From contig PNKH01000057.1 of the NCBI GenBank assembly GCA_013822345.1, positions 1-49,589 on the forward strand: a stretch of 49,589 nucleotides of DNA, written 5' to 3'. The position numbers were made by a program, and so were the translations under genes. The notes under the pieces were generated by a model that was not told the DNA's origin, ran no database searches, and worked only from the letters and a program-made list of their open reading frames with translations. This DNA is from Isosphaera sp. (lineage in GTDB: Bacteria > Planctomycetota > Planctomycetia > Gemmatales > Gemmataceae). Below are positions 1 to 49,589 of the stretch, one piece after another. How positions within the stretch are numbered: position 1 is the first letter of the stretch; each line of letters starts with the position of its first letter.

Positions 1-364
1 CGGTTGCAGAACTTCACTGCGTCGAAAAGACTCGCGCAACGATTGGGGCCTGGGCCGTCCGGGTGACATGGGGTACGCGGCCGGCGGCACTGATCGGGTT
101 TGCGCCCAGGGCCAGCGCGTATTAAATCGCCTTGTTTCCAAGCAAAACTGCAAGATGACGACCTGTTTTTACCCCGTTTTCTCTCGGTCAAGATTCACAA
201 ACGCCTAGAAAAGCAGGCAAATTGAATACGCGTTGGCCGTGGGTTTGCGCCCGAATTCCTCGTGACTCAGCGATGTTGGGGTGGAATCCGGCCTTGACCC
301 CGCCGATAATATGACTAGAGTTCGTCTGCCCATATCCGAAGTGGCACTGCGGAGGTTTCCCCGG
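1..364. other. Left-edge non-coding region upstream of the metal cluster
   Basis: I see no convincing gene here. The only long frame is an antisense shadow. A GATAAT-like -10 lies at about 303-308, which would put transcription just ahead of the GGAGG at 351-355 that serves the first gene. I could not pair it with a good -35 at the usual spacing, so the promoter call is weak. Confidence 0.4.
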
Positions 365-853
365 ATGTTCCGGCGGGCGTTGACCTACCAACTGATCCTC
401 GCCGTGGCAGTCGGGCCGCTGCTCTGCTGCTGCACGACCGGTCAGTTGTTGGCGTCGCCCTTCCGGCCGGCCGGACCCGCACCGGTTTCCCAATCCTCTG
501 CCGGTACTGCACGAATCACCAGTCCGTGCTGCGCCCGCAAGCACCAGCCGGCGGAGTCGACGCAAGACCGCGGGCACTCTGACCACAAGCCGGTCCCGTC
601 GAAGCCGGGCGAGAAGTGCCCCTGCAAGGACGACTCGAACAAGTCGAAGGCGGTCGAGGCCGAGACGATCTCGGCGGGTGCCTCGACCTTTCTCCGGGCT
701 CTCACGCTCGACCTCGTCGGCCCCTTCTTGACCGTTGACGGCACCCCCTGCCTGACCCGGTTCTCTCAAGAAGCCCTCGGTGCTCGGGGGTGGAACGCTA
801 CACACCTCTCGACAGCCGATCTCCTCTTCGCGCACCACAACCTGCGCTGCTAG
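365..853 (+). CDS. Small secreted Cys/His protein ending in Cys (leader gene of metal cluster)
   Basis: The start at 365 is chosen because GGAGG sits 9 nt upstream (351-355) and the first residues then form a clean signal peptide (MFRRAL...). A longer frame from 281 or 311 lacks a ribosome site. The product is 162 aa, exported, with a CCC cluster at the end of the hydrophobic stretch, a CC pair, a CPCKDD motif, several His, and a C-terminus of HHNLRC in which the last residue is Cys. Two other small secreted proteins of this window (17949-18455 and 47791-48258) also end in H-x(2,3)-C and sit at or near the front of metal genes. I do not know a named family. A periplasmic metal-binding or metal-sensing leader is an inference from the Cys and His content and the position. 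Confidence 0.72.
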   Translation: MFRRALTYQLILAVAVGPLLCCCTTGQLLASPFRPAGPAPVSQSSAGTARITSPCCARKHQPAESTQDRGHSDHKPVPSKPGEKCPCKDDSNKSKAVEAETISAGASTFLRALTLDLVGPFLTVDGTPCLTRFSQEALGARGWNATHLSTADLLFAHHNLRC

Positions 854-1020
854 CCCGCTCTCTTCGGGTGCGTTCCGTTGCCCGCGCAGCGTGACGTGTT
901 CCGTCGTGCCGTAGTCGGCCGTCCCGGCCTGACTCCATCCCTGTCGTTTTCCTCGGGTCTCACCCGCCGTCGCTCCGTCGGCGCGCGGCGAGAGGGGCAT
1001 TCCGGTCTCTGACGCCAGCC

Positions 1021-1062
1021 GTGTCGGCGGGCCCGGGCGTAGCCGCCCGCAGGCCCGGACAC
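1021..1062. promoter_or_regulatory. GC-rich stem-loop just before the next ribosome site
   Basis: An imperfect long stem (GTGTC at 1021-1025 pairs with GACAC at 1058-1062) is capped by a perfect CGGGCG/CGCCCG arm pair (1034-1039 and 1044-1049) around TAGC. The ribosome site AGGAGGTT follows at once. There is no T-tract, so it looks like an intercistronic mRNA structure rather than an intrinsic terminator. Confidence 0.45.
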
Positions 1063-1073
1063 AGGAGGTTCTC

Positions 1074-1928
1074 ATGGTTCGCACGCTCGTCATTCTCGGC
1101 GGCCTAGGGCTTGCCGTGGCGACGGTGGCCGTCGTCGGGTGCAACAACGCACAGCCCCCGGCCGAGAAGGCGGCCGCCCCGCAGGGGGGCGATCCCAAGC
1201 CCGGTGCCGGCAACAAGGAGGAAGACCACGGCCACAAGCCGGGCGCGCACGGCGGGATCATCGTCTCTTTGGGCAAGGACAGCTACCACGCCGAGGCCGT
1301 GTTCGAGAAGGGCCGGAAGGTCCGCCTCTACATGCTCGGCAAGGAGGAGACCCGGGTCCAGGAGGTGGACGCCCAGGAGCTCTCCGCGTTCGTCACCCCC
1401 GACGGCTCGGCGGAGGCGGTCCCGGTCGCGTTCAAGCCGGAGCCCCAACCGGGCGACGGGAAGGGGAAGACGTCGCTCTTCGTCGCCACCCTCCCGGAAG
1501 ACATGGCCGGGAAGAAGGTGCAGGTCACGATCAACAACATCACCATCGGCACCGAGCGGTTCCGGATCGGGTTCGGCAACGAGGTCCTCGCCCACGCGGA
1601 CGCCATGCCGGTCAAGAAGACGACCGACGAGGAGCGGAAGCTGTTCCTCACCCCGGGCGGCCTGTACACCGCGGCCGACATCGCGGCGAACGGGAAGACC
1701 ATCCCGGCGGTGAAGTACAACGGCATCCGCCCGACCCACGACTCCCACCCGAAGCCGGGCCAGAAGATCTGCCCCATCTCGGAGACCGTTTCGAACCCCA
1801 AGTTCACCTGGGTCATCGGGGGCAAGACCTACGAGTTCTGCTGCATCCCGTGCATCGAGGAGTTCCTGGCCACGGCCAAGGAGAAGCCGGCCGAGATCAA
1901 GGACCCGTCGGCCTACGTGAAGAAGTGA
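1074..1928 (+). CDS. Lipoprotein with His-rich segment and C-terminal FCCxxC metal module
   Basis: A 284-aa predicted lipoprotein. A hydrophobic N-terminus ends in a lipobox (VVGC, Cys 23), followed by a low-complexity linker and a His-rich segment (DHGHKPGAHGG, about residues 51-61). The middle looks like a beta-rich domain I cannot name. The last 70 residues hold C-P-I-S near 232 and then GGKTYEFCCIPC near 250-260, a TRASH/YHS-like arrangement of Cys seen again in other small proteins of this cluster. The start follows a strong AGGAGGTT. A periplasmic or membrane-anchored metal-binding protein that serves the downstream efflux system is likely but inferred. Confidence 0.8.
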   Translation: MVRTLVILGGLGLAVATVAVVGCNNAQPPAEKAAAPQGGDPKPGAGNKEEDHGHKPGAHGGIIVSLGKDSYHAEAVFEKGRKVRLYMLGKEETRVQEVDAQELSAFVTPDGSAEAVPVAFKPEPQPGDGKGKTSLFVATLPEDMAGKKVQVTINNITIGTERFRIGFGNEVLAHADAMPVKKTTDEERKLFLTPGGLYTAADIAANGKTIPAVKYNGIRPTHDSHPKPGQKICPISETVSNPKFTWVIGGKTYEFCCIPCIEEFLATAKEKPAEIKDPSAYVKK

Positions 1929-1991
1929 CGCGGACCGGCGGCCGAGGTGCGGGTCGGTCCCGCGCCGCGCCGGAACCGCGACGAGAACCAC

Positions 1992-2011
1992 GCCGGCCGG
2001 GTTCGGCCGGC
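1992..2011. promoter_or_regulatory. Intercistronic hairpin
   Basis: Perfect 7-bp arms GCCGGCC (1992-1998) and GGCCGGC (2005-2011) enclose GGGTTC. The hairpin sits immediately upstream of the GGAGGA ribosome site of the next gene and has no T-tract. Confidence 0.4.
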
Positions 2012-2030
2012 ATTTCCGGAGGACGAGGCG

Positions 2031-2732
2031 ATGTTGACGAAAGCGATCTTCGGGCTGGCGGCCCTGTTCGGGCTGGCCGGCGTCGGGCTGTCCCTGGCCG
2101 AGACGCGGACCGGGTGTTGCTACCCCGGGGCCGACTGTTGTTTCCCCGGCTCCCCGTGCTGCGACGCCGGTGACTGTTGCGTCCCCGGGGCTGCGTGCTG
2201 CGTGCCCGGCTCGCCCTGCTGTGACACGCCCGCGGCTTCCCTCGGCTGCTGCGCCCCGGGGGCCGACTGCTGCTTCCCCGGCTCCCCGTGCTGCACCGGC
2301 GACTGCTGCGCGCCGGGTTCCCCGTGCTGCGTGCCGGGGGCCGGGTGCTGTGACCTGACGCCGGTCAGTGCGGACGTCGCCCCGGCCCCGCGGGCGAAGG
2401 CGGACCGGAAGGGCGGCTGCTGCCCGGCGGGCGGCTGCTGTGTCGCCGACCAGCCGGCCCAACCCGCGAAGGCCGACGCCGCGACGAGCAAGATCACGGT
2501 GGACGGAATGACGTGCGCCGGGTGCGCGAAGACCGTGGGCAAGGCAGTGTCCGCGGTCGAGGGCGTCGAGTCGGCCGTCGCCGACGTGAAGACGAAGACC
2601 CTCACGGTGACCGCGAAGAAGGGTGCCACCCCGTCGCCGAAGGCGATGTGGGAGGCGGTCGAGAAGGCCGGGTACACCCCGACCCGGATCGAGGGCGCGG
2701 CCGGCACCTTCGACAAGAAGCCGGGGAAGTGA
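2031..2732 (+). CDS. Secreted CCxPG-repeat metallothionein-like protein fused to an HMA domain
   Basis: A 233-aa protein beginning at ATG 2031 behind GGAGGA. An N-terminal signal peptide (to about residue 23) is followed by about 85 residues of repeating CC-x-PG-x-x-CC units (for example CCYPGADCCFPGSPCC), with 24 cysteines in 12 CC pairs. After a spacer come two more CC pairs and then a heavy-metal-associated domain with the metal-binding motif MTCAGC near residues 160-165, running to about 218. The HMA fold normally binds Cu(I) or a similar soft metal in P1B ATPases and chaperones. Here it sits on an exported Cys-repeat arm that could hold many soft-metal ions. The role as periplasmic metal buffer and donor is inference; the repeats and HMA are plain in the sequence. 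Confidence 0.87.
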   Translation: MLTKAIFGLAALFGLAGVGLSLAETRTGCCYPGADCCFPGSPCCDAGDCCVPGAACCVPGSPCCDTPAASLGCCAPGADCCFPGSPCCTGDCCAPGSPCCVPGAGCCDLTPVSADVAPAPRAKADRKGGCCPAGGCCVADQPAQPAKADAATSKITVDGMTCAGCAKTVGKAVSAVEGVESAVADVKTKTLTVTAKKGATPSPKAMWEAVEKAGYTPTRIEGAAGTFDKKPGK

Positions 2733-2739
2733 CCGGCGT

Positions 2740-2767
2740 GCCCCGGCCGGGTTTGTCCGGCCGGGGC
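2740..2767. promoter_or_regulatory. Intercistronic hairpin (11-bp perfect stem)
   Basis: GCCCCGGCCGG (2740-2750) pairs perfectly with CCGGCCGGGGC (2757-2767) around the loop GTTTGT. It starts 8 nt after the preceding stop and is not followed by T residues, so a role in mRNA stability or partial attenuation is more likely than termination. Confidence 0.45.
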
Positions 2768-2795
2768 GTACCCACCGACAACCACCGGGTGTGCC

Positions 2796-3197
2796 ATGCG
2801 TCTACGAACCAAGCTCGCGGGGCTCCTCGTCCTCGCCGGCGTAACGGGCGGCGGGATCGCCGCGGTGCAGTACGCGCGGACGGCCGGGCACGGGGGCGGC
2901 GAGTCGTGCTGCCACGCCGGACCCCAAACCGACGCCGACCCCAACGCCGACCGACCGCTGATTGAACTGGAAGGGGACGACAAGAAACTCGCCGACGCCC
3001 AGGGCTACTGCCCGGTGATGCCCGACACGAAGCTCGGCGAGATGGGACCGCCGGTCAAGGTCCTCCTGAAGGGCAAGGACGGGCGGGAGGAGCCGGTGTT
3101 CGTCTGCTGCAAGGGGTGCAAGCGCAAGGCGCTCTCCGATGCGGACAAGACACTCGCCAGGGTGGCCGAGTTGAAGGCCGCGGCGGCCCCGAAGTGA
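2796..3197 (+). CDS. Small exported CxV...MGxPV...CCxxC...DxDKTLA module protein
   Basis: A 133-aa protein with an N-terminal hydrophobic signal or anchor (to about residue 24), a short His/Cys stretch (ESCCHAG) and a C-terminal module. The module reads C-P-V-M, LGEMGPPVKV, a KGK turn, VFVCCKGC, and DADKTLARV at the end. The same pattern is found in the proteins at 3275 and 10176. The three cysteines of CCKGC plus the upstream Cys resemble TRASH/YHS metal sites. It sits between the CC-repeat/HMA protein and a sister lipoprotein in what looks like one operon. I do not recognise a named family; periplasmic metal binding is inferred. Confidence 0.78.
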   Translation: MRLRTKLAGLLVLAGVTGGGIAAVQYARTAGHGGGESCCHAGPQTDADPNADRPLIELEGDDKKLADAQGYCPVMPDTKLGEMGPPVKVLLKGKDGREEPVFVCCKGCKRKALSDADKTLARVAELKAAAAPK

Positions 3198-3206
3198 TGT
3201 TAACCC

Positions 3207-3228
3207 GCCGGCGCACGGACGCGCCGGC
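3207..3228. promoter_or_regulatory. Intercistronic hairpin
   Basis: GCCGGCGC (3207-3214) pairs with GCGCCGGC (3221-3228) around ACGGAC. It lies between two module genes and has no T-tract. Confidence 0.35.
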
Positions 3229-3274
3229 CGAGCCACGGCCCGGTGCCCGGGCCGGTCAGGGAGGAGGAACGGCT

Positions 3275-3637
3275 GTGAAGGCTGTGATCAAGCAGTGGTT
3301 GGTGACGGTGCTGGCCGGGGTGACGGTGGCGCTTCTGGTGCCGCTCGTCACCGGGTGTTCAAGCCCCGGCGGGTGCCGCACCTGTCGGAAGGAGTCGCCG
3401 GGGCGGGAGCCGGCCCCCCTGGGCTACAACTTGCCGGCCGCGCCCGCCGCGGCCGCGCCGTACGGCGGGCAGAAGACGTGCCCGGTCACCGGCGAGGAGC
3501 TCGGGTCGATGGGTGAGCCCGTCCCGGTGACCCTGAAGGGAAAGACCGTGTACGTGTGCTGCCGCGGGTGCGCCGGGAAAGCCCAGGCGGACCCTGACAA
3601 GACGCTCGCCGCCGTCGTGGCCGAGCGGGCGCGGTAG
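3275..3637 (+). CDS. Lipoprotein with CPVTGEELGSMG...CCRGC...DPDKTLA module
   Basis: The start is taken as GTG 3275 because GAGGAGGAA lies about 6 nt upstream and translation from there gives a proper lipoprotein signal with lipobox VTGC. The 120-aa product carries CRTCRK soon after the lipobox. It ends with the same module as its upstream neighbour: CPVTGEELGSMG, PVPVTLKGK, VYVCCRGC and ADPDKTLAAV. It is probably an outer- or inner-membrane-anchored paralogue of the protein at 2796, holding metal near the efflux adaptor encoded next. The function is inferred from Cys spacing and context only. Confidence 0.77.
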   Translation: MKAVIKQWLVTVLAGVTVALLVPLVTGCSSPGGCRTCRKESPGREPAPLGYNLPAAPAAAAPYGGQKTCPVTGEELGSMGEPVPVTLKGKTVYVCCRGCAGKAQADPDKTLAAVVAERAR

Positions 3638-3793
3638 CACCCCGACCTCGGCCGCAAGGCCGGGGGCCTCGCGCCGTCCCGGGCTTCGGGCGTTCGTGCC
3701 CGCCAGCCGATGTCCGGACCCGGGCGGCCGGGGTTCTCGCGACGAAGTTCACAGGTAGTAGGCCGACGCACGCCCGAACGAGGGGAGCCCAGC

Positions 3794-6037
3794 ATGAAAC
3801 CGGTTCGACGCGCCAGGGCGTTCACCCGAAGCCGGTGGGTCGCGCTCTCGGCCCTCCTCACGGTGGGGGCGGCCGTCCTCTTCGCCCACGAGGGGCACGC
3901 CCCGCTCCCGACGAAGGGCGCGCAGGTGGACGCCGACAGGGGCCACCTGCTCCTCACCGCGGACGCGCGCACGTCGGTCGACGTGGACACCGCCCCGGTC
4001 GAGTCCCGCACGGTCGAGGAGAAGGTACTCGCCTACGCCACCGTGTCCGCGCCGTGGCGGAACCACGGGTACGCGACCGCCCAACTCCCGGGCCGGGTGG
4101 CCCGGGTGGGCGTTACGCCCGGGCAGGTGGTGAAGGCCGGCGACGTGCTCGCCGAGGTCGAGAGCCTCGAGCTCGACACGCTGCAACTCGACCTCCTCGC
4201 GGCCCGGAACGACATCGCCCTGTCCGAGAAGCTGGTCGCCGCGCTCAGGAAGTCCGCCGACCAGGGGACCGTCCCGGGGCAGGCGGTGATCGACGCCGAG
4301 AGCACGCTCGCGCAGAACCGGAACGCGCTCGCCGTCGCCCGGGCGAAGTGGCTCGCCCTCGGACTCCCGGCGGGTCGGCTGGACGAGCTGCTCCGGGACG
4401 GGAAGCCGCTCCCCGGCCTCACCCTCCCCGTCCGCGCCCCGGTCTCCGGCACGGTCGTACACGCGGAACTGACGGCCGGGAAGGTGGTCGATACGAGCGA
4501 GCACCTGGCCGAGGTGATCGACCTCTCGACCGTGTGGGTGCGGGTCGGGGTGCTGGAGAAAGACCTCCACCGGGTGGAGGTCGGGCAGCCGGTCGAGCTC
4601 CACCTCGTCGCCTACCCCGGGGAGGTGTTCCGCACGGAGGTGAAGGCGAAAAGCCTCTACCTCGAACCCGGCACGAACGTGGCCGCCGTGTGGGCCGAAC
4701 TCAAGAACCCCGCGGGTGCCGAGCCCCGCTTCCAGCCGGGGATGGCGGGGCGGGCGTTCGTCCTCGTCTCGGACGGCAGGGCTCGGCCGACGGTCCCGGC
4801 TGTGGCCCTCCTTCGGGAGGGGGCCGAGCGGTTCGTCCTGGTCGAGGAGGCGAGTGCGGCCGGGTCCTCCGAGTACCGGAGGGTGCCGGTCACGGTCGGG
4901 CGGGAGTCGGACGGCCGGGTCGAAGTTCTCGGCGGCAGTCTCTTCCCCGGCGACCGGGTCGTGACCCGGGGCGGGCACGAGCTCGCCCCGTTCTTCGCCC
5001 CGACGGTCCTCAAGCTCTCCCCCGAGGCCGGGCGGACGATCGGGCTCAGGGTCGAGCCCGCAACGGTGCGGTCGGTCGATGACGTCCTCACCCTCGACGG
5101 GGCGGTCGAGGTGCCCCCGGCCCGGCGCGGGTTCGCGGCGTCCCAACTCGCCGGCACGATCCGGACCATCCGGGCGGACCGCGGGCAGCCGGTGAAAGCC
5201 GGCGACGTTGTGGCCGAGGTGTACGGCCCGGAGCTCCTCGCCATGCAGCAGGAACTCCTGAAGACCCACCTCGAGGCCCGCCTCGCCTCGACGACCCTCG
5301 CGAGCCTCAAGAACGTCCCGGGTGCCGCCGCCCGGCGGCTGTGGGAGCTCGAAAGCCAGGTGAACGGGCTCACGGTCCGGGGGGAAGGGCTCCGGAGGAG
5401 ACTCCAGACCGCGGGGCTTACCCCCGACGACGTCGGGCGGCTCCTCGAGAAGGGCGAGATGGTCACGGCCGTCCCGGTCCGTTCGCCGATCGGAGGCGTC
5501 GTGGTGAACTTCGACAGGGTGCTCGGGCAGGCGGTCGCCGCCCACGAGCCCTTGTTCGAGGTCCATGACCTCACCAGACCGCTCGTCCGGGGGTTCGTCT
5601 CGGAGCGGGAGCTGGGGCGGGTGACGCTCGACCGGAAGGCGCGTGTCCGGCCCATCGCCGACCCGGGATCGGTCCTTCCCGGGCGGGTGGTCCGGAGCGG
5701 CCGGACGGTCGGGGCCGACACCCGCTCGCTCGCGGTGTGGGTCGAACTCGACGCGGCGCCCTCCGGCCTACTCCTCCACAACCAGCTCGCCACGGTTTCT
5801 GTCGTCCTCGGCCCGCGGCCGCCCGCCGTCGCAGTGCCGAAGGCGGCGGTGGTCGCGGACGGGTCGGCCTCGTTCGTGTTCGTCCAACGGCCGGACGGTG
5901 CGTTCGACCGCCGGGCGGTCGAGACCGGCCCGTCTGATGACCGGTTCGTCACCGTCACCCGGGGGCTCGCCGCGGGCGAGTCGGTGGCGGTCGCGGGGGC
6001 CGCCGAACTGATGACCGCATTCGCTTCGCTCCGGTGA
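3794..6037 (+). CDS. Tandem (double) periplasmic adaptor of RND metal efflux, CzcB/CusB type
   Basis: A 747-aa product from ATG 3794 (upstream AGGGGAG), about twice the usual 350-420 aa of a membrane fusion protein. It contains two complete adaptor units. Unit 1 has a biotinyl-lipoyl half-motif (GRVARVGVTPGQVVKAGD), a helical hairpin, and beta-barrel and membrane-proximal parts up to about residue 400. Unit 2 starts near residue 408 (SPEAGRTIGLRV) with its own lipoyl half-motif (GTIRTIRADRGQPVKAGD), hairpin and barrel. An N-terminal signal precedes HEGHAP. RND pumps need six adaptors per trimer, so a fused dimer would supply them as three chains; that is inference. It lies 12 bp upstream of the pump gene and is surely its partner. 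Confidence 0.88.
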   Translation: MKPVRRARAFTRSRWVALSALLTVGAAVLFAHEGHAPLPTKGAQVDADRGHLLLTADARTSVDVDTAPVESRTVEEKVLAYATVSAPWRNHGYATAQLPGRVARVGVTPGQVVKAGDVLAEVESLELDTLQLDLLAARNDIALSEKLVAALRKSADQGTVPGQAVIDAESTLAQNRNALAVARAKWLALGLPAGRLDELLRDGKPLPGLTLPVRAPVSGTVVHAELTAGKVVDTSEHLAEVIDLSTVWVRVGVLEKDLHRVEVGQPVELHLVAYPGEVFRTEVKAKSLYLEPGTNVAAVWAELKNPAGAEPRFQPGMAGRAFVLVSDGRARPTVPAVALLREGAERFVLVEEASAAGSSEYRRVPVTVGRESDGRVEVLGGSLFPGDRVVTRGGHELAPFFAPTVLKLSPEAGRTIGLRVEPATVRSVDDVLTLDGAVEVPPARRGFAASQLAGTIRTIRADRGQPVKAGDVVAEVYGPELLAMQQELLKTHLEARLASTTLASLKNVPGAAARRLWELESQVNGLTVRGEGLRRRLQTAGLTPDDVGRLLEKGEMVTAVPVRSPIGGVVVNFDRVLGQAVAAHEPLFEVHDLTRPLVRGFVSERELGRVTLDRKARVRPIADPGSVLPGRVVRSGRTVGADTRSLAVWVELDAAPSGLLLHNQLATVSVVLGPRPPAVAVPKAAVVADGSASFVFVQRPDGAFDRRAVETGPSDDRFVTVTRGLAAGESVAVAGAAELMTAFASLR

Positions 6038-6049
6038 GAGGACAGGGCC

Positions 6050-9000
6050 GTGCTGAACCGCGTCATCGCGTTCTCGCTCCAGAACCGCCTCCTCGTCCTC
6101 ATCGCCGCGGCGGCGGTGACGGCCGCCGGCGTCTACCAACTCGTCCGCACGCCGGTGGACGTGTTCCCGGACCTCAACCGCCCGACCGTGACGGTCATGA
6201 CCGAGGCCCCGGGGCTCGCCCCCGAGGAGGTCGAGGCCCTCGTCACCCGGCCGATCGAGTACCAGGTGAACGGGGCGACCGGGGTGAAGCGCGTCCGCTC
6301 CGCCTCCGGCATCGGGCTCTCCGTCGTGTGGGTCGAGTTCGACTGGGGCACCGACATCTACCGGGACCGGCAGATCGTCTCAGAACGGCTCCAACTCGTC
6401 CGTGAGCGGTTGCCCGAGAGCGTCAACCCGGTCATGGCCCCGATCTCGTCCATCATGGGCGAGGTGATGATCGTCGGCCTCCGGCCCGCGGAGGCGGCGA
6501 AGACCCCGGAGGAAGCTCTGAAGCAGGGGATGGACCTCCGGACGTTCGGCGAGTTCACCGTCCGGAACCGGCTCCTGGCGATCGACGGGGTGTCGCAGGT
6601 GACGGTGATGGGAGGCTACCTCAAGCAGTACCAGGTGGTCACCTCGCCCGAGCGACTGGCCGCCCAGAACGTCACCCTCGAGCAGCTGACCGACGCGGCC
6701 GGGAAGGCGTACGTGCTGGCCGGCGGCGGGGTGATGGAGCGGGGGACGAAGGAGTCCCTCATCCGCATCAGCGCGCAGAGCCTTGCCCCCGAACAGATCG
6801 CCGAGACCCCGGTGGTGTGGCGGGGCGACCGGGCCGTCCGGGTCAAAGACGTGGCGGACGTGCGGCTCGCGGGCCCCGTCCGCCGCGGGGACGGGAGTAC
6901 GCTCGTCAAGGAGGACGGCCGCGTCGCCGGCGGGCCGTCCGTCATCCTCGCCGTCCAGAAGCAGCCCGGGGCCAACACCCTGGACCTCACGCCGAAGCTC
7001 GACGCCGCCCTCGACCAGCTCCAGGCCGACGCCCCGCCCGGCGTCATCATCGAGCGGCGCGTCTTCCGCCAGGGAGACTTCATCGAGACGGCCATCGACA
7101 ACGTGGTGGAAGCCATCCGGGACGGGACCGTCTGGGTGTTCGTCGTCCTCCTCCTGTTCCTTGCGAGCATCCGGACGAGCGTCATCACCTTGACCGCCAT
7201 CCCGCTCTCGATCCTGACCACGGTCCTCGTCTTCAGCTACTTCGGGATCACCATCAACACCATGACCCTCGGCGGGATCGCGGTCGCGGTGGGCGAGCTC
7301 GTCGACGACGCGATCGTCGACGTCGAGAACATTTTCCGAAGGCTCAACGAGAACCGGTCGAAGGCCAACCCCGACCCGGTCCTGAAGGTGGTCTTCCGGG
7401 CGTCGAGCGAGGTCCGGAACTCGATCGTCTACGCGACCCTTATCGTCTGCCTCGTCGTGCTCCCGCTCTTCGCGCTTTCGGGCCTCGAGGGCCGCATGTT
7501 CGCCCCGCTCGGGCTCGCCTACCTCGTGTCGCTCATGGCGTCGCTCCTCGTGTCGCTCACCGTGACCCCGGTCCTCGCGTCGCTCCTCCTCGGCCGGGAC
7601 AAGGTGGCCCGGCCGCACCGGGACGCGCTCCTCCTGCGCGGGCTCAAGTGGCTCGACACCCGGCTCCTGCGCCTCACCCTCCGGTTCCCGCGGCCGGTCC
7701 TGGTCACGTCGCTCGTCCTGTCCGCGGCGACCATGCTCGCCGTGTTCGGGATGGGTTCCGAGTTCCTCCCCCCGTTCAACGAGGGGACGGTGACCGTCAA
7801 CCTCCAGCTCCCGCCCGGGACGAGCCTCGCCGAGAGCGGCCGGGTCGCCGCCCGGGCCGAGCAGACGCTCCTCCAGATCCCCGAGGTCGTGTCCGTCTCG
7901 CGGCGGACCGGGCGGGCCGAGCAGGACGAACACGCCGAGGGCGTGAACGTGTCCGAGGTCGAGGTCCGGCTCACCCCGCACGAGCGGCCGAAGCCGGGAG
8001 CCTGGTACGCGGTGCTGCGTGCGGTCCCGGGCCTCCACGGCTACGGGGTCGAGAGGTCGGGCCGCCCCCACGACCGGGTGCTGGCCGACATCCGGGACAA
8101 GGTGAGCAGCATCCCGAACGTGGCGGCGAACGTCGGGCAGCCCATCAGCCACCGGCTCGACCACGTCATGTCCGGGGTCCGGGCCCAGGTGGCGGTCAAG
8201 GTGTTCGGCCCGGACCTCCAGGAACTCCGGAACGCCGCCCAGGAGATCCAGGACCGGATGGCGACGGTCCCCGGCGTCGTGGACCTCCAGGTCGAGCCGC
8301 AGGTGGAGATCTCGCAGGTGCGGCTCCGGGTGAAGCCGGAGGAGGCGGCCCGGTACGGGCTCGCGCCCGGCGACGTGGCGCGGCTCCTCGAAACCGCGTA
8401 CAAGGGCCGGACCGTGGCGACCGTCCTCGACGCCGAGAAGTACTTCTCGCTCGTCGTCTGGTACGACGAGAGGTCCCGGGCCGACCCGAGGGCCATCGGC
8501 CAGACCATCCTCGACACCCCGTCCGGCAAGAAGGTGTCCCTCGACCAGGTGGCGGAGGTGCTCGACACGACCGGGCCGAACACCCTCAACCACGAGAACG
8601 TCGGCCGGCGGATCGTGGTCTCGTGCAACGTCCAGGGGCGGAGCCTCGGCGACGTGGTGGCCGACATCAAGCGGGCCGTCCGCCCCGTCGAGGAGAAGCT
8701 CCGGGCGAAGGGCGGGGACTACCGGGTCGAGGACGACGGCCAGTACCGGGCGCAGCAGGAGGCGAACACCCGGCTCCTGGTCCTCGGGACGGCGGCCGTC
8801 TTCGGGGTGTTCCTGCTGCTCTGCCGGTGCCTGGGGTCCTGGCGGGCGGCGCTCATGGTGCTCGGGGTGAACATCCCGCTCGCCGGGCTCGGGGCGGTCC
8901 TCGCACTCCTCGTCGTCAACCGCCCGGACGCCGCGGCCCTCCACGCGGTACCGTGGTGGAAGTGGCCCGAGGTCTGGATGCAGGCGACGACGCTGTCCGT

Positions 9001-9559
9001 CGCCCACTGGGTCGGGTTCATCACGCTCATCGGGATCGTGACCCGCAACGGGATCATGATGATCGCCCACTACATCCACCTGATGCGGGAGGAGGGCGAG
9101 CCGTTCGGGAAGGAGATGATCGTTCGCGGGAGCCTGGAGCGGCTGGCCCCGGTACTGATGACGGCGGCGGTCGCGGTCATCGGGCTGGTCCCGCTCGCCC
9201 TCGGGGCCGGGCAGACCGGGAAGGAGATCCTCCACCCCTTGGCCGTCGTCGTGATCGGCGGCCTCGTCACCTCGACCCTCATGGACCAGGTGGTGACCCC
9301 CGCCGTCTTCCTCCTCTTCGGCCGGAAGGTCTACCGACCGGAGGCCGCGCCCGCGGACGGGACGCCCCCAACCGGCTGGGACGACGCCTGGCTCACCGAG
9401 AAGCCGGAACCCCGGCCGCGGCCGGGGCCGGATGAAACGCGAGTCGAGCCGACGCCCACGGCCGCTCGCCCGCCCGCCCCGGCCGAGGGGCCGGGGGTGA
9501 AGGACCGACCCACCCCGGTCGTGGTGACCGGGGGCGATCGTGTTCCGTACGCCGGGTGA
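6050..9559 (+). CDS. Heavy-metal RND efflux permease (HME-RND, CusA/CzcA-like)
   Basis: 1169 aa, initiated at GTG 6050 shortly after the adaptor stop. The N-terminal helix (LNRVIAFSLQNRLLVLIAAA) and TPVDVFPDLNRPTV are typical of the heavy-metal RND family. The proton-relay helix reads GELVDDAIVDVEN near residue 415, with acidic residues at the canonical TM4 place but a different motif from the DFGxxVDGAVVxVEN of classical CzcA. The C-terminal transmembrane half ends with GIVTRNGIMMIAHYIHLM and a Pro-rich cytoplasmic tail of about 70 residues that is longer than usual. It would export metal ions from periplasm or cytoplasm through an outer-membrane channel. No TolC gene is in this operon, so a channel such as those at 39334 or 48351 must serve it. 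Confidence 0.93.
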   Translation: MLNRVIAFSLQNRLLVLIAAAAVTAAGVYQLVRTPVDVFPDLNRPTVTVMTEAPGLAPEEVEALVTRPIEYQVNGATGVKRVRSASGIGLSVVWVEFDWGTDIYRDRQIVSERLQLVRERLPESVNPVMAPISSIMGEVMIVGLRPAEAAKTPEEALKQGMDLRTFGEFTVRNRLLAIDGVSQVTVMGGYLKQYQVVTSPERLAAQNVTLEQLTDAAGKAYVLAGGGVMERGTKESLIRISAQSLAPEQIAETPVVWRGDRAVRVKDVADVRLAGPVRRGDGSTLVKEDGRVAGGPSVILAVQKQPGANTLDLTPKLDAALDQLQADAPPGVIIERRVFRQGDFIETAIDNVVEAIRDGTVWVFVVLLLFLASIRTSVITLTAIPLSILTTVLVFSYFGITINTMTLGGIAVAVGELVDDAIVDVENIFRRLNENRSKANPDPVLKVVFRASSEVRNSIVYATLIVCLVVLPLFALSGLEGRMFAPLGLAYLVSLMASLLVSLTVTPVLASLLLGRDKVARPHRDALLLRGLKWLDTRLLRLTLRFPRPVLVTSLVLSAATMLAVFGMGSEFLPPFNEGTVTVNLQLPPGTSLAESGRVAARAEQTLLQIPEVVSVSRRTGRAEQDEHAEGVNVSEVEVRLTPHERPKPGAWYAVLRAVPGLHGYGVERSGRPHDRVLADIRDKVSSIPNVAANVGQPISHRLDHVMSGVRAQVAVKVFGPDLQELRNAAQEIQDRMATVPGVVDLQVEPQVEISQVRLRVKPEEAARYGLAPGDVARLLETAYKGRTVATVLDAEKYFSLVVWYDERSRADPRAIGQTILDTPSGKKVSLDQVAEVLDTTGPNTLNHENVGRRIVVSCNVQGRSLGDVVADIKRAVRPVEEKLRAKGGDYRVEDDGQYRAQQEANTRLLVLGTAAVFGVFLLLCRCLGSWRAALMVLGVNIPLAGLGAVLALLVVNRPDAAALHAVPWWKWPEVWMQATTLSVAHWVGFITLIGIVTRNGIMMIAHYIHLMREEGEPFGKEMIVRGSLERLAPVLMTAAVAVIGLVPLALGAGQTGKEILHPLAVVVIGGLVTSTLMDQVVTPAVFLLFGRKVYRPEAAPADGTPPTGWDDAWLTEKPEPRPRPGPDETRVEPTPTAARPPAPAEGPGVKDRPTPVVVTGGDRVPYAG

Positions 9560-9615
9560 CTCGTCGGCCGCACGGTGCGGAGGTGAGCCCCGGGGTTTTC
9601 CGATGGAGGTGTGTG

Positions 9616-10062
9616 ATGGTTCGTTCGATGTTCGCCGCGGTGGCGCTTCTGTTCGGGGTCGGGCAGGCCGACGCTGTGGGGTGCGGCGGGTGCGGGAAGG
9701 CCCCGGCCGACGGGAAGAACACCAAGGCGGCCCCGGCGTGCGCCAAGTGCTGCGCCGCCGACGCCAAGGGGCACGACCACGGGGCGAAGGCCCCGGCCGG
9801 GAAGGAGGCGAAGCTCACCGGGACGCTCGTGTGCGCGAAGTGCAAGCTCAAGATGGAGGGCGTCAACAGGTGCACGAACGCCCTCCAGGTGAAGGACGGC
9901 GAGAAGACGGTGACCTACCTCCTGGACGACAAGGGGATGGAGGAGGAGTACCACGAGTGCGGGAAGGGCGAGAAGAAGGACGTGACCGTCGTCGGGAGCG
10001 TGGCCGAGAAGGACGGGAAGAAGTGGGTGAAGCCCACGAAGGTCGACTACGCGAAGAAGTAG
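9616..10062 (+). CDS. Small secreted Cys/His-rich protein with LVCAKCKL motif
   Basis: A 148-aa protein from ATG 9616 (GGAGG upstream in GATGGAGGTG). A signal peptide is followed by GCGGCGKAP, CAKCC and a GHDHG segment. The C-terminal domain has LTGTLVCAKCKL, a second Cys, a YHECGKG segment and a lysine-rich close (KWVKPTKVDYAKK). This domain recurs as a small secreted protein in planctomycetes as far as I recall, but its function is unknown to me. The CxxC and Cys/His clusters and its place between the RND pump and copper-type genes suggest extracytoplasmic metal binding. It could also be exported for envelope redox work. Confidence 0.75.
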   Translation: MVRSMFAAVALLFGVGQADAVGCGGCGKAPADGKNTKAAPACAKCCAADAKGHDHGAKAPAGKEAKLTGTLVCAKCKLKMEGVNRCTNALQVKDGEKTVTYLLDDKGMEEEYHECGKGEKKDVTVVGSVAEKDGKKWVKPTKVDYAKK

Positions 10063-10175
10063 CCGTGCGGGGCGTGCGGGCGGGGGGCACGGCCCTCCGC
10101 CCGCCTCCTGAACCCCACCCCGCAAGGCCGTGGCCCTCGCGTTCCCCGTTCCAAGTACTCCCCGGAGTGTGTTTC

Positions 10176-10951
10176 ATGTCACCGCCTACCCCCCCAGCCC
10201 CGGTCGGGCGTCTCCGGTGGCCGGCCACCGTCGCCCTGGCCCTCGCCGCCGGCTGGCCGCCACCGCCGGCTGGCCGCCGCCGGGCGTCCCGTCCGGGCAC
10301 ATGCCCTGGGAGCACCAGCGGTACGAGTCCGCGAAGCGGCCGAAGGCCCCACCCCCGCAGCGGCCCCCGGCGAACGCCCCGTACGCCAAAGCCCGCGCGA
10401 ACACCGTCCAGATCACGATCCTCCCGCTGAAGCACGCCGACCCCCGGGCGGTGGCCTACGTGGTGGCCCACCTGCCGAAGGGGGCCGACCTGTGGGTCGA
10501 GGGCGTGCAGATGGTGGCCGACGCGAAGAACGACTTCGACACCCTCGTCTCCCCGCCCCTCGAGCCCGGGAAGACCTACCGGTACACCGTCCGCGTGCGG
10601 TGGCCGGAGGACGGCGGGTCGGCGAGCCAAACGCACCAGTTCGCGGTCAAGGCCGGCGAGGTCCACTGCGTCGACGTCGTGCCGCGGGACGCCGCGGCGG
10701 TGGACCGGCAGGTGGCAACGAGCCTCGCGACGCTCGGCGACGCCGACCGGCCGGCGGCCGAGCGGCAGAAGGCCTGCGCCGTCCAGGACGGGGTGCGGCT
10801 CGGGTCGATGGGCCCCCCGGTCAAGGTGTCGGTCAAGGGGAAGGACGTCTACCTCTGCTGCCCGGCCTGGCGGGAGGCCGCCCTGAAGGACCCGGACAAG
10901 ACCCTCGCGACGGCCCAGAGGAATGCGGCGGGGCCGGCGGGGAAGCCGTAG
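10176..10951 (+). pseudogene. Exported DPDKTLA-module protein, frame broken by a 17-bp tandem duplication
   Basis: From ATG 10176 a signal peptide starts (MSPPTPPAPVGRLRWPATVA) but the frame is lost inside a 17-bp tandem duplication (copies at 10246-10262 and 10263-10278). The rest of the gene is open in another frame from the second copy on. The span is 776 nt; removing 17 gives 759, exactly 253 codons, and rejoins the signal peptide to WPPPGVPSGHMPWEHQRYES. The body has a beta-rich middle with DLWVEGVQM and a C-terminal module of the cluster type (LGSMGPPVKVSVKGK, then CCPAW where sister proteins have CCxxC, then DPDKTLA). The gene is either freshly broken, phase-variable, or the duplication is a sequencing error. 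The downstream frame alone (nominally 10130-10951) would lack a good signal peptide. Confidence 0.75.
10246..10278. repeat. 17-bp direct tandem duplication causing a frameshift
   Basis: The unit CCGCCGGCTGGCCGCCA (10246-10262) is followed directly by a second copy matching over 16 nt (10263-10278). Seventeen is not a multiple of three, so it shifts the reading frame of the exported protein at 10176. Confidence 0.9.
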
Positions 10952-10964
10952 CCACGGAGGGCGG

Positions 10965-10992
10965 CCGGCCGGGGCACGGAGGTCCCGGCCGG
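10965..10992. promoter_or_regulatory. Intercistronic hairpin
   Basis: CCGGCCGGG (10965-10973) pairs with CCCGGCCGG (10984-10992) around a 10-nt loop in the gap before the copper ATPase gene. No T-tract follows, so read-through is expected. Confidence 0.4.
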
Positions 10993-11080
10993 TCCTCGTT
11001 CTCGCGGTGCCGGTGTGGTACACCGCCCCCGAGGGCCCGCGGGAGGCGGTGGCACACGACCGGAGAACGGGAGGAGCGAC

Positions 11081-13456
11081 ATGACACACGATCACCACCA
11101 GACGCCGGAAACCGACCCCGTGTGCGGGATGGCGGTCTCGCCCGCCACCGCCGCCGGATCGGCCGAGTTCCGGGGCGCCCGGTACTACTTCTGTAGCACC
11201 GACTGCCACCACCGGTTCGAGGCCGACCCGGCCCGATTCGTCGGCCCCCCGCCCGCCGGGCACCCGGACGGCGGCGAGCGAGGCTCGCCCGCGTCGGCGG
11301 TCGCGGCCACACCCCCCACACCCCCCGGACCCGCGACCAAGGTCGAGTACTCGTGCCCGATGCACCCGGAGGTGGTGAGCGACCGCCCGGGGAGTTGCCC
11401 GAAGTGCGGGATGGCGCTGGAGCCCCGGACGGTCACGGCCGAGGAGGGGCCGAACCCGGAACTGGACGACATGACCCGCCGGTTCCGGGTCGGGGCGGTC
11501 CTCACCGTCCCGGTCTTCGCCCTCGCCATGGCCGACATGATCCCCGGCCGCCCGCTCCACCACGTCCTCGACATGCGGGCCATGAACTGGGTCCAGCTCC
11601 TCCTCGCGACCCCGGTCGTCGTCTGGGGCGGGTGGCCGTTCTTCGCCCGGGGGTGGGAGTCGGTCCGGAACGTCAGCCCGAACATGTTCACCCTCATCGC
11701 CCTCGGGGTCGGGGCGGCCTACCTCTACAGCCTCGCCGCGACCGTCGCCCCGGGCCTCTTCCCCGAGGGGTTCCGGGCGGCGTCCGGGGCGGTCGAGCCG
11801 TACTTCGACACGGCCGCGGTCGTGACCGTCCTCGTCCTCCTCGGGCAGGTGCTGGAACTCCGCGCCCGGAGCCAGACGGCCGGTGCCGTCCGGCGGCTCC
11901 TGGGCCTCGCCCCGAAGACCGCCCGCGTCGTCCGGGACGACGGGCGGGAGGAAGACGTCCCGGTCGGCCACCTCCGCGTCGGCGACCGGGTCCGGGTCCG
12001 GCCGGGCGAGCGGGTGCCGACCGACGGGACGGTCTTGGAGGGCCGGAGCTCGGTCGACGAGTCGATGGTGTCGGGTGAGCCGATCCCGGTTGAGAAGGAG
12101 CCGGGTGTGAAGGTCGTCGGCGGGACGGTGAACGGGACCGGCGGGCTCCTCGTCCGGGCCGACAAGGTCGGCGGGGACACGCTCCTTGCGCGGATCGTCC
12201 GCATGGTCGGGGACGCCCAGAGGACCCGGGCCCCGGTCGAGCGGCTCGTCAACCGGGTGTCGAAGGTCTTCGTCCCGGCCGTCGTCCTCGTCGCGGCCCT
12301 CGCCTTCGTCGCGTGGGCCCTCTGGGGGACCGAGCCCCGGCTCGCCCACGCGCTCGTGAACGCCGTCGCGGTCCTCATCATCGCCTGCCCGTGCGCCCTC
12401 GGGCTCGCGACCCCGATGTCGATCATGGTCGGGACCGGCCGGGGGGCCGAGGCCGGCGTCCTCATCAAGGACGCCGAGGCCCTCGAGCTCCTCGGGAAGG
12501 CCGACGTGCTGGTGGTGGATAAGACGGGGACCCTGACCGAGGGGAGGCCGCGTCTTGCCCGCGTCCAGCCCGCCGAGGGGTTCGCCGAGAACGAGGTCTT
12601 GCGCCTCGCCGCGAGCCTCGAGCGGGGGAGCGAGCACCCGCTCGCCTCGGCGATTGTCAACGGGGCCCTGGCCCGGGGCCTCACGCTCACCGGCGCGGAC
12701 GACTTCCGCTCGGTCACCGGGAAGGGCGTGCTCGGCACCGTCGGCGGCCGCCGGGTGGCGCTCGGGAACGCGAAACTCCTCAAAGACGAGGGGATCGTCT
12801 GGGAAGAGCTCAAGGCCGAGGAGACGCACCTCCCGAGCGAGGTCCAGACGGTGGTGCTCGTCGCCGTCGACGGCCGGTTCGCGGGGCTCGTGAGCGTCCG
12901 GGACCCCATCCGGGCCTCGACCCCGGAGGCGGTGCGACTGCTTCACGCCGAGGGCCTGCGGGTCATCATGCTCACCGGGGACCGCCGGGGGACGGCCGAT
13001 GCCGTCGGCCGGGAACTCGGGATCGACGAGGTCGTGGCCGAGGTCCTCCCCGAAGAGAAGGAGGCGGTCGTGCGGCGGCTGAAGGGCGAGGGCCACGTCG
13101 TCGCGATGGCGGGCGACGGCGTGAACGACGCCCCGGCCCTGGCCCGGGCCGACGTCGGGATCGCGATGGGCACCGGGACCGACGTCGCGATGGAGTCGGC
13201 CGCGGTGACGCTCGTCAAGGGGGACCTCCGGGGCATCGCCCGCGCGAGACGGCTCAGCCGGGCGACGGTCCGGAACATCCGGCAGAACCTGTTCCTCGCC
13301 TTCGTCTACAACGCGGTCGGCGTCCCGGTCGCGGCCGGCGTCCTTTACCCCATGTTCGGCATCCTCATCACCCCGATCTGGGCGAGCGCGGCGATGAGTT
13401 TGAGCTCGGTGTCGGTCATCGCGAACGCCCTCCGGCTCAGGCGCGCGGCCCTGTAG
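11081..13456 (+). CDS. copA: Copper-translocating P1B-type ATPase with N-terminal YHS and HMBD domains
   Basis: 791 aa from ATG 11081 behind GGGAGGA. Domain order: YHS domain (DPVCGMAV...FCSTDC, residues 9-45), Pro/Ala linker, heavy-metal-binding HMBD (YSCPMHPEV...CPKCGM, about 87-112), first helices, actuator ([10 protein letters not shown]), metal-site helix with CPC near 436, phosphorylation loop DKTGT near 480, SEHPLA His-Pro motif, GDGVND near 678, and the final helix with [15 protein letters not shown]. It lacks the HMA domains of many CopA proteins and instead has the YHS/HMBD front of SilP or CopB-like Cu/Ag exporters. It would pump Cu(I) or Ag(I) out of the cytoplasm. A strong terminator follows, so it probably ends the transcription unit. 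The copA name is by family; a silP-like role is equally possible. Confidence 0.95.
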
Positions 13457-13464
13457 CCGGCTAC

Positions 13465-13493
13465 CCCCGGGCGACGGACCGCCCGGGGTTTTT
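13465..13493 (+). terminator. Rho-independent terminator after the copper ATPase
   Basis: Perfect 9-bp stem CCCCGGGCG (13465-13473) and CGCCCGGGG (13480-13488) with loop ACGGAC, followed by TTTTT (13489-13493). It lies 9 nt after the stop codon. Confidence 0.88.
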
Positions 13494-13542
13494 CTGTCGG
13501 GCGGGCGGCCGCGGCCCGCCCCGCGTCGAACGGAGGTGACGC

Positions 13543-15696
13543 ATGTGGAGGTTAACGCTCATCGCGCTCGTGGCGATCACCTCGGTCTGGGCGGCCACGC
13601 GGGCCGACGGGTCCGAGGAACCCCCGAAGCCGGGGGTGGGGGGACTCGACCCCTTAAAGGGCGAGTGGCTGAAGCTCGGCCCCGGCGGGCCTGCCCCCGC
13701 CCGGCCGCCGGCCGACCTGGGGCGAACGCTCGCCGAACTGTCGGAGGCGATCCGCCGGAACCCGGCCGACGCCGCCGGCTACCTCACGCGGGGCCGCGTT
13801 CACGTCGCGGCCGGCGACTTGGACGCGGCCGAGGCCGATTTCACCGAGGCCGTCCGGCTGAAGCCCGCCGCCGCCGACGGGTACGTCCTCCGGGCACTCA
13901 CCCACGCCGCCCGCGGCCGGCTGGACCGGGCGGCCGAGGACTGCGACCGGGCGGTGGCCGCGGCCCCGGGGGACGGCGCCGTCCTCGGGCTCCGGGCGGC
14001 CGTGCGGTTCAACCGCGGCGAGCACGATCGCGCCGTCGAGGACTGCGACGCGGCCCTCAAAATCGACCCGAAGGACGCCCGGGCGCTCGCCACCCGGGGG
14101 TCGGCGAAGGCGGCCCGCGGGGACGTGGACGGCGGGATCGCCGACCTCTCCGAGGCGGCCCGCGTGGCCCCGGGGGCCGGGCCGGTGTACGTCGCCCGCG
14201 GGCTCCTCTACGCCGGCAAGAGGGAGTGGGGGAAGGCCGTCGCCGACTACACGGAGGCGATCAAGGCGAACCCGTTAAGCCCGGCGGCCTACCTCCACCG
14301 GGGGGACGCCCACGCCGACACGGGCGAGTTGGACCTCGCGCTCGCCGACCTCACGCGGGCCGCCCGGCTCGACCCGCGGAACCCGAAGGCCTTCCTCGAC
14401 CGCGGGCGGGTGCTCCAGGCTAAGGGCGAGTTCGCCGCGGCGGCCGCCGACTTCGACGAGGCGCTGAAGCTCAGCCCGAACCTCGTCCCGGCGCTGACCG
14501 CCCGCGGGCTCGCCCGGGCCCGGCTCGGCCGGCACGAGGCGGCGGCCGAGGACCTCGCCCGGGCGGCTGCGGCCGCGCCCGACGACCCCGACCCGCGGGT
14601 CGCCCGGGCCGAACTCCTGGCCGAGCGGGGCGAGCTCGGGAAGGCCGAGGCGGAGCTCACCGAAGCCATCCGCCGGGCCCCGACGGCCAAGGCCCCCTAC
14701 GCCGCCCGGGGCGAGGTGCTCGCGGCCCGCGGGGAGCGCGCCCGGGCCGTGGCCGACCTCTCCGAGGCGGCACGGCTCTCCCCCGACGACCACCGGGTGT
14801 ATCTTGCCCGGGCGAAGGTGTACGCCCGGAACCGGGAGTTCGACAAGGCGGGCACCGACCTGGACGTCGCCGCCCGGCTGCGGCCGGACTCGGCCGACCC
14901 GCACGTCCTCCGCGGGGAGGTGTACCGGGCCCGGGGGGACTACGCCCGGGCGGCCGAGGCGTACGGCGAGGCCATCCGGAGGGCCCCGAAGAACCCCGAG
15001 GCCCACGCCGCCCGGGGGATGATGGTCGCGGCCGGCGGGAACTACCCCCGGGCGGTCGCCGATCTTTCCGAGGCGGTCCGGCTCCGCCCCGACTTCGGGT
15101 TCGCCTACTTCGGCCGCGGGGCGGTCTACGCGATGGCGGGAGACCACGGAAAGGCCGAGGCGGACCTGACCGAGGCCATCCGGCTGGGGCTCCGGACGGC
15201 CGAGGCGTTCTACGGCCGGGGTGCCGCGCGGGCCGCGCAGGGGAAGGCCTCTGAGGCGGTCGCCGACTTCGGCGAGGCCCTCCGGCTCGACCCGACCTGC
15301 CAGCCCGCGTTCCTCGAGCGCGGCCGGGCGCTCAAGGCCGCCCGCGAGTACGCCCGGGCAGCCCAAGACTTCGAGGAGGCCCGGCGGCTCGCCCCGAAGG
15401 ACGCGGCCGCCCACCGCGAGCTCGCCTGGGTCCTCGCCTCCGCCCCGGACGACAAGGTGCGGGACGGGCGGCGGGCGCTCGCCGCGGCGACCACCGCCTG
15501 CGAGCTCACCGGGTGGAAGGGGGCGAAGGCGCTCGACGCGCTGGCCGCGGCCCTCGCCGAGTGCGGGAAGTTCGACGAGGCCGCGGCGAGGGCGGCGGAA
15601 GCGCTCACGGGAACCAAGGGGCCGGAGGCGGATCGGGTGCGGACCCGGCTCGCGTTGTACCGTGACGGGAAGCCGTACCGCGCCCCCCGGGAGTAG
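13543..15696 (+). CDS. Secreted TPR-repeat protein (about 17 repeats)
   Basis: 717 aa starting at ATG 13543 behind GGAGGTG. A signal peptide (about 1-23) and a Pro-rich spacer precede an almost unbroken array of 34-residue TPR motifs from about residue 60 to 640, with the consensus A-DLTEAIRLxPxxAxAYxxRG. TPR arrays form a right-handed superhelix and bind protein partners. There is no enzymatic domain. The gene comes right after the terminator of the metal operon, so it is probably transcribed on its own. The partner is unknown; a scaffold in the periplasm or paryphoplasm is inference. The strong regularity is a family trait and not a sign of assembly error. Confidence 0.88.
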   Translation: MWRLTLIALVAITSVWAATRADGSEEPPKPGVGGLDPLKGEWLKLGPGGPAPARPPADLGRTLAELSEAIRRNPADAAGYLTRGRVHVAAGDLDAAEADFTEAVRLKPAAADGYVLRALTHAARGRLDRAAEDCDRAVAAAPGDGAVLGLRAAVRFNRGEHDRAVEDCDAALKIDPKDARALATRGSAKAARGDVDGGIADLSEAARVAPGAGPVYVARGLLYAGKREWGKAVADYTEAIKANPLSPAAYLHRGDAHADTGELDLALADLTRAARLDPRNPKAFLDRGRVLQAKGEFAAAAADFDEALKLSPNLVPALTARGLARARLGRHEAAAEDLARAAAAAPDDPDPRVARAELLAERGELGKAEAELTEAIRRAPTAKAPYAARGEVLAARGERARAVADLSEAARLSPDDHRVYLARAKVYARNREFDKAGTDLDVAARLRPDSADPHVLRGEVYRARGDYARAAEAYGEAIRRAPKNPEAHAARGMMVAAGGNYPRAVADLSEAVRLRPDFGFAYFGRGAVYAMAGDHGKAEADLTEAIRLGLRTAEAFYGRGAARAAQGKASEAVADFGEALRLDPTCQPAFLERGRALKAAREYARAAQDFEEARRLAPKDAAAHRELAWVLASAPDDKVRDGRRALAAATTACELTGWKGAKALDALAAALAECGKFDEAAARAAEALTGTKGPEADRVRTRLALYRDGKPYRAPRE

Positions 15697-15932
15697 CGTG
15701 AAGGGTCGAGCGGCTTGTCATCCCGCCCGAGCACCCGGCGAGCGGACCGGGCGAGGGCGGAAGAAGCACCCGCGTCAGGGCCGCGAGTGCGGTAAGAGTG
15801 ATTGACCCGGTTCTCCCCGGTCGTGGCGGCGACCGCGGGGGCCGAACCCGCTCCGGATCGTGAGGGGATAAGCCGACGAAGGTCGAGTACGCGAAAAAGG
15901 AACCTGCCAGCCCGCGGTCGGTCACGTGCGGA

Positions 15933-15962
15933 GTCGGCCCCGACCGAATCACCGGGGCCGAC
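15933..15962. promoter_or_regulatory. Hairpin upstream of the HEPN-like gene
   Basis: GTCGGCCCCG (15933-15942) pairs perfectly with CGGGGCCGAC (15953-15962) around a 10-nt loop, 26 nt before the next start codon. It lacks a T-tract. The rest of the 292-bp gap (15697-15988) holds nothing else I can support. Confidence 0.4.
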
Positions 15963-15988
15963 CGTTGTCCGGCACCAAGGGGAACAAG

Positions 15989-16831
15989 ATGATCGGCGTC
16001 CGACTGGTGAACCTGCTCATCCCGGGCGACCCGGAGGAGCTCGTCGTGGCCGGGGCCCACGGGGACTGGGTCCTTGCCCGGGAGCCGGACTTCGCGGCCC
16101 GGAAGGCCGCGGTTCTCGAACAGTCGATGTGCCACGAGACCTACCGGGCCGAACACCCGGTGGACGGGGCGGCCGGGCCCGCGGCCGTCGAGGGGACGGT
16201 CGGGGAACTCCTCCCGCTCTGCCTCGGCACGTCCTACCTGTCCGGCAGCGCGGTCACGGTCCACCGCAGTCTCCCCTGGTCGGACCTCCAGATAATCGAG
16301 GTCCCGTCGAACTTCCCCCGCGAGCGGTCGGCCGCCGGGCCGGGTCCGGTCGTGAACGACGAACACGAGTTCCGGGCCGCGCTCGCCGCCTTCCTCGCCG
16401 CCTACCCCACCCTGGGGCGGGCGGAGAAGGTGCTCCTCCTCGTCCACCACTGGCTCGACGCGCTCGCCTGCTGGTCTCTTGAGGACCTGTACCTGAGTGC
16501 CACGACCGGCCTCCAGGTCATTGCCGCGACCGAGGAGGGGCGGCAGGGGGCAGGGCTGTCGTTCCTCCGGGCGGTGACCGACGCGGCGGTCCGGTTCGGG
16601 GTGCCGCCCCTTGCCGCCGACTTCAAGAACATGCGGAACGACCTGGTCCACGACGGGACGGTGTCGGGGACGCGCCACCCGGGGAAGTCGGCCGACGACT
16701 GCCGGGCGGTCGCAGCCGGGGTGTTCGGCTGGCTCGATGCGTACCTGCACGCCGCACTGAACCTCGGGCCGGTCCGCCGCGCCCGGTTCGACCCGGACTC
16801 GTTCGCGGGCCTGAAGGTGTTTTCGTTGTGA
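15989..16831 (+). CDS. Cytoplasmic protein with a HEPN-like C-terminal region (RNDLVH)
   Basis: 280 aa from ATG 15989 (AAGGGGAAC upstream). No signal peptide. The N-terminal half is of unknown type. The C-terminal half is helical and contains MRNDLVHDG near residue 212, matching the R-x4-6-H pattern of HEPN domains, followed by a helix (AAGVFGWLDAYLHAALNLG). HEPN proteins are often RNases or partners in stress and defence systems, but many with this motif are non-catalytic. The gene sits between the TPR protein and the MerR regulator. HEPN assignment rests on one motif and predicted helicity, so it is tentative. Confidence 0.6.
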   Translation: MIGVRLVNLLIPGDPEELVVAGAHGDWVLAREPDFAARKAAVLEQSMCHETYRAEHPVDGAAGPAAVEGTVGELLPLCLGTSYLSGSAVTVHRSLPWSDLQIIEVPSNFPRERSAAGPGPVVNDEHEFRAALAAFLAAYPTLGRAEKVLLLVHHWLDALACWSLEDLYLSATTGLQVIAATEEGRQGAGLSFLRAVTDAAVRFGVPPLAADFKNMRNDLVHDGTVSGTRHPGKSADDCRAVAAGVFGWLDAYLHAALNLGPVRRARFDPDSFAGLKVFSL

Positions 16832-16898
16832 CTTCGCGCGGGGCGGGCGGATCGTCGTTCTCCCCGCGAGGCGGAGGTCCGTCCGGAGGTGCGCCGTA

Positions 16899-17339
16899 TT
16901 GACCATCGGCCAGCTCGCGAGACAGGCCGGCGTCGGGGTCGAGACGATCCGGTTCTACGAGCGGGAGGGGCTGCTCGCGGAGCCGGGCCGGCTCCCGTCC
17001 GGCTACCGCCGGTACCCGCCGGACGCGGTGGAGCGGGTGAGGTTCATCCGCCGGGCCCAGCGGCTCGGGTTCACGCTCAGGGAGTCGAAGGAACTGCTCG
17101 ATCTCCGGGACGACCCGGACGCCGGCCAGGTGGACGCCCGCGAGAGGGCGATCGATAAGCTCGCCGACATCGACGCCCGGATCACGGAGCTTCAGGGGAT
17201 GCGGGCCGAGCTGGGGCTGGTCGCGGTCTGCCGGGGCCGCGAACCCGTGGCCGACTGCCCGATCATCGCCGCGACAGGCGATGCCGCTCCTCACGAGTGT
17301 CCGCCGAAAAAAGCCGCGGAGTCCGGGAGGCGGGCTTGA
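16899..17339 (+). CDS. MerR-family metal-responsive regulator
   Basis: 146 aa initiated at TTG 16899, with CCGGAGGT 8 nt upstream. The N-terminal winged helix (TIGQLARQAGVGVETIRFYE, then SGYRRYPPDAVERVRFIRRA) is typical MerR/CueR/ZntR. It is followed by the long dimerisation helix and a C-terminal metal loop with Cys near residues 110 and 119 (VCRGREPVADCPII). The Cys equivalent to MerR Cys82 appears to be Ala in the VDARERAI segment, so it is probably not a mercury sensor; Cu, Zn, Pb or Cd are possible. Its stop codon overlaps the -35 of a MerR-type promoter that drives the next gene. Confidence 0.92.
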   Translation: MTIGQLARQAGVGVETIRFYEREGLLAEPGRLPSGYRRYPPDAVERVRFIRRAQRLGFTLRESKELLDLRDDPDAGQVDARERAIDKLADIDARITELQGMRAELGLVAVCRGREPVADCPIIAATGDAAPHECPPKKAAESGRRA

Positions 17340-17367
17340 CTCCGTACCGGGGTACGGGGTGTACCAT
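17336..17367 (+). promoter_or_regulatory. MerR-type promoter with operator dyad in a 20-bp spacer
   Basis: The -35 TTGACT (17336-17341) and the -10 TACCAT (17362-17367) are 20 bp apart, longer than the normal 17 and typical of MerR-controlled promoters. The spacer contains the perfect dyad CCGTACC (17342-17348) - GG - GGTACGG (17351-17357). It lies directly after the merR-like gene and upstream of the Cys-rich gene at 17430. Confidence 0.85.
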
Positions 17368-17429
17368 TCACACGAACGGCGACGGGGCTGTCCCGACGCC
17401 CGGCGGCGGACGAGTTGGAGGGAGCGAGC

Positions 17430-17717
17430 ATGAACCGACGGAAGTGGCTGTGGGCGGCCGTGGCGGCCGTACCCGCGGTGGTGGTCGGAGGGTTCGCCTA
17501 CGCGAACTCGCAGAAGGCCGGGTCGTACGCCTGCCCACTCACCGGGGAGGAGTTGCCCTGGTCGGCGTGCTGCCCGCTGAACGGCGACAAGGCACCGGCG
17601 ACCGAGGCGAAGGCCGGGGAGCCGAAGGCGGCGGCCGCGGGTGACTACATCTGCCCGGTCACGGGCGAGCAGCTCGGCTGCCCGAACTGCTGCCCGCGCA
17701 ACAAGGCCGGGAAGTAA
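17430..17717 (+). CDS. Small exported protein with duplicated CPxTGExL...CCPxN motif
   Basis: 95 aa from ATG 17430 behind GGAGGGAG. A basic N-terminus plus one hydrophobic helix (signal or anchor) is followed by two copies of a Cys motif: CPLTGEELPWSACCPLN and CPVTGEQLGCPNCCPRN, separated by an Ala/Lys/Glu spacer. The first half of each unit matches the CPVTGEEL start of the module in the lipoprotein at 3275. It is under the MerR promoter just upstream and so is probably metal-induced. Likely a periplasmic soft-metal chaperone or buffer; this is inferred. Confidence 0.8.
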   Translation: MNRRKWLWAAVAAVPAVVVGGFAYANSQKAGSYACPLTGEELPWSACCPLNGDKAPATEAKAGEPKAAAAGDYICPVTGEQLGCPNCCPRNKAGK

Positions 17718-17948
17718 ACCCGTCCGGACCTGCGGGCCGCCGGGGTGGACCGCCGGCGGCTCCGAACGGGTCGTGGGTCGTGTTGCCTGCACGTCAGGTG
17801 TTCGTCTGAGGGGCCGCCAAGAACTCGGCTCTCGACTGTGTAAAGGACGACGGTTGAGTATCCGCTCGGTCACCCGGCACCCAGGTTTTCGGTGACACGG
17901 ACTGACCGACCCGGGCGGGCGGGCAGATGAGAGGCGGGGAGGGGTGGA

Positions 17949-18455
17949 ATGTATCCGTTCGGCGGCGCACTGACGAAGCTCCTCGCGACTGTGGCGGCGC
18001 TCATGACCGTCACGACCGGGGCGCCGCGCATCCAGTGCGTGTGCCCCGACGGGCGGGTGAAACTCTTCTGCCCCGGTCCCTCCGCCTCCGGGTGCTGCTG
18101 CGCCGGACCTTCCAGCCCGGACACCCCCGGGGCCGGGCCGCGCTCCCGCGGGGCGCCCGGTGGAGCGCAAAGCTGCTGCACCCGCGCAGCGAATTCGCCT
18201 CCCGCGCGGCCAGCGGGTGACGGGCTGGCCCGGGCGGAAAAGGTGTGCGGCTGCGAGAGGACGGTGGGCACCGCTCCCGTTGCCTACGCCGCCGAACGTG
18301 CGGGCGAAGCCTCCCAGATCGATCCCGACGCTTCGGTTTCCTGGGATGCGACCTCGGACACTCCGGAGCAGACGGCCCGCCCCGTGCGGGTCGAGTCGCG
18401 GCTCCTCCACCCCCCGCCCGACCTCGTGATCCTCCTCTGTCACTTCACCTGTTGA
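17949..18455 (+). CDS. Small secreted Cys-rich protein ending in CHFTC
   Basis: 168 aa from ATG 17949 with GGGGAGGGG upstream. The N-terminus is a weak signal sequence followed by IQCVCPDGRVKLFCPG, then GCCC, SCC, KVCGC and a hydrophobic C-terminus VILLCHFTC whose last residue is Cys. The CxCxDG-type start resembles LCLPADGAARLE in the leader protein of the czc operon (40768-41202), and the Cys-terminal ending is shared with the proteins at 365 and 47791. The surrounding 231-bp upstream gap shows only GC-rich dyads. Extracytoplasmic metal binding or sensing is inferred. Confidence 0.7.
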   Translation: MYPFGGALTKLLATVAALMTVTTGAPRIQCVCPDGRVKLFCPGPSASGCCCAGPSSPDTPGAGPRSRGAPGGAQSCCTRAANSPPARPAGDGLARAEKVCGCERTVGTAPVAYAAERAGEASQIDPDASVSWDATSDTPEQTARPVRVESRLLHPPPDLVILLCHFTC

Positions 18456-18675
18456 CCCTCCGCCCGGCGGCCCCGGGGCCGTGCCCGGTCCTGCCACGCG
18501 GGTGAAGCCCGTCTTTACGAGCCCGGACGAACGGGGCTCCCCATCAACCACAGTCGGTAACGACTTCCGGTCACCACCCATTACCCCGTGACCGGCGGCG
18601 GCGTGGTCCTCCCACCTCATCTGTCGGGGTCGGGGAACGGCTACGCTGTTCCGCCGGCAGAGATGGAGAACGTCC

Positions 18676-18993
18676 ATGTCCCTCTTCCAGACCAAGCCGA
18701 CGACGGCCCTCGGTCTCGTACTCGCCGCGGCCCTGTTCCTCGGGTTCGCTGGCACGGCCTCCGCCGACCCGGGCAAGGGCCTGCGCTGGAGCGACTTCGC
18801 CTGGGGCTCCTCGTCCCGGGGCCAGCCGACGCGGCCCACCCCGTCCCACATGTACCGCCCGGCCTACGCGTCCCCGCGGCCCCTCGCGTACGCCCAGCCC
18901 TACGGCTACGCGCCGGCGGTGATCCCGGGCCAGGTGATCGTGACCCCCTATCAGACCGGGCCGGTCCCGGTCAGGCCCGGTTTCTGCCGGTAG
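18676..18993 (+). CDS. Small secreted Pro/Tyr-rich protein
   Basis: 105 aa with GGAGA upstream of the ATG. A clear signal peptide (cleavage probably after SASA, near residue 30) leads to a mature part rich in Pro, Tyr, Ala and Gly (YRPAYASPRPLAYAQPYGYAP) with a single Cys near the end. It has no domain I recognise and is probably natively unfolded, perhaps a surface or cell-wall associated peptide. Confidence 0.65.
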   Translation: MSLFQTKPTTALGLVLAAALFLGFAGTASADPGKGLRWSDFAWGSSSRGQPTRPTPSHMYRPAYASPRPLAYAQPYGYAPAVIPGQVIVTPYQTGPVPVRPGFCR

Positions 18994-18999
18994 CCGGTG

Positions 19000-19046
19000 G
19001 GCCCGGCCCGGTGGCGGTGCGCGGGCATGGCTAACCGGGCCGGGCC
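19000..19046. terminator. Strong hairpin after the small secreted gene
   Basis: GGCCCGGCCCGGT (19000-19012) pairs perfectly with ACCGGGCCGGGCC (19034-19046) around a 21-nt loop, 7 nt after the stop at 18993. No T-run follows, so it may be an RNA 3' end structure or a bidirectional barrier rather than a classical terminator. Confidence 0.5.
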
Positions 19047-19440
19047 TCGTGTCGGGCGGATGATTCGCTCCGCCGGCCGCGGTAGCGGTCGGGTGGAGGT
19101 GCCCGAACAGAAGACCCGCGGGCGCGCCGAGTTCCGCCGTGTGCGCGGACCGAACTCCGGGCCCGCCCGCCAGAAACCGACCACGTCCCCAGCGAAAAAA
19201 GTTGTGTCAAGACTGCGACAAACTGTGCCATTATTCGACCGCGGCCGACCCCGGCTCGAGGTGGATCCTTTCCGCCGATCAACATCGAAAGAGGTCGTTG
19301 GCGGAGCGGTGTGGACCTCACGAGTGTGCTGGATAGCGTCTACCGACGTGAGTCGTCGCGGACGTAGCCCGGTCAATGGGGAACCGGCGGAAGTAGGGGG
19401 TACGTGTAGGGCCGATGCGTCTAGGGCGGAGGGCTGACAG
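19047..19440. other. Non-coding gap before the small lipoprotein
   Basis: About 390 bp with lower GC and no frame of good coding character. I see no recognisable element apart from the hairpin at its left end. It probably contains the promoter of the gene at 19441, but I cannot pick one with confidence. Confidence 0.4.
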
Positions 19441-19758
19441 GTGAAACGAAAACGTATCTGGCTCGCAGTTGCTGCGGTTGTAGCGTCCGGCTGCACGCCG
19501 GCCCACTCCCGCGGCGTCGTCGCGATGAAGGTGACGGACCGCGAGGTCCACGTCTGCGTCGGGCGGGACGAGGTGTGGGTCGGGGCCCAGGTTGACGCCT
19601 TCCGGAACGTCTGCCAGCGGACGAAGCCCTTCGCCTGCAAACTTGAACGGGTCGACCGGGGGACCGTGTCCGAGGTGCTGAACGAGCACTACGCGGTCGC
19701 CGCCTTCCCGCCCAGCTCAAAGGTCCAGGAAGGGGACGTGATCTGGGTCGTGCGGTGA
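19441..19758 (+). CDS. Small lipoprotein of unknown function
   Basis: 105 aa from GTG 19441. A short basic/hydrophobic signal ends in a lipobox-like VASGC (Cys about 18). The mature part (EVHVCVGRDEVWVGAQVDAF, then two more Cys) seems a small beta fold ending in GDVIWVVR. The order of strands near the end hints at a nucleotide- or sugar-free beta-barrel but nothing can be named. It precedes the CBM48 gene by 39 bp on the same strand. Confidence 0.6.
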   Translation: MKRKRIWLAVAAVVASGCTPAHSRGVVAMKVTDREVHVCVGRDEVWVGAQVDAFRNVCQRTKPFACKLERVDRGTVSEVLNEHYAVAAFPPSSKVQEGDVIWVVR

Positions 19759-19797
19759 GCCGGCGCGGGGCGGGCATTATGTGAACAGAGGTGTTGA

Positions 19798-20106
19798 ATG
19801 ACATCACGCGAAACGGAATCCGGGCGACGGCAGGTGGAGTTCGTCTGCCACGCCCCAGAAGCCAAGACCGTCTACTTGGCCGGGAGCTTCAACGGGTGGG
19901 ACCCGAACGACACTCCGATGGCCCGTAGTCGCAGCGGGGACTGGAGGGCAACGCTCCCGCTATCGCCGGGCCGCTACGAGTACAAGTTCGTAATCGACGG
20001 CCGGTGGGTGTGCGACGCCGGGTGCTCCGACGCCCCGTCTCACCGGTGCCCGGTCTGCGTCACGAACGCCTTCGGCACCATGAATAAGGTTGTTGAGGTC
20101 GCGTAA
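19798..20106 (+). CDS. Stand-alone CBM48 / AMPK-type glycogen-binding domain protein
   Basis: 102 aa from ATG 19798 (GAGGTG upstream). The whole protein is one early-set/CBM48 domain: VEFVCHAPEAKTVYLAGSFN, GW, then DWRATLPLSPGRYEYKFVIDG and W. These Trp/Lys/Asn positions are those used for glucan binding in AMPK beta and in the N-domain of glycogen-branching enzymes. There is no catalytic domain and no signal peptide. Three Cys in the C-terminal part (CDAGCS, CPVC) are unusual. It may be a glycogen-sensing adaptor; why it sits in a copper region is not evident. Confidence 0.85.
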   Translation: MTSRETESGRRQVEFVCHAPEAKTVYLAGSFNGWDPNDTPMARSRSGDWRATLPLSPGRYEYKFVIDGRWVCDAGCSDAPSHRCPVCVTNAFGTMNKVVEVA

Positions 20107-20292
20107 GCCGACGGCCGCCGCCGGGCTCCGGGTGCTCCCGGTCTTACTCATCGCGGATGCGGATCTGCTCGCCCGTCCGGCGAACCCCCTGGGCCGGTGA
20201 GAGTATGTGTTCCGCTACCCGAACAGCGAGGGCTCGGGGCGGGAAGATGAAGGGTAATGGTGTATTTCGCCGAGAAGGCAAAGGAGAAGCGT

Positions 20293-20661
20293 ATGGAAAG
20301 GGCACGGAGGTTCGTTTGCGTTACGTCCGTTGCGTTGGTGGGGGCGCTCGTGTGCGCCCCGCTCAGGGCAACGGCAGATCAGTCCGGCGTCGGGAAACGA
20401 ATCGAGAAGCTCGAAGAGCGCGTCCGGGACGCGGAGGCGCGGCTCGCGAAGGTCGAGGCGATGGTTGGCCAGCACTCGGCCCATGCCGCGCCCGCCCCCC
20501 AGGCTGGGAAGCCGGGGATGCAGCCGGGGGCTATGGGGCCCGGCATGGGCGGCGGCATGATGGACGACGACATGATGGGCATGCCGGACCCCGCCCCGCA
20601 GGGCCAGACGAACCCGCCCGCCGGAGGGAGCATGGGCGGCGGCATGGGCGGACACATGTAA
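20293..20661 (+). CDS. Exported coiled-coil protein with Met/Gly-rich C-terminus (copper-binding type)
   Basis: 122 aa from ATG 20293 (AGGAGAAG upstream). Signal peptide (about 1-27), a heptad-like coiled coil (IEKLEERVRDAEARLAKVEA), then a Pro/Gly/Met tail with MGPGMGGGMM, DDDMMGM and MGGGMGGHM. Methionine-rich tails of this sort bind Cu(I) in periplasmic copper proteins. It comes just before the CopAB operon, separated by a small membrane protein gene. A trimeric, Lpp-like stalk with a copper tail is a reasonable model. Confidence 0.8.
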   Translation: MERARRFVCVTSVALVGALVCAPLRATADQSGVGKRIEKLEERVRDAEARLAKVEAMVGQHSAHAAPAPQAGKPGMQPGAMGPGMGGGMMDDDMMGMPDPAPQGQTNPPAGGSMGGGMGGHM

Positions 20662-20676
20662 CCAGAGGGAGGGAAC

Positions 20677-20949
20677 ATGACGGGTCACCACGTGCGAATG
20701 CTCATCGGCTGCGCGCTCGTCCTCGGGGCCGTCCTCCTCCTTTCCCGGTTCGGGTACGGGGCGGCGGCGGGCGGCTCACTCGCCTTCGGCCTCCTCATGC
20801 TCGTCTGCTGCGTCGGGCCGATGCTGTTCATGGCCCTCAGAGGGAGGGGAGAAGACGACGGGGGCCGAGGCGAGGAATCGCCGCGCGAGGGGCAGAAGGG
20901 GGACAAGCACGCCGGTCCGAAACCGCGCGGGGGCGGGTCGTGCCATTGA
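20677..20949 (+). CDS. Small membrane protein next to copper genes
   Basis: 90 aa from ATG 20677 with GAGGGAGG upstream. Two predicted membrane helices (MLIGCALVLGAVLLLSRFG and a Cys-containing helix LLMLVCCVGPMLFMAL) are followed by a charged tail ending in GGGSCH. It resembles DUF2933-type small membrane proteins that accompany copper-resistance genes, but that match is from memory and uncertain. It is 15 bp after the Met-rich gene and probably in the same unit. Confidence 0.7.
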   Translation: MTGHHVRMLIGCALVLGAVLLLSRFGYGAAAGGSLAFGLLMLVCCVGPMLFMALRGRGEDDGGRGEESPREGQKGDKHAGPKPRGGGSCH

Positions 20950-21025
20950 CGCGGGCCGGCCTCCGAACAGGCCGGCCGCCCCCGCACGGCTCCTCTCAGC
21001 CGGGCGGGGATCGGCGAGGAGATCG

Positions 21026-22810
21026 ATGAGATACGTGACTAGGCGGACGTTTTTGGAAGGCGCAGCGGCGCTCGGGGCGGTCGGAGCGCTCGGACGAGCC
21101 CTGTATCCCGCGGCCGTTGCCGCCGAGGGGAACCGGATTCCGGCGCGGGGAAGCCGGCCGATCGACATCACCATCGACGCCTTCCCCCTCGATCTCGGAG
21201 GGCGGATCGGAAACGCGATGGCGATGAACGGCTCGGTCCCCGGCCCGGTCATCAGGCTCCGGGAGAACACGGAGGCGGTGATCCGGGTGACGAACCGGCT
21301 GCCCGAAACCTCCTCCATCCACTGGCACGGACTCATCCTCCCCCCCGAGATGGACGGGGTGCCCGGGGTGAGCTTCGCCGGCATCCGGCCCGGGGAGACC
21401 TTCGTCTACCGCTTCCCGGTGCGGCAGAGCGGCACCTACTGGTGCCACAGCCATTCGGGCGGCCAGGAGCTCCTTGGGGTGTACGCCCCGCTCGTGATCG
21501 ATCCCGCGGAGCCCGAGCCCTACCGGTACGACCGGGACTACACCGTCCTCCTTTCCGACTGGAGCTTCGAGGCCCCCGCCGAGATCATCGGGCGGCTCAA
21601 GAGCCAGGCCGGCTACTACAACTACCAGAAGCGCACCCTCGGCGATTTCTTCGACGACGTCGCCGACGACGGACTCTCCGCCGCCCTCGGCGATCGGCTG
21701 GAGTGGGGGGCGATGCGGATGGACCCGACGGACATCTCGGACGTCACCGGCAGCACCTACACGTTCCTCCTGAACGGCCTCCCCCCGGACTCGAACTGGA
21801 CCGCGCTCTTCCGCCGGGGCGAGAGGGTGCGTCTCAGGTTCATCGACGGGGCCGCCATGACCTTCTTCGACGTCCGGGTCCCGGGGCTTCGGATGACCCT
21901 CGTCCAGGCGGACGGCCAGAACGTGCAGCCGATCGAGATCGACGAGTTCAGGATCGGACCCGGCGAGACGTACGACGTCATCGTCGAGCCGTCCGGGGAC
22001 GGGGCGTACGCCATCTTCGCCGAGGCAATCGATCGGAGCGGCCACGCGTCGGGAACCCTCGCCTCGAGGGAAGGCATGCGCGCGCCCGTCCCGCCGCGGA
22101 GAAAGCGGCCCTTGAGGACGATGGCCGACATGGGGATGGGGCACGCCGGCATGGAGGGCATGGACACGGACTCCCGTGCCACGGAGCGCGGGGAAGGCGG
22201 CGAATCGGCCGGCCACGGCGGAGCCGCGCACGGGACGGGCGGAGGGGGAACGGAGGCCGACTCCGTCCCGCACGGCCCCGACGATCACGGGATCGGGAAC
22301 TCCGCCGTCCCGGCCGCCACCCGGGGCCGCCTCGACGAGCCGGGGACCGGCCTCGGAGACGACGGGCGGCGGGTGCTCGTCTACGCCGATCTCAAGAGTG
22401 TCGTTCCGGGGGCGGACGGGCGCGAGCCCGGGCGCGAGATCGAGCTCCACATCACGGGGAACATGGAGCGCTACATCTGGGGCTTCGACGGCAAGAAGTA
22501 CTCCGAAGCGCCGGGCCCGATCCCCTTTCGCTACGGGGAGCGGCTGAGACTCACCCTCGTGAACGACACCATGATGGAGCACCCCATTCACCTCCACGGG
22601 ATGTGGATGGAGCTCGAAAACGGGGCCGGGCCGTACAAGCCGAGGAAGCACACCGTGAACGTGAAGCCGGCCGAGCGGGTGTCGGTGGCGATCACGGCCG
22701 ACGCGCCGGGGAGGTGGGCCCTCCACTGCCACCTGCTGCTGCACATGGACATGGGGATGCTCCGGGTCGTCGAGGTGTCGGAAGACGTCCGCGCGGAGGC
22801 GCACGGCTGA
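21026..22810 (+). CDS. copA: CopA/PcoA-type multicopper oxidase (Tat exported)
   Basis: 594 aa. The N-terminus has a twin-arginine motif (RRTFLEG), so it is exported folded. Copper sites are clear: HWHG near residue 97, YWCHSHSGGQ near 135, HPIHLHG near 515, and HCHLLLHMDMGM near 570. A Met-rich stretch (MADMGMGHAGMEGM) near residues 365-380 and a His/Gly-rich linker follow the second domain, as in PcoA where they bind extra Cu(I). It would oxidise Cu(I) to the less toxic Cu(II) in the periplasm. The stop overlaps the copB start (TGATG). The protein is a different family from the P-type ATPase also named copA. Confidence 0.95.
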   Translation: MRYVTRRTFLEGAAALGAVGALGRALYPAAVAAEGNRIPARGSRPIDITIDAFPLDLGGRIGNAMAMNGSVPGPVIRLRENTEAVIRVTNRLPETSSIHWHGLILPPEMDGVPGVSFAGIRPGETFVYRFPVRQSGTYWCHSHSGGQELLGVYAPLVIDPAEPEPYRYDRDYTVLLSDWSFEAPAEIIGRLKSQAGYYNYQKRTLGDFFDDVADDGLSAALGDRLEWGAMRMDPTDISDVTGSTYTFLLNGLPPDSNWTALFRRGERVRLRFIDGAAMTFFDVRVPGLRMTLVQADGQNVQPIEIDEFRIGPGETYDVIVEPSGDGAYAIFAEAIDRSGHASGTLASREGMRAPVPPRRKRPLRTMADMGMGHAGMEGMDTDSRATERGEGGESAGHGGAAHGTGGGGTEADSVPHGPDDHGIGNSAVPAATRGRLDEPGTGLGDDGRRVLVYADLKSVVPGADGREPGREIELHITGNMERYIWGFDGKKYSEAPGPIPFRYGERLRLTLVNDTMMEHPIHLHGMWMELENGAGPYKPRKHTVNVKPAERVSVAITADAPGRWALHCHLLLHMDMGMLRVVEVSEDVRAEAHG

Positions 22811-23619
22811 TGGGCACGTTCGCGGCATCAACGAGGAGCTTCCTGTCCGTGGCGGCGTCCGTTCTCATCGCCACCTCCGGTTCGAGCGCCGAAGGGCGTG
22901 AGCCGGGCGGTACGGAACCCGAGCCCCGAACCTACTCCTCGCTCTCCCCGCAGAAGGGGTGGGCGAGCCCGGTCGCCGACGACGAGACCTTCTCGTTCTT
23001 TCTCGCCGAGCTCCTCGAGTACCGGCTCTCGGAGGATGGCGGAGAGGGGCGGTGGGACACCTACGGCTGGCGGGGCGGCGACTACGACCGGGTTTGGGTG
23101 AAGAGCGAGGGGGACGTCTCGGGGGGCGGAGGACAGGGCGACGTCCAGCTCGTCTACGGGAGACTCGTCTCCCGATTTTTCGATTTCCAGGCGGGGGTCC
23201 GGTACGAGCAACTCTGGGGCGACGGCCCCGACCCGTCGAGGGTCCAGGCCTCGGTCGGGTTCCAGGGGCTCGCCCGCTACTTCTTCGAGGCCGAGCCCAC
23301 GCTGTTCGTGGGCCCCGAGGGGGACGTCTCGGGCCGGTTCACCGGCGGGTACGACCTCTTGCTCACGCAGCGGCTCATCCTCCAGCCCCGGCTCGAGATG
23401 GTGGCCGCCGTTCAGGACCAGGAAAAGTTCGGGATGGGTCGGGGGCTCAACGACATCGACGTCGGCCTCCGGCTCCGGTACGAGCTGCGTCGGGAGTTCG
23501 CCCCGTACGTCGGCGTCAACTTCCGCCAGCAGTACGGCGAAACCGCGAGGTACGCCCGAGACGCCGGGGAGGAGACGCTCCAGTGGGCGTTCGTGGTAGG
23601 AGCGCGCGTATGGTTCTAG
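22810..23619 (+). CDS. copB: CopB/PcoB outer-membrane copper protein
   Basis: 269 aa starting at ATG 22810 inside the copA stop region. Signal peptide, then the CopB family body: DDETFSFFLAELLEYRLSED, DRVWVKSEGDVSGG and alternating beta strands ending in FVVGARVWF, the aromatic C-terminus of an outer-membrane barrel. It lacks the long Met-rich N-terminal region of the Pseudomonas/E. coli proteins. CopB works with CopA in copper sequestration or export across the outer membrane. Confidence 0.93.
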   Translation: MGTFAASTRSFLSVAASVLIATSGSSAEGREPGGTEPEPRTYSSLSPQKGWASPVADDETFSFFLAELLEYRLSEDGGEGRWDTYGWRGGDYDRVWVKSEGDVSGGGGQGDVQLVYGRLVSRFFDFQAGVRYEQLWGDGPDPSRVQASVGFQGLARYFFEAEPTLFVGPEGDVSGRFTGGYDLLLTQRLILQPRLEMVAAVQDQEKFGMGRGLNDIDVGLRLRYELRREFAPYVGVNFRQQYGETARYARDAGEETLQWAFVVGARVWF

Positions 23620-24200
23620 CGAAGTCGCGCGAAGCGGACGGCTGCGGGAGGAAAACTCGAACGGCGAAGCCCTCTCGCACGTGGGCCTTGATCGGGTTGC
23701 TCGTGTCGGCTCACCTCCTCCCGACTCACGCCGCGGGCGAGCCGCCGCCGCTGAGCGACTACGCCGAGCTTGCCGGGGCGGGAGCGGCCCTCACGCGAGC
23801 GATCGAGACCGAGCCTCCGGCCCTGCCGAAGCCCTCCTTGACCCCGACCCGGGGTCGGGTCAACCACCTGTACCACCTCGGTGCCAAGCAGTTCTACCTC
23901 GACAAGGCGAAGGGGCTGGCCCTCACCGACGAGCAGGCGACGAGGCTCCGCCGGCTCTGGGAGTTCGACCAGGAGGAGAAGGCGAGATACCGCGACGCCG
24001 TGACCCGGGCCGAGCGCGAGCTGTGGCGGCTCACCGGCGGCGAGGAACCGTCCCTCCCCGCGATCGAAGCCGCCGTTCGGGCCGTCGAGCGGCTCAAGGC
24101 CGACCGCCGCGTGTCCTTCGTCGGGCGGGTGGCGGAGGCGGCCGCGGTCTTGACCGTGCACCAGCGCGAGATGTTGAGGATGGCCAAGGCGACCCGATGA
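23610..24200 (+). CDS. Spy/CpxP-like periplasmic protein with LTxxQ motifs
   Basis: 196 aa from ATG 23610, overlapping copB by 10 nt. It has a signal peptide or anchor near residues 25-43, then a helical body. Two LTxxQ-type motifs are visible: LTDEQATRLRRL and LTVHQREMLRM, the mark of the Spy/CpxP/CnrX family of periplasmic chaperones and metal sensors. The family binds misfolded proteins or metal (CnrX binds Ni/Co; Spy is induced by copper). Here it is translationally coupled both to copB and, by an ATGA overlap, to the oxidoreductase that follows. Confidence 0.82.
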   Translation: MVLAKSREADGCGRKTRTAKPSRTWALIGLLVSAHLLPTHAAGEPPPLSDYAELAGAGAALTRAIETEPPALPKPSLTPTRGRVNHLYHLGAKQFYLDKAKGLALTDEQATRLRRLWEFDQEEKARYRDAVTRAERELWRLTGGEEPSLPAIEAAVRAVERLKADRRVSFVGRVAEAAAVLTVHQREMLRMAKATR

Positions 24201-25996
24201 CGAACGCGCAGCTCTTTCGACTCTTGTTCTTCTCCCTGACGCTCACGGCCTCCGTCGCCGCGGCGCAGATCTCGCCCGAGGAGCACGCGAGCCACCACCC
24301 CCCTCCCGGCGGGCCGGCGGGTCAGGCCGCCCCGCAGTCGGGGGGGATGGACGCAATGATGGCCGGAATGATGGGGGGAGGCGCGGGCGGCATGATGGCC
24401 GGCATGGGCGCGCCCCCGAAGAAGGAGCTCTACCCGGCCCTGATGTCGCTCCCCGAGTTCTCCCCGGAAGCGAAACAGGAGGTCGAAGTTCAGGGGAACC
24501 GGCGGTTTCGGGAGGGAGCTTTCCTCCTCGCCGCGGGAACCCGAGAACTCTCGGCCGCCCTCGAGCGGGCGGACACGGACCGTCAGGAGCAGAGCCTCCG
24601 TACGCTCCGCGGGGCCCTTTCCCTCATGGAAAGCGGCCTCTCCACCCGGAAGCTCCTCGAACAGGGGAGGCCGCCCAGGGAGGTCGCCCTCGCGTGGTTC
24701 CGGAACGAGATGAACATCGCCGCGGTCGGCCCGATCGGTCCCCATGCGGGCCCGTTCGGCTTCTCGCCCCTCCACCTCCTCACGATGGCGCTTCTGTTCG
24801 CCGGATCCGCGCTCGGGCTCCACGCGTACGTCACGCGGATGAACCGGGCGCGGACGCTCCTCCGGAACCTCACCGCGCCCGGTCTGCCCGGCGCGGGCTC
24901 GCTCGGCAACGCCGTCCCGGCCCCGGAGCCGATCGGTCCGGAGAAGTGGAAGGGGACGCTCAGGCTCACTGAAATCATCGACGAGACGCCCGGAATTAAC
25001 ACCTTCCGGTTCGTCGACGACCGGTCGGGGGCCTCGCCCTTCACGTTCCTCCCGGGCCAGTTCGTGACGCTCGCCGCACCGGTAAACGGGAAGCGGGTGT
25101 CGCGTGCCTACACGATCGCCTCCTCCCCGACCGAGAAGCGGTTCCTCGACCTCACCATCAAGCGGGAGGAAAAGGGGGTCTTCTCGAGGTTCCTCCACGA
25201 CGAGTTCCGGCCCGGGGCGACGCTCGAGGCCGCGGGGCCGCAAGGGGTCTTCACCTTCACGGGGAGCGAGGCGAGCTCCCTCGTGCTCATCGGCGCGGGG
25301 GTCGGGGTTACCCCGCTCATGAGCGTGCTCCGGTACCTCACGGCGACCAAGTGGCCGGGGAACGTCGCCCTCCTGTTCGTCTGCCGCACGCCGGCCGACT
25401 ACCTCTTCCGGAAGGAGCTCGCGGAGACGGCCCGGGCGAATCCCAATTTCCGCCTGCTCGTGACGATGACGAAGGCCGGCGAAAGCGAGTGGGCGGGGCT
25501 CCGCGGCCGCTTCACGAAAGAGATGATCGCCGAACACCTTCCCGTGGTCCGCGAATCGAGAATCCACATCTGCGGCCCGAACCGGATGATGGACGACACG
25601 AAGGCCATGCTGCTGGACCTCGGCGTTCCTCCCGAGGCGATAAAGATCGAGAGCTTCGGCATACCGCGCAAGGAGGAATCTCCCGCGCCGCTCGGGCGGT
25701 CGGAGCAGGGGACGATCGTCTCGACCTCGAACACGGCGCTTTTCAAGCCGTCGAACAAGACCGCCTTCCTGCCGCCGGACCTCACCCTGCTCGAGGCGGC
25801 CGAGTCGGTCGGGGTCGAAATTCAGAACTCCTGCCGGGTGGGGACGTGCGGCCTGTGCAAGGTCCGCCTCCTCTCCGGCCAAGTCTCGATGGATGTCCAA
25901 GACTCCCTCACCGAAGAGGACAAGCAGAAAGGCGTCGTCCTCGCCTGTCAGGCGAAATCGGCGGGCAACGTCGTCGTGGAGGTTCCGCCGGAATGA
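24197..25996 (+). CDS. Met-rich/transmembrane protein fused to FNR-type reductase and 2Fe-2S ferredoxin
   Basis: 599 aa, ATG overlapping the previous stop (ATGA). Order: signal-like helix, His and Met-rich stretch (MDAMMAGMMGG, MMAGMGAP, residues 50-75), a helical periplasmic part, a membrane helix (about 190-213), then a cytoplasmic reductase. The FAD site is RAYTIASSPTEK near 302, the nucleotide site GAGVGVTPLMSVLRYL near 370, and ICGPNRMMDD near 458. The C-terminal plant-type ferredoxin has C-x4-C-x2-C (CRVGTCGLC, about 545-553) and LACQ near 583. It should take electrons from NAD(P)H via FAD to 2Fe-2S. The fusion of a copper-like Met tail with a reductase is unusual. It is followed by membrane heme and heptaheme genes in coupled order. 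Confidence 0.9.
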   Translation: MTNAQLFRLLFFSLTLTASVAAAQISPEEHASHHPPPGGPAGQAAPQSGGMDAMMAGMMGGGAGGMMAGMGAPPKKELYPALMSLPEFSPEAKQEVEVQGNRRFREGAFLLAAGTRELSAALERADTDRQEQSLRTLRGALSLMESGLSTRKLLEQGRPPREVALAWFRNEMNIAAVGPIGPHAGPFGFSPLHLLTMALLFAGSALGLHAYVTRMNRARTLLRNLTAPGLPGAGSLGNAVPAPEPIGPEKWKGTLRLTEIIDETPGINTFRFVDDRSGASPFTFLPGQFVTLAAPVNGKRVSRAYTIASSPTEKRFLDLTIKREEKGVFSRFLHDEFRPGATLEAAGPQGVFTFTGSEASSLVLIGAGVGVTPLMSVLRYLTATKWPGNVALLFVCRTPADYLFRKELAETARANPNFRLLVTMTKAGESEWAGLRGRFTKEMIAEHLPVVRESRIHICGPNRMMDDTKAMLLDLGVPPEAIKIESFGIPRKEESPAPLGRSEQGTIVSTSNTALFKPSNKTAFLPPDLTLLEAAESVGVEIQNSCRVGTCGLCKVRLLSGQVSMDVQDSLTEEDKQKGVVLACQAKSAGNVVVEVPPE

Positions 25997-26670
25997 GAGA
26001 GCACGAAAAGGTCATCGCGTCGGCCCTCCTCCTTCTCCTCCTCGTCGCCTGGTTCGTCTTCCTGGTGCACGAGGACCCGCGGTTCGCCGGCAGCCCCCTC
26101 GGCGGGCTCTTCGGGGTGCTCGGCCTCCTCGTCATGCTCGTCGCGTACCTCTACCCCGCGGTCAAGCGGGTCGCCGGTCTCAGGCGGGCCGTCTCCAAGA
26201 CGATGTCCCTCGGCACCTTCCTTGAGCTCCACGTCTTCGCGGGGATCCTCGGGCCGCTCCTCGGGCTCGTCCACAGCGGGCACAAGTTCGAAAGCCCGAC
26301 CGGCATCGCGCTCACGGCGGTCATGCTCGGCGTCGTCTTTAGCGGCTTCGCCGGCCGCTACCTCTTCGGCGTCGTCTCCGCGGACGTCCGAGAGAAGAAG
26401 GCGATGCTCGCGGCCCTCGAGCAGGAGTACCACCACCTCTCGCTCGAGGTCGCGGGCTCCGCGGGCCGGGGCGGGCTGCTCGCCCGGGTGTCCGGCGTCA
26501 GCGAAGCCATCGCCGACGTCGAGTACGCGCTCGCGACCGACGAGCGGGCGAGGCGGCTCTTCGCCCGGTGGCTCGCCGTTCACATCGCGCTCTCCCTCGC
26601 CCTGCTCGCCCTACTCGGGCTGCACGTCTTTTCGAGCTTCTACTACGGGGTCCGATGGCTTGGAGGGTAG
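25993..26670 (+). CDS. Membrane protein with two H-x13-H helices (ferric-reductase-like bis-heme b)
   Basis: 225 aa, ATG overlapping the previous stop (ATGA). It has about five membrane helices. Helix 3 has HVFAGILGPLLGLVH (His-x13-His, plus SGH) and the last helix has HIALSLALLALLGLH (His-x13-His). Two such pairs on two helices are the signature of the ferric reductase/NADPH oxidase transmembrane domain, which carries two b hemes stacked across the membrane. There is no flavin domain in this chain; the upstream gene supplies it. A cytoplasmic loop carries a charged helical part (residues 135-170). The heme assignment is inferred from spacing and context. Confidence 0.82.
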   Translation: MREHEKVIASALLLLLLVAWFVFLVHEDPRFAGSPLGGLFGVLGLLVMLVAYLYPAVKRVAGLRRAVSKTMSLGTFLELHVFAGILGPLLGLVHSGHKFESPTGIALTAVMLGVVFSGFAGRYLFGVVSADVREKKAMLAALEQEYHHLSLEVAGSAGRGGLLARVSGVSEAIADVEYALATDERARRLFARWLAVHIALSLALLALLGLHVFSSFYYGVRWLGG

Positions 26671-27392
26671 CCCGCACGCTCGTCGTCCTTCTCGTCTGCG
26701 CTCCCGCCGCGCTCGCGCCCCACGGCGCGAGGGGGGAGGACGAGGCGGGTCCACTCTCCCGGTTTCTCGCGTTCATGACCGATCCGGGCGAGCTCTCGCG
26801 GGCCCACGAAGCCGTCGGCGGGAACTGCTCGGCCTGCCACACGGCGTTCAAGGGCCAGGAGCCCGCCAAGTGCATCGCCTGCCACGCGAACGAGTCGATG
26901 CTGCTCGCGCGGCAGCCGACCGCCTTCCACGCCTCCATCGACCGGTGCGGCGGCTGCCACATGGAACACCAGGGGAGGAACGTCCGGCCCACCGAGATGA
27001 GTCACCTCGCGCTCGCGGCCGCTCTCGCCCGGGACGGCATCTCTCTCGGTGCCACGCTCCACGGGAAACCGGAGGCGGAGCTCGAACAGAGCCTCGACTG
27101 TAACCGGTGTCACGCGAACCAGGACCCGCACCGGGAGCAGTTCGGGACGGGGTGTGCCGACTGCCACACGACGGCGCGGTGGCAGGTCGAGGGCTACCGC
27201 CACCCGTCGCCGGAATCCCGGGACTGCGCCCAGTGCCACGTCGCCCCGCCGAGCCACTACATGATGCACTTCGAGATGGTCTCGGAGAAGACGGTCGGGC
27301 TCGAGCACGTCGAGGTCAGGAGCTGCTACCTGTGCCACGAGACGACGGCCTGGAACGACATCCGGGGCGTGGGGTGGTACAAGCACCATTGA
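26655..27392 (+). CDS. Periplasmic heptaheme cytochrome c
   Basis: 245 aa from ATG 26655, overlapping the membrane gene by 16 nt. Signal peptide about 1-27, then seven CXXCH motifs: CSACH, CIACH, CGGCH, CNRCH, CADCH, CAQCH and CYLCH. Extra His residues (HMEHQ, HPSP, HYMMHF) could be distal ligands, as in c3/NrfH-like multiheme proteins. It is the last gene of the coupled copper operon and would accept electrons from the bis-heme membrane protein. The acceptor could be Cu(II), the multicopper oxidase or an extracellular oxidant; the sequence does not decide. Confidence 0.93.
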   Translation: MAWRVARTLVVLLVCAPAALAPHGARGEDEAGPLSRFLAFMTDPGELSRAHEAVGGNCSACHTAFKGQEPAKCIACHANESMLLARQPTAFHASIDRCGGCHMEHQGRNVRPTEMSHLALAAALARDGISLGATLHGKPEAELEQSLDCNRCHANQDPHREQFGTGCADCHTTARWQVEGYRHPSPESRDCAQCHVAPPSHYMMHFEMVSEKTVGLEHVEVRSCYLCHETTAWNDIRGVGWYKHH

Positions 27393-27538
27393 CCGGGGAG
27401 GGGTGAGTCCGCGGGGCCGGAAGTGGGCACGACAACCGGCAGCCTGAGCGGCCCTGGGAGATCCCCGTCATCCTGAACTACGAGAACGGCCCGGGAGGAC
27501 GCGGCCCGGCACCGTCATCGCCCTGGCACCGCGTCCAT

Positions 27539-28564
27539 TCACAGTCCGACCTTGGCCGCCGCGTTCTCGCGGAACAGGCTGCCGTCCCGGATGTACCGCC
27601 TCATGACGGCGAGCGACTTGTGCCCGCTCTGGTCCATGATCGCCCGCTCGCTCACCCCGGCCATCGCCGCCTGGGTGATGAGCCCGGCCCGCAGGCTGTG
27701 CCCGGCGTACCGGCGGGCGGTCCGGCCGGCGGCTAGCAAACTTCTCTTAACGACCTCAGCCACTGCCCGGTCACTGAGCCGCCGGGCGGAGACGTGCCCG
27801 TGCCGGCTGACCGCCCGGAAGAGGGGGCCATCGATCACCCCCGAGCGGTCGAGCCACGCCTGGACCGCCCGCACCGGGCAGGTGGCGGGGTTCTTCCCGA
27901 GCGGGATGCCGAGCTTGCGGCCCGACCCCTCCTGGTCCGTCTTGCCCTTTCGGATTACGACCACGAGCCCCTCGTCGGCCGTTGCCACGTCGGTGACATC
28001 GAGCCCGACGATCTCGCTCCGGCGCATGGCCCCGGCGAACCCGAGGAGGATGAGCGCCCGGTCGCGGGCACCGAGGAGCGTGTCGGGGAGGTGGGCGACC
28101 ATCTCCCGGATGTGCCTGGTGAGGGCGGGCTTCATGTGCGCCCGGGCTGTGCCCTTCTCGCGGCGGATGCCCGACCAGACGAGGCGGACCTGGGCGTGCG
28201 TGTTCGGCGACTCGAACCCGGCCGCGCGGTGGGCCTCGGCGATGGTCGCGAGCCGACGCCCCAGGGTGCTCGTCTTTAAGTCCTGGGACCGGTCGGCGAG
28301 GTAGTAGGCGACGGTGTCGGGGGCGGCGGGCAGAGGCGACCGGCCGTACTTCTCGCACCACCGCTCGAAGTCCGCCCAGTCGGATCGGTACGCCCGGCGG
28401 GTGTTTGCGGCCTTCGAGTTCTCGACGTACTCGGCCGCCGTCTCACCGATGTGTTCGAGCCGGGCCGCGTGGTGCGCGGCCCCTGTCGGGGCGGGCGGCG
28501 GGGGCGGGGTGTCGTCTGGGCCGGGCACTGTCGTAAGGTTAGTTGATTCCCGGCACGATACCAC
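27539..28564 (-). CDS. Tyrosine recombinase / phage-type integrase
   Basis: About 341 aa, start uncertain (GTG 28564; an in-frame GTG about 12 codons later is possible). The N-terminal SAM-like DNA-binding domain (AANTRRAYRSDWADFERWCE) is followed by the catalytic domain: Arg in GAMRRSEIVGLD, Lys in RKGKTD, H-S-L-R-A-G, G-H-K-S and the nucleophile Tyr in VMRRYIRDG. All catalytic residues are present, so it may be active. It is close to Xer/integrase proteins of mobile islands. It points toward the copper operon end (27392) with 146 bp between them and may mark one end of a transferred block. I found no obvious att repeats. Confidence 0.93.
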   Translation of the reverse strand: MVSCRESTNLTTVPGPDDTPPPPPAPTGAAHHAARLEHIGETAAEYVENSKAANTRRAYRSDWADFERWCEKYGRSPLPAAPDTVAYYLADRSQDLKTSTLGRRLATIAEAHRAAGFESPNTHAQVRLVWSGIRREKGTARAHMKPALTRHIREMVAHLPDTLLGARDRALILLGFAGAMRRSEIVGLDVTDVATADEGLVVVIRKGKTDQEGSGRKLGIPLGKNPATCPVRAVQAWLDRSGVIDGPLFRAVSRHGHVSARRLSDRAVAEVVKRSLLAAGRTARRYAGHSLRAGLITQAAMAGVSERAIMDQSGHKSLAVMRRYIRDGSLFRENAAAKVGL

Positions 28565-28650
28565 GAGGTGAGTGAGCCGCGGAACCCGCCGAACGGCCCC
28601 GCCGTTCGAACCCGTTGGCCACGGCGGCCGGCGGCGAGGGGGTGCCGGCG

Positions 28651-28938
28651 TTAGCCGTCATCGTCGCGACCGGCCGGCCCGGCCCCCTCGGGCCGCCCCG
28701 CAGCCTCGGAGGGGCTTTCCGCCCCCGAGTCGAGGCCGGAGAGGAACGCCTCGACCTCCCGCGCGGCCTGCTCGAGCGTCGTCACCCGGAACCCGGACTC
28801 GTCCGAGACGAGGATCAGCTCGTCCCCCGGCCTGATCCCGAGCCGCCGCCAGACGCGGGCCGGCACCGCCAGCCGGCCGCCAGCGGCGAGCCGGATGCGG
28901 TGGGTCGAGCGGTGCCTGGTGCGGTGACTTGTGCCCAT
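28651..28938 (-). CDS. Orphan AbrB/MazE-type (SpoVT-AbrB) antitoxin-like protein
   Basis: About 95 aa from ATG 28938. The AbrB-like swapped-hairpin core reads HRIRLAAGGRLAVPARVWRR, then LGIRPGDELILVSDESGFRV, followed by an acidic tail. It is related to the antitoxin of the toxin-antitoxin pair at 31585-31869 (GRLVLPAPVRQQLGIKPGDE). No PIN or MazF gene follows on the minus strand, so it is an orphan. It may be a remnant or a free regulator next to the integrase. Confidence 0.75.
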   Translation of the reverse strand: MGTSHRTRHRSTHRIRLAAGGRLAVPARVWRRLGIRPGDELILVSDESGFRVTTLEQAAREVEAFLSGLDSGAESPSEAAGRPEGAGPAGRDDDG

Positions 28939-29007
28939 GTCGAAAGAGACTACCACCGGCCTGGAACTGCCGCGAGGCGGAAGTTCTCTGACATGTCCCG
29001 CTCGGGG

Positions 29008-29520
29008 TTACGGCCACCACGGATCTTCACCCCACGCAACGAACGCAGCGCGGTGCTCGTCATCCCGGATCCTGAGCGCCTCCATCACATCGAACCGGCC
29101 ACAGAGCCAAGACTGCCCCGGATCCCAGACGGCGAGCAGGAACCGGGCGGTGACCCGCTCGCCGTGAGAGAGCGGCGTCTCGGCTGCCCACCGGTCGAGG
29201 GTGTCCGCATCCCAGAGCGGCACGCCCGGGGCGTCCGTCATGCTCGGAAAGGTCTGGGCGAAGGCGGTCATCTTCGCCTCGAGGCCGAGCAGCTCGGTCC
29301 TCACGGCCGCCTCGTCACGCGCCCGACGACCCGCCGGTAGCCGCGGGGGCGGCCCGCAAAGCCGGTGCTTCGCCGCGGGGGCCGCCCGGTCCGAGCTTCG
29401 GCCGGCGGCGGGCGAGGGTGTTGTCTTGGCGTCATGGTCTTCCGGAGAGTTGGCCCGTACCACGGTAGCACGCGGGGCGGGGTCCGCGGTAGACGCGCTT
29501 GCGGCCTGCGACGTCTCCAA
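29008..29520 (-). CDS. Hypothetical protein ending in WGEDPWWP
   Basis: Up to 170 aa; the start is unclear (TTG 29520 is the outermost). The N-terminal third is low complexity and may not be translated. The C-terminal 100 residues look conserved: LWDADTLDRWAAETPLSHGE, ARFLLAVWDPGQSW, DVMEALRIRDDEHRAAFVAW and the final DPWWP. I recall similar short proteins in planctomycetes without known function. It is probably cytoplasmic. Confidence 0.6.
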   Translation of the reverse strand: METSQAASASTADPAPRATVVRANSPEDHDAKTTPSPAAGRSSDRAAPAAKHRLCGPPPRLPAGRRARDEAAVRTELLGLEAKMTAFAQTFPSMTDAPGVPLWDADTLDRWAAETPLSHGERVTARFLLAVWDPGQSWLCGRFDVMEALRIRDDEHRAAFVAWGEDPWWP

Positions 29521-29788
29521 CGCCGGAGCGGGGTGCCAGAGGAGGCCGCCGCCGCCGACGGAGAGGTGAAGCCAGAGCGTAACGGTAGCGGATTGCCCAC
29601 TTGTCCCGGTTCGCGTGGGGAGGCTGAAGTGTCAACCCTCCAAAGGTCTGTACCGGCCGCCGAGACCAGTGTTCGGCTGAGGGTCTGTGGTCCGCCGTCG
29701 CAGCTGCCTCCAACATGGGGAAGGTCTCCGGGGCACGATTGTGAGTGCCGCCGGAGACAAGGGTTGGGCGTGTTGGTGAACCTTCAGA

Positions 29789-30739
29789 TCAGATCGCCGC
29801 GAGCCGGGAGGAGGCCTCGCACACGCGCAGCAGCTTCAGCTCCCTACCGCTGCGCCAGGCGTTCCAGCAGACGAGACAGGCCCGGAGCATGTGCTCGCTC
29901 GAGACGTGCCGCTTGCTCGACCCGTGCGTGCTGAGCGACGACGGGATCGACATGCGGAGCAGCTCGGCCCGCAGCCGGTTCCGAGGGTCGTCCGCGTGCT
30001 GGAAGCCGACGCCGTCGGCGACCGACTCCCAGAACCGCGTGGCATCACCTTCGTCCCGCTCCGTCGTGAGGAACATGGCCCCGATGGTGGGGGCGCGTAG
30101 GAGGTGGGCGTGGGACGTGCGCGAGAGCGAGTTCAGGACCCCGCCGATGCGGAGGGCCAGCCCGCGGTCCTCGCACAGGATGGCGTTCGCCACGGCCTCG
30201 CCGTCCTTCGTCCGCCGGTCGGACACCGAGGGCCATTTGTACATGGTGTACCCCGGCGGCAGGAGCTTGAGCGTCGTGGGTTTGAACGCGCGAAACTGGT
30301 CGTTGGCCTTGAGCTGGACCGAGACCACCACCCGCTTGGAGCGGGCCTTGTTCCGGTCGAAGGCGGCGTAGAGGGCGTGCAGATCCTCCAGCGTGTCGGC
30401 CTCGTACTCGAAGAGGTCCATCCGGCACGGCAGCTCGTCCGGCAGTAAGTACCGGGCCCAGGCGGTGTGCTGGCCGTTGACCCGGTAGAGGTCGCCCTGG
30501 TAGCGGCAGACGGCCAGGGACACGAGCTCCGGCCTGAACGTGCCCCGCTCGATCGCAGTCTTCAGGTACTCGACGTGCCGATTGTCGAGCGGCCGCTCGC
30601 CCACGACCACCTTGAGGTTCAGCAGCCACTCGGCCTTTCCACGGTCGAACTCGATCATGGTCTTCCGGACGAAGGCGGCCCCGGGCTCCGGGGCGTCCAC
30701 GTCCTGCTCGGCGAGCGCGACGCTCTGGCGAACGGCCAT
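29789..30739 (-). CDS. ParB/Srx-like domain protein (NGQHT motif)
   Basis: 316 aa from ATG 30739, with GGAGA 8 nt upstream. The N-terminal half has a ParB/sulfiredoxin-type core: LDNRHVEYLKTAIERGTFRP and VNGQHTAWARYLL, where the x-G-Q-H-R/T motif normally binds nucleotide. The C-terminal half is helical with Cys and is unknown. There is no HTH of the classical ParB sort. Proteins like this are common on phages and islands. It may be part of the mobile segment that carries the integrase. Function beyond the fold is unknown. Confidence 0.72.
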   Translation of the reverse strand: MAVRQSVALAEQDVDAPEPGAAFVRKTMIEFDRGKAEWLLNLKVVVGERPLDNRHVEYLKTAIERGTFRPELVSLAVCRYQGDLYRVNGQHTAWARYLLPDELPCRMDLFEYEADTLEDLHALYAAFDRNKARSKRVVVSVQLKANDQFRAFKPTTLKLLPPGYTMYKWPSVSDRRTKDGEAVANAILCEDRGLALRIGGVLNSLSRTSHAHLLRAPTIGAMFLTTERDEGDATRFWESVADGVGFQHADDPRNRLRAELLRMSIPSSLSTHGSSKRHVSSEHMLRACLVCWNAWRSGRELKLLRVCEASSRLAAI

Positions 30740-31184
30740 GTGATAGTCTCCGCAGCGTTTGTGTCGACGAGCGCGGGTGAAGTCCCGCCCTCGGGGTCGG
30801 AGGGGAACGCATAAAACCCTTGTGTCGCCAGACCCGGCACGCGGGAGCGAGCGCCGGGGCGGCGACGGCGGAGCACTACTCGGTGCGTATGGGGGAAGGA
30901 GCGTTCGGACCGAGGGTATCAGTAGCGGCGGGCCTAATCAAAAGCGGCACCTGGATTGGCCACGCGCGTGCCAAGGATAGCTCCATCCTCGGCCGACCCC
31001 GGCGCGGCGCGAGCACCTGAAGGGGACGCCCCCGGCTGGCAAGCGGCGGGAACTGGTGAAGTACCTGCCGCTCGCGCCGGTGTGGATGCCCCCGATCTTC
31101 ATCTTCCGCGAACTCGCGCTCGACGAGCGCCTGTGCGTCGAGCAGTTCGAGCGTGCCACCGGATGCGACGCCTCGCCCGCCGCG
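30740..31184. other. Gap with a possible gene fragment
   Basis: About 445 bp without an intact gene. On the plus strand at about 31030-31190 a stretch reads KRRELVKYLPLAPVWMPPIF and then RELALDERLCVEQFERATGC, with good coding character but no start and no clean end; it runs into antisense of the PIN gene. It looks like the tail of a lost gene. The rest holds nothing I can name. Confidence 0.4.
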
Positions 31185-31598
31185 TCAGCGAATGACCAGA
31201 ACGTCAACCGGGAGCGAGAGTTGGCCCCAGACCCGGTCCGCGGTCATGACAGGCAGTTGGAGGGTGGTGCCCAGGGCGAGGCACGCGCGGTCGGCGAAGG
31301 AGAGCCCGGCGTGACGGACGGCAGGGTAGAGGGCGGCTGCCGAATACGCCTGTTGGGCATCGAACGGCAACACCCGCAGCGGCAGCCCGGCGAGGGCCGC
31401 CCGGACCGCGTCGCCGGCTTTGCCTCGGTGAATCGCCTTGGCGACGATCTCGGAGAGGTTCACCGCCGAGATGGCCGCCGACGTGAGACGGGCCAACACC
31501 TGCTCGCCGCCCGGTTCGTCGAACACGAGCGCCCCCAGTGCGGAAGCATCGAGAACTACGTCACTGGTCTGCGGGGCGTCGGGCTCAGCGGGGGTCAT
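31185..31598 (-). CDS. vapC: PIN-domain toxin of an AbrB/PIN toxin-antitoxin pair
   Basis: 137 aa from ATG 31598, overlapping the antitoxin end (31585) by 14 nt. Acidic PIN residues are visible: D in VVLDASALGAL, E in NLSEIVAKA, D in FADRACLALG and D in VMTADRVWGQL. PIN toxins are Mg-dependent RNases that cleave tRNA or rRNA. The pairing with an AbrB-type antitoxin places it in the VapBC group. Confidence 0.87.
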   Translation of the reverse strand: MTPAEPDAPQTSDVVLDASALGALVFDEPGGEQVLARLTSAAISAVNLSEIVAKAIHRGKAGDAVRAALAGLPLRVLPFDAQQAYSAAALYPAVRHAGLSFADRACLALGTTLQLPVMTADRVWGQLSLPVDVLVIR

Positions 31599-31869
31599 GG
31601 TCCTCTTCGCGGGCGGCCTCTTCGCGGCGTTCTCGGATGAGCTCATCGACGATGCTGTGACCAGGCCGCCCGAGGTCGGCGAAAAACGCCTGCACCTCAC
31701 GAACCCGCTGGGTCACCGTGGCGATCCGGATGCCGGTCTCGTCCTGGGTGACGAGGAGTTCGTCGCCGGGCTTGATGCCCAGCTGCTGCCGGACGGGGGC
31801 CGGCAGGACGAGCCGCCCGTTGGCGGACACGCGGAGCCGATATGTATTCGATGGCGACGGGTGACCCAT
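31585..31869 (-). CDS. vapB: AbrB-type antitoxin of the PIN pair
   Basis: About 94 aa from ATG 31869. The AbrB core is YRLRVSANGRLVLPAPVRQQ, then LGIKPGDELLVTQDETGIRI, with a helical acidic/Arg-rich C-terminal tail that would wrap the toxin. A longer start at 31911 is possible but would overlap the palindrome upstream. It represses its own operon in this family. Confidence 0.85.
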   Translation of the reverse strand: MGHPSPSNTYRLRVSANGRLVLPAPVRQQLGIKPGDELLVTQDETGIRIATVTQRVREVQAFFADLGRPGHSIVDELIRERREEAAREEDHDPR

Positions 31870-31898
31870 CTCCCGAGCGTGGCACGGCTGCCGCAGCC

Positions 31899-31910
31899 TG
31901 TCAATTGACA
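31899..31910. promoter_or_regulatory. Palindrome TGTCAATTGACA upstream of the AbrB/PIN pair
   Basis: A perfect 12-bp palindrome that includes TTGACA (a -35 box in either direction), 30 nt upstream of the antitoxin start on the minus strand. It could be the autoregulatory operator. A convincing -10 is lacking. Confidence 0.4.
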
Positions 31911-32106
31911 AGGCCCCCGACCTCCCTGCACGAGCGCGTGACGGTGTGGAACGTAACGCCCCGAACAGTCACAAGATGTAGGCCAAAGTCTAACCTCCGA
32001 TAATGGATGCTTATCGGAAGAAAGGGGCCTCGCGAGCGCAACGACAGGCCGTCCGACAGTCGGATGTGAGGCGGGTTGTTGCCCGCCGAGCCCAAACCGT
32101 GTCATG

Positions 32107-32121
32107 CTAGACTAAGTCTAG
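32107..32121. promoter_or_regulatory. Operator-like dyad CTAGACT-A-AGTCTAG
   Basis: Perfect 7-bp arms with a 1-nt centre, 18 nt ahead of the Phd-type antitoxin start at 32139. An AGACT...AGTCT dyad with wider spacing (45714-45738) precedes the second Phd/PIN pair, which supports an antitoxin binding site. Confidence 0.6.
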
Positions 32122-32138
32122 TTTAATTCGGCGGCGCG

Positions 32139-32384
32139 ATGGGATCGGTCGGGGCATTCGAGGCGAAGACGAACCTGTCGGCACTGCTCGATCGGGTCGA
32201 GGGCGGCGAAAGTGTTGTGATCACGAAGCACGGCAGGCCCGTGGCGCGGTTGGTCCCGTTCGACTCGCCCGAGCCGGGGCGGACGCCCGACGACCTTGCT
32301 GAAGAGTTCCGCAAGATCAGGGAGCGGAGTAAGCCGGGCGGACCGAGCATCAGAGAGATGCTCGACTCCGGGAGGCGGTTTTGA
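32139..32384 (+). CDS. vapB: Phd/YefM-type antitoxin
   Basis: 81 aa from ATG 32139. The Phd/YefM fold is seen in VGAFEAKTNLSALLDRVEGG and SVVITKHGRPVARLVPFD, with a toxin-binding tail (PSIREMLDSGRRF). The stop overlaps the toxin start (TTGA). It has a paralogue at 45751 and a decayed paralogue at 32820-33027. Confidence 0.9.
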   Translation: MGSVGAFEAKTNLSALLDRVEGGESVVITKHGRPVARLVPFDSPEPGRTPDDLAEEFRKIRERSKPGGPSIREMLDSGRRF

Positions 32385-32794
32385 CCGCCCTCGTGCTCGA
32401 CGCGTCGGTTGCCCTCGCCTGGCTGCTCGCCGATGAGGGTGGCGAGTTCGCCGGAGTCCTCGACCGCGTCGCCCGACACGGAGCGACCGTCCCCGCGATT
32501 TGGTCGCTGGAGGTAGCAAACGTTCTGCTGGTCAGCGAGCGGAACGGTAGGCTCTCGCCGGAGGACGGGACCCGCTCCATCAGCTTGCTCCGCGAGCTCC
32601 CGATCCGCCCCCTGACGGCGTCGCTGGACATCGACTTCGGGCAATTGCGGACCCTGTGCCAGAAGCACGGCCTTATCACGCATGACGCCGCGTACCTCGA
32701 GGCCGCGGCCAGGACATCCCTCCCACTCGCGACGCTGGACCGGAAACTCGCTGCGGCCGCGAAGGCGGAGGGGGTAAGCCTGGTGGGCGATTGA
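32381..32794 (+). CDS. vapC: PIN-domain toxin paired with Phd-type antitoxin
   Basis: 137 aa from TTG 32381. Acidic residues: D in LVLDASVALAWLL, E in SLEVANVLL, D in THDAAYLEAA and D in LATLDRKLAAAA. It is a close relative of the toxin at 46005. It is probably a site-specific endoribonuclease. Confidence 0.92.
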   Translation: MTALVLDASVALAWLLADEGGEFAGVLDRVARHGATVPAIWSLEVANVLLVSERNGRLSPEDGTRSISLLRELPIRPLTASLDIDFGQLRTLCQKHGLITHDAAYLEAAARTSLPLATLDRKLAAAAKAEGVSLVGD

Positions 32795-32819
32795 GCCGCA
32801 GGCGAAGACGCTGCTGCCT

Positions 32820-33027
32820 CCATTGCGGACGAGACGAGTCTATCGTCATCACGCGGCGGGGCATCCCGGTGGCGCGGTTGGTCCCTGTGTGACGGCCGAG
32901 CCGGGATGATAACGCCAAGACGGTCCGAGAGATGCGAGAGTTCTCCAACGGAGTTCGGCTCAACCGACCCGGCGACGGGGATCCGCTCACGGTCCGGGAC
33001 CTGATCGATGCGGGGCGCCGGTGGTAG
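32820..33027 (+). pseudogene. Decayed Phd/YefM-type antitoxin
   Basis: Relative of the antitoxin at 45751. It begins in the middle of the gene (SIVITRRGIPVARLVPV, then stop TGA at about 32890-32892). After a frame change it finishes NGVRLNRPGDGDPLTVRDLI, DAGRRW and a stop at 33027. The N-terminal part and the toxin are gone. It directly abuts the 3' break of a glycosyltransferase fragment on the other strand. Confidence 0.82.
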
Positions 33028-33030
33028 GCC

Positions 33031-33468
33031 GGCCGAGAGGCAACTCGCGTACACCATATCGACTCTGGCCGAGACGCCGGCCCTCAGCCACTCGAATGAG
33101 AACGTCAAGAGCATCGCGAAAAGCACCAGCCCAGACGTTGGGAACGTTTCCCCCAGCATTACGAGGAAGAACCCGAGCGCACCAAACGCCGCAACAGCGG
33201 ACGGCAGCCGGCTCGTGAACTCGCTCACCTCCCCGGCCGGGACCGACGCCGCGGCGACCAACCAGTGAAAGACGGGTGGCTTCGAGGGCAGCGCGTCGTT
33301 GTACGCTCTGGGGAGCACCCAGTCGCCGGATGACAGCATCGATCGGGCCACGAGCGCCTCCCTTGCTTCGCCCCGGGTGTGGAAGTCCGGCAGTCCGAGC
33401 CAGGGGACTAGCAATAGGGCGACCACCGTGAAAACGCGGACCGGTGTGAGGCTGTTACTCGTCCCCAC
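33031..33468 (-). pseudogene. 5' fragment of an ArnT-like glycosyltransferase
   Basis: The first about 145 codons of an ArnT/PMT-type membrane glycosyltransferase: an N-terminal helix, then RGEAREALVARSMLSSGDWV, PRAYNDALPSKPPVFHWL, SRLPSAVAAF and several helices to about SARVDMVY. Beyond this the frame enters antisense of the decayed antitoxin, so roughly 300-400 residues are lost. GEAREA and KPP are typical motifs in this family. Confidence 0.75.
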
Positions 33469-33522
33469 GTTCAGCGCCTCTCGACTTCGACGGTTTGACT
33501 GGGATTCAGCAAATCTCCTTAA

Positions 33523-34218
33523 TCAGTGCCTCAGAGGGATGACGGTGCGGCACTTGCCGCCCGAAGACTGCTCCGGCAGTTTCGCGGCCAGCTCGACGGC
33601 AACGTGTTCGAGCCCGTGCTCAGCAAGCAGGCGCGTGATCGCGGCGTGCACGGAGAGCGCCAGCAATCCTCCCTGGCCCGAAGCAGACTTGTGGAAGCGG
33701 GCCGCGACCACGGCGGTCGCGGAGTGACTTCCGGATGCAATCGTCATGGCCATCCGCCTGCCGCCGGCAAGCATCCTGAAGAGGTCGCCGAGTCCGAGCC
33801 AGGCACGGAGCATGCGGACGGCCATCGCAGTTGCGACGGCCGTGCTCCGGTCGTCCAGCAGGAAGATTCCCGGCGTCCCGGTCGTGCCGGAGGTGGTCGC
33901 GAGCGTGTGCCTGCCGAGGAAACGCTCGCCGATCAGATTCGGGTTCCCGGCAAACGCACGGGCCTTGTCGATCGTCACCTCGCGGTCTGTGGCCCAGTCG
34001 TCGAAGCAGGCCATCAGCTCCCGTTTGCTGGTGACCGGGAGCAGCGTGGTGTCCTCGACCCGCCCCGGCAGGTCCCGGTAGAGGTCGCGGTAGTAGGGCG
34101 AGGCGGCGCGGGCGTAGGCCACCATCTCGGCCAGCCGGGCGCGTTGCCGCCCGGCGACTTTCTCCAACTTGCGTGATGCGAACGCTTCGCGGAGTGTCCA
34201 GAAGAGTCCCTCGCTCAT
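33523..34218 (-). pseudogene. Adenylate-forming ligase (PaaK/CapK-like) with internal deletion
   Basis: 231 codons from ATG 34218 (AGGAG upstream), about half the usual 430-460. The N-terminal half is normal: AYARAASPYYRDLYRDLPG and the AMP-binding loop LATTSGTTGTPGIFLLDD. After AARFHKSASG and SVHAAI the frame continues straight into what looks like the C-terminal end of such enzymes (LLAEHGLEHVAVELAAKLPE then SPGGK-like SSGGKCRTVIPL). The middle of about 200 residues is missing in frame. It is unlikely to be active. It lies between the ICMT-like and glycosyltransferase genes. Confidence 0.65.
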
Positions 34219-34243
34219 GGTCTCGCTCCTGCCGAATCCGTAC

Positions 34244-34852
34244 TCACGGCGTGTGAAGGAGGACCGGAAGGGCGGCCACGTTGTGGAGGACCTCGGTCAC
34301 CTCGAACCCGACGATCGACAGGAGGAACCACATCGAATCAAGAAATGCCCGCCGTAGCCGCTTCGGGTGAATCTCGTAACAGTCCGGCTCTCGGAAGAGC
34401 GAGAATCGGGGAACGAAGCGGGGCACCACGGAACAATACTGCTCATACTCGGCACCGAAGGTCTGCCTCAGTTCGCGCTCTTCGTTCAGCACCACCCACG
34501 GGTAGTAGGCGACAAAGAAGGCGAGCAGGAGGATCCCGAAGAGGAGGTTTTCGCTCGCTAGTCCGAGCCCGGTGGCCCCGAGGAGGCTCCCGAGGTAGAG
34601 GGGGTTTCTGACGACCGAGTACGGCCCGAGGGTCACGAGCGTCTTCCGCTTGTACCCGTAGATGTAGAGCGAGCACCAGAGGCGGATAAACGCGGCTGCG
34701 ACAAGCAGCGTGTACCCCGCGGCCTCAAACGAGATGTCGGTCAGGCTCCCGTGCTCCCACGAGTGGCGTGTAAAGAGGAGGACGACGGCCGAGGCGACGA
34801 TGAGAACCCTTGAGGCGAGAATCCGATAGCGAGCGAGCGTGGCGGCAATCAT
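34244..34852 (-). CDS. ICMT/PEMT-like membrane methyltransferase family protein
   Basis: 202 aa from ATG 34852. About five helices and the isoprenylcysteine-methyltransferase motif GPYSVVRNPLYLGSLLGATG and LNEERELRQTFGAEYEQYC. These proteins methylate small or lipid substrates with SAM; the substrate is unknown. It seems intact and stands 5' of two broken genes, in an apparent former operon: methyltransferase, adenylate-forming ligase, glycosyltransferase. Confidence 0.85.
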   Translation of the reverse strand: MIAATLARYRILASRVLIVASAVVLLFTRHSWEHGSLTDISFEAAGYTLLVAAAFIRLWCSLYIYGYKRKTLVTLGPYSVVRNPLYLGSLLGATGLGLASENLLFGILLLAFFVAYYPWVVLNEERELRQTFGAEYEQYCSVVPRFVPRFSLFREPDCYEIHPKRLRRAFLDSMWFLLSIVGFEVTEVLHNVAALPVLLHTP

Positions 34853-34871
34853 GACCGAGCCTATCGTTGTC

Positions 34872-35027
34872 TCCGGTCATTGCGACCGGACGGGAGCGAG
34901 TATGCGAGCCGTGGAATATGGCCTCGTCGCACTTCTTCCTCTCGTTCCGAAACTGGTTGATGAGGGAGACCATGACGAAGACATTCAAGACCGCCACACC
35001 CGATATAGCGATGAATCCGACCGCGGC
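34872..35027 (-). pseudogene. Fragment of a second CzcA-type RND gene
   Basis: Translated on the minus strand this gives AAVGFIAISGVAVLNVFVMV, SLINQFRN, DEAIFHGSHTRSRPVAMT. It matches the intact CzcA next door (AAVGFIALSGVAVLNGLVMV, then DEAIVHGSLTRLRPVVMT). It lacks everything upstream and downstream, has diverged in both nucleotide and protein sequence, and abuts the stop of the intact gene. Confidence 0.8.
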
Positions 35028-35033
35028 GGAACC

Positions 35034-38000
35034 TCACGTCGCCTGCTCGGTATGTCCGGCCCCGTGCGTCTCCCGCATGATCAGTCGGTAGAGGGCCGGG
35101 AGGACGAACAGCGTGAGCGCTGTGGAGGAAACAATCCCCCCAATGACGACGACGGCGAGCGGGCGCTGTACCTCCGCCCCCGTGCCGGTCGCAAGCGCCA
35201 TCGGCACGAACCCGAGCGCGGCGACGACCGCCGTCATCACCACCGGGCGGAGCCGTGTGAGCGACCCATGGACGATCGCCTCGTCCCGTCCCATTCCCTG
35301 GAAGTACAGGCCGTTGATGAACGATACCATGACGAGCCCGTTCAGGACCGCGACGCCGGAAAGGGCGATGAACCCGACGGCCGCCGAGATCGAAAACGGC
35401 AGACCGCACAGCCAGAGCGACACGATCCCGCCGGAGAGGGCGAGAGGCACCGCGCTGAACACCATGAGCGCCTGGCGGACGGAACCGAAGGTGCTGAAAA
35501 GGAGGAGGAAGATGAAAAAGAAGCATGCCGGGACCACGATCGTGAGCCGCTTCTTCGCAGTGGTCAGGTTCTCGAACTGCCCGCCCCAGGTGGCCCAGTA
35601 GCCGGCGGGTAACTTCACTCTCTCGATGGCGGCCTGCGCATCCGCCACGAACCCGCCTAGGTCGCGGCCGCGGACGTTCGCCTGAATCACGATGCGGCGT
35701 TTTCCGTTCTCGCGGCTGATCTGGTTCGGGCCGTCCACCAAGCTCAGTTCGGCGACGGCATGAAGCGGCACGAACCCTGGGGAGTGATCGATTCCCTCTT
35801 CCGCCGCGATGTCGCGTTCCGCCTCGGGCGGCGGGAGCGGCACCGGGAGACGCCGGAGCATCTCCAAATCGGCCCGGAGCGATTCGGGGAGCCGGACGAG
35901 CAGGTTGAACCGCCGGTCACCCTCGAAGACGAAGCCGGCCTCCCGGCCGCCGACCGCGGTCGCGATCACGTCCTGCACGTCCTGCACGTCCAACCCGAAC
36001 CGGGAGGCTTCCTTCCGCTTGACCGAAATGTCAAGCATTGGCAGGCCGGAGACCTGCTCCACCTTCACGTCCGCCGCGCCGGGCACCTTCCGCAGCGCCT
36101 GGAAGATCTCCTGCGCGACCGGGAGCATCAGCTCGTAGTCGTCGCCGAAGAGCTTCACGGCGACGTCACTCCGCACGCCGGCGATGAGCTCGTTGAACCG
36201 CATCTGGATCGGCTGGGTGAACTCGTAGTTGTTCCCGGGGAGCTTCTCGACCAGGCTCCGAACGCGCCCCACGAGGTCGGCCTTCGGGAGGGCCGGGTCC
36301 GGCCACTCGGCCTGGGGCTTGAAGATGACGAAGGTGTCCGAGATGTTCGGTGGCATCGGGTCGGCCGCGATTTCGGCCGTCCCCGTCTTCGAGAACACGA
36401 ACGCGACCTCCGGGAGGCTGCTCACCGCCTTCTCTACCGAGAACTGCATCTCCTGGGACTGGGTGAGGCCGGTCCGGGGCATCCGGAGGGCTTGGAGCGC
36501 CATGTCCTTCTCGTCGAGGGTCGGGACGAACTCCTGACCCAACGTGGAGAAGAGCGCCAGGGTGAGACCGAAGATGATGGCCGCGGTGCCCACCACCGGC
36601 AGTGCGAAGCGGAGCACGAAGGCGAGAGCCGGCTCGTACGCCCGCTTGAGGAGGCGGATGAGAACGTTTTCCTTCTCCGTGATGTTCCCCGTCAGCCCGA
36701 GGGCCACCATCGCCGGGATGAAGGTGAGGGAGAGCACGAACGCCGCGCACAGGGCGAAGATGACGGTGATCGCCATCGGCTGGAACATCTTCCCCTCGAC
36801 ACCGGTCAGGAACAGGATCGGGATGTAGACCGTGATGATGATGGCCTCGCCAAAGGCGGTGGCACCCCGCACCTCCTTGCTCGCCGCGAACACCGTCTCC
36901 AGACGCTCCTTGAGCGTTAGTCGGCGGCCGAGGTGGTGTTGCCGCTCCGCGAGGCAGCGGACGCAGTTCTCGACGATGATGACGGCCCCGTCCACAATGA
37001 GGCCGAAATCGATGGCCCCGAGGCTCATCAGGTTCCCGCTGACCCGGCTCTGGACCATGCCGATCGCGGTGAGGCACATCGAGAGCGGGATGGCGAGCGC
37101 CGTGATGAGGGCGGCCCGGATGTTCCCAAGCAGGACGAACAGGACGACAATGACGAGGATCGCCCCCTCGGTCAGGTTCTTCTCGACGGTGCCAATCGTC
37201 GAATCGACGAGCTTGGTGCGGTTCAAGACCGGCTTCACCCGGGTGCCGCGGGGGAGCGATTTGTTCACCTGCGTGAGCTTCTCGTCCACCGCCTTCGAGA
37301 CGGTTCGGCTGTTCTCGCCGATGAGCATGAGCGCCGTCCCGACGACCACTTCCTCCCCGTTCTCGCTCGCCGAACCGGTCCGGAGTTCCGAGCCGATGAC
37401 CACCGAGCCGATGTCCCGCACCCGGACCGGAATCCCGCCCCGCTCCCGGACGACCACGTCCGCGATCTCCTCCTCGTTCCGGAGCAGCCCCGAGGAGCGG
37501 ACGACGTAGGACTCGCCCCGCTGCTCGATGTAGCCCGCCCCACGGCTCTGGCTGTTCCGTTCGAGTGCGGTGAGGATGTCGGTGAGGCTGACCTTGAATG
37601 CGACGAGCTTCGCCGGGTCGGGCTGAACCACGTAGTGCTTGAGGTACCCTCCGATCGCGTCCACGCCGGCGACGCCTGGTACTGTCTTCAGTTGCGGGCG
37701 GACGACCCAGTCCTGGAGCTCCCGGAGGTACGCGGCCTTCTCAAGCGGCGTCCGGAGGGTGCGGCCCTCGGGGGTGCGGTACGAGCCGTCGCCCTGAAAC
37801 CCCGCCTCCCCGGCTTCGGCCCTCGTCCGTTCCGACGCCTGCCGCTCGTACTCGACCACCCACATGTAGATCTCCCCAAGGCCGGTCGAGATCGGCCCCA
37901 TCTTCGGCTCGGCCCCCGGCGGGAGCGCCGCCCGGGCCTCGGTCAGCCGCTCGTTCACCTGCTGCCGGGCGAAGTAGATGTCCACCGCGTCGTCGAAGAC

Positions 38001-38285
38001 GGCGGTCACCTGGGAAAAGCCGTTCCTGGACAGCGACCGGGTGTAGGACAGGCCGGGGATGCCCGCGAGGGCGGTCTCGACGGGGAAGGTGATCTGCTTC
38101 TCCACCTCCGGCGGCGAGAAGGCCGTGTAGACGGTGTTGATCTGGACTTGGTTGTTGGTGATGTCCGGCACGGCGTCGATCGGTAGCCGGAGGAGCGACT
38201 CGACCCCGACGAGCGCGGCACCCACGGTGAGGAGGACGACAAGGAGCCGGTGGTGGATGGAGAAGTGGAGGACTCTCTCAAGCAT
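35034..38285 (-). CDS. czcA: CzcA-type heavy-metal RND permease
   Basis: 1083 aa from ATG 38285. Classical CzcA/CusA features: LPIDAVPDITNNQVQINT near the N-terminus, TM4 relay GAIDFGLIVDGAVIIVEN near residue 410, and two large periplasmic loops. The C-terminal helices include GVAVLNGLVMVSFING and LRPVVMTAVVAALGFVPMAL. The last 20 residues have His (MRETHGAGHTEQAT). It differs clearly from the pump at 6050. It would export Co/Zn/Cd or Cu/Ag with its adaptor and outer channel encoded just upstream (15-bp and 19-bp gaps). The metal cannot be told from sequence alone. Confidence 0.95.
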   Translation of the reverse strand: MLERVLHFSIHHRLLVVLLTVGAALVGVESLLRLPIDAVPDITNNQVQINTVYTAFSPPEVEKQITFPVETALAGIPGLSYTRSLSRNGFSQVTAVFDDAVDIYFARQQVNERLTEARAALPPGAEPKMGPISTGLGEIYMWVVEYERQASERTRAEAGEAGFQGDGSYRTPEGRTLRTPLEKAAYLRELQDWVVRPQLKTVPGVAGVDAIGGYLKHYVVQPDPAKLVAFKVSLTDILTALERNSQSRGAGYIEQRGESYVVRSSGLLRNEEEIADVVVRERGGIPVRVRDIGSVVIGSELRTGSASENGEEVVVGTALMLIGENSRTVSKAVDEKLTQVNKSLPRGTRVKPVLNRTKLVDSTIGTVEKNLTEGAILVIVVLFVLLGNIRAALITALAIPLSMCLTAIGMVQSRVSGNLMSLGAIDFGLIVDGAVIIVENCVRCLAERQHHLGRRLTLKERLETVFAASKEVRGATAFGEAIIITVYIPILFLTGVEGKMFQPMAITVIFALCAAFVLSLTFIPAMVALGLTGNITEKENVLIRLLKRAYEPALAFVLRFALPVVGTAAIIFGLTLALFSTLGQEFVPTLDEKDMALQALRMPRTGLTQSQEMQFSVEKAVSSLPEVAFVFSKTGTAEIAADPMPPNISDTFVIFKPQAEWPDPALPKADLVGRVRSLVEKLPGNNYEFTQPIQMRFNELIAGVRSDVAVKLFGDDYELMLPVAQEIFQALRKVPGAADVKVEQVSGLPMLDISVKRKEASRFGLDVQDVQDVIATAVGGREAGFVFEGDRRFNLLVRLPESLRADLEMLRRLPVPLPPPEAERDIAAEEGIDHSPGFVPLHAVAELSLVDGPNQISRENGKRRIVIQANVRGRDLGGFVADAQAAIERVKLPAGYWATWGGQFENLTTAKKRLTIVVPACFFFIFLLLFSTFGSVRQALMVFSAVPLALSGGIVSLWLCGLPFSISAAVGFIALSGVAVLNGLVMVSFINGLYFQGMGRDEAIVHGSLTRLRPVVMTAVVAALGFVPMALATGTGAEVQRPLAVVVIGGIVSSTALTLFVLPALYRLIMRETHGAGHTEQAT

Positions 38286-38300
38286 ACTGTTGCCGTCTTC

Positions 38301-39314
38301 TTAGTGTTCGTGCTCGGCTTCGCCCTTTTCGAGCTCGGCTTGGAGGATGAAGGTGTTCCCGGCCGCGTACCGCTCGCCGGCCCGGAGCCCTTTCAGGATC
38401 TCGACCGAGTCCTGGTCCCTCCGGCCGGGGAGGACTGGTCGGGCCTCGAAGTGCCCGGCCGTTTCCTCGACGAAGACCACCGTCTTCCCCTCGCTCGTCC
38501 GGAGCGATTCGGCGCTCACCGCGAGCGGGACGGCGGTGTCTTCAAGAACGACGTCGCCGGTCACGAACGTCCCCGGCTGGTGCGAGGCGGTCGGGTTCGG
38601 GAGAACAGCCCGGACGAACCGGGACTGGGTTTCCGGGTCCGTCACCGGCGAGAGGAACGAGACCACCGACTCTACCGTCCCTTGGCCGTTGGGGAATCGG
38701 ATCAGCACCTGTTGGCCGAGGCGGACCTTGGTGAAGTCCGCCGGGAAGACAAAAAAGTCCGCGAACAGCTCGCCGTAATCCGCCACCTCGAAGAGGACAC
38801 TCGTGTCGGTGACCGATTCGCCGACGGTGGCGTGGCGGCGGACCACAATGCCCGGGATTTGCGACGTGACCTCGAACGGCTGGAGGCTCTGGTTGTTCTC
38901 CACCACGGCCACTGCCTCCCCCCGCCCGACGGGGTCGCCGAGCCGCTTCCGGACCTCGCGGATAACGCCCGCGAACCGCGGGGAAACGTGCGCGACGCGG
39001 TCCTCGTGGGGGACTAGTTTTCCGGTCAGAGAGATGGTGATGTTCAGCCGCGACGGCCCGGCGGTGAGGACTGTTAGACCGACCCGGCGCATCGTCTCGG
39101 GCGAAAGCTCGATCCTACCCTCTTCCTCCCCGTGCCCGTGTTCGTGTCCGGCTTCCTCGCCGCCCTTGGCTTCCCCCTCCTCAGCGTGGCCGTGCTCGCC
39201 ATGTCCCTCGTGCCCCTCTTCCGCCCGGGCCGGGTGAGCCAACACCCCGATGCCCAGCACGAGTGCGAGTCCGCATCCCACGAGCCGCGACCGTTCGATT
39301 CTCTGCGCCATCAT
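38301..39314 (-). CDS. czcB: CzcB-type periplasmic adaptor with His-rich N-terminus
   Basis: 337 aa; start at ATG 39314 or the adjacent ATG 39311, which has better spacing to AGAAGG. Signal peptide, then a His/Glu-rich stretch (EEGHEGHGEHGHAEEG and HEHGHGEEEG) as in CzcB and SilB, which binds metal. Next are the lipoyl half-motif region (GVIREVRKRLGDPVGRGE), a second lipoyl part (GIVVRRHATVGESV), and the beta-barrel. There is no long helical hairpin, so it is a short adaptor. It links the RND pump and the outer-membrane channel. Confidence 0.93.
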   Translation of the reverse strand: MMAQRIERSRLVGCGLALVLGIGVLAHPARAEEGHEGHGEHGHAEEGEAKGGEEAGHEHGHGEEEGRIELSPETMRRVGLTVLTAGPSRLNITISLTGKLVPHEDRVAHVSPRFAGVIREVRKRLGDPVGRGEAVAVVENNQSLQPFEVTSQIPGIVVRRHATVGESVTDTSVLFEVADYGELFADFFVFPADFTKVRLGQQVLIRFPNGQGTVESVVSFLSPVTDPETQSRFVRAVLPNPTASHQPGTFVTGDVVLEDTAVPLAVSAESLRTSEGKTVVFVEETAGHFEARPVLPGRRDQDSVEILKGLRAGERYAAGNTFILQAELEKGEAEHEH

Positions 39315-39333
39315 CTTCCTTCTCCCGAATTCC

Positions 39334-40659
39334 CTACAGTGGTGTGCCAAGCAACTTCTCGACCTCGGCGATGAGCCGGTGATAGCGAGCTCCCGCCTGG
39401 ATGTGCTCCCGGCGGACCTCGACGAGCGTCCGCTGAGCGTCGAGCAAGTCGAGTTGCGAATACAGCCCCTGCGCGAACCCGGCCCGTGCGAGCGCGAGCG
39501 CCTCCTCGGTCCGCGGGACGATTTCCCTCGCCATGCTCTCCGCCTCTTCCTTCGCCTGAACGATCTCTTGGTAGAGGCCGAAGACCGCGGCGCGGAGACG
39601 GACCTCGACCGAGGCCGTCTCGACTTTCGACTTCTGCGCCTGCGCCTCGCTCGACGCGATGTCACCCTGCGCGCGGTCGAAGATCTTGAGCGGGAAGCTC
39701 ACCCCGGCGACGACCGCATGGTCGTCCCAGTCCCGCCCCTGGCGCCACGCGCCGGAGACGACCACGTCCGAGACGCGCCGCGACCGGGCGAGGGCCGTCT
39801 CGGCCGCCCGGACCCTCTCTTCGGCCACGGCGATTCTCCGGTCGGGCGCGCCATCTATCCGCGCGAGCAGCGAACCCAGGGCGGGGAGCGGGTGGGTGGA
39901 GAACAGGTCGCCCGTCGCTCTCCCGATCTTCGCACCGCGACTCCCCCAGTTCGCGGCGAGTTGTTGCTTGGAAGCCTCGAGGGTCCGTCTCGTCCGCCGC
40001 ACCGAGTTCTTCGCCCGGGCCGCGAGTATTTGCGCCCGCTTCTCTTCGAGCGCCGACCCGACGCTCGCCTTGATGCGACGCTCGACCGCCTTGACCAACT
40101 CCTCCGCCTGGGCGAGCGCGAGCCCGGCGAGTCGGACATCCTCCTGGGCGCTCACAACCTCGATGAAATGCACGGTGGCCGTTCCGAGCACCTCCACCCG
40201 TGCCGATTCGTACTCGACCCGGATGCGGTCCCGGGTGGCGGTCGCGGCCGCCGCCCGGAGTTCCCGCTTGTCCCCGAGTTCGATGAGCTGACTCAGTTGC
40301 AGCGTGTTCTGGTACTGGACCTGGTTTCTGAACGCCCCTGACCCGACGAAGTTCTCGGGGCTGATGGAGAGTTCGGGGTTCGGCCGGAGACCGGCCTGAA
40401 TCACCTTCGCCTCGCTCGACCGGACCTCCCACGAGTACGCGGCAAGCCGCGGGCTTCCCTTTAAGGTGGCGGCTATCACCTCCCGCAGGCTGACATCCCC
40501 GGCAAGGTCGAGGGAGGAATCGATCCCGGCTTGATGCTCGACTGACGAATCCTCGCCGCCCTCAGCCGGCAGCGACTCTGCGGAGTTGATGGCCCAGACC
40601 GGGCCGCCGGCTATGTGCGCGGAGAGGACGATCCCGACAAGGAAACCTCGTTTCTTCAT
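39334..40659 (-). CDS. czcC: CzcC-type outer-membrane efflux channel (TolC family)
   Basis: 441 aa from ATG 40659 (MKKRGFLVG). Signal peptide, then two OEP repeats with long amphipathic helices: SLREVIAATLKGSPRLAAYS and NPELSISPENFVGSGAFRNQ in the first half. The second half has VVSGAWRQGRDWDDHAVVAG and FPLKIFDRAQGDIASSEA. No lipobox Cys. It completes a czcCBA operon. Confidence 0.92.
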   Translation of the reverse strand: MKKRGFLVGIVLSAHIAGGPVWAINSAESLPAEGGEDSSVEHQAGIDSSLDLAGDVSLREVIAATLKGSPRLAAYSWEVRSSEAKVIQAGLRPNPELSISPENFVGSGAFRNQVQYQNTLQLSQLIELGDKRELRAAAATATRDRIRVEYESARVEVLGTATVHFIEVVSAQEDVRLAGLALAQAEELVKAVERRIKASVGSALEEKRAQILAARAKNSVRRTRRTLEASKQQLAANWGSRGAKIGRATGDLFSTHPLPALGSLLARIDGAPDRRIAVAEERVRAAETALARSRRVSDVVVSGAWRQGRDWDDHAVVAGVSFPLKIFDRAQGDIASSEAQAQKSKVETASVEVRLRAAVFGLYQEIVQAKEEAESMAREIVPRTEEALALARAGFAQGLYSQLDLLDAQRTLVEVRREHIQAGARYHRLIAEVEKLLGTPL

Positions 40660-40767
40660 AGGCTGCGAACTCCGAGAACTGGTTGCGAGGGCGCGCCAAT
40701 ACGCTTGGCCGCGGGACTGCGACAGCACGGGCTCGGCTGCCCGCTGCTCAATCTGGGGCCGTGAGGA

Positions 40768-41202
40768 TCAGACGAGGAGGATGACGGTCTTCCGGACGGT
40801 GTGCACGTCCGAAGAACGCGGGTGCATGAGCGAATTGCGATCGCGTGAAAGGCGGCTCGTGAAGGCGACGGTGGGGGCGAGTCGGGGAGGCATCGTGACA
40901 AAAAGGAGCGGCGGCGCAACAAGGTAGTCCGCGCCCGTGGCCGGCCGTTGGGCGGCACCGTCAGAGATCGTCACGTCCTCGCACCCGTGGCAATGGAGCG
41001 AATCGCTCGTCAGACTGCCCTCGCTGCCTCCGGCCTCGGAACGAATCCCCTCGACATCGAGACACCTTCCGTCATCGCCCGACACTTCCAGCCGGGCGGC
41101 ACCGTCGGCGGGGAGGCAAAGCACGAATCCCCGGCCGAGAACGCCGGAAAAGACCAGCGCGGCACTGCAAAGCCAGAGGAGTGTTCGCCGGAGATGCCCC
41201 AT
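40768..41202 (-). CDS. Small secreted Cys/His protein heading the czc operon
   Basis: 144 aa from ATG 41202 (MGHLRRTLLW). Signal peptide about 1-25, then FVLCLPADGAARLEVSGDDG, RCLDVEG, a CHGC segment (SLHCHGCEDVTIS) and a hydrophobic end TVILLV. It is 108 bp upstream of czcC. Cys-rich small exported proteins of this kind often precede czc-like genes, as far as I recall, but have no agreed function. The reading frame is open far upstream (to 41511), which comes from a truncated gene and not from this protein. It may bind metal in the periplasm. Confidence 0.72.
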   Translation of the reverse strand: MGHLRRTLLWLCSAALVFSGVLGRGFVLCLPADGAARLEVSGDDGRCLDVEGIRSEAGGSEGSLTSDSLHCHGCEDVTISDGAAQRPATGADYLVAPPLLFVTMPPRLAPTVAFTSRLSRDRNSLMHPRSSDVHTVRKTVILLV

Positions 41203-41206
41203 GCGA

Positions 41207-41235
41207 CCGACGATACACTGAACCCCGTTCGTCGG
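41207..41235. promoter_or_regulatory. Operator-like dyad CCGACGA...TCGTCGG ahead of the czc leader gene
   Basis: Perfect 7-bp arms (41207-41213 and 41229-41235), 15 nt apart, located 5-33 nt upstream of the start at 41202. It could be a regulator site or an mRNA stem near the ribosome site. Confidence 0.35.
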
Positions 41236-41324
41236 CCAAGCGCCAATAACCGCGACTCCAGATCCAGTCACGATTCGGGAAGTCAGATTCGGCCGCTTCC
41301 CCGAGATGTTCCATTTATTCTGAA

Positions 41325-41511
41325 CCTTCCGCCTCTCCCGCTCGGGGCACTTGAGCGTGACGAGGAGGGCGCCCTTGGTTACGCGCTGCTGGTACTTCAC
41401 GTGCGCCGCCCCGACGGACGGACGCAGGTTGTTGAGCACCGTCTGCGCGCGGGCTTCCTGACGCCAGACCGGCTTCATTTCGCCGGTGGCGCTGCCCATC
41501 TCGTAGTCCAC
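41325..41511 (-). pseudogene. Short coding remnant downstream of the tail-anchored protein
   Basis: From GTG 41511, just after the preceding stop, about 60 codons have good coding character (MKPVWRQEARAQTVLNNLRP, GAAHVKYQQRVTKGALLVTL and KCPERER). After about 41325 GC at third positions drops and the frame runs on into the czc leader gene. It looks like a small gene whose end was lost where the czc segment was joined. Function unknown. Confidence 0.4.
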
Positions 41512-41514
41512 GGG

Positions 41515-42099
41515 TCAGACGCAGGCGGCGACGATGGCGGCCAGGATGGCGAGACCGACGAGCTTCCCGCGATGCCGCCCCGGCTCCTTCACGACCGGGG
41601 CTTCGGACTTGACCGCGGCTGCTTCCAGCGCGGGCTTCGTCCGGGCGACGATCGTGGCCAGGTTGGGCGCGAGCGTGTCGTCCTCGGCCACCTTGGCCGC
41701 GTACGCGATCAGGTACCCGTACGTGCCGTCGGCGGCGGTGAGCCGGACGAGCGCGAAGCCCTGGACCTGACGCTCGATCATGAACGTCTGGACCGGCTCC
41801 TCGCAGCCCGCCGGGACCGCTTGGAACTCGCACGCCGATTCCGCCACCAGGTTGTACACCGTACCCGTACGCCCCGCCCAGATCAGGGTGGGGAAGGCGC
41901 TCGTGCCGAGCGCGTGCAGGGCCGGAAACACCTGACGGACTGACTGCCGGACCGGGTCACGCGGCCCCGCGAGCTGCTTTTTGCTCGTGACGACGTCCCC
42001 TGCCGGGTTCGCCACCACGAACTGCCACTCGCGGAAGTGCGTGCCGAGGAAGGCGGTGAGCTTCGTGACGACACCCTCGGTCGTGTAGGCCGCTCCCAA
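41515..42099 (-). CDS. Hypothetical protein with C-terminal membrane anchor
   Basis: About 194 aa. The only in-frame start near the 5' end is TTG 42099, with GGGAGGG 13 nt upstream. No N-terminal signal. It reads VVTKLTAFLGTHFREWQFVV and LIWAGRTGTVYNLVAES; two Cys are in the middle (ACEF and GCEEPV). Near the C-terminus basic residues precede a helix (GKLVGLAILAAIVAACV) that ends the protein, so it is tail-anchored. I do not recognise a family. It lies downstream of the giant Asp/His-rich gene but after its terminator. Confidence 0.55.
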   Translation of the reverse strand: MGAAYTTEGVVTKLTAFLGTHFREWQFVVANPAGDVVTSKKQLAGPRDPVRQSVRQVFPALHALGTSAFPTLIWAGRTGTVYNLVAESACEFQAVPAGCEEPVQTFMIERQVQGFALVRLTAADGTYGYLIAYAAKVAEDDTLAPNLATIVARTKPALEAAAVKSEAPVVKEPGRHRGKLVGLAILAAIVAACV

Positions 42100-42374
42100 A
42101 GATACGGACCACCCTCCCCCTAGTCAAAAATACGTGCGGTGTTGAGCACTTGCTCACTCCACCGCGAAGTGAGCCGTACGAATTTCTCGCACGCACCCGG
42201 CGTGTTGGGTGCGTTTCGTCCGGCCGCCCTGAAATGGGTCGGCTTGTGCTACTGCAGCAAAGCCTTGGGGAAAAAACCGGCTCGAACTCCATCGTGAAGT
42301 TCGAGCCGTTTCACGCGCGCTGTCTACATCCTGGACAGTTTATCGGACACTCCGAGGGGTTACACCGTGACGGC
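42100..42374. other. Gap containing the terminator of the giant gene
   Basis: 275 bp. Apart from the terminator at 42271-42308 I see only a TACTGCAGCAAAGCCT stretch (42247-42262). A similar GCAGTAGCAAAGCCT stretch lies at 45281-45295 on the other side of the giant gene. Confidence 0.4.
42271..42308 (-). terminator. Rho-independent terminator of the giant gene
   Basis: Read on the minus strand: an 11-bp perfect stem CGGCTCGAACT / AGTTCGAGCCG (42298-42308 and 42278-42288) with a 9-nt loop, then a T-run (six A on the plus strand at 42271-42276). It lies about 67 nt after the stop at 42375. Confidence 0.87.
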
Positions 42375-45125
42375 CTAGTCATCCTCCGCGTTAGCGAAAG
42401 GATCCCATGCCGGCACACCGTCACCCGCCCAGAGGTTCTCGATCAGCTCCTCGTCGTCCAGCAGCGACGTCGGGCAGCAGCCATCGTGCGGCACGATGTT
42501 CTGGGGAATCACCGGGATGCAGGGAACGGCCGAGAACGGGGCGCACGGCGCGGAGTCCTTGCAGGGCTCCTTGTCGATCGCCGGGCCACAGTCCACGCCG
42601 TCCTTCGCCTCGTCGATGGAATCCCAGAGGTCTTCGGGGTTGAGCGGCTCGACGGGCGTGTCGCCGTACTCGAGCTCGCATTCCGTACCCGCACGCTCCA
42701 CGTCGAGCTGGTCGCCCATGACCTCGGAGACGACAGCGCCGTGCTCCGCGATCTGGGCATCGCTCGTGACGCAGCAGGCCGTGAGGCATTCCGCACCTTC
42801 GGTACCGAGCGGGAGATAGCCGAAGCCACCACCGCCGCCACCGCTGCTGCTGGAGCCGCCGCCGCCACCGCCAGTGGAGCCGCCGCCACCACCGCCGCCA
42901 CCGCCACCGCCGCCCCCGGAGGAGCCGCCGCCACCGCCACCGCCGCCCCCCCCACCGAAGCCGCCGCCACCGTTGTTGTTGGTGGTGACATCCTTGTTGA
43001 AGGAGTTCTTGATGGAGTGGTCGTCGTTGTAGGTCTTGTTGATGGTCACCGAGTTGTCCGTGACGCTGTTGTCGATGCGCACGGAGTTGTCGATGTTGGT
43101 AGTGTGGACACTGTTGTCCACATTGGTAACGCTGTTATCGACGTTCGTCACCGACTGATCAATGTTCGTCACCGAGTTGTCGATGTTGGTGACGTCGTTG
43201 TCGTTCACCGTGATGATGGTGTCGCCTTCGTTGATGATGGTCGTGTTGTTGTTGATGATGGTGACATCCACCTCAACGTTCACGTCCACATCCACGTTGA
43301 CGGTCGTATCGCCGCCGTCCGGGTTGGGTTGCGGTTCCCCGCGGCCCTCGACCACGGTCACGTTGCACTCGCCGTCGTCCGTCACGACCGACCCGTCCGG
43401 CTGTTGGACACCCACCTCCAGGAAGCCCTGGAAGACCACGTTGCCGTTGTCCAGCGCGAACTGCGCCGGTTGGTTGTCGTCGAGCTTCACGTCCACGACC
43501 GTCCCGTTCGGGATCGGCTGGCCGTCCAGCGTCAGGCCGTTCTGCGCGAGGTTGGTCGCGCCGTTCGGGCCGACGAGGAACACGCTGTGCAGGCCGGTAT
43601 CCGAGTGGATGACCTCCACCACCGCGTACTCGCCCAGCGCTCGTGCTTCCTGCAGCGAGAAGTCGCCGTCGATCGCCGCGTCCAGGAAGTTCTCCTGGCT
43701 GTCCGTCAGGTTCGCCGGGTCGATCGCCGCGAACTCACCCGTCGGGACGTCCGCGACCGGGTCGGTCGGACACGTGTCGCAGTCGTCCACGCCTCCGCCG
43801 GTCTGTCCGTCGTGGTCGAAGTCGTCCCCGTTTCCGTTGCCGGTCACGTTGACGTCCACGTCCACGACCGGGGCCACGATCACGTTGCCGCTGGCATTCT
43901 GCGTGACCGTGATGTCGGTCTCGCCCACGTTCACGATCACGCCGTCCTGGTCGCCATCGGTCGAGACCGTCGTCGCGACGTGGTCGATCTGCACATCGGA
44001 GTCCGATTGCGTCTCGACCGTGTCGCCCTCGACGGTCTGCGTGATGTTCACCTCGCCGTCGTGGTCCACATCGTCCGTGTCGCCGTCGGCATCGGTCGCG
44101 TCCGCCATCGTGGCCACCACCTCGTCGGCGTGGTCCGCGGGGCCATCGTGCTCGGCATCGTCGCCGCCGTTGTCCATCACGTCCGCCTCCGTGGACACCA
44201 CCTCGTCGGCGTGGTCCGCGGGGCCATCGTGCTCGGTGTCGTCGGCGTGGACCTCATGGTCCGTCCCGTCCACGTGATCCGTCGCATCGGCCTGGTCGAG
44301 GTGGTCCACGTGATCACCGGTGCCGTGGTCGGCGACATCGTTCGTCGCATCCCCCACGTTGGTGTCGTGGTCCCCGACCTGGCCTTCGCTCGGGTCGTGG
44401 TGCGCGACGACGTGGTGGTCGTCGCCGCCGTTCGGATCCTTCAGCGTCGCCGTGAGCGTGAAGCCGTTCCCGTCCTTCGTGACCGTCGCGTCCTTGAAGA
44501 CCGCGTGGTCGAAGTCGCCGGGGTAGGAGTGGTCCTCCACCGACGTGCGGGAGTCGTTGAGGAACTCCGCGTGCGTGAAGTCGTGGTCGCCCACGTGCAC
44601 GCCCGCGTAGTGATCCCCGTCGTGCTCCGCGTTGTACGGGAAGGCGTCCGCGTCGCCCGTCGCGCTGAACACTTCGGTGATCGTGCCGCCCATGTGGTCC
44701 TGATCACCGATCTCCGGGCCGTGATCCGCCGCCTCCGGGCCATCGACGTGGTCGATGTGGCCGGGGTCGTCGAACTGGTCCGGATGCGCGTCCAGCGCCT
44801 CGATGTGGGTGTCATGCGCCGCGTCCATGTTGCCCGCGTCGTTGTGGTCAGCCTCCACGTGCCCCGCGTCGTTGTGCGGTGCGTCCACGTGGCCGTTGTC
44901 GAACTCCGCGGGCGCGTCGTGGTGTTCCACGGACTCGGCCTGCACGTTGGCTTGCGCCGGCACGGGAGCGGGTGCGTCGTTCACGATCACCGCGCCACCG
45001 ATCCCGGCGCTCAGCAGACGAACGGGTCCGGCGATGCGCTGGTCGAGGGGCTGGAAGTTGCGACCCCCGCCCTTGCGGCGCTTGGTGCCGCCCTTCTTCT
45101 CACTGGGTTTCCACGGCAGAAGCAT
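42375..45125 (-). CDS. Giant Asp/His-rich repeat surface protein with Gly hinge and Cys-rich C-terminus
   Basis: 916 aa from ATG 45125, with GGAGG upstream. A basic N-terminus (KPSEKKGGTKRRKGGG) and FQPLDQRIAGPVRLLSA resemble planctomycete LEPR-XLL-type export starts. Residues about 50-330 are extremely Asp/His-rich (repeats such as EHDGPADHADEVV). A middle part has beta-type repeats and CDTCP. Residues about 600-700 hold VDVNVEVDV and a run of seven-residue VTNIDNS-like repeats. Residues about 717-766 are nearly all Gly/Ser. The last 140 residues have 14 Cys (ECLTACC, CGPAIDKEPCKDSAPC, DGCCP). No catalytic motif. The Asp/His part could bind Ca, Zn, Ni or Cu in bulk. A cell-surface or matrix role is inferred; no known family was recognised. 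Confidence 0.87.
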   Translation of the reverse strand: MLLPWKPSEKKGGTKRRKGGGRNFQPLDQRIAGPVRLLSAGIGGAVIVNDAPAPVPAQANVQAESVEHHDAPAEFDNGHVDAPHNDAGHVEADHNDAGNMDAAHDTHIEALDAHPDQFDDPGHIDHVDGPEAADHGPEIGDQDHMGGTITEVFSATGDADAFPYNAEHDGDHYAGVHVGDHDFTHAEFLNDSRTSVEDHSYPGDFDHAVFKDATVTKDGNGFTLTATLKDPNGGDDHHVVAHHDPSEGQVGDHDTNVGDATNDVADHGTGDHVDHLDQADATDHVDGTDHEVHADDTEHDGPADHADEVVSTEADVMDNGGDDAEHDGPADHADEVVATMADATDADGDTDDVDHDGEVNITQTVEGDTVETQSDSDVQIDHVATTVSTDGDQDGVIVNVGETDITVTQNASGNVIVAPVVDVDVNVTGNGNGDDFDHDGQTGGGVDDCDTCPTDPVADVPTGEFAAIDPANLTDSQENFLDAAIDGDFSLQEARALGEYAVVEVIHSDTGLHSVFLVGPNGATNLAQNGLTLDGQPIPNGTVVDVKLDDNQPAQFALDNGNVVFQGFLEVGVQQPDGSVVTDDGECNVTVVEGRGEPQPNPDGGDTTVNVDVDVNVEVDVTIINNNTTIINEGDTIITVNDNDVTNIDNSVTNIDQSVTNVDNSVTNVDNSVHTTNIDNSVRIDNSVTDNSVTINKTYNDDHSIKNSFNKDVTTNNNGGGGFGGGGGGGGGGGSSGGGGGGGGGGGGGSTGGGGGGSSSSGGGGGGFGYLPLGTEGAECLTACCVTSDAQIAEHGAVVSEVMGDQLDVERAGTECELEYGDTPVEPLNPEDLWDSIDEAKDGVDCGPAIDKEPCKDSAPCAPFSAVPCIPVIPQNIVPHDGCCPTSLLDDEELIENLWAGDGVPAWDPFANAEDD
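44115..44236. repeat. 41-bp direct repeat, period 81 bp, inside the giant gene
   Basis: The 41 nt at 44115-44155 recur at 44196-44236 without change that I can see, 81 bp (27 codons) apart. They encode EHDGPADHADEVV twice. This is a recent in-frame duplication within the Asp/His-rich domain. Confidence 0.85.
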
Positions 45126-45227
45126 GTTGTCCTCCGGTCTGGGGAACTCTATTTGGTACCGCGACGAGCGGTGCCATCTGACTGTCACGAGACGAATGTC
45201 TGTTGTTTGGTTTGAAAACAGTTTCGT

Positions 45228-45264
45228 CGGGTGACTCTCGAGCTGGAAGATCGAGAGTCACCCG
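45228..45264. terminator. 14-bp perfect hairpin upstream of the giant gene
   Basis: CGGGTGACTCTCGA (45228-45241) pairs with TCGAGAGTCACCCG (45251-45264) around a 9-nt loop. No strong T-run on either side. It is about 100 bp upstream of the start at 45125, so it may be a 5' structure of the giant gene or the end of a lost upstream transcript. Confidence 0.5.
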
Positions 45265-45288
45265 GCAATAAATCCGAATTGCAGTAGC

Positions 45289-45328
45289 AAAGCCTCGGAG
45301 CGAAGGCGCACCTTCCCTACGAGGCTTT
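45289..45328. repeat. Nested inverted repeat
   Basis: Outer arms AAAGCCTCG (45289-45297) and CGAGGCTTT (45320-45328) enclose an inner GAAGG-CGCA-CCTTC stem. It lies 25 bp from the hairpin at 45228-45264, so two hairpins stand in tandem. Confidence 0.55.
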
Positions 45329-45713
45329 CACTAGAAGTCTCTACTCGCTGGTGAGATGAATGAGCGTAGGGGAGTAACGTCGCCGGTTCTCGAGCCGGCG
45401 TGCGTGCCAAACTGGGCATAGGCCCACTTAACAAGCGATGATACCGTCCGCCCAGAGGCAGTCAAACGAACGGCTTGGAAACTTTTCCGGGACGTGCCGG
45501 AAGCATGGGTCCCATCACGCACCACGGAATTACCGGGATAGCAGACAGGCGTGAAAATAAGAATCACCTAGGTGCATTAGAGTCTGAATTTCGCACTCTG
45601 GAAGAAGGCGATGGTGCTTTTCGACCAAGCTCCCTAGTTCGAGCGCTGACATCAGCTCGCACATCCGCGGCGAGTGCAGGCATTGAGGCGGTTGCGGACC
45701 GGCCGGAGCCGTG
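45329..45713. other. Non-coding gap between the giant gene and the toxin-antitoxin pair
   Basis: About 385 bp with lower GC than the flanks. Short frames on both strands lack coding bias. I find no further element; it may carry the promoter for the giant gene further left and the antitoxin promoter at its right end. Confidence 0.4.
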
Positions 45714-45738
45714 ACAGACTACTCACAGACCAGTCTGT
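45714..45738. promoter_or_regulatory. Operator-like dyad ACAGACT...AGTCTGT
   Basis: Perfect 7-bp arms (45714-45720 and 45732-45738) 11 nt apart, 13 nt ahead of the Phd-type antitoxin. The half-site AGACT/AGTCT is the same as in the dyad at 32107-32121 before the related pair. Confidence 0.6.
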
Positions 45739-45750
45739 TGGACCGGGGGT

Positions 45751-46011
45751 ATGGATTCAATCGGGGCTTTTGAGGCAAAGACACAGTTTTCCCAACTTCT
45801 GGAGCGGGTCGAGGGCGGCGAACAGATCGTCATCACCAGGCGGGGCATTCCCGTGGCGCGGCTGGTCCCGGTCGGGCGGCGGAGCCGGGATGACATCGCT
45901 CAGACGGTTCAAGAGGTGCGGGAGTTCTCGGCGGGCGTCCGTCTGAACAGGCCCGGCGTCGAGGACACGCTCACGATTCGTGAACTGATCGACGCGGGGC
46001 GTCGGTGGTAG
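45751..46011 (+). CDS. vapB: Phd/YefM-type antitoxin
   Basis: 86 aa from ATG 45751. IGAFEAKTQFSQLLERVEGG and QIVITRRGIPVARLVPVGRR form the DNA-binding core; TLTIRELIDAGRRW is the toxin-binding tail. Its stop overlaps the toxin start. It is closer to the decayed antitoxin at 32820 than to the intact one at 32139. Confidence 0.92.
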   Translation: MDSIGAFEAKTQFSQLLERVEGGEQIVITRRGIPVARLVPVGRRSRDDIAQTVQEVREFSAGVRLNRPGVEDTLTIRELIDAGRRW

Positions 46012-46436
46012 CCCGCCTCGTCCTCGACTGCTCGGTGACTGTTTCCTGGTGCTTTGAGGACGAGTCGAGCGAAGCCTCGACCGCGGTCCTAGAGTCGCTC
46101 GCCGGTGGTGTCGAGGCGATCGTGCCCGCGCACTGGTCGTTGGAGGTCACCGACGCTCTGCTGACAGCAGAACGTCGGGGTCGGCTGTCCAACACTAAGA
46201 TGTTGCATTTTCTGGGCCTGTTAACTCGACTGCCGATTTACGCCGACCCTGAGACCTTCGCCCTGGCGTTCGGCAGCGTCGCTCACCTCGCCCGCGATCA
46301 CGGGCTCACCACTTACGACGCCGCGTACCTTGAGCTCGCCTTGCGCGCCGGTGCCTCGCTCGCCACCTTCGACCAAAAACTCGCCGCCGCTGCGGCGACC
46401 AGGGGCGTCAGGTTGGTGGACGGTAGCAATCCGTGA
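46005..46436 (+). CDS. vapC: PIN-domain toxin paired with Phd-type antitoxin
   Basis: 143 aa from GTG 46005, overlapping the antitoxin by 7 nt. Acidic PIN residues: D in LVLDCSVTVSWCF, E in SLEVTDALL, D in TYDAAYLELAL and D in ATFDQKLAAAA. Likely a site-specific endoribonuclease held by the upstream antitoxin. Confidence 0.92.
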   Translation: MVARLVLDCSVTVSWCFEDESSEASTAVLESLAGGVEAIVPAHWSLEVTDALLTAERRGRLSNTKMLHFLGLLTRLPIYADPETFALAFGSVAHLARDHGLTTYDAAYLELALRAGASLATFDQKLAAAAATRGVRLVDGSNP

Positions 46437-46553
46437 CCGGCCCTGCCCGCCAGGCTGTTCAGGCTGGAGGCGTATTCCGCGATCAAGGGCGCCTGCCGCG
46501 AGACCACCTTCCAGCCTGCGCGCGATCGAGGGCTCGACCCTCGCCGCCCCGAC

Positions 46554-47390
46554 TCACCCGGTCCCGTGGGCGAGGAAGTTGCCGAGGAGGGCTTCGATGA
46601 TGTGGTTTCGCTCGGTCAGGCGGACCCGGGCGTCGTCGCTAAGCGTGTGGGCGTGCTCGAGCAGCTGCCCGTAGTAGCCGTGTACCGCGGTCAAGACCCG
46701 GGCGAAGTTGTTGTTCGCGGCCGGGAGCCGGCCGGGGTCCGGGACGGTAAGGAAGTCGATGGCCCCGTAGGCCGTGCTAAACGGCACCCCGGTCTCGTAC
46801 TGGCTCGGGCACGCTACGAACGGCACCCCGTCGTCCCGCCAGTCGAGGTGCCGCTGTTCCCAGCGGGCCCAGTGGTTGACGACCCGTGAAAGCCCTTCGC
46901 GGGTCTCGACCTTGATCGCCTCCGCCTCCAGGTCGGCGAGGAGGACCGAGGCGATCGGCTTCCCGAGAAACACGATCGTTGACCCGTCCTCCGGGAACGC
47001 CCGGGCGTCCTTGTCGCCGGGCACCAGCCGGACCGCGGCGTCGGGGTTCGACCAATACGCGAGCAGCCGCAGGAGGGTCGTGTAGACGTCGAGCCGCCAC
47101 TCGGCCTTGTCGATGACGGCGAGGAAGAACGGGAGCGAGGTGGCGTACAGGCAGTCCCGCATCTCCTTCGTGTCGATCAGGATCTCGCCAGCGTCCGACT
47201 TCACTTGTAGCGCGACCGCCCGGCCGGTGGCGGCGACGTTCGCCCCGACCCGCTCGAACAGGTGGACGATGACGTCCACCCCGAACCGGTCGAACTGCCG
47301 GGGGACCGGGACGCAGTAGCCGATGGTGCTGAAGGCGAACTGGGCGAGGAACTCCGAGCGGTCGCCCTCGTGGAAGCCGAACGGTTTCAT
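46554..47390 (-). CDS. DUF4365-like protein (nuclease-fold N-terminus)
   Basis: 278 aa from ATG 47390 with GGAG upstream. The N-terminal region has the DUF4365 pattern: EFLAQFAFSTIGYCVPVPRQ, then FGVDVIVHLFERVG and AVALQVKSDAGEI. The D...QVK residues recall a PD-(D/E)XK nuclease core. These occur in defence or mobile contexts, but catalytic activity is not proven. The C-terminal part is helical without a match. It converges with the toxin-antitoxin pair. Confidence 0.7.
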   Translation of the reverse strand: MKPFGFHEGDRSEFLAQFAFSTIGYCVPVPRQFDRFGVDVIVHLFERVGANVAATGRAVALQVKSDAGEILIDTKEMRDCLYATSLPFFLAVIDKAEWRLDVYTTLLRLLAYWSNPDAAVRLVPGDKDARAFPEDGSTIVFLGKPIASVLLADLEAEAIKVETREGLSRVVNHWARWEQRHLDWRDDGVPFVACPSQYETGVPFSTAYGAIDFLTVPDPGRLPAANNNFARVLTAVHGYYGQLLEHAHTLSDDARVRLTERNHIIEALLGNFLAHGTG

Positions 47391-47790
47391 GCGGCTGCTC
47401 CAGAGACGGCCGACCGCGCACGCCACGCACGAGAGAGTGTATTCGCCCGCCGATCGGGACACACTCCGACGACGACGGTCCAGCCGCGTGCTGGCGGCCG
47501 GGGCTATTTAATGCTTACGGTCCGGAAGGCTCGTCTTCGGGCGTCGGGGCCGCAGCGGGCTGGGCCGTCCCGGCTCGCAGATGGTCTCCGCACCGGAGAT
47601 GAAGGCAGACCGGTTGCATTCTCCTCGTCCGTCTGGGCGTGAGTCGGTGCTAATGCAGCCCGCGAGTGCGGCCGTCGCTTGACGACACTCGCGCAGGCGA
47701 CCGCTTTTTCTCATTCTCACGGTATTTCCGAGCCGATGAGTGGTAACACATGGGCTAAGGATCTTTCACGGCTATTCCGGGTTTGATGCC
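47391..47790. other. Intergenic region between divergent genes
   Basis: About 400 bp between the DUF4365-like gene (minus) and the Cys-terminated gene (plus). It contains a stem with arms CGCGAGTG (47661-47668) and CACTCGCG (47686-47693), followed by GCTTTTT-like sequence (about 47701-47706). This may be a terminator of something lost or a structured leader. No gene seen. Confidence 0.4.
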
Positions 47791-48258
47791 ATGCGGCGAG
47801 TGGCGGCGATCATCGTGGCGGTCCTGCCGGTTTTGACCGGCGGGCCGCTCCGTTGCCCGTGCCAGCTCGCCGCACTCTTCGCGGACCACGTCCAATCCGC
47901 CCTGGTCGTCTTAACCCCTCGACCGACATCGGTCGAGGACGAGCCGGGCCGCTACAGGGGCGAGCGCTGTTCGTGCAAGTCCCACCGGGGACCGGCCCTC
48001 CCGGGGCAGCCGACCGAGCGGCCCCCCGCCCCGGGCGTCCCCTGTCAGCACTGCCCGAACGTCGATCTGGTTCTGGCGGTTACGATCGGTGAGCGGCTTG
48101 CAGGCGACCGCGACCCCGGCGACATGACGGCACCGCCTTTCGAGGCGGCCCAGACCGTCCCCCTCACCCGCCGCCCGGACGCGTGGTCTCTCGCCGTCCC
48201 CGAACTCACCTCGGCCGCCCCCGACAGGCTCCGGTACTGCCACTCGTTCCGCTGCTAG
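47791..48258 (+). CDS. Small secreted Cys-rich protein ending in CHSFRC
   Basis: 155 aa from ATG 47791 (a longer GTG start at 47740 is less likely). Signal peptide, then LRCPCQ, RCSCKSHRG, PCQHCPN and a C-terminus of YCHSFRC with Cys last. The ending and gene position match the protein at 365 (HHNLRC), including the same TGCTAG context at the stop. It is 92 bp ahead of a TolC-family gene, so it heads another efflux operon. Extracytoplasmic metal binding is inferred. Confidence 0.72.
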   Translation: MRRVAAIIVAVLPVLTGGPLRCPCQLAALFADHVQSALVVLTPRPTSVEDEPGRYRGERCSCKSHRGPALPGQPTERPPAPGVPCQHCPNVDLVLAVTIGERLAGDRDPGDMTAPPFEAAQTVPLTRRPDAWSLAVPELTSAAPDRLRYCHSFRC

Positions 48259-48350
48259 CCCCATTCCCTCCGCCTTCCGCCCGGTCGCCATCCCCGACGG
48301 GTGTCCCAAACACGCCCCCCGGTAGTTCCGGGCGGGGCCGGAGGAGTGCA

Positions 48351-49589
48351 ATGCGAAATCCGTCTCGGACGGGCAGCCGGCGTGCGTCTGGGTGGTTTGC
48401 GGGTGTTGTCCTAGCGATCGGTCTCGCGGGCTGTGCCTCCGGCCCGCACCCGGCGACCATCGATCCGTACCCGGCGGCGGCCCGCCAGGCCCCTCGAACC
48501 CCCGGCTCGCCCGTTACCCGCGTGGCGCACCAGGAGCCGGCGGCGAAAAGCCCGGCCAGCACCCCGGACGGTCCCGGCCCTGCGCCGGGTCCGGTCCAGG
48601 TGGACGAGTTGGTGCGGCTCGCGGTCGGGCGGAACCCGCGGCTCGGGAAGGCCACGTTCGCCATCGACGCGGCCCAGGGCAAGTACGTCCAGGCCGGCCT
48701 CTACCCGAACCCGATTCTCGCGGTCACCGGCGACGAACTCGGGGACCGCACCGGGCCGGGCGGGATCATCACCGCCCCGCAGGTCACCCAGGAGATCGTC
48801 ACAGGCCGGAAGCTCTCGCTGTCCCAGGCGGTGGCCGCGAAGGAGGTGGACCAATCGACCCTCTCCCTCCTCCGCGAGCGGTACGGGGTGGTCGGGTCGG
48901 TGCGGGCGGCGTTCTACGACCTCTACGCCCTGGAGCGGCGGATCGCCGTCCTCGACGAACTCACCAAGCTCGCCGGCGAGGCCGTGAAGAACGGGCAGAC
49001 GCTCCTCGACGCCAAGCAGATCGCCCGGCTCGACCTGGTGCAGCTCGAAGTCGAACTCGCCCGGTTCCGGTCCCAGGCGGAGGCGGCCCGGCGGGAACTC
49101 CCCGGTACCCGGAGGCGGCTCGCGGCCCTGGTCGGCGACCCGCGGCTCCCCGTGGGCACCGCGACCGGCCCGTTCGAGGAGGTGCCCCTCTACGACCCGG
49201 ACCACACCCTCGACACCGTCCTCGCCACTCACCCCGAGGTGCGGTCGGCACGCGTCGGGGTCGAGCGGGCTCAGGCCGCCGTCCGCCGGGCGGAGGTAGA
49301 ACCGATCCCGAACCTGACCCTCTCGACCGGCTACACCTACCAGGGACAGAACAAGTCGAACGACTGGCTCCTGGGCGTGAGCGCGCCCATCCCGGTGTGG
49401 AACCGGAACCAGGGGAACATCCGGGCGGCGAAGGCCGAACTCGGCATGGCGGTCCAGGAGGTCGGGCGGATCGAGAACGACCTCGCCGAGCGGGTGGCGA
49501 CCGCGCTCCGGGCGTACTCGGCGGCCCTGAAGCTGGCCGAGCAGTACCGGAGCGACATCCTCCCGAAGGCGGAGGAGACGTACAAGCTC
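48351..49589 (+). CDS. TolC-family outer-membrane efflux lipoprotein (partial, runs off window)
   Basis: At least 413 aa from ATG 48351 (GAGGAGTG upstream), with no stop before the window end. The lipobox is GLAGC near residue 28, then a Pro-rich spacer. The OEP domain follows: VDELVRLAVGRNPRLGKATF, YVQAGLYPNPILAVTGDELG, a QVTQEIVTGRKLSLSQA segment and a second repeat starting at LATHPEVRSARVGVERAQ. It is a CzcC/CusC-like channel, different from the czcC at 39334. Adaptor and pump genes probably follow beyond the window, and it may also serve the RND pump at 6050, which has no channel of its own here. Confidence 0.92.
   Translation, partial: MRNPSRTGSRRASGWFAGVVLAIGLAGCASGPHPATIDPYPAAARQAPRTPGSPVTRVAHQEPAAKSPASTPDGPGPAPGPVQVDELVRLAVGRNPRLGKATFAIDAAQGKYVQAGLYPNPILAVTGDELGDRTGPGGIITAPQVTQEIVTGRKLSLSQAVAAKEVDQSTLSLLRERYGVVGSVRAAFYDLYALERRIAVLDELTKLAGEAVKNGQTLLDAKQIARLDLVQLEVELARFRSQAEAARRELPGTRRRLAALVGDPRLPVGTATGPFEEVPLYDPDHTLDTVLATHPEVRSARVGVERAQAAVRRAEVEPIPNLTLSTGYTYQGQNKSNDWLLGVSAPIPVWNRNQGNIRAAKAELGMAVQEVGRIENDLAERVATALRAYSAALKLAEQYRSDILPKAEETYKL

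Follow-up and report, generated by a model that had tools for sequence, protein, structure and literature searches.

What is a chain of putative redox proteins doing at the end of a copper-resistance operon? The question is raised by a stretch of 49,589 nucleotides from Isosphaera sp. (GCA_013822345.1, contig PNKH01000057.1, positions 1 to 49,589), which we refer to as the window. Here copA, copB, and a gene for a Spy-like protein are followed by three further genes, encoding a fusion reductase, a membrane protein with paired histidines, and a heptaheme cytochrome. We call these last three genes the triad.

Copper island and operon layout

The preliminary description had proposed that the six genes from copA to the cytochrome form one overlapping string. 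Coordinates and Pfam matches agree with this (Table 1), and neighbors along the string overlap by 1, 10, 4, 4, and 16 bases. CopA scored 817 bits against NCBIfam TIGR01480 (cutoff, 479) and exceeded the cutoffs of three Cu-oxidase Pfam profiles by a wide margin; its start is of the Tat type, with the Pfam TAT_signal profile marginally below cutoff. The operon perhaps starts at the two small reading frames that precede copA, for which there were no Pfam matches over cutoff. The surrounding island contains two RND systems, as well as a gene for a MerR-family protein that may be its metal regulator; this gene ends 3.7 kb before copA. A search for CueR-like operators with up to three mismatches returned four matches against 2.8 expected, which is no excess over chance, and the inverted repeats upstream of copA formed no interpretable pattern.

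Table 1. Features of the copper island in the window
Feature	Coordinates	Strand	Evidence or remark
CusB/HlyD-like adaptor and RND pump	3710..9559	+	PF16576, PF00873
P-type ATPase with YHS and heavy-metal-binding (HMBD) domains	11015..13456	+	
MerR-family regulator	16899..17339	+	PF13411, PF09278, PF00376
Two small reading frames, one Met-rich secreted, one membrane	20257..20949	+	Upstream of copA
copA/pcoA, copper-resistance multicopper oxidase	21026..22810	+	TIGR01480 and Cu-oxidase Pfam domains
copB, copper resistance protein B	22810..23619	+	PF05275, 248 bits (cutoff, 27)
Spy/ZraP/CnrX-like secreted helical protein	23610..24200	+	Weak PF13801
Fusion reductase, 599 aa	24197..25996	+	FAD_binding_6, NAD_binding_1, Fer2
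Five-TM diheme-b-type membrane protein, 225 aa	25993..26670	+	Paired H-x13-H; no Pfam over cutoff
Secreted heptaheme c-type cytochrome, 245 aa	26655..27392	+	PF14537, PF14522, seven CXXCH
Tyrosine recombinase, 3' of the cytochrome gene	27539..28564	-	PF00589, 63.7 bits

The first part of the string matches the Cop/Pco operon, in which a CopA-type multicopper oxidase (TIGR01480) is followed by CopB (PF05275). To our knowledge, Cop/Pco operons carry no NAD(P)H reductase and no b-type or heptaheme cytochrome. The Spy-like protein, which contains the stretch NHLYHLGA, scored 19.0 bits against PF13801 (Metal_resist), below the cutoff of 29.2. A Variovorax gene at the equivalent place, annotated as a "periplasmic heavy metal sensor," reached 27.3 bits against that cutoff. 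Among the best 80 loci described below, tblastn placed relatives of the Spy-like protein anywhere at the locus in 33 and another Spy type in 16, so that 49 had one or the other and 31 had no such match. In a profile search, 27 of 93 loci had a Spy-like gene no more than 3 kb upstream of the fusion gene.

Domains and invariant residues of the triad

The fusion begins with a signal peptide and a periplasmic tail that carries an HxxHH motif and is rich in methionine, followed by a helical domain, one predicted transmembrane (TM) segment (residues ~190 to 213), an FAD/NAD(P) reductase (~250 to 488), and a plant-type [2Fe-2S] ferredoxin (~515 to 597). Its matches to the Pfam families FAD_binding_6, NAD_binding_1, and Fer2 were all over cutoff. 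The cytoplasmic half shares its order of FAD, NAD(P), and plant-type [2Fe-2S] domains with phthalate dioxygenase reductase, HCR, and PaaE; the NCBIfam models of the latter two matched the fusion below their cutoffs. Phthalate dioxygenase reductase (2pia) and NqrF are solved relatives of the reductase part, and 2pia aligned with the fusion over 303 residues (Z, 27.2; rmsd, 4.3). In contrast to these enzymes, the fusion adds an N-terminal secreted His/Met tail, the helical domain, and a TM segment. The structure model had a mean pLDDT of 77.7, with tail residues 33 to 74 below 50. We found no support for homology between the helical periplasmic domain and the Spy-like protein (hhalign probability, 3.3).

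The tail is conserved. All 88 loci that cover the N-terminal end of the fusion, the window among them, have HxxHH; in five others a contig boundary truncates the fusion, and two lack it. Between HxxHH and the helical domain, all 70 fusions measured contain 3 to 13 methionines. H30, H33, H34, M67, and H193 are invariant across 40 aligned rows that include the copies from Alteromonas and Glaciecola.

The membrane protein had no Pfam match over cutoff. Its model (pLDDT, 91.7) has five TM helices and a long helical cytoplasmic hairpin, and loop charges, by the positive-inside rule, support five TM helices with both histidine-bearing helices running from inside to outside. These helices carry two H-x13-H pairs, H80/H94 and H197/H211, and two such pairs occur in all 92 relatives; in 63 aligned rows, H26, H80, H94, H97, H197, and H211 are invariant. 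In the FRD/NOX family, an FAD/NAD(P)H module passes electrons through two stacked b hemes, held on paired-histidine helices, to the outside. The two transmembrane histidine pairs suggest a comparable arrangement here. However, the triad places the reductase and the putative heme protein on separate polypeptides, gives the reductase its own TM segment, and adds a [2Fe-2S] (Fer2) domain and a downstream heptaheme cytochrome. The Ferric_reduct profile (PF01794) did not match the window protein at E ≤ 1 and matched one of 49 members (E, 0.0054). The same 49 members included 15 with DUF4405 at E ≤ 0.01, the window protein not among them. PepSY_TM reductases such as CrpH are comparable in that they reside in the inner membrane, bear heme-binding motifs, and have been linked to the reduction of iron or copper (PMC13038864). 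PepSY_TM itself was absent from the window protein (E ≤ 1) and from the 49 aligned members (E ≤ 0.01). Foldseek returned nothing at E ≤ 0.001 for the model (best E, 0.13). In VIA-align 2, cytochrome b6 (2e74_A) aligned over 135 residues (Z, 9.0; rmsd, 4.7) in a list made up mostly of coiled coils, which correspond to the cytoplasmic hairpin.

The cytochrome resembles class III/c7 multiheme cytochromes both in its repeated CXXCH motifs and in matching the c3/c7 profiles Cytochrom_c3_2 and Cytochrome_C7 over cutoff, with PF14537 at 33.1 bits (cutoff, 25) and PF14522 at 27.2 bits (cutoff, 24.8). Seven CXXCH motifs occur in the window protein and in all 94 relatives. All 94 also have a C-terminal histidine, the window protein ending in HH, and 93 have PPSHxMxHFxM after the sixth heme motif.

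Distribution and gene neighborhoods

A scan with the cytochrome returned 415 related stretches, and the triad is found in many distantly related bacteria. All three triad genes were present in 79 of the best 80 loci, which rules out a one-off fusion or assembly oddity. The sole exception (L067) lacks two genes that a close relative (L123) has in the same place, a gap that reflects deletion or misassembly. In each of the 90 loci with a complete triad of open reading frames (ORFs), the three genes lie on a single strand. A script recovered the order fusion, membrane protein, cytochrome in 88 of these; for the other two (L038 and L105) it had chosen a second ORF, and the ORF lists give the same order. 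Two triad genes were searched for on plasmids, and each was found in 52 records, with half of the triad plasmids predicted to be conjugative. Viral contigs gave no matches. The triad is a free-standing, widespread three-gene module that is also carried on plasmids.

The preliminary description had presented the locus as a copper operon with a built-in transmembrane electron chain. The association with copper is statistically real, but the module is not an invention of copper operons. Homologous clusters do not always lie away from copper genes: of the best 80 loci, which are not independent (11 are from Legionella and some share one genome), 31 had a CopA relative no more than 10 kb away, against an expectation of about 1.2. 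Where a genome-wide background was available, 17 of 29 loci had CopA relatives against 0.48 expected, the 29 genomes having been chosen without a fixed rule and being richer in CopA than the whole set. This background used rounded genome sizes, and because it counted HSPs rather than genes, the chance expectation is overstated. The gene order of the window, with copA and copB ahead of the triad on one strand, recurs in six of the best 80 loci (L056, L070, L071, L094, L113, and L121) from five genomes, L094 and L113 belonging to one metagenome-assembled genome. As a raw count without background, 55 of the 80 had some copper marker, P-type ATPases being common. The remaining 25 had no CopA, MCO, CopB, Cu-type ATPase, or Csp in the available stretch; 15 of these lie on stretches shorter than 19 kb and ten on stretches longer than 19 kb. 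Among 294 genomes of the phylum, seven had the cytochrome (E ≤ 1e-30), six had CopB, and only the window's own genome had both, so that a phylum-wide tie between the two is unsupported.

Hydrogenase-linked loci, together with those free of copper markers, rule out a triad restricted to copper operons. In Alteromonas macleodii and Glaciecola, the triad is directly upstream of [NiFe]-hydrogenase genes, and in Alteromonas it is part of the hydrogenase operon and is preceded by genes for a porin and a monoheme-type cytochrome. Gene order suggests that orf1 and cyt of the hydrogenase operon of the A. macleodii "Deep ecotype" are the triad membrane protein and heptaheme cytochrome (locus L128). In two published accounts, the passages on orf1/cyt describe these genes as accessory and dispensable for HynSL activity in Escherichia coli and mention neither the upstream reductase nor the wider family (PMC3102683, PMC4307346). 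The window differs from A. macleodii in that its cytochrome gene adjoins an opposite-strand recombinase instead of hydrogenase genes. Outside hydrogenase-type loci the neighbors of the triad are variable; in five loci a glutamate dehydrogenase-like gene lies directly upstream (identified with Pfam in one).

Candidate functions of the triad

The protein families and invariant residues fit a path from NAD(P)H through FAD and [2Fe-2S] to two b hemes and then to seven c hemes. We propose that the three gene products act together in the inner membrane as a single unit for electron export. In this scheme, the fusion would oxidize cytoplasmic NAD(P)H via FAD, and its [2Fe-2S] domain would hand electrons to the membrane protein, where H80 and H197 are the putative ligands of one b heme on the cytoplasmic side and H94 and H211 those of another on the periplasmic side. 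Outside the inner membrane, the heptaheme cytochrome would accept the electrons. The fusion tail, with its HxxHH motif and methionine cluster, probably binds copper, as does the Spy-like partner where present. NAD(P)H could then drive the reduction of periplasmic Cu(II), yielding the Cu(I) that Met-rich binders and Cu(I) pumps handle, in an operon that we would expect to be induced by copper. That the triad is an NAD(P)H-to-periplasm metal-stress reductase, here most likely acting on Cu(II), is our leading reading, held tentatively and with a little less than even confidence. NAD(P)H-linked dehydrogenase genes near some loci (glutamate dehydrogenase-like or G6PDH) count in its favor. A narrower version is possible but on the doubtful side: a widespread, partly plasmid-borne machine that consumes NAD(P)H to set the redox state of periplasmic copper, in which the His/Met tail of a metal-sensing reductase gates or feeds a b-heme/heptaheme wire that reduces Cu(II). 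The proposed role resembles that of CcoG, a membrane protein that reduces Cu(II). Unlike the triad, with FAD/2Fe-2S and b-type and c-type heme sites, CcoG relies on a pair of tetranuclear Fe-S clusters and on a donor yet to be identified; no tetranuclear Fe-S domains of this kind were found in the three proteins with Pfam or NCBIfam (25 of 29 matches listed for the fusion).

Copper resistance is usually framed as export, sequestration, and oxidation, to which a triad beside copA and copB would add active reduction. Electrons from NAD(P)H entering the periplasm would couple tolerance of metals to central metabolism. Such a module would also lend a testable role to genes, in several phyla and on plasmids, that currently bear the labels "hypothetical," "iron reductase," or "cytochrome c3 family." In the open-access PMC literature we recognized no paper describing the triad in copper resistance; if true, the narrower reading would mean a periplasmic cupric reductase, driven by NAD(P)H and based on heme, without precedent in the literature searched, and would open a further branch of copper resistance.

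CopA-type oxidases are thought to oxidize Cu(I), so an adjacent Cu(II) reductase would counteract CopA unless the Cu(I) were captured. Electrons might instead be supplied to CopA, with the cytochrome reducing its type-1 copper and NAD(P)H electrons passing to O2 in a way that detoxifies or resets the enzyme. The place of copA in the window operon and the six loci with copA ahead of the triad on the same strand are consistent with this, as are CopA or MCO relatives at 36 of the best 80 loci. The other 44 had no CopA or MCO match in the available stretch, which makes CopA unlikely as a general partner, and we consider this explanation improbable. We give a similarly low weight to the idea that, in stress islands, the triad reduces a different toxic agent, be it silver, gold, mercury, chromate, tellurite, peroxide, or oxidized periplasmic proteins as in MsrPQ. 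It would accord with the placement of loci in heavy-metal islands, where RND pumps (at 17 of the best 80) and P-type ATPases occur, with the two RND systems of the window, and with the response of Spy/ZraP-like proteins to envelope stress in known systems. Extracellular electron transfer, for which the triad would be the inner-membrane start feeding an outer-membrane conduit, appears very unlikely. The porin and monoheme-type cytochrome of Alteromonas and the c3/c7-type heptaheme protein, whose Alteromonas copy additionally matches an MtrC/MtrF domain profile, point toward it, but no outer-membrane cytochrome conduit was found among the window proteins scanned, a subset of the reading frames.

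A broader alternative to the cupric reductase is a general periplasmic redox hub that exchanges electrons between the NAD(P)H pool and whichever periplasmic enzyme travels with it, copper genes being no more than frequent passengers of the same mobile islands; in Alteromonas, electrons could even run inward from H2 oxidized by HynSL. Such a hub would suit the hydrogenase-linked loci, the variable neighbors elsewhere, and the 25 loci without copper markers. It would also suit a second cytochrome copy in the window's own genome, which adjoins G6PDH and rhodanese genes, and copper enrichment could mirror multi-metal mobile islands. We regard the hub as rather unlikely overall, and several observations weigh against it. 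The His/Met tail is kept in every locus that retains this region, and its invariant residues extend to the Alteromonas and Glaciecola copies. In the Salinimonas stretch examined, hypE is the sole annotated hydrogenase gene, and genes for a MerR protein, a heavy-metal ATPase, and a cupredoxin follow. The islands or plasmids that bear the A. macleodii hydrogenase genes also carry copper genes, according to two reports (PMC8478169, PMC4781885).

Gene string and protein architecture in the window

In the window, copA and copB are followed in an unbroken series of overlapping genes by a Spy-like gene and the triad, which encodes a fusion reductase, a membrane protein, and a heptaheme cytochrome, in the order given by the preliminary description. 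By Pfam and NCBIfam profiles, CopA and CopB are typical of their families. The fusion runs from a signal peptide through an HASHH motif, a Met-rich stretch, a helical domain, and one membrane helix to an FAD-NAD(P)-[2Fe-2S] reductase near phthalate dioxygenase reductase and NqrF. It has all of the parts first described (Met-rich, transmembrane, FNR, and 2Fe-2S), together with the signal peptide, HASHH, and helical domain.

No Pfam or NCBIfam profile matched the membrane protein at cut-off. Among 49 of its relatives, DUF4405 was detected in 15, and cytochrome b561 (Ni_hydr_CYTB) and Ferric_reduct in one each (E ≤ 0.01). The structural model is all-helical with a long hairpin (pLDDT 91.7). Loop charges fit a predicted topology in which the N-terminus is inside and five helices cross the membrane: over 63 rows, Lys+Arg averages 4.6 in inside loop 56-73, versus 1.0 to 1.3 in the three outer loops. 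Ahead of this string, the window carries a CusB/HlyD-like adaptor and its RND pump, a P-type ATPase whose domains include YHS and HMBD, and a regulator of the MerR family. The next gene after the cytochrome gene encodes a tyrosine recombinase.

Coordinates of additional features in the window and at related loci
Feature	Position	Strand	Remark
Small AMPK1_CBM/CBM48 glycogen-binding-like protein	window 19798-20106		Pfam on window copy
Second RND efflux system	window 35034-40728	minus	pump, adaptor, outer-membrane factor
Second heptaheme cytochrome, same family, genome of the window (G000)	L122:4686-5432 (contig C190)	minus	cut at contig edge
'orf2' of the Alteromonas hydrogenase operon	L128:10703-11926 (A. 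macleodii)		between cytochrome and hydrogenase genes

Conservation and distribution of the triad

Exactly seven CXXCH motifs and a terminal His were present in all 94 cytochrome relatives (92 from the main count and two, absent from ORF clustering, that were checked separately), and PPSHxMxHFxM followed the sixth heme motif in 93 of the 94. Each of the 92 membrane proteins recovered as ORFs had two or more H-x13-H motifs. Both the heptaheme count and the two H-x13-H helices originally noted in the window are kept across these relatives. In the fusion, HxxHH occurred in 88/88 loci, window included, that retain this end of the protein. The first count gave 81 of 83 loci (window included), and seven more came from twelve uncounted loci; the tally is complete because both misses (L087 and L101), like L088, L097, and L102, are truncated where their contig stops, and L067 and L122 are without the fusion. 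Residues H30, H33, H34, M67, and H193 were invariant in 40 aligned fusions picked for clean starts. HxxHH and the other invariant residues suggest that this NAD(P)H reductase binds metal on its periplasmic side.

At E ≤ 1e-30, the cytochrome was found in 7 of 294 Planctomycetota genomes. Scanning contigs of GTDB species yielded 415 stretches related to the cytochrome. The best 80, which are not all independent (11 are from Legionella, and some share one genome), include Planctomycetota, Pseudomonadota, Verrucomicrobiota, Acidobacteriota, Bacteroidota, Elusimicrobiota, Chloroflexota, and Binatota, and the fusion and membrane protein accompanied the cytochrome in 79 of them. Among plasmids, the membrane protein and the cytochrome each matched 52 records, 26 of them predicted to be conjugative. 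Mobility of the triad is suggested by these plasmids rather than by the cytochrome tree (quick method), since its rows clustered mostly by phylum with few exceptions and the window row sat on a long branch with no firm position. The cytochrome row of L123 (genome G238) was identical to that of Gimesia contig L067, with surrounding DNA 98 to 99% identical. Judged from this, the window's genome most likely belongs to a planctomycete of class Planctomycetia, the class of G238.

Weak relatives of the membrane protein and cytochrome were also adjacent, without a fusion match, at eight loci from genomes of the phylum (L009, L010, L013, L015, L016, L020, L028, and L029). These perhaps belong to a broader superfamily in which b-type proteins are paired with multiheme c-type ones.

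Copper, hydrogenase, and a proposed electron path

The copper setting proposed from the window held for part of the relatives. CopA relatives (E ≤ 1e-5) occurred in 31 of the 80 loci versus about 1.2 expected from a background of 139 HSPs in 163 Mb in 29 of the loci's genomes; within those 29 loci, the count was 17 versus 0.48. With CopA, MCO, CopB, Cu-type ATPase, and four-helix copper protein taken as markers, 55/80 loci had one or more (a count without background) and the remaining 25 had none; 15 of these 25 lie on stretches shorter than 19 kb. The gene order itself, copA-copB and then the triad on the same strand, recurred in six of the 80 (L056, L070, L071, L094, L113, and L121), as the preliminary description had proposed checking; these are from alphaproteobacteria, Elusimicrobiota, and Verrucomicrobiota, with L094 and L113 belonging to one MAG. 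By profile, 27 of 93 loci had a Spy-like gene no more than 3 kb ahead of the fusion, the window's own gene escaping this count through an over-extended ORF, and no Spy-like relative was found in 31/80. Of 21 annotated plasmid regions picked to span different organisms, 10 named a copper gene (by eye), and an eleventh (L035) carried a partial CopB (tblastn).

FAD/NAD(P)-type reductases draw on NAD(P)H, and the Cu(II)/Cu(I) potential is far above that of NAD(P)H. The fusion would take electrons from NAD(P)H, the two His pairs (H80/H94 and H197/H211), on helices that share an inside-to-outside direction, would position two b hemes across the membrane, and the seven c hemes would gather electrons outside. 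Given these potentials, outward flow to copper would be downhill. We regard such an electron chain as probable, and outward flow in metal stress as somewhat favored. The fusion's periplasmic tail and, where present, the Spy-like partner make copper the leading candidate, whether as acceptor or as trigger; Cu(II) as the main acceptor is plausible, though somewhat less likely than not. A plausible gain would be Cu(I), the form that Met-rich binders and Cu(I) pumps handle.

With H2 as donor, electrons could instead flow inward. [NiFe]-hydrogenase genes follow the triad on Alteromonas macleodii and Glaciecola plasmids, where its last two genes are, by position, 'orf1' and 'cyt' of the Alteromonas hydrogenase operon; a Pfam search of 'orf2' gave no match. 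Weyman and colleagues report that HynSL is active in E. coli without need of 'orf1' and 'cyt' (PMC3102683, PMC4307346). In Salinimonas, hypE was the only hydrogenase gene in the stretch read, followed by MerR, a heavy-metal ATPase, a cupredoxin, and DUF2933, and two studies place hydrogenase and copper genes of A. macleodii on one island or plasmid (PMC8478169, PMC4781885). Hydrogenase is therefore one possible partner of the triad rather than part of its core. NAD(P)H-driven electron export across the inner membrane, most likely reducing Cu(II), serves as our working model, held tentatively at a little under even chances.

The triad would work like the ferric reductase/NADPH oxidase chain, but neither profile matches nor architecture place it in that family, and it is neither CcoG (PMC7558416) nor PepSY_TM (PMC13038864). 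Our search of open-access literature recognized no account of the triad in copper resistance. We file it as a new variant among transmembrane NAD(P)H-to-periplasm reductase chains.

Other neighbors

The second cytochrome copy of the window's genome is followed by a rhodanese-YgaP protein, G6PDH, a hemerythrin-like protein (by eye), and DUF1622 (tblastn); copper reference proteins had no match on its 5.5-kb contig. Like the loci that lack copper markers or a Spy-like relative, this copy speaks against the copper link. Four Planctomycetota loci (L059, L066, L075, and L076) encode a membrane protein with a long C-terminal extension, which is DUF547 in L066 (PF04784, E = 1.6e-17) and resembles it by eye in the other three. 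A glutamate dehydrogenase-like gene (Pfam call on L076 only) lies immediately upstream of the fusion on the same strand in L075, L076, L082, L095, and L123. Genes for the AMPK1_CBM/CBM48-like small protein also precede the fusion in 11 loci. In the 11 Legionella loci (L081, L084, L085, L091, L103, L108, L109, L111, L115, L116, and L120), the triad is closely preceded on its own strand by ATP-synthase-like genes.
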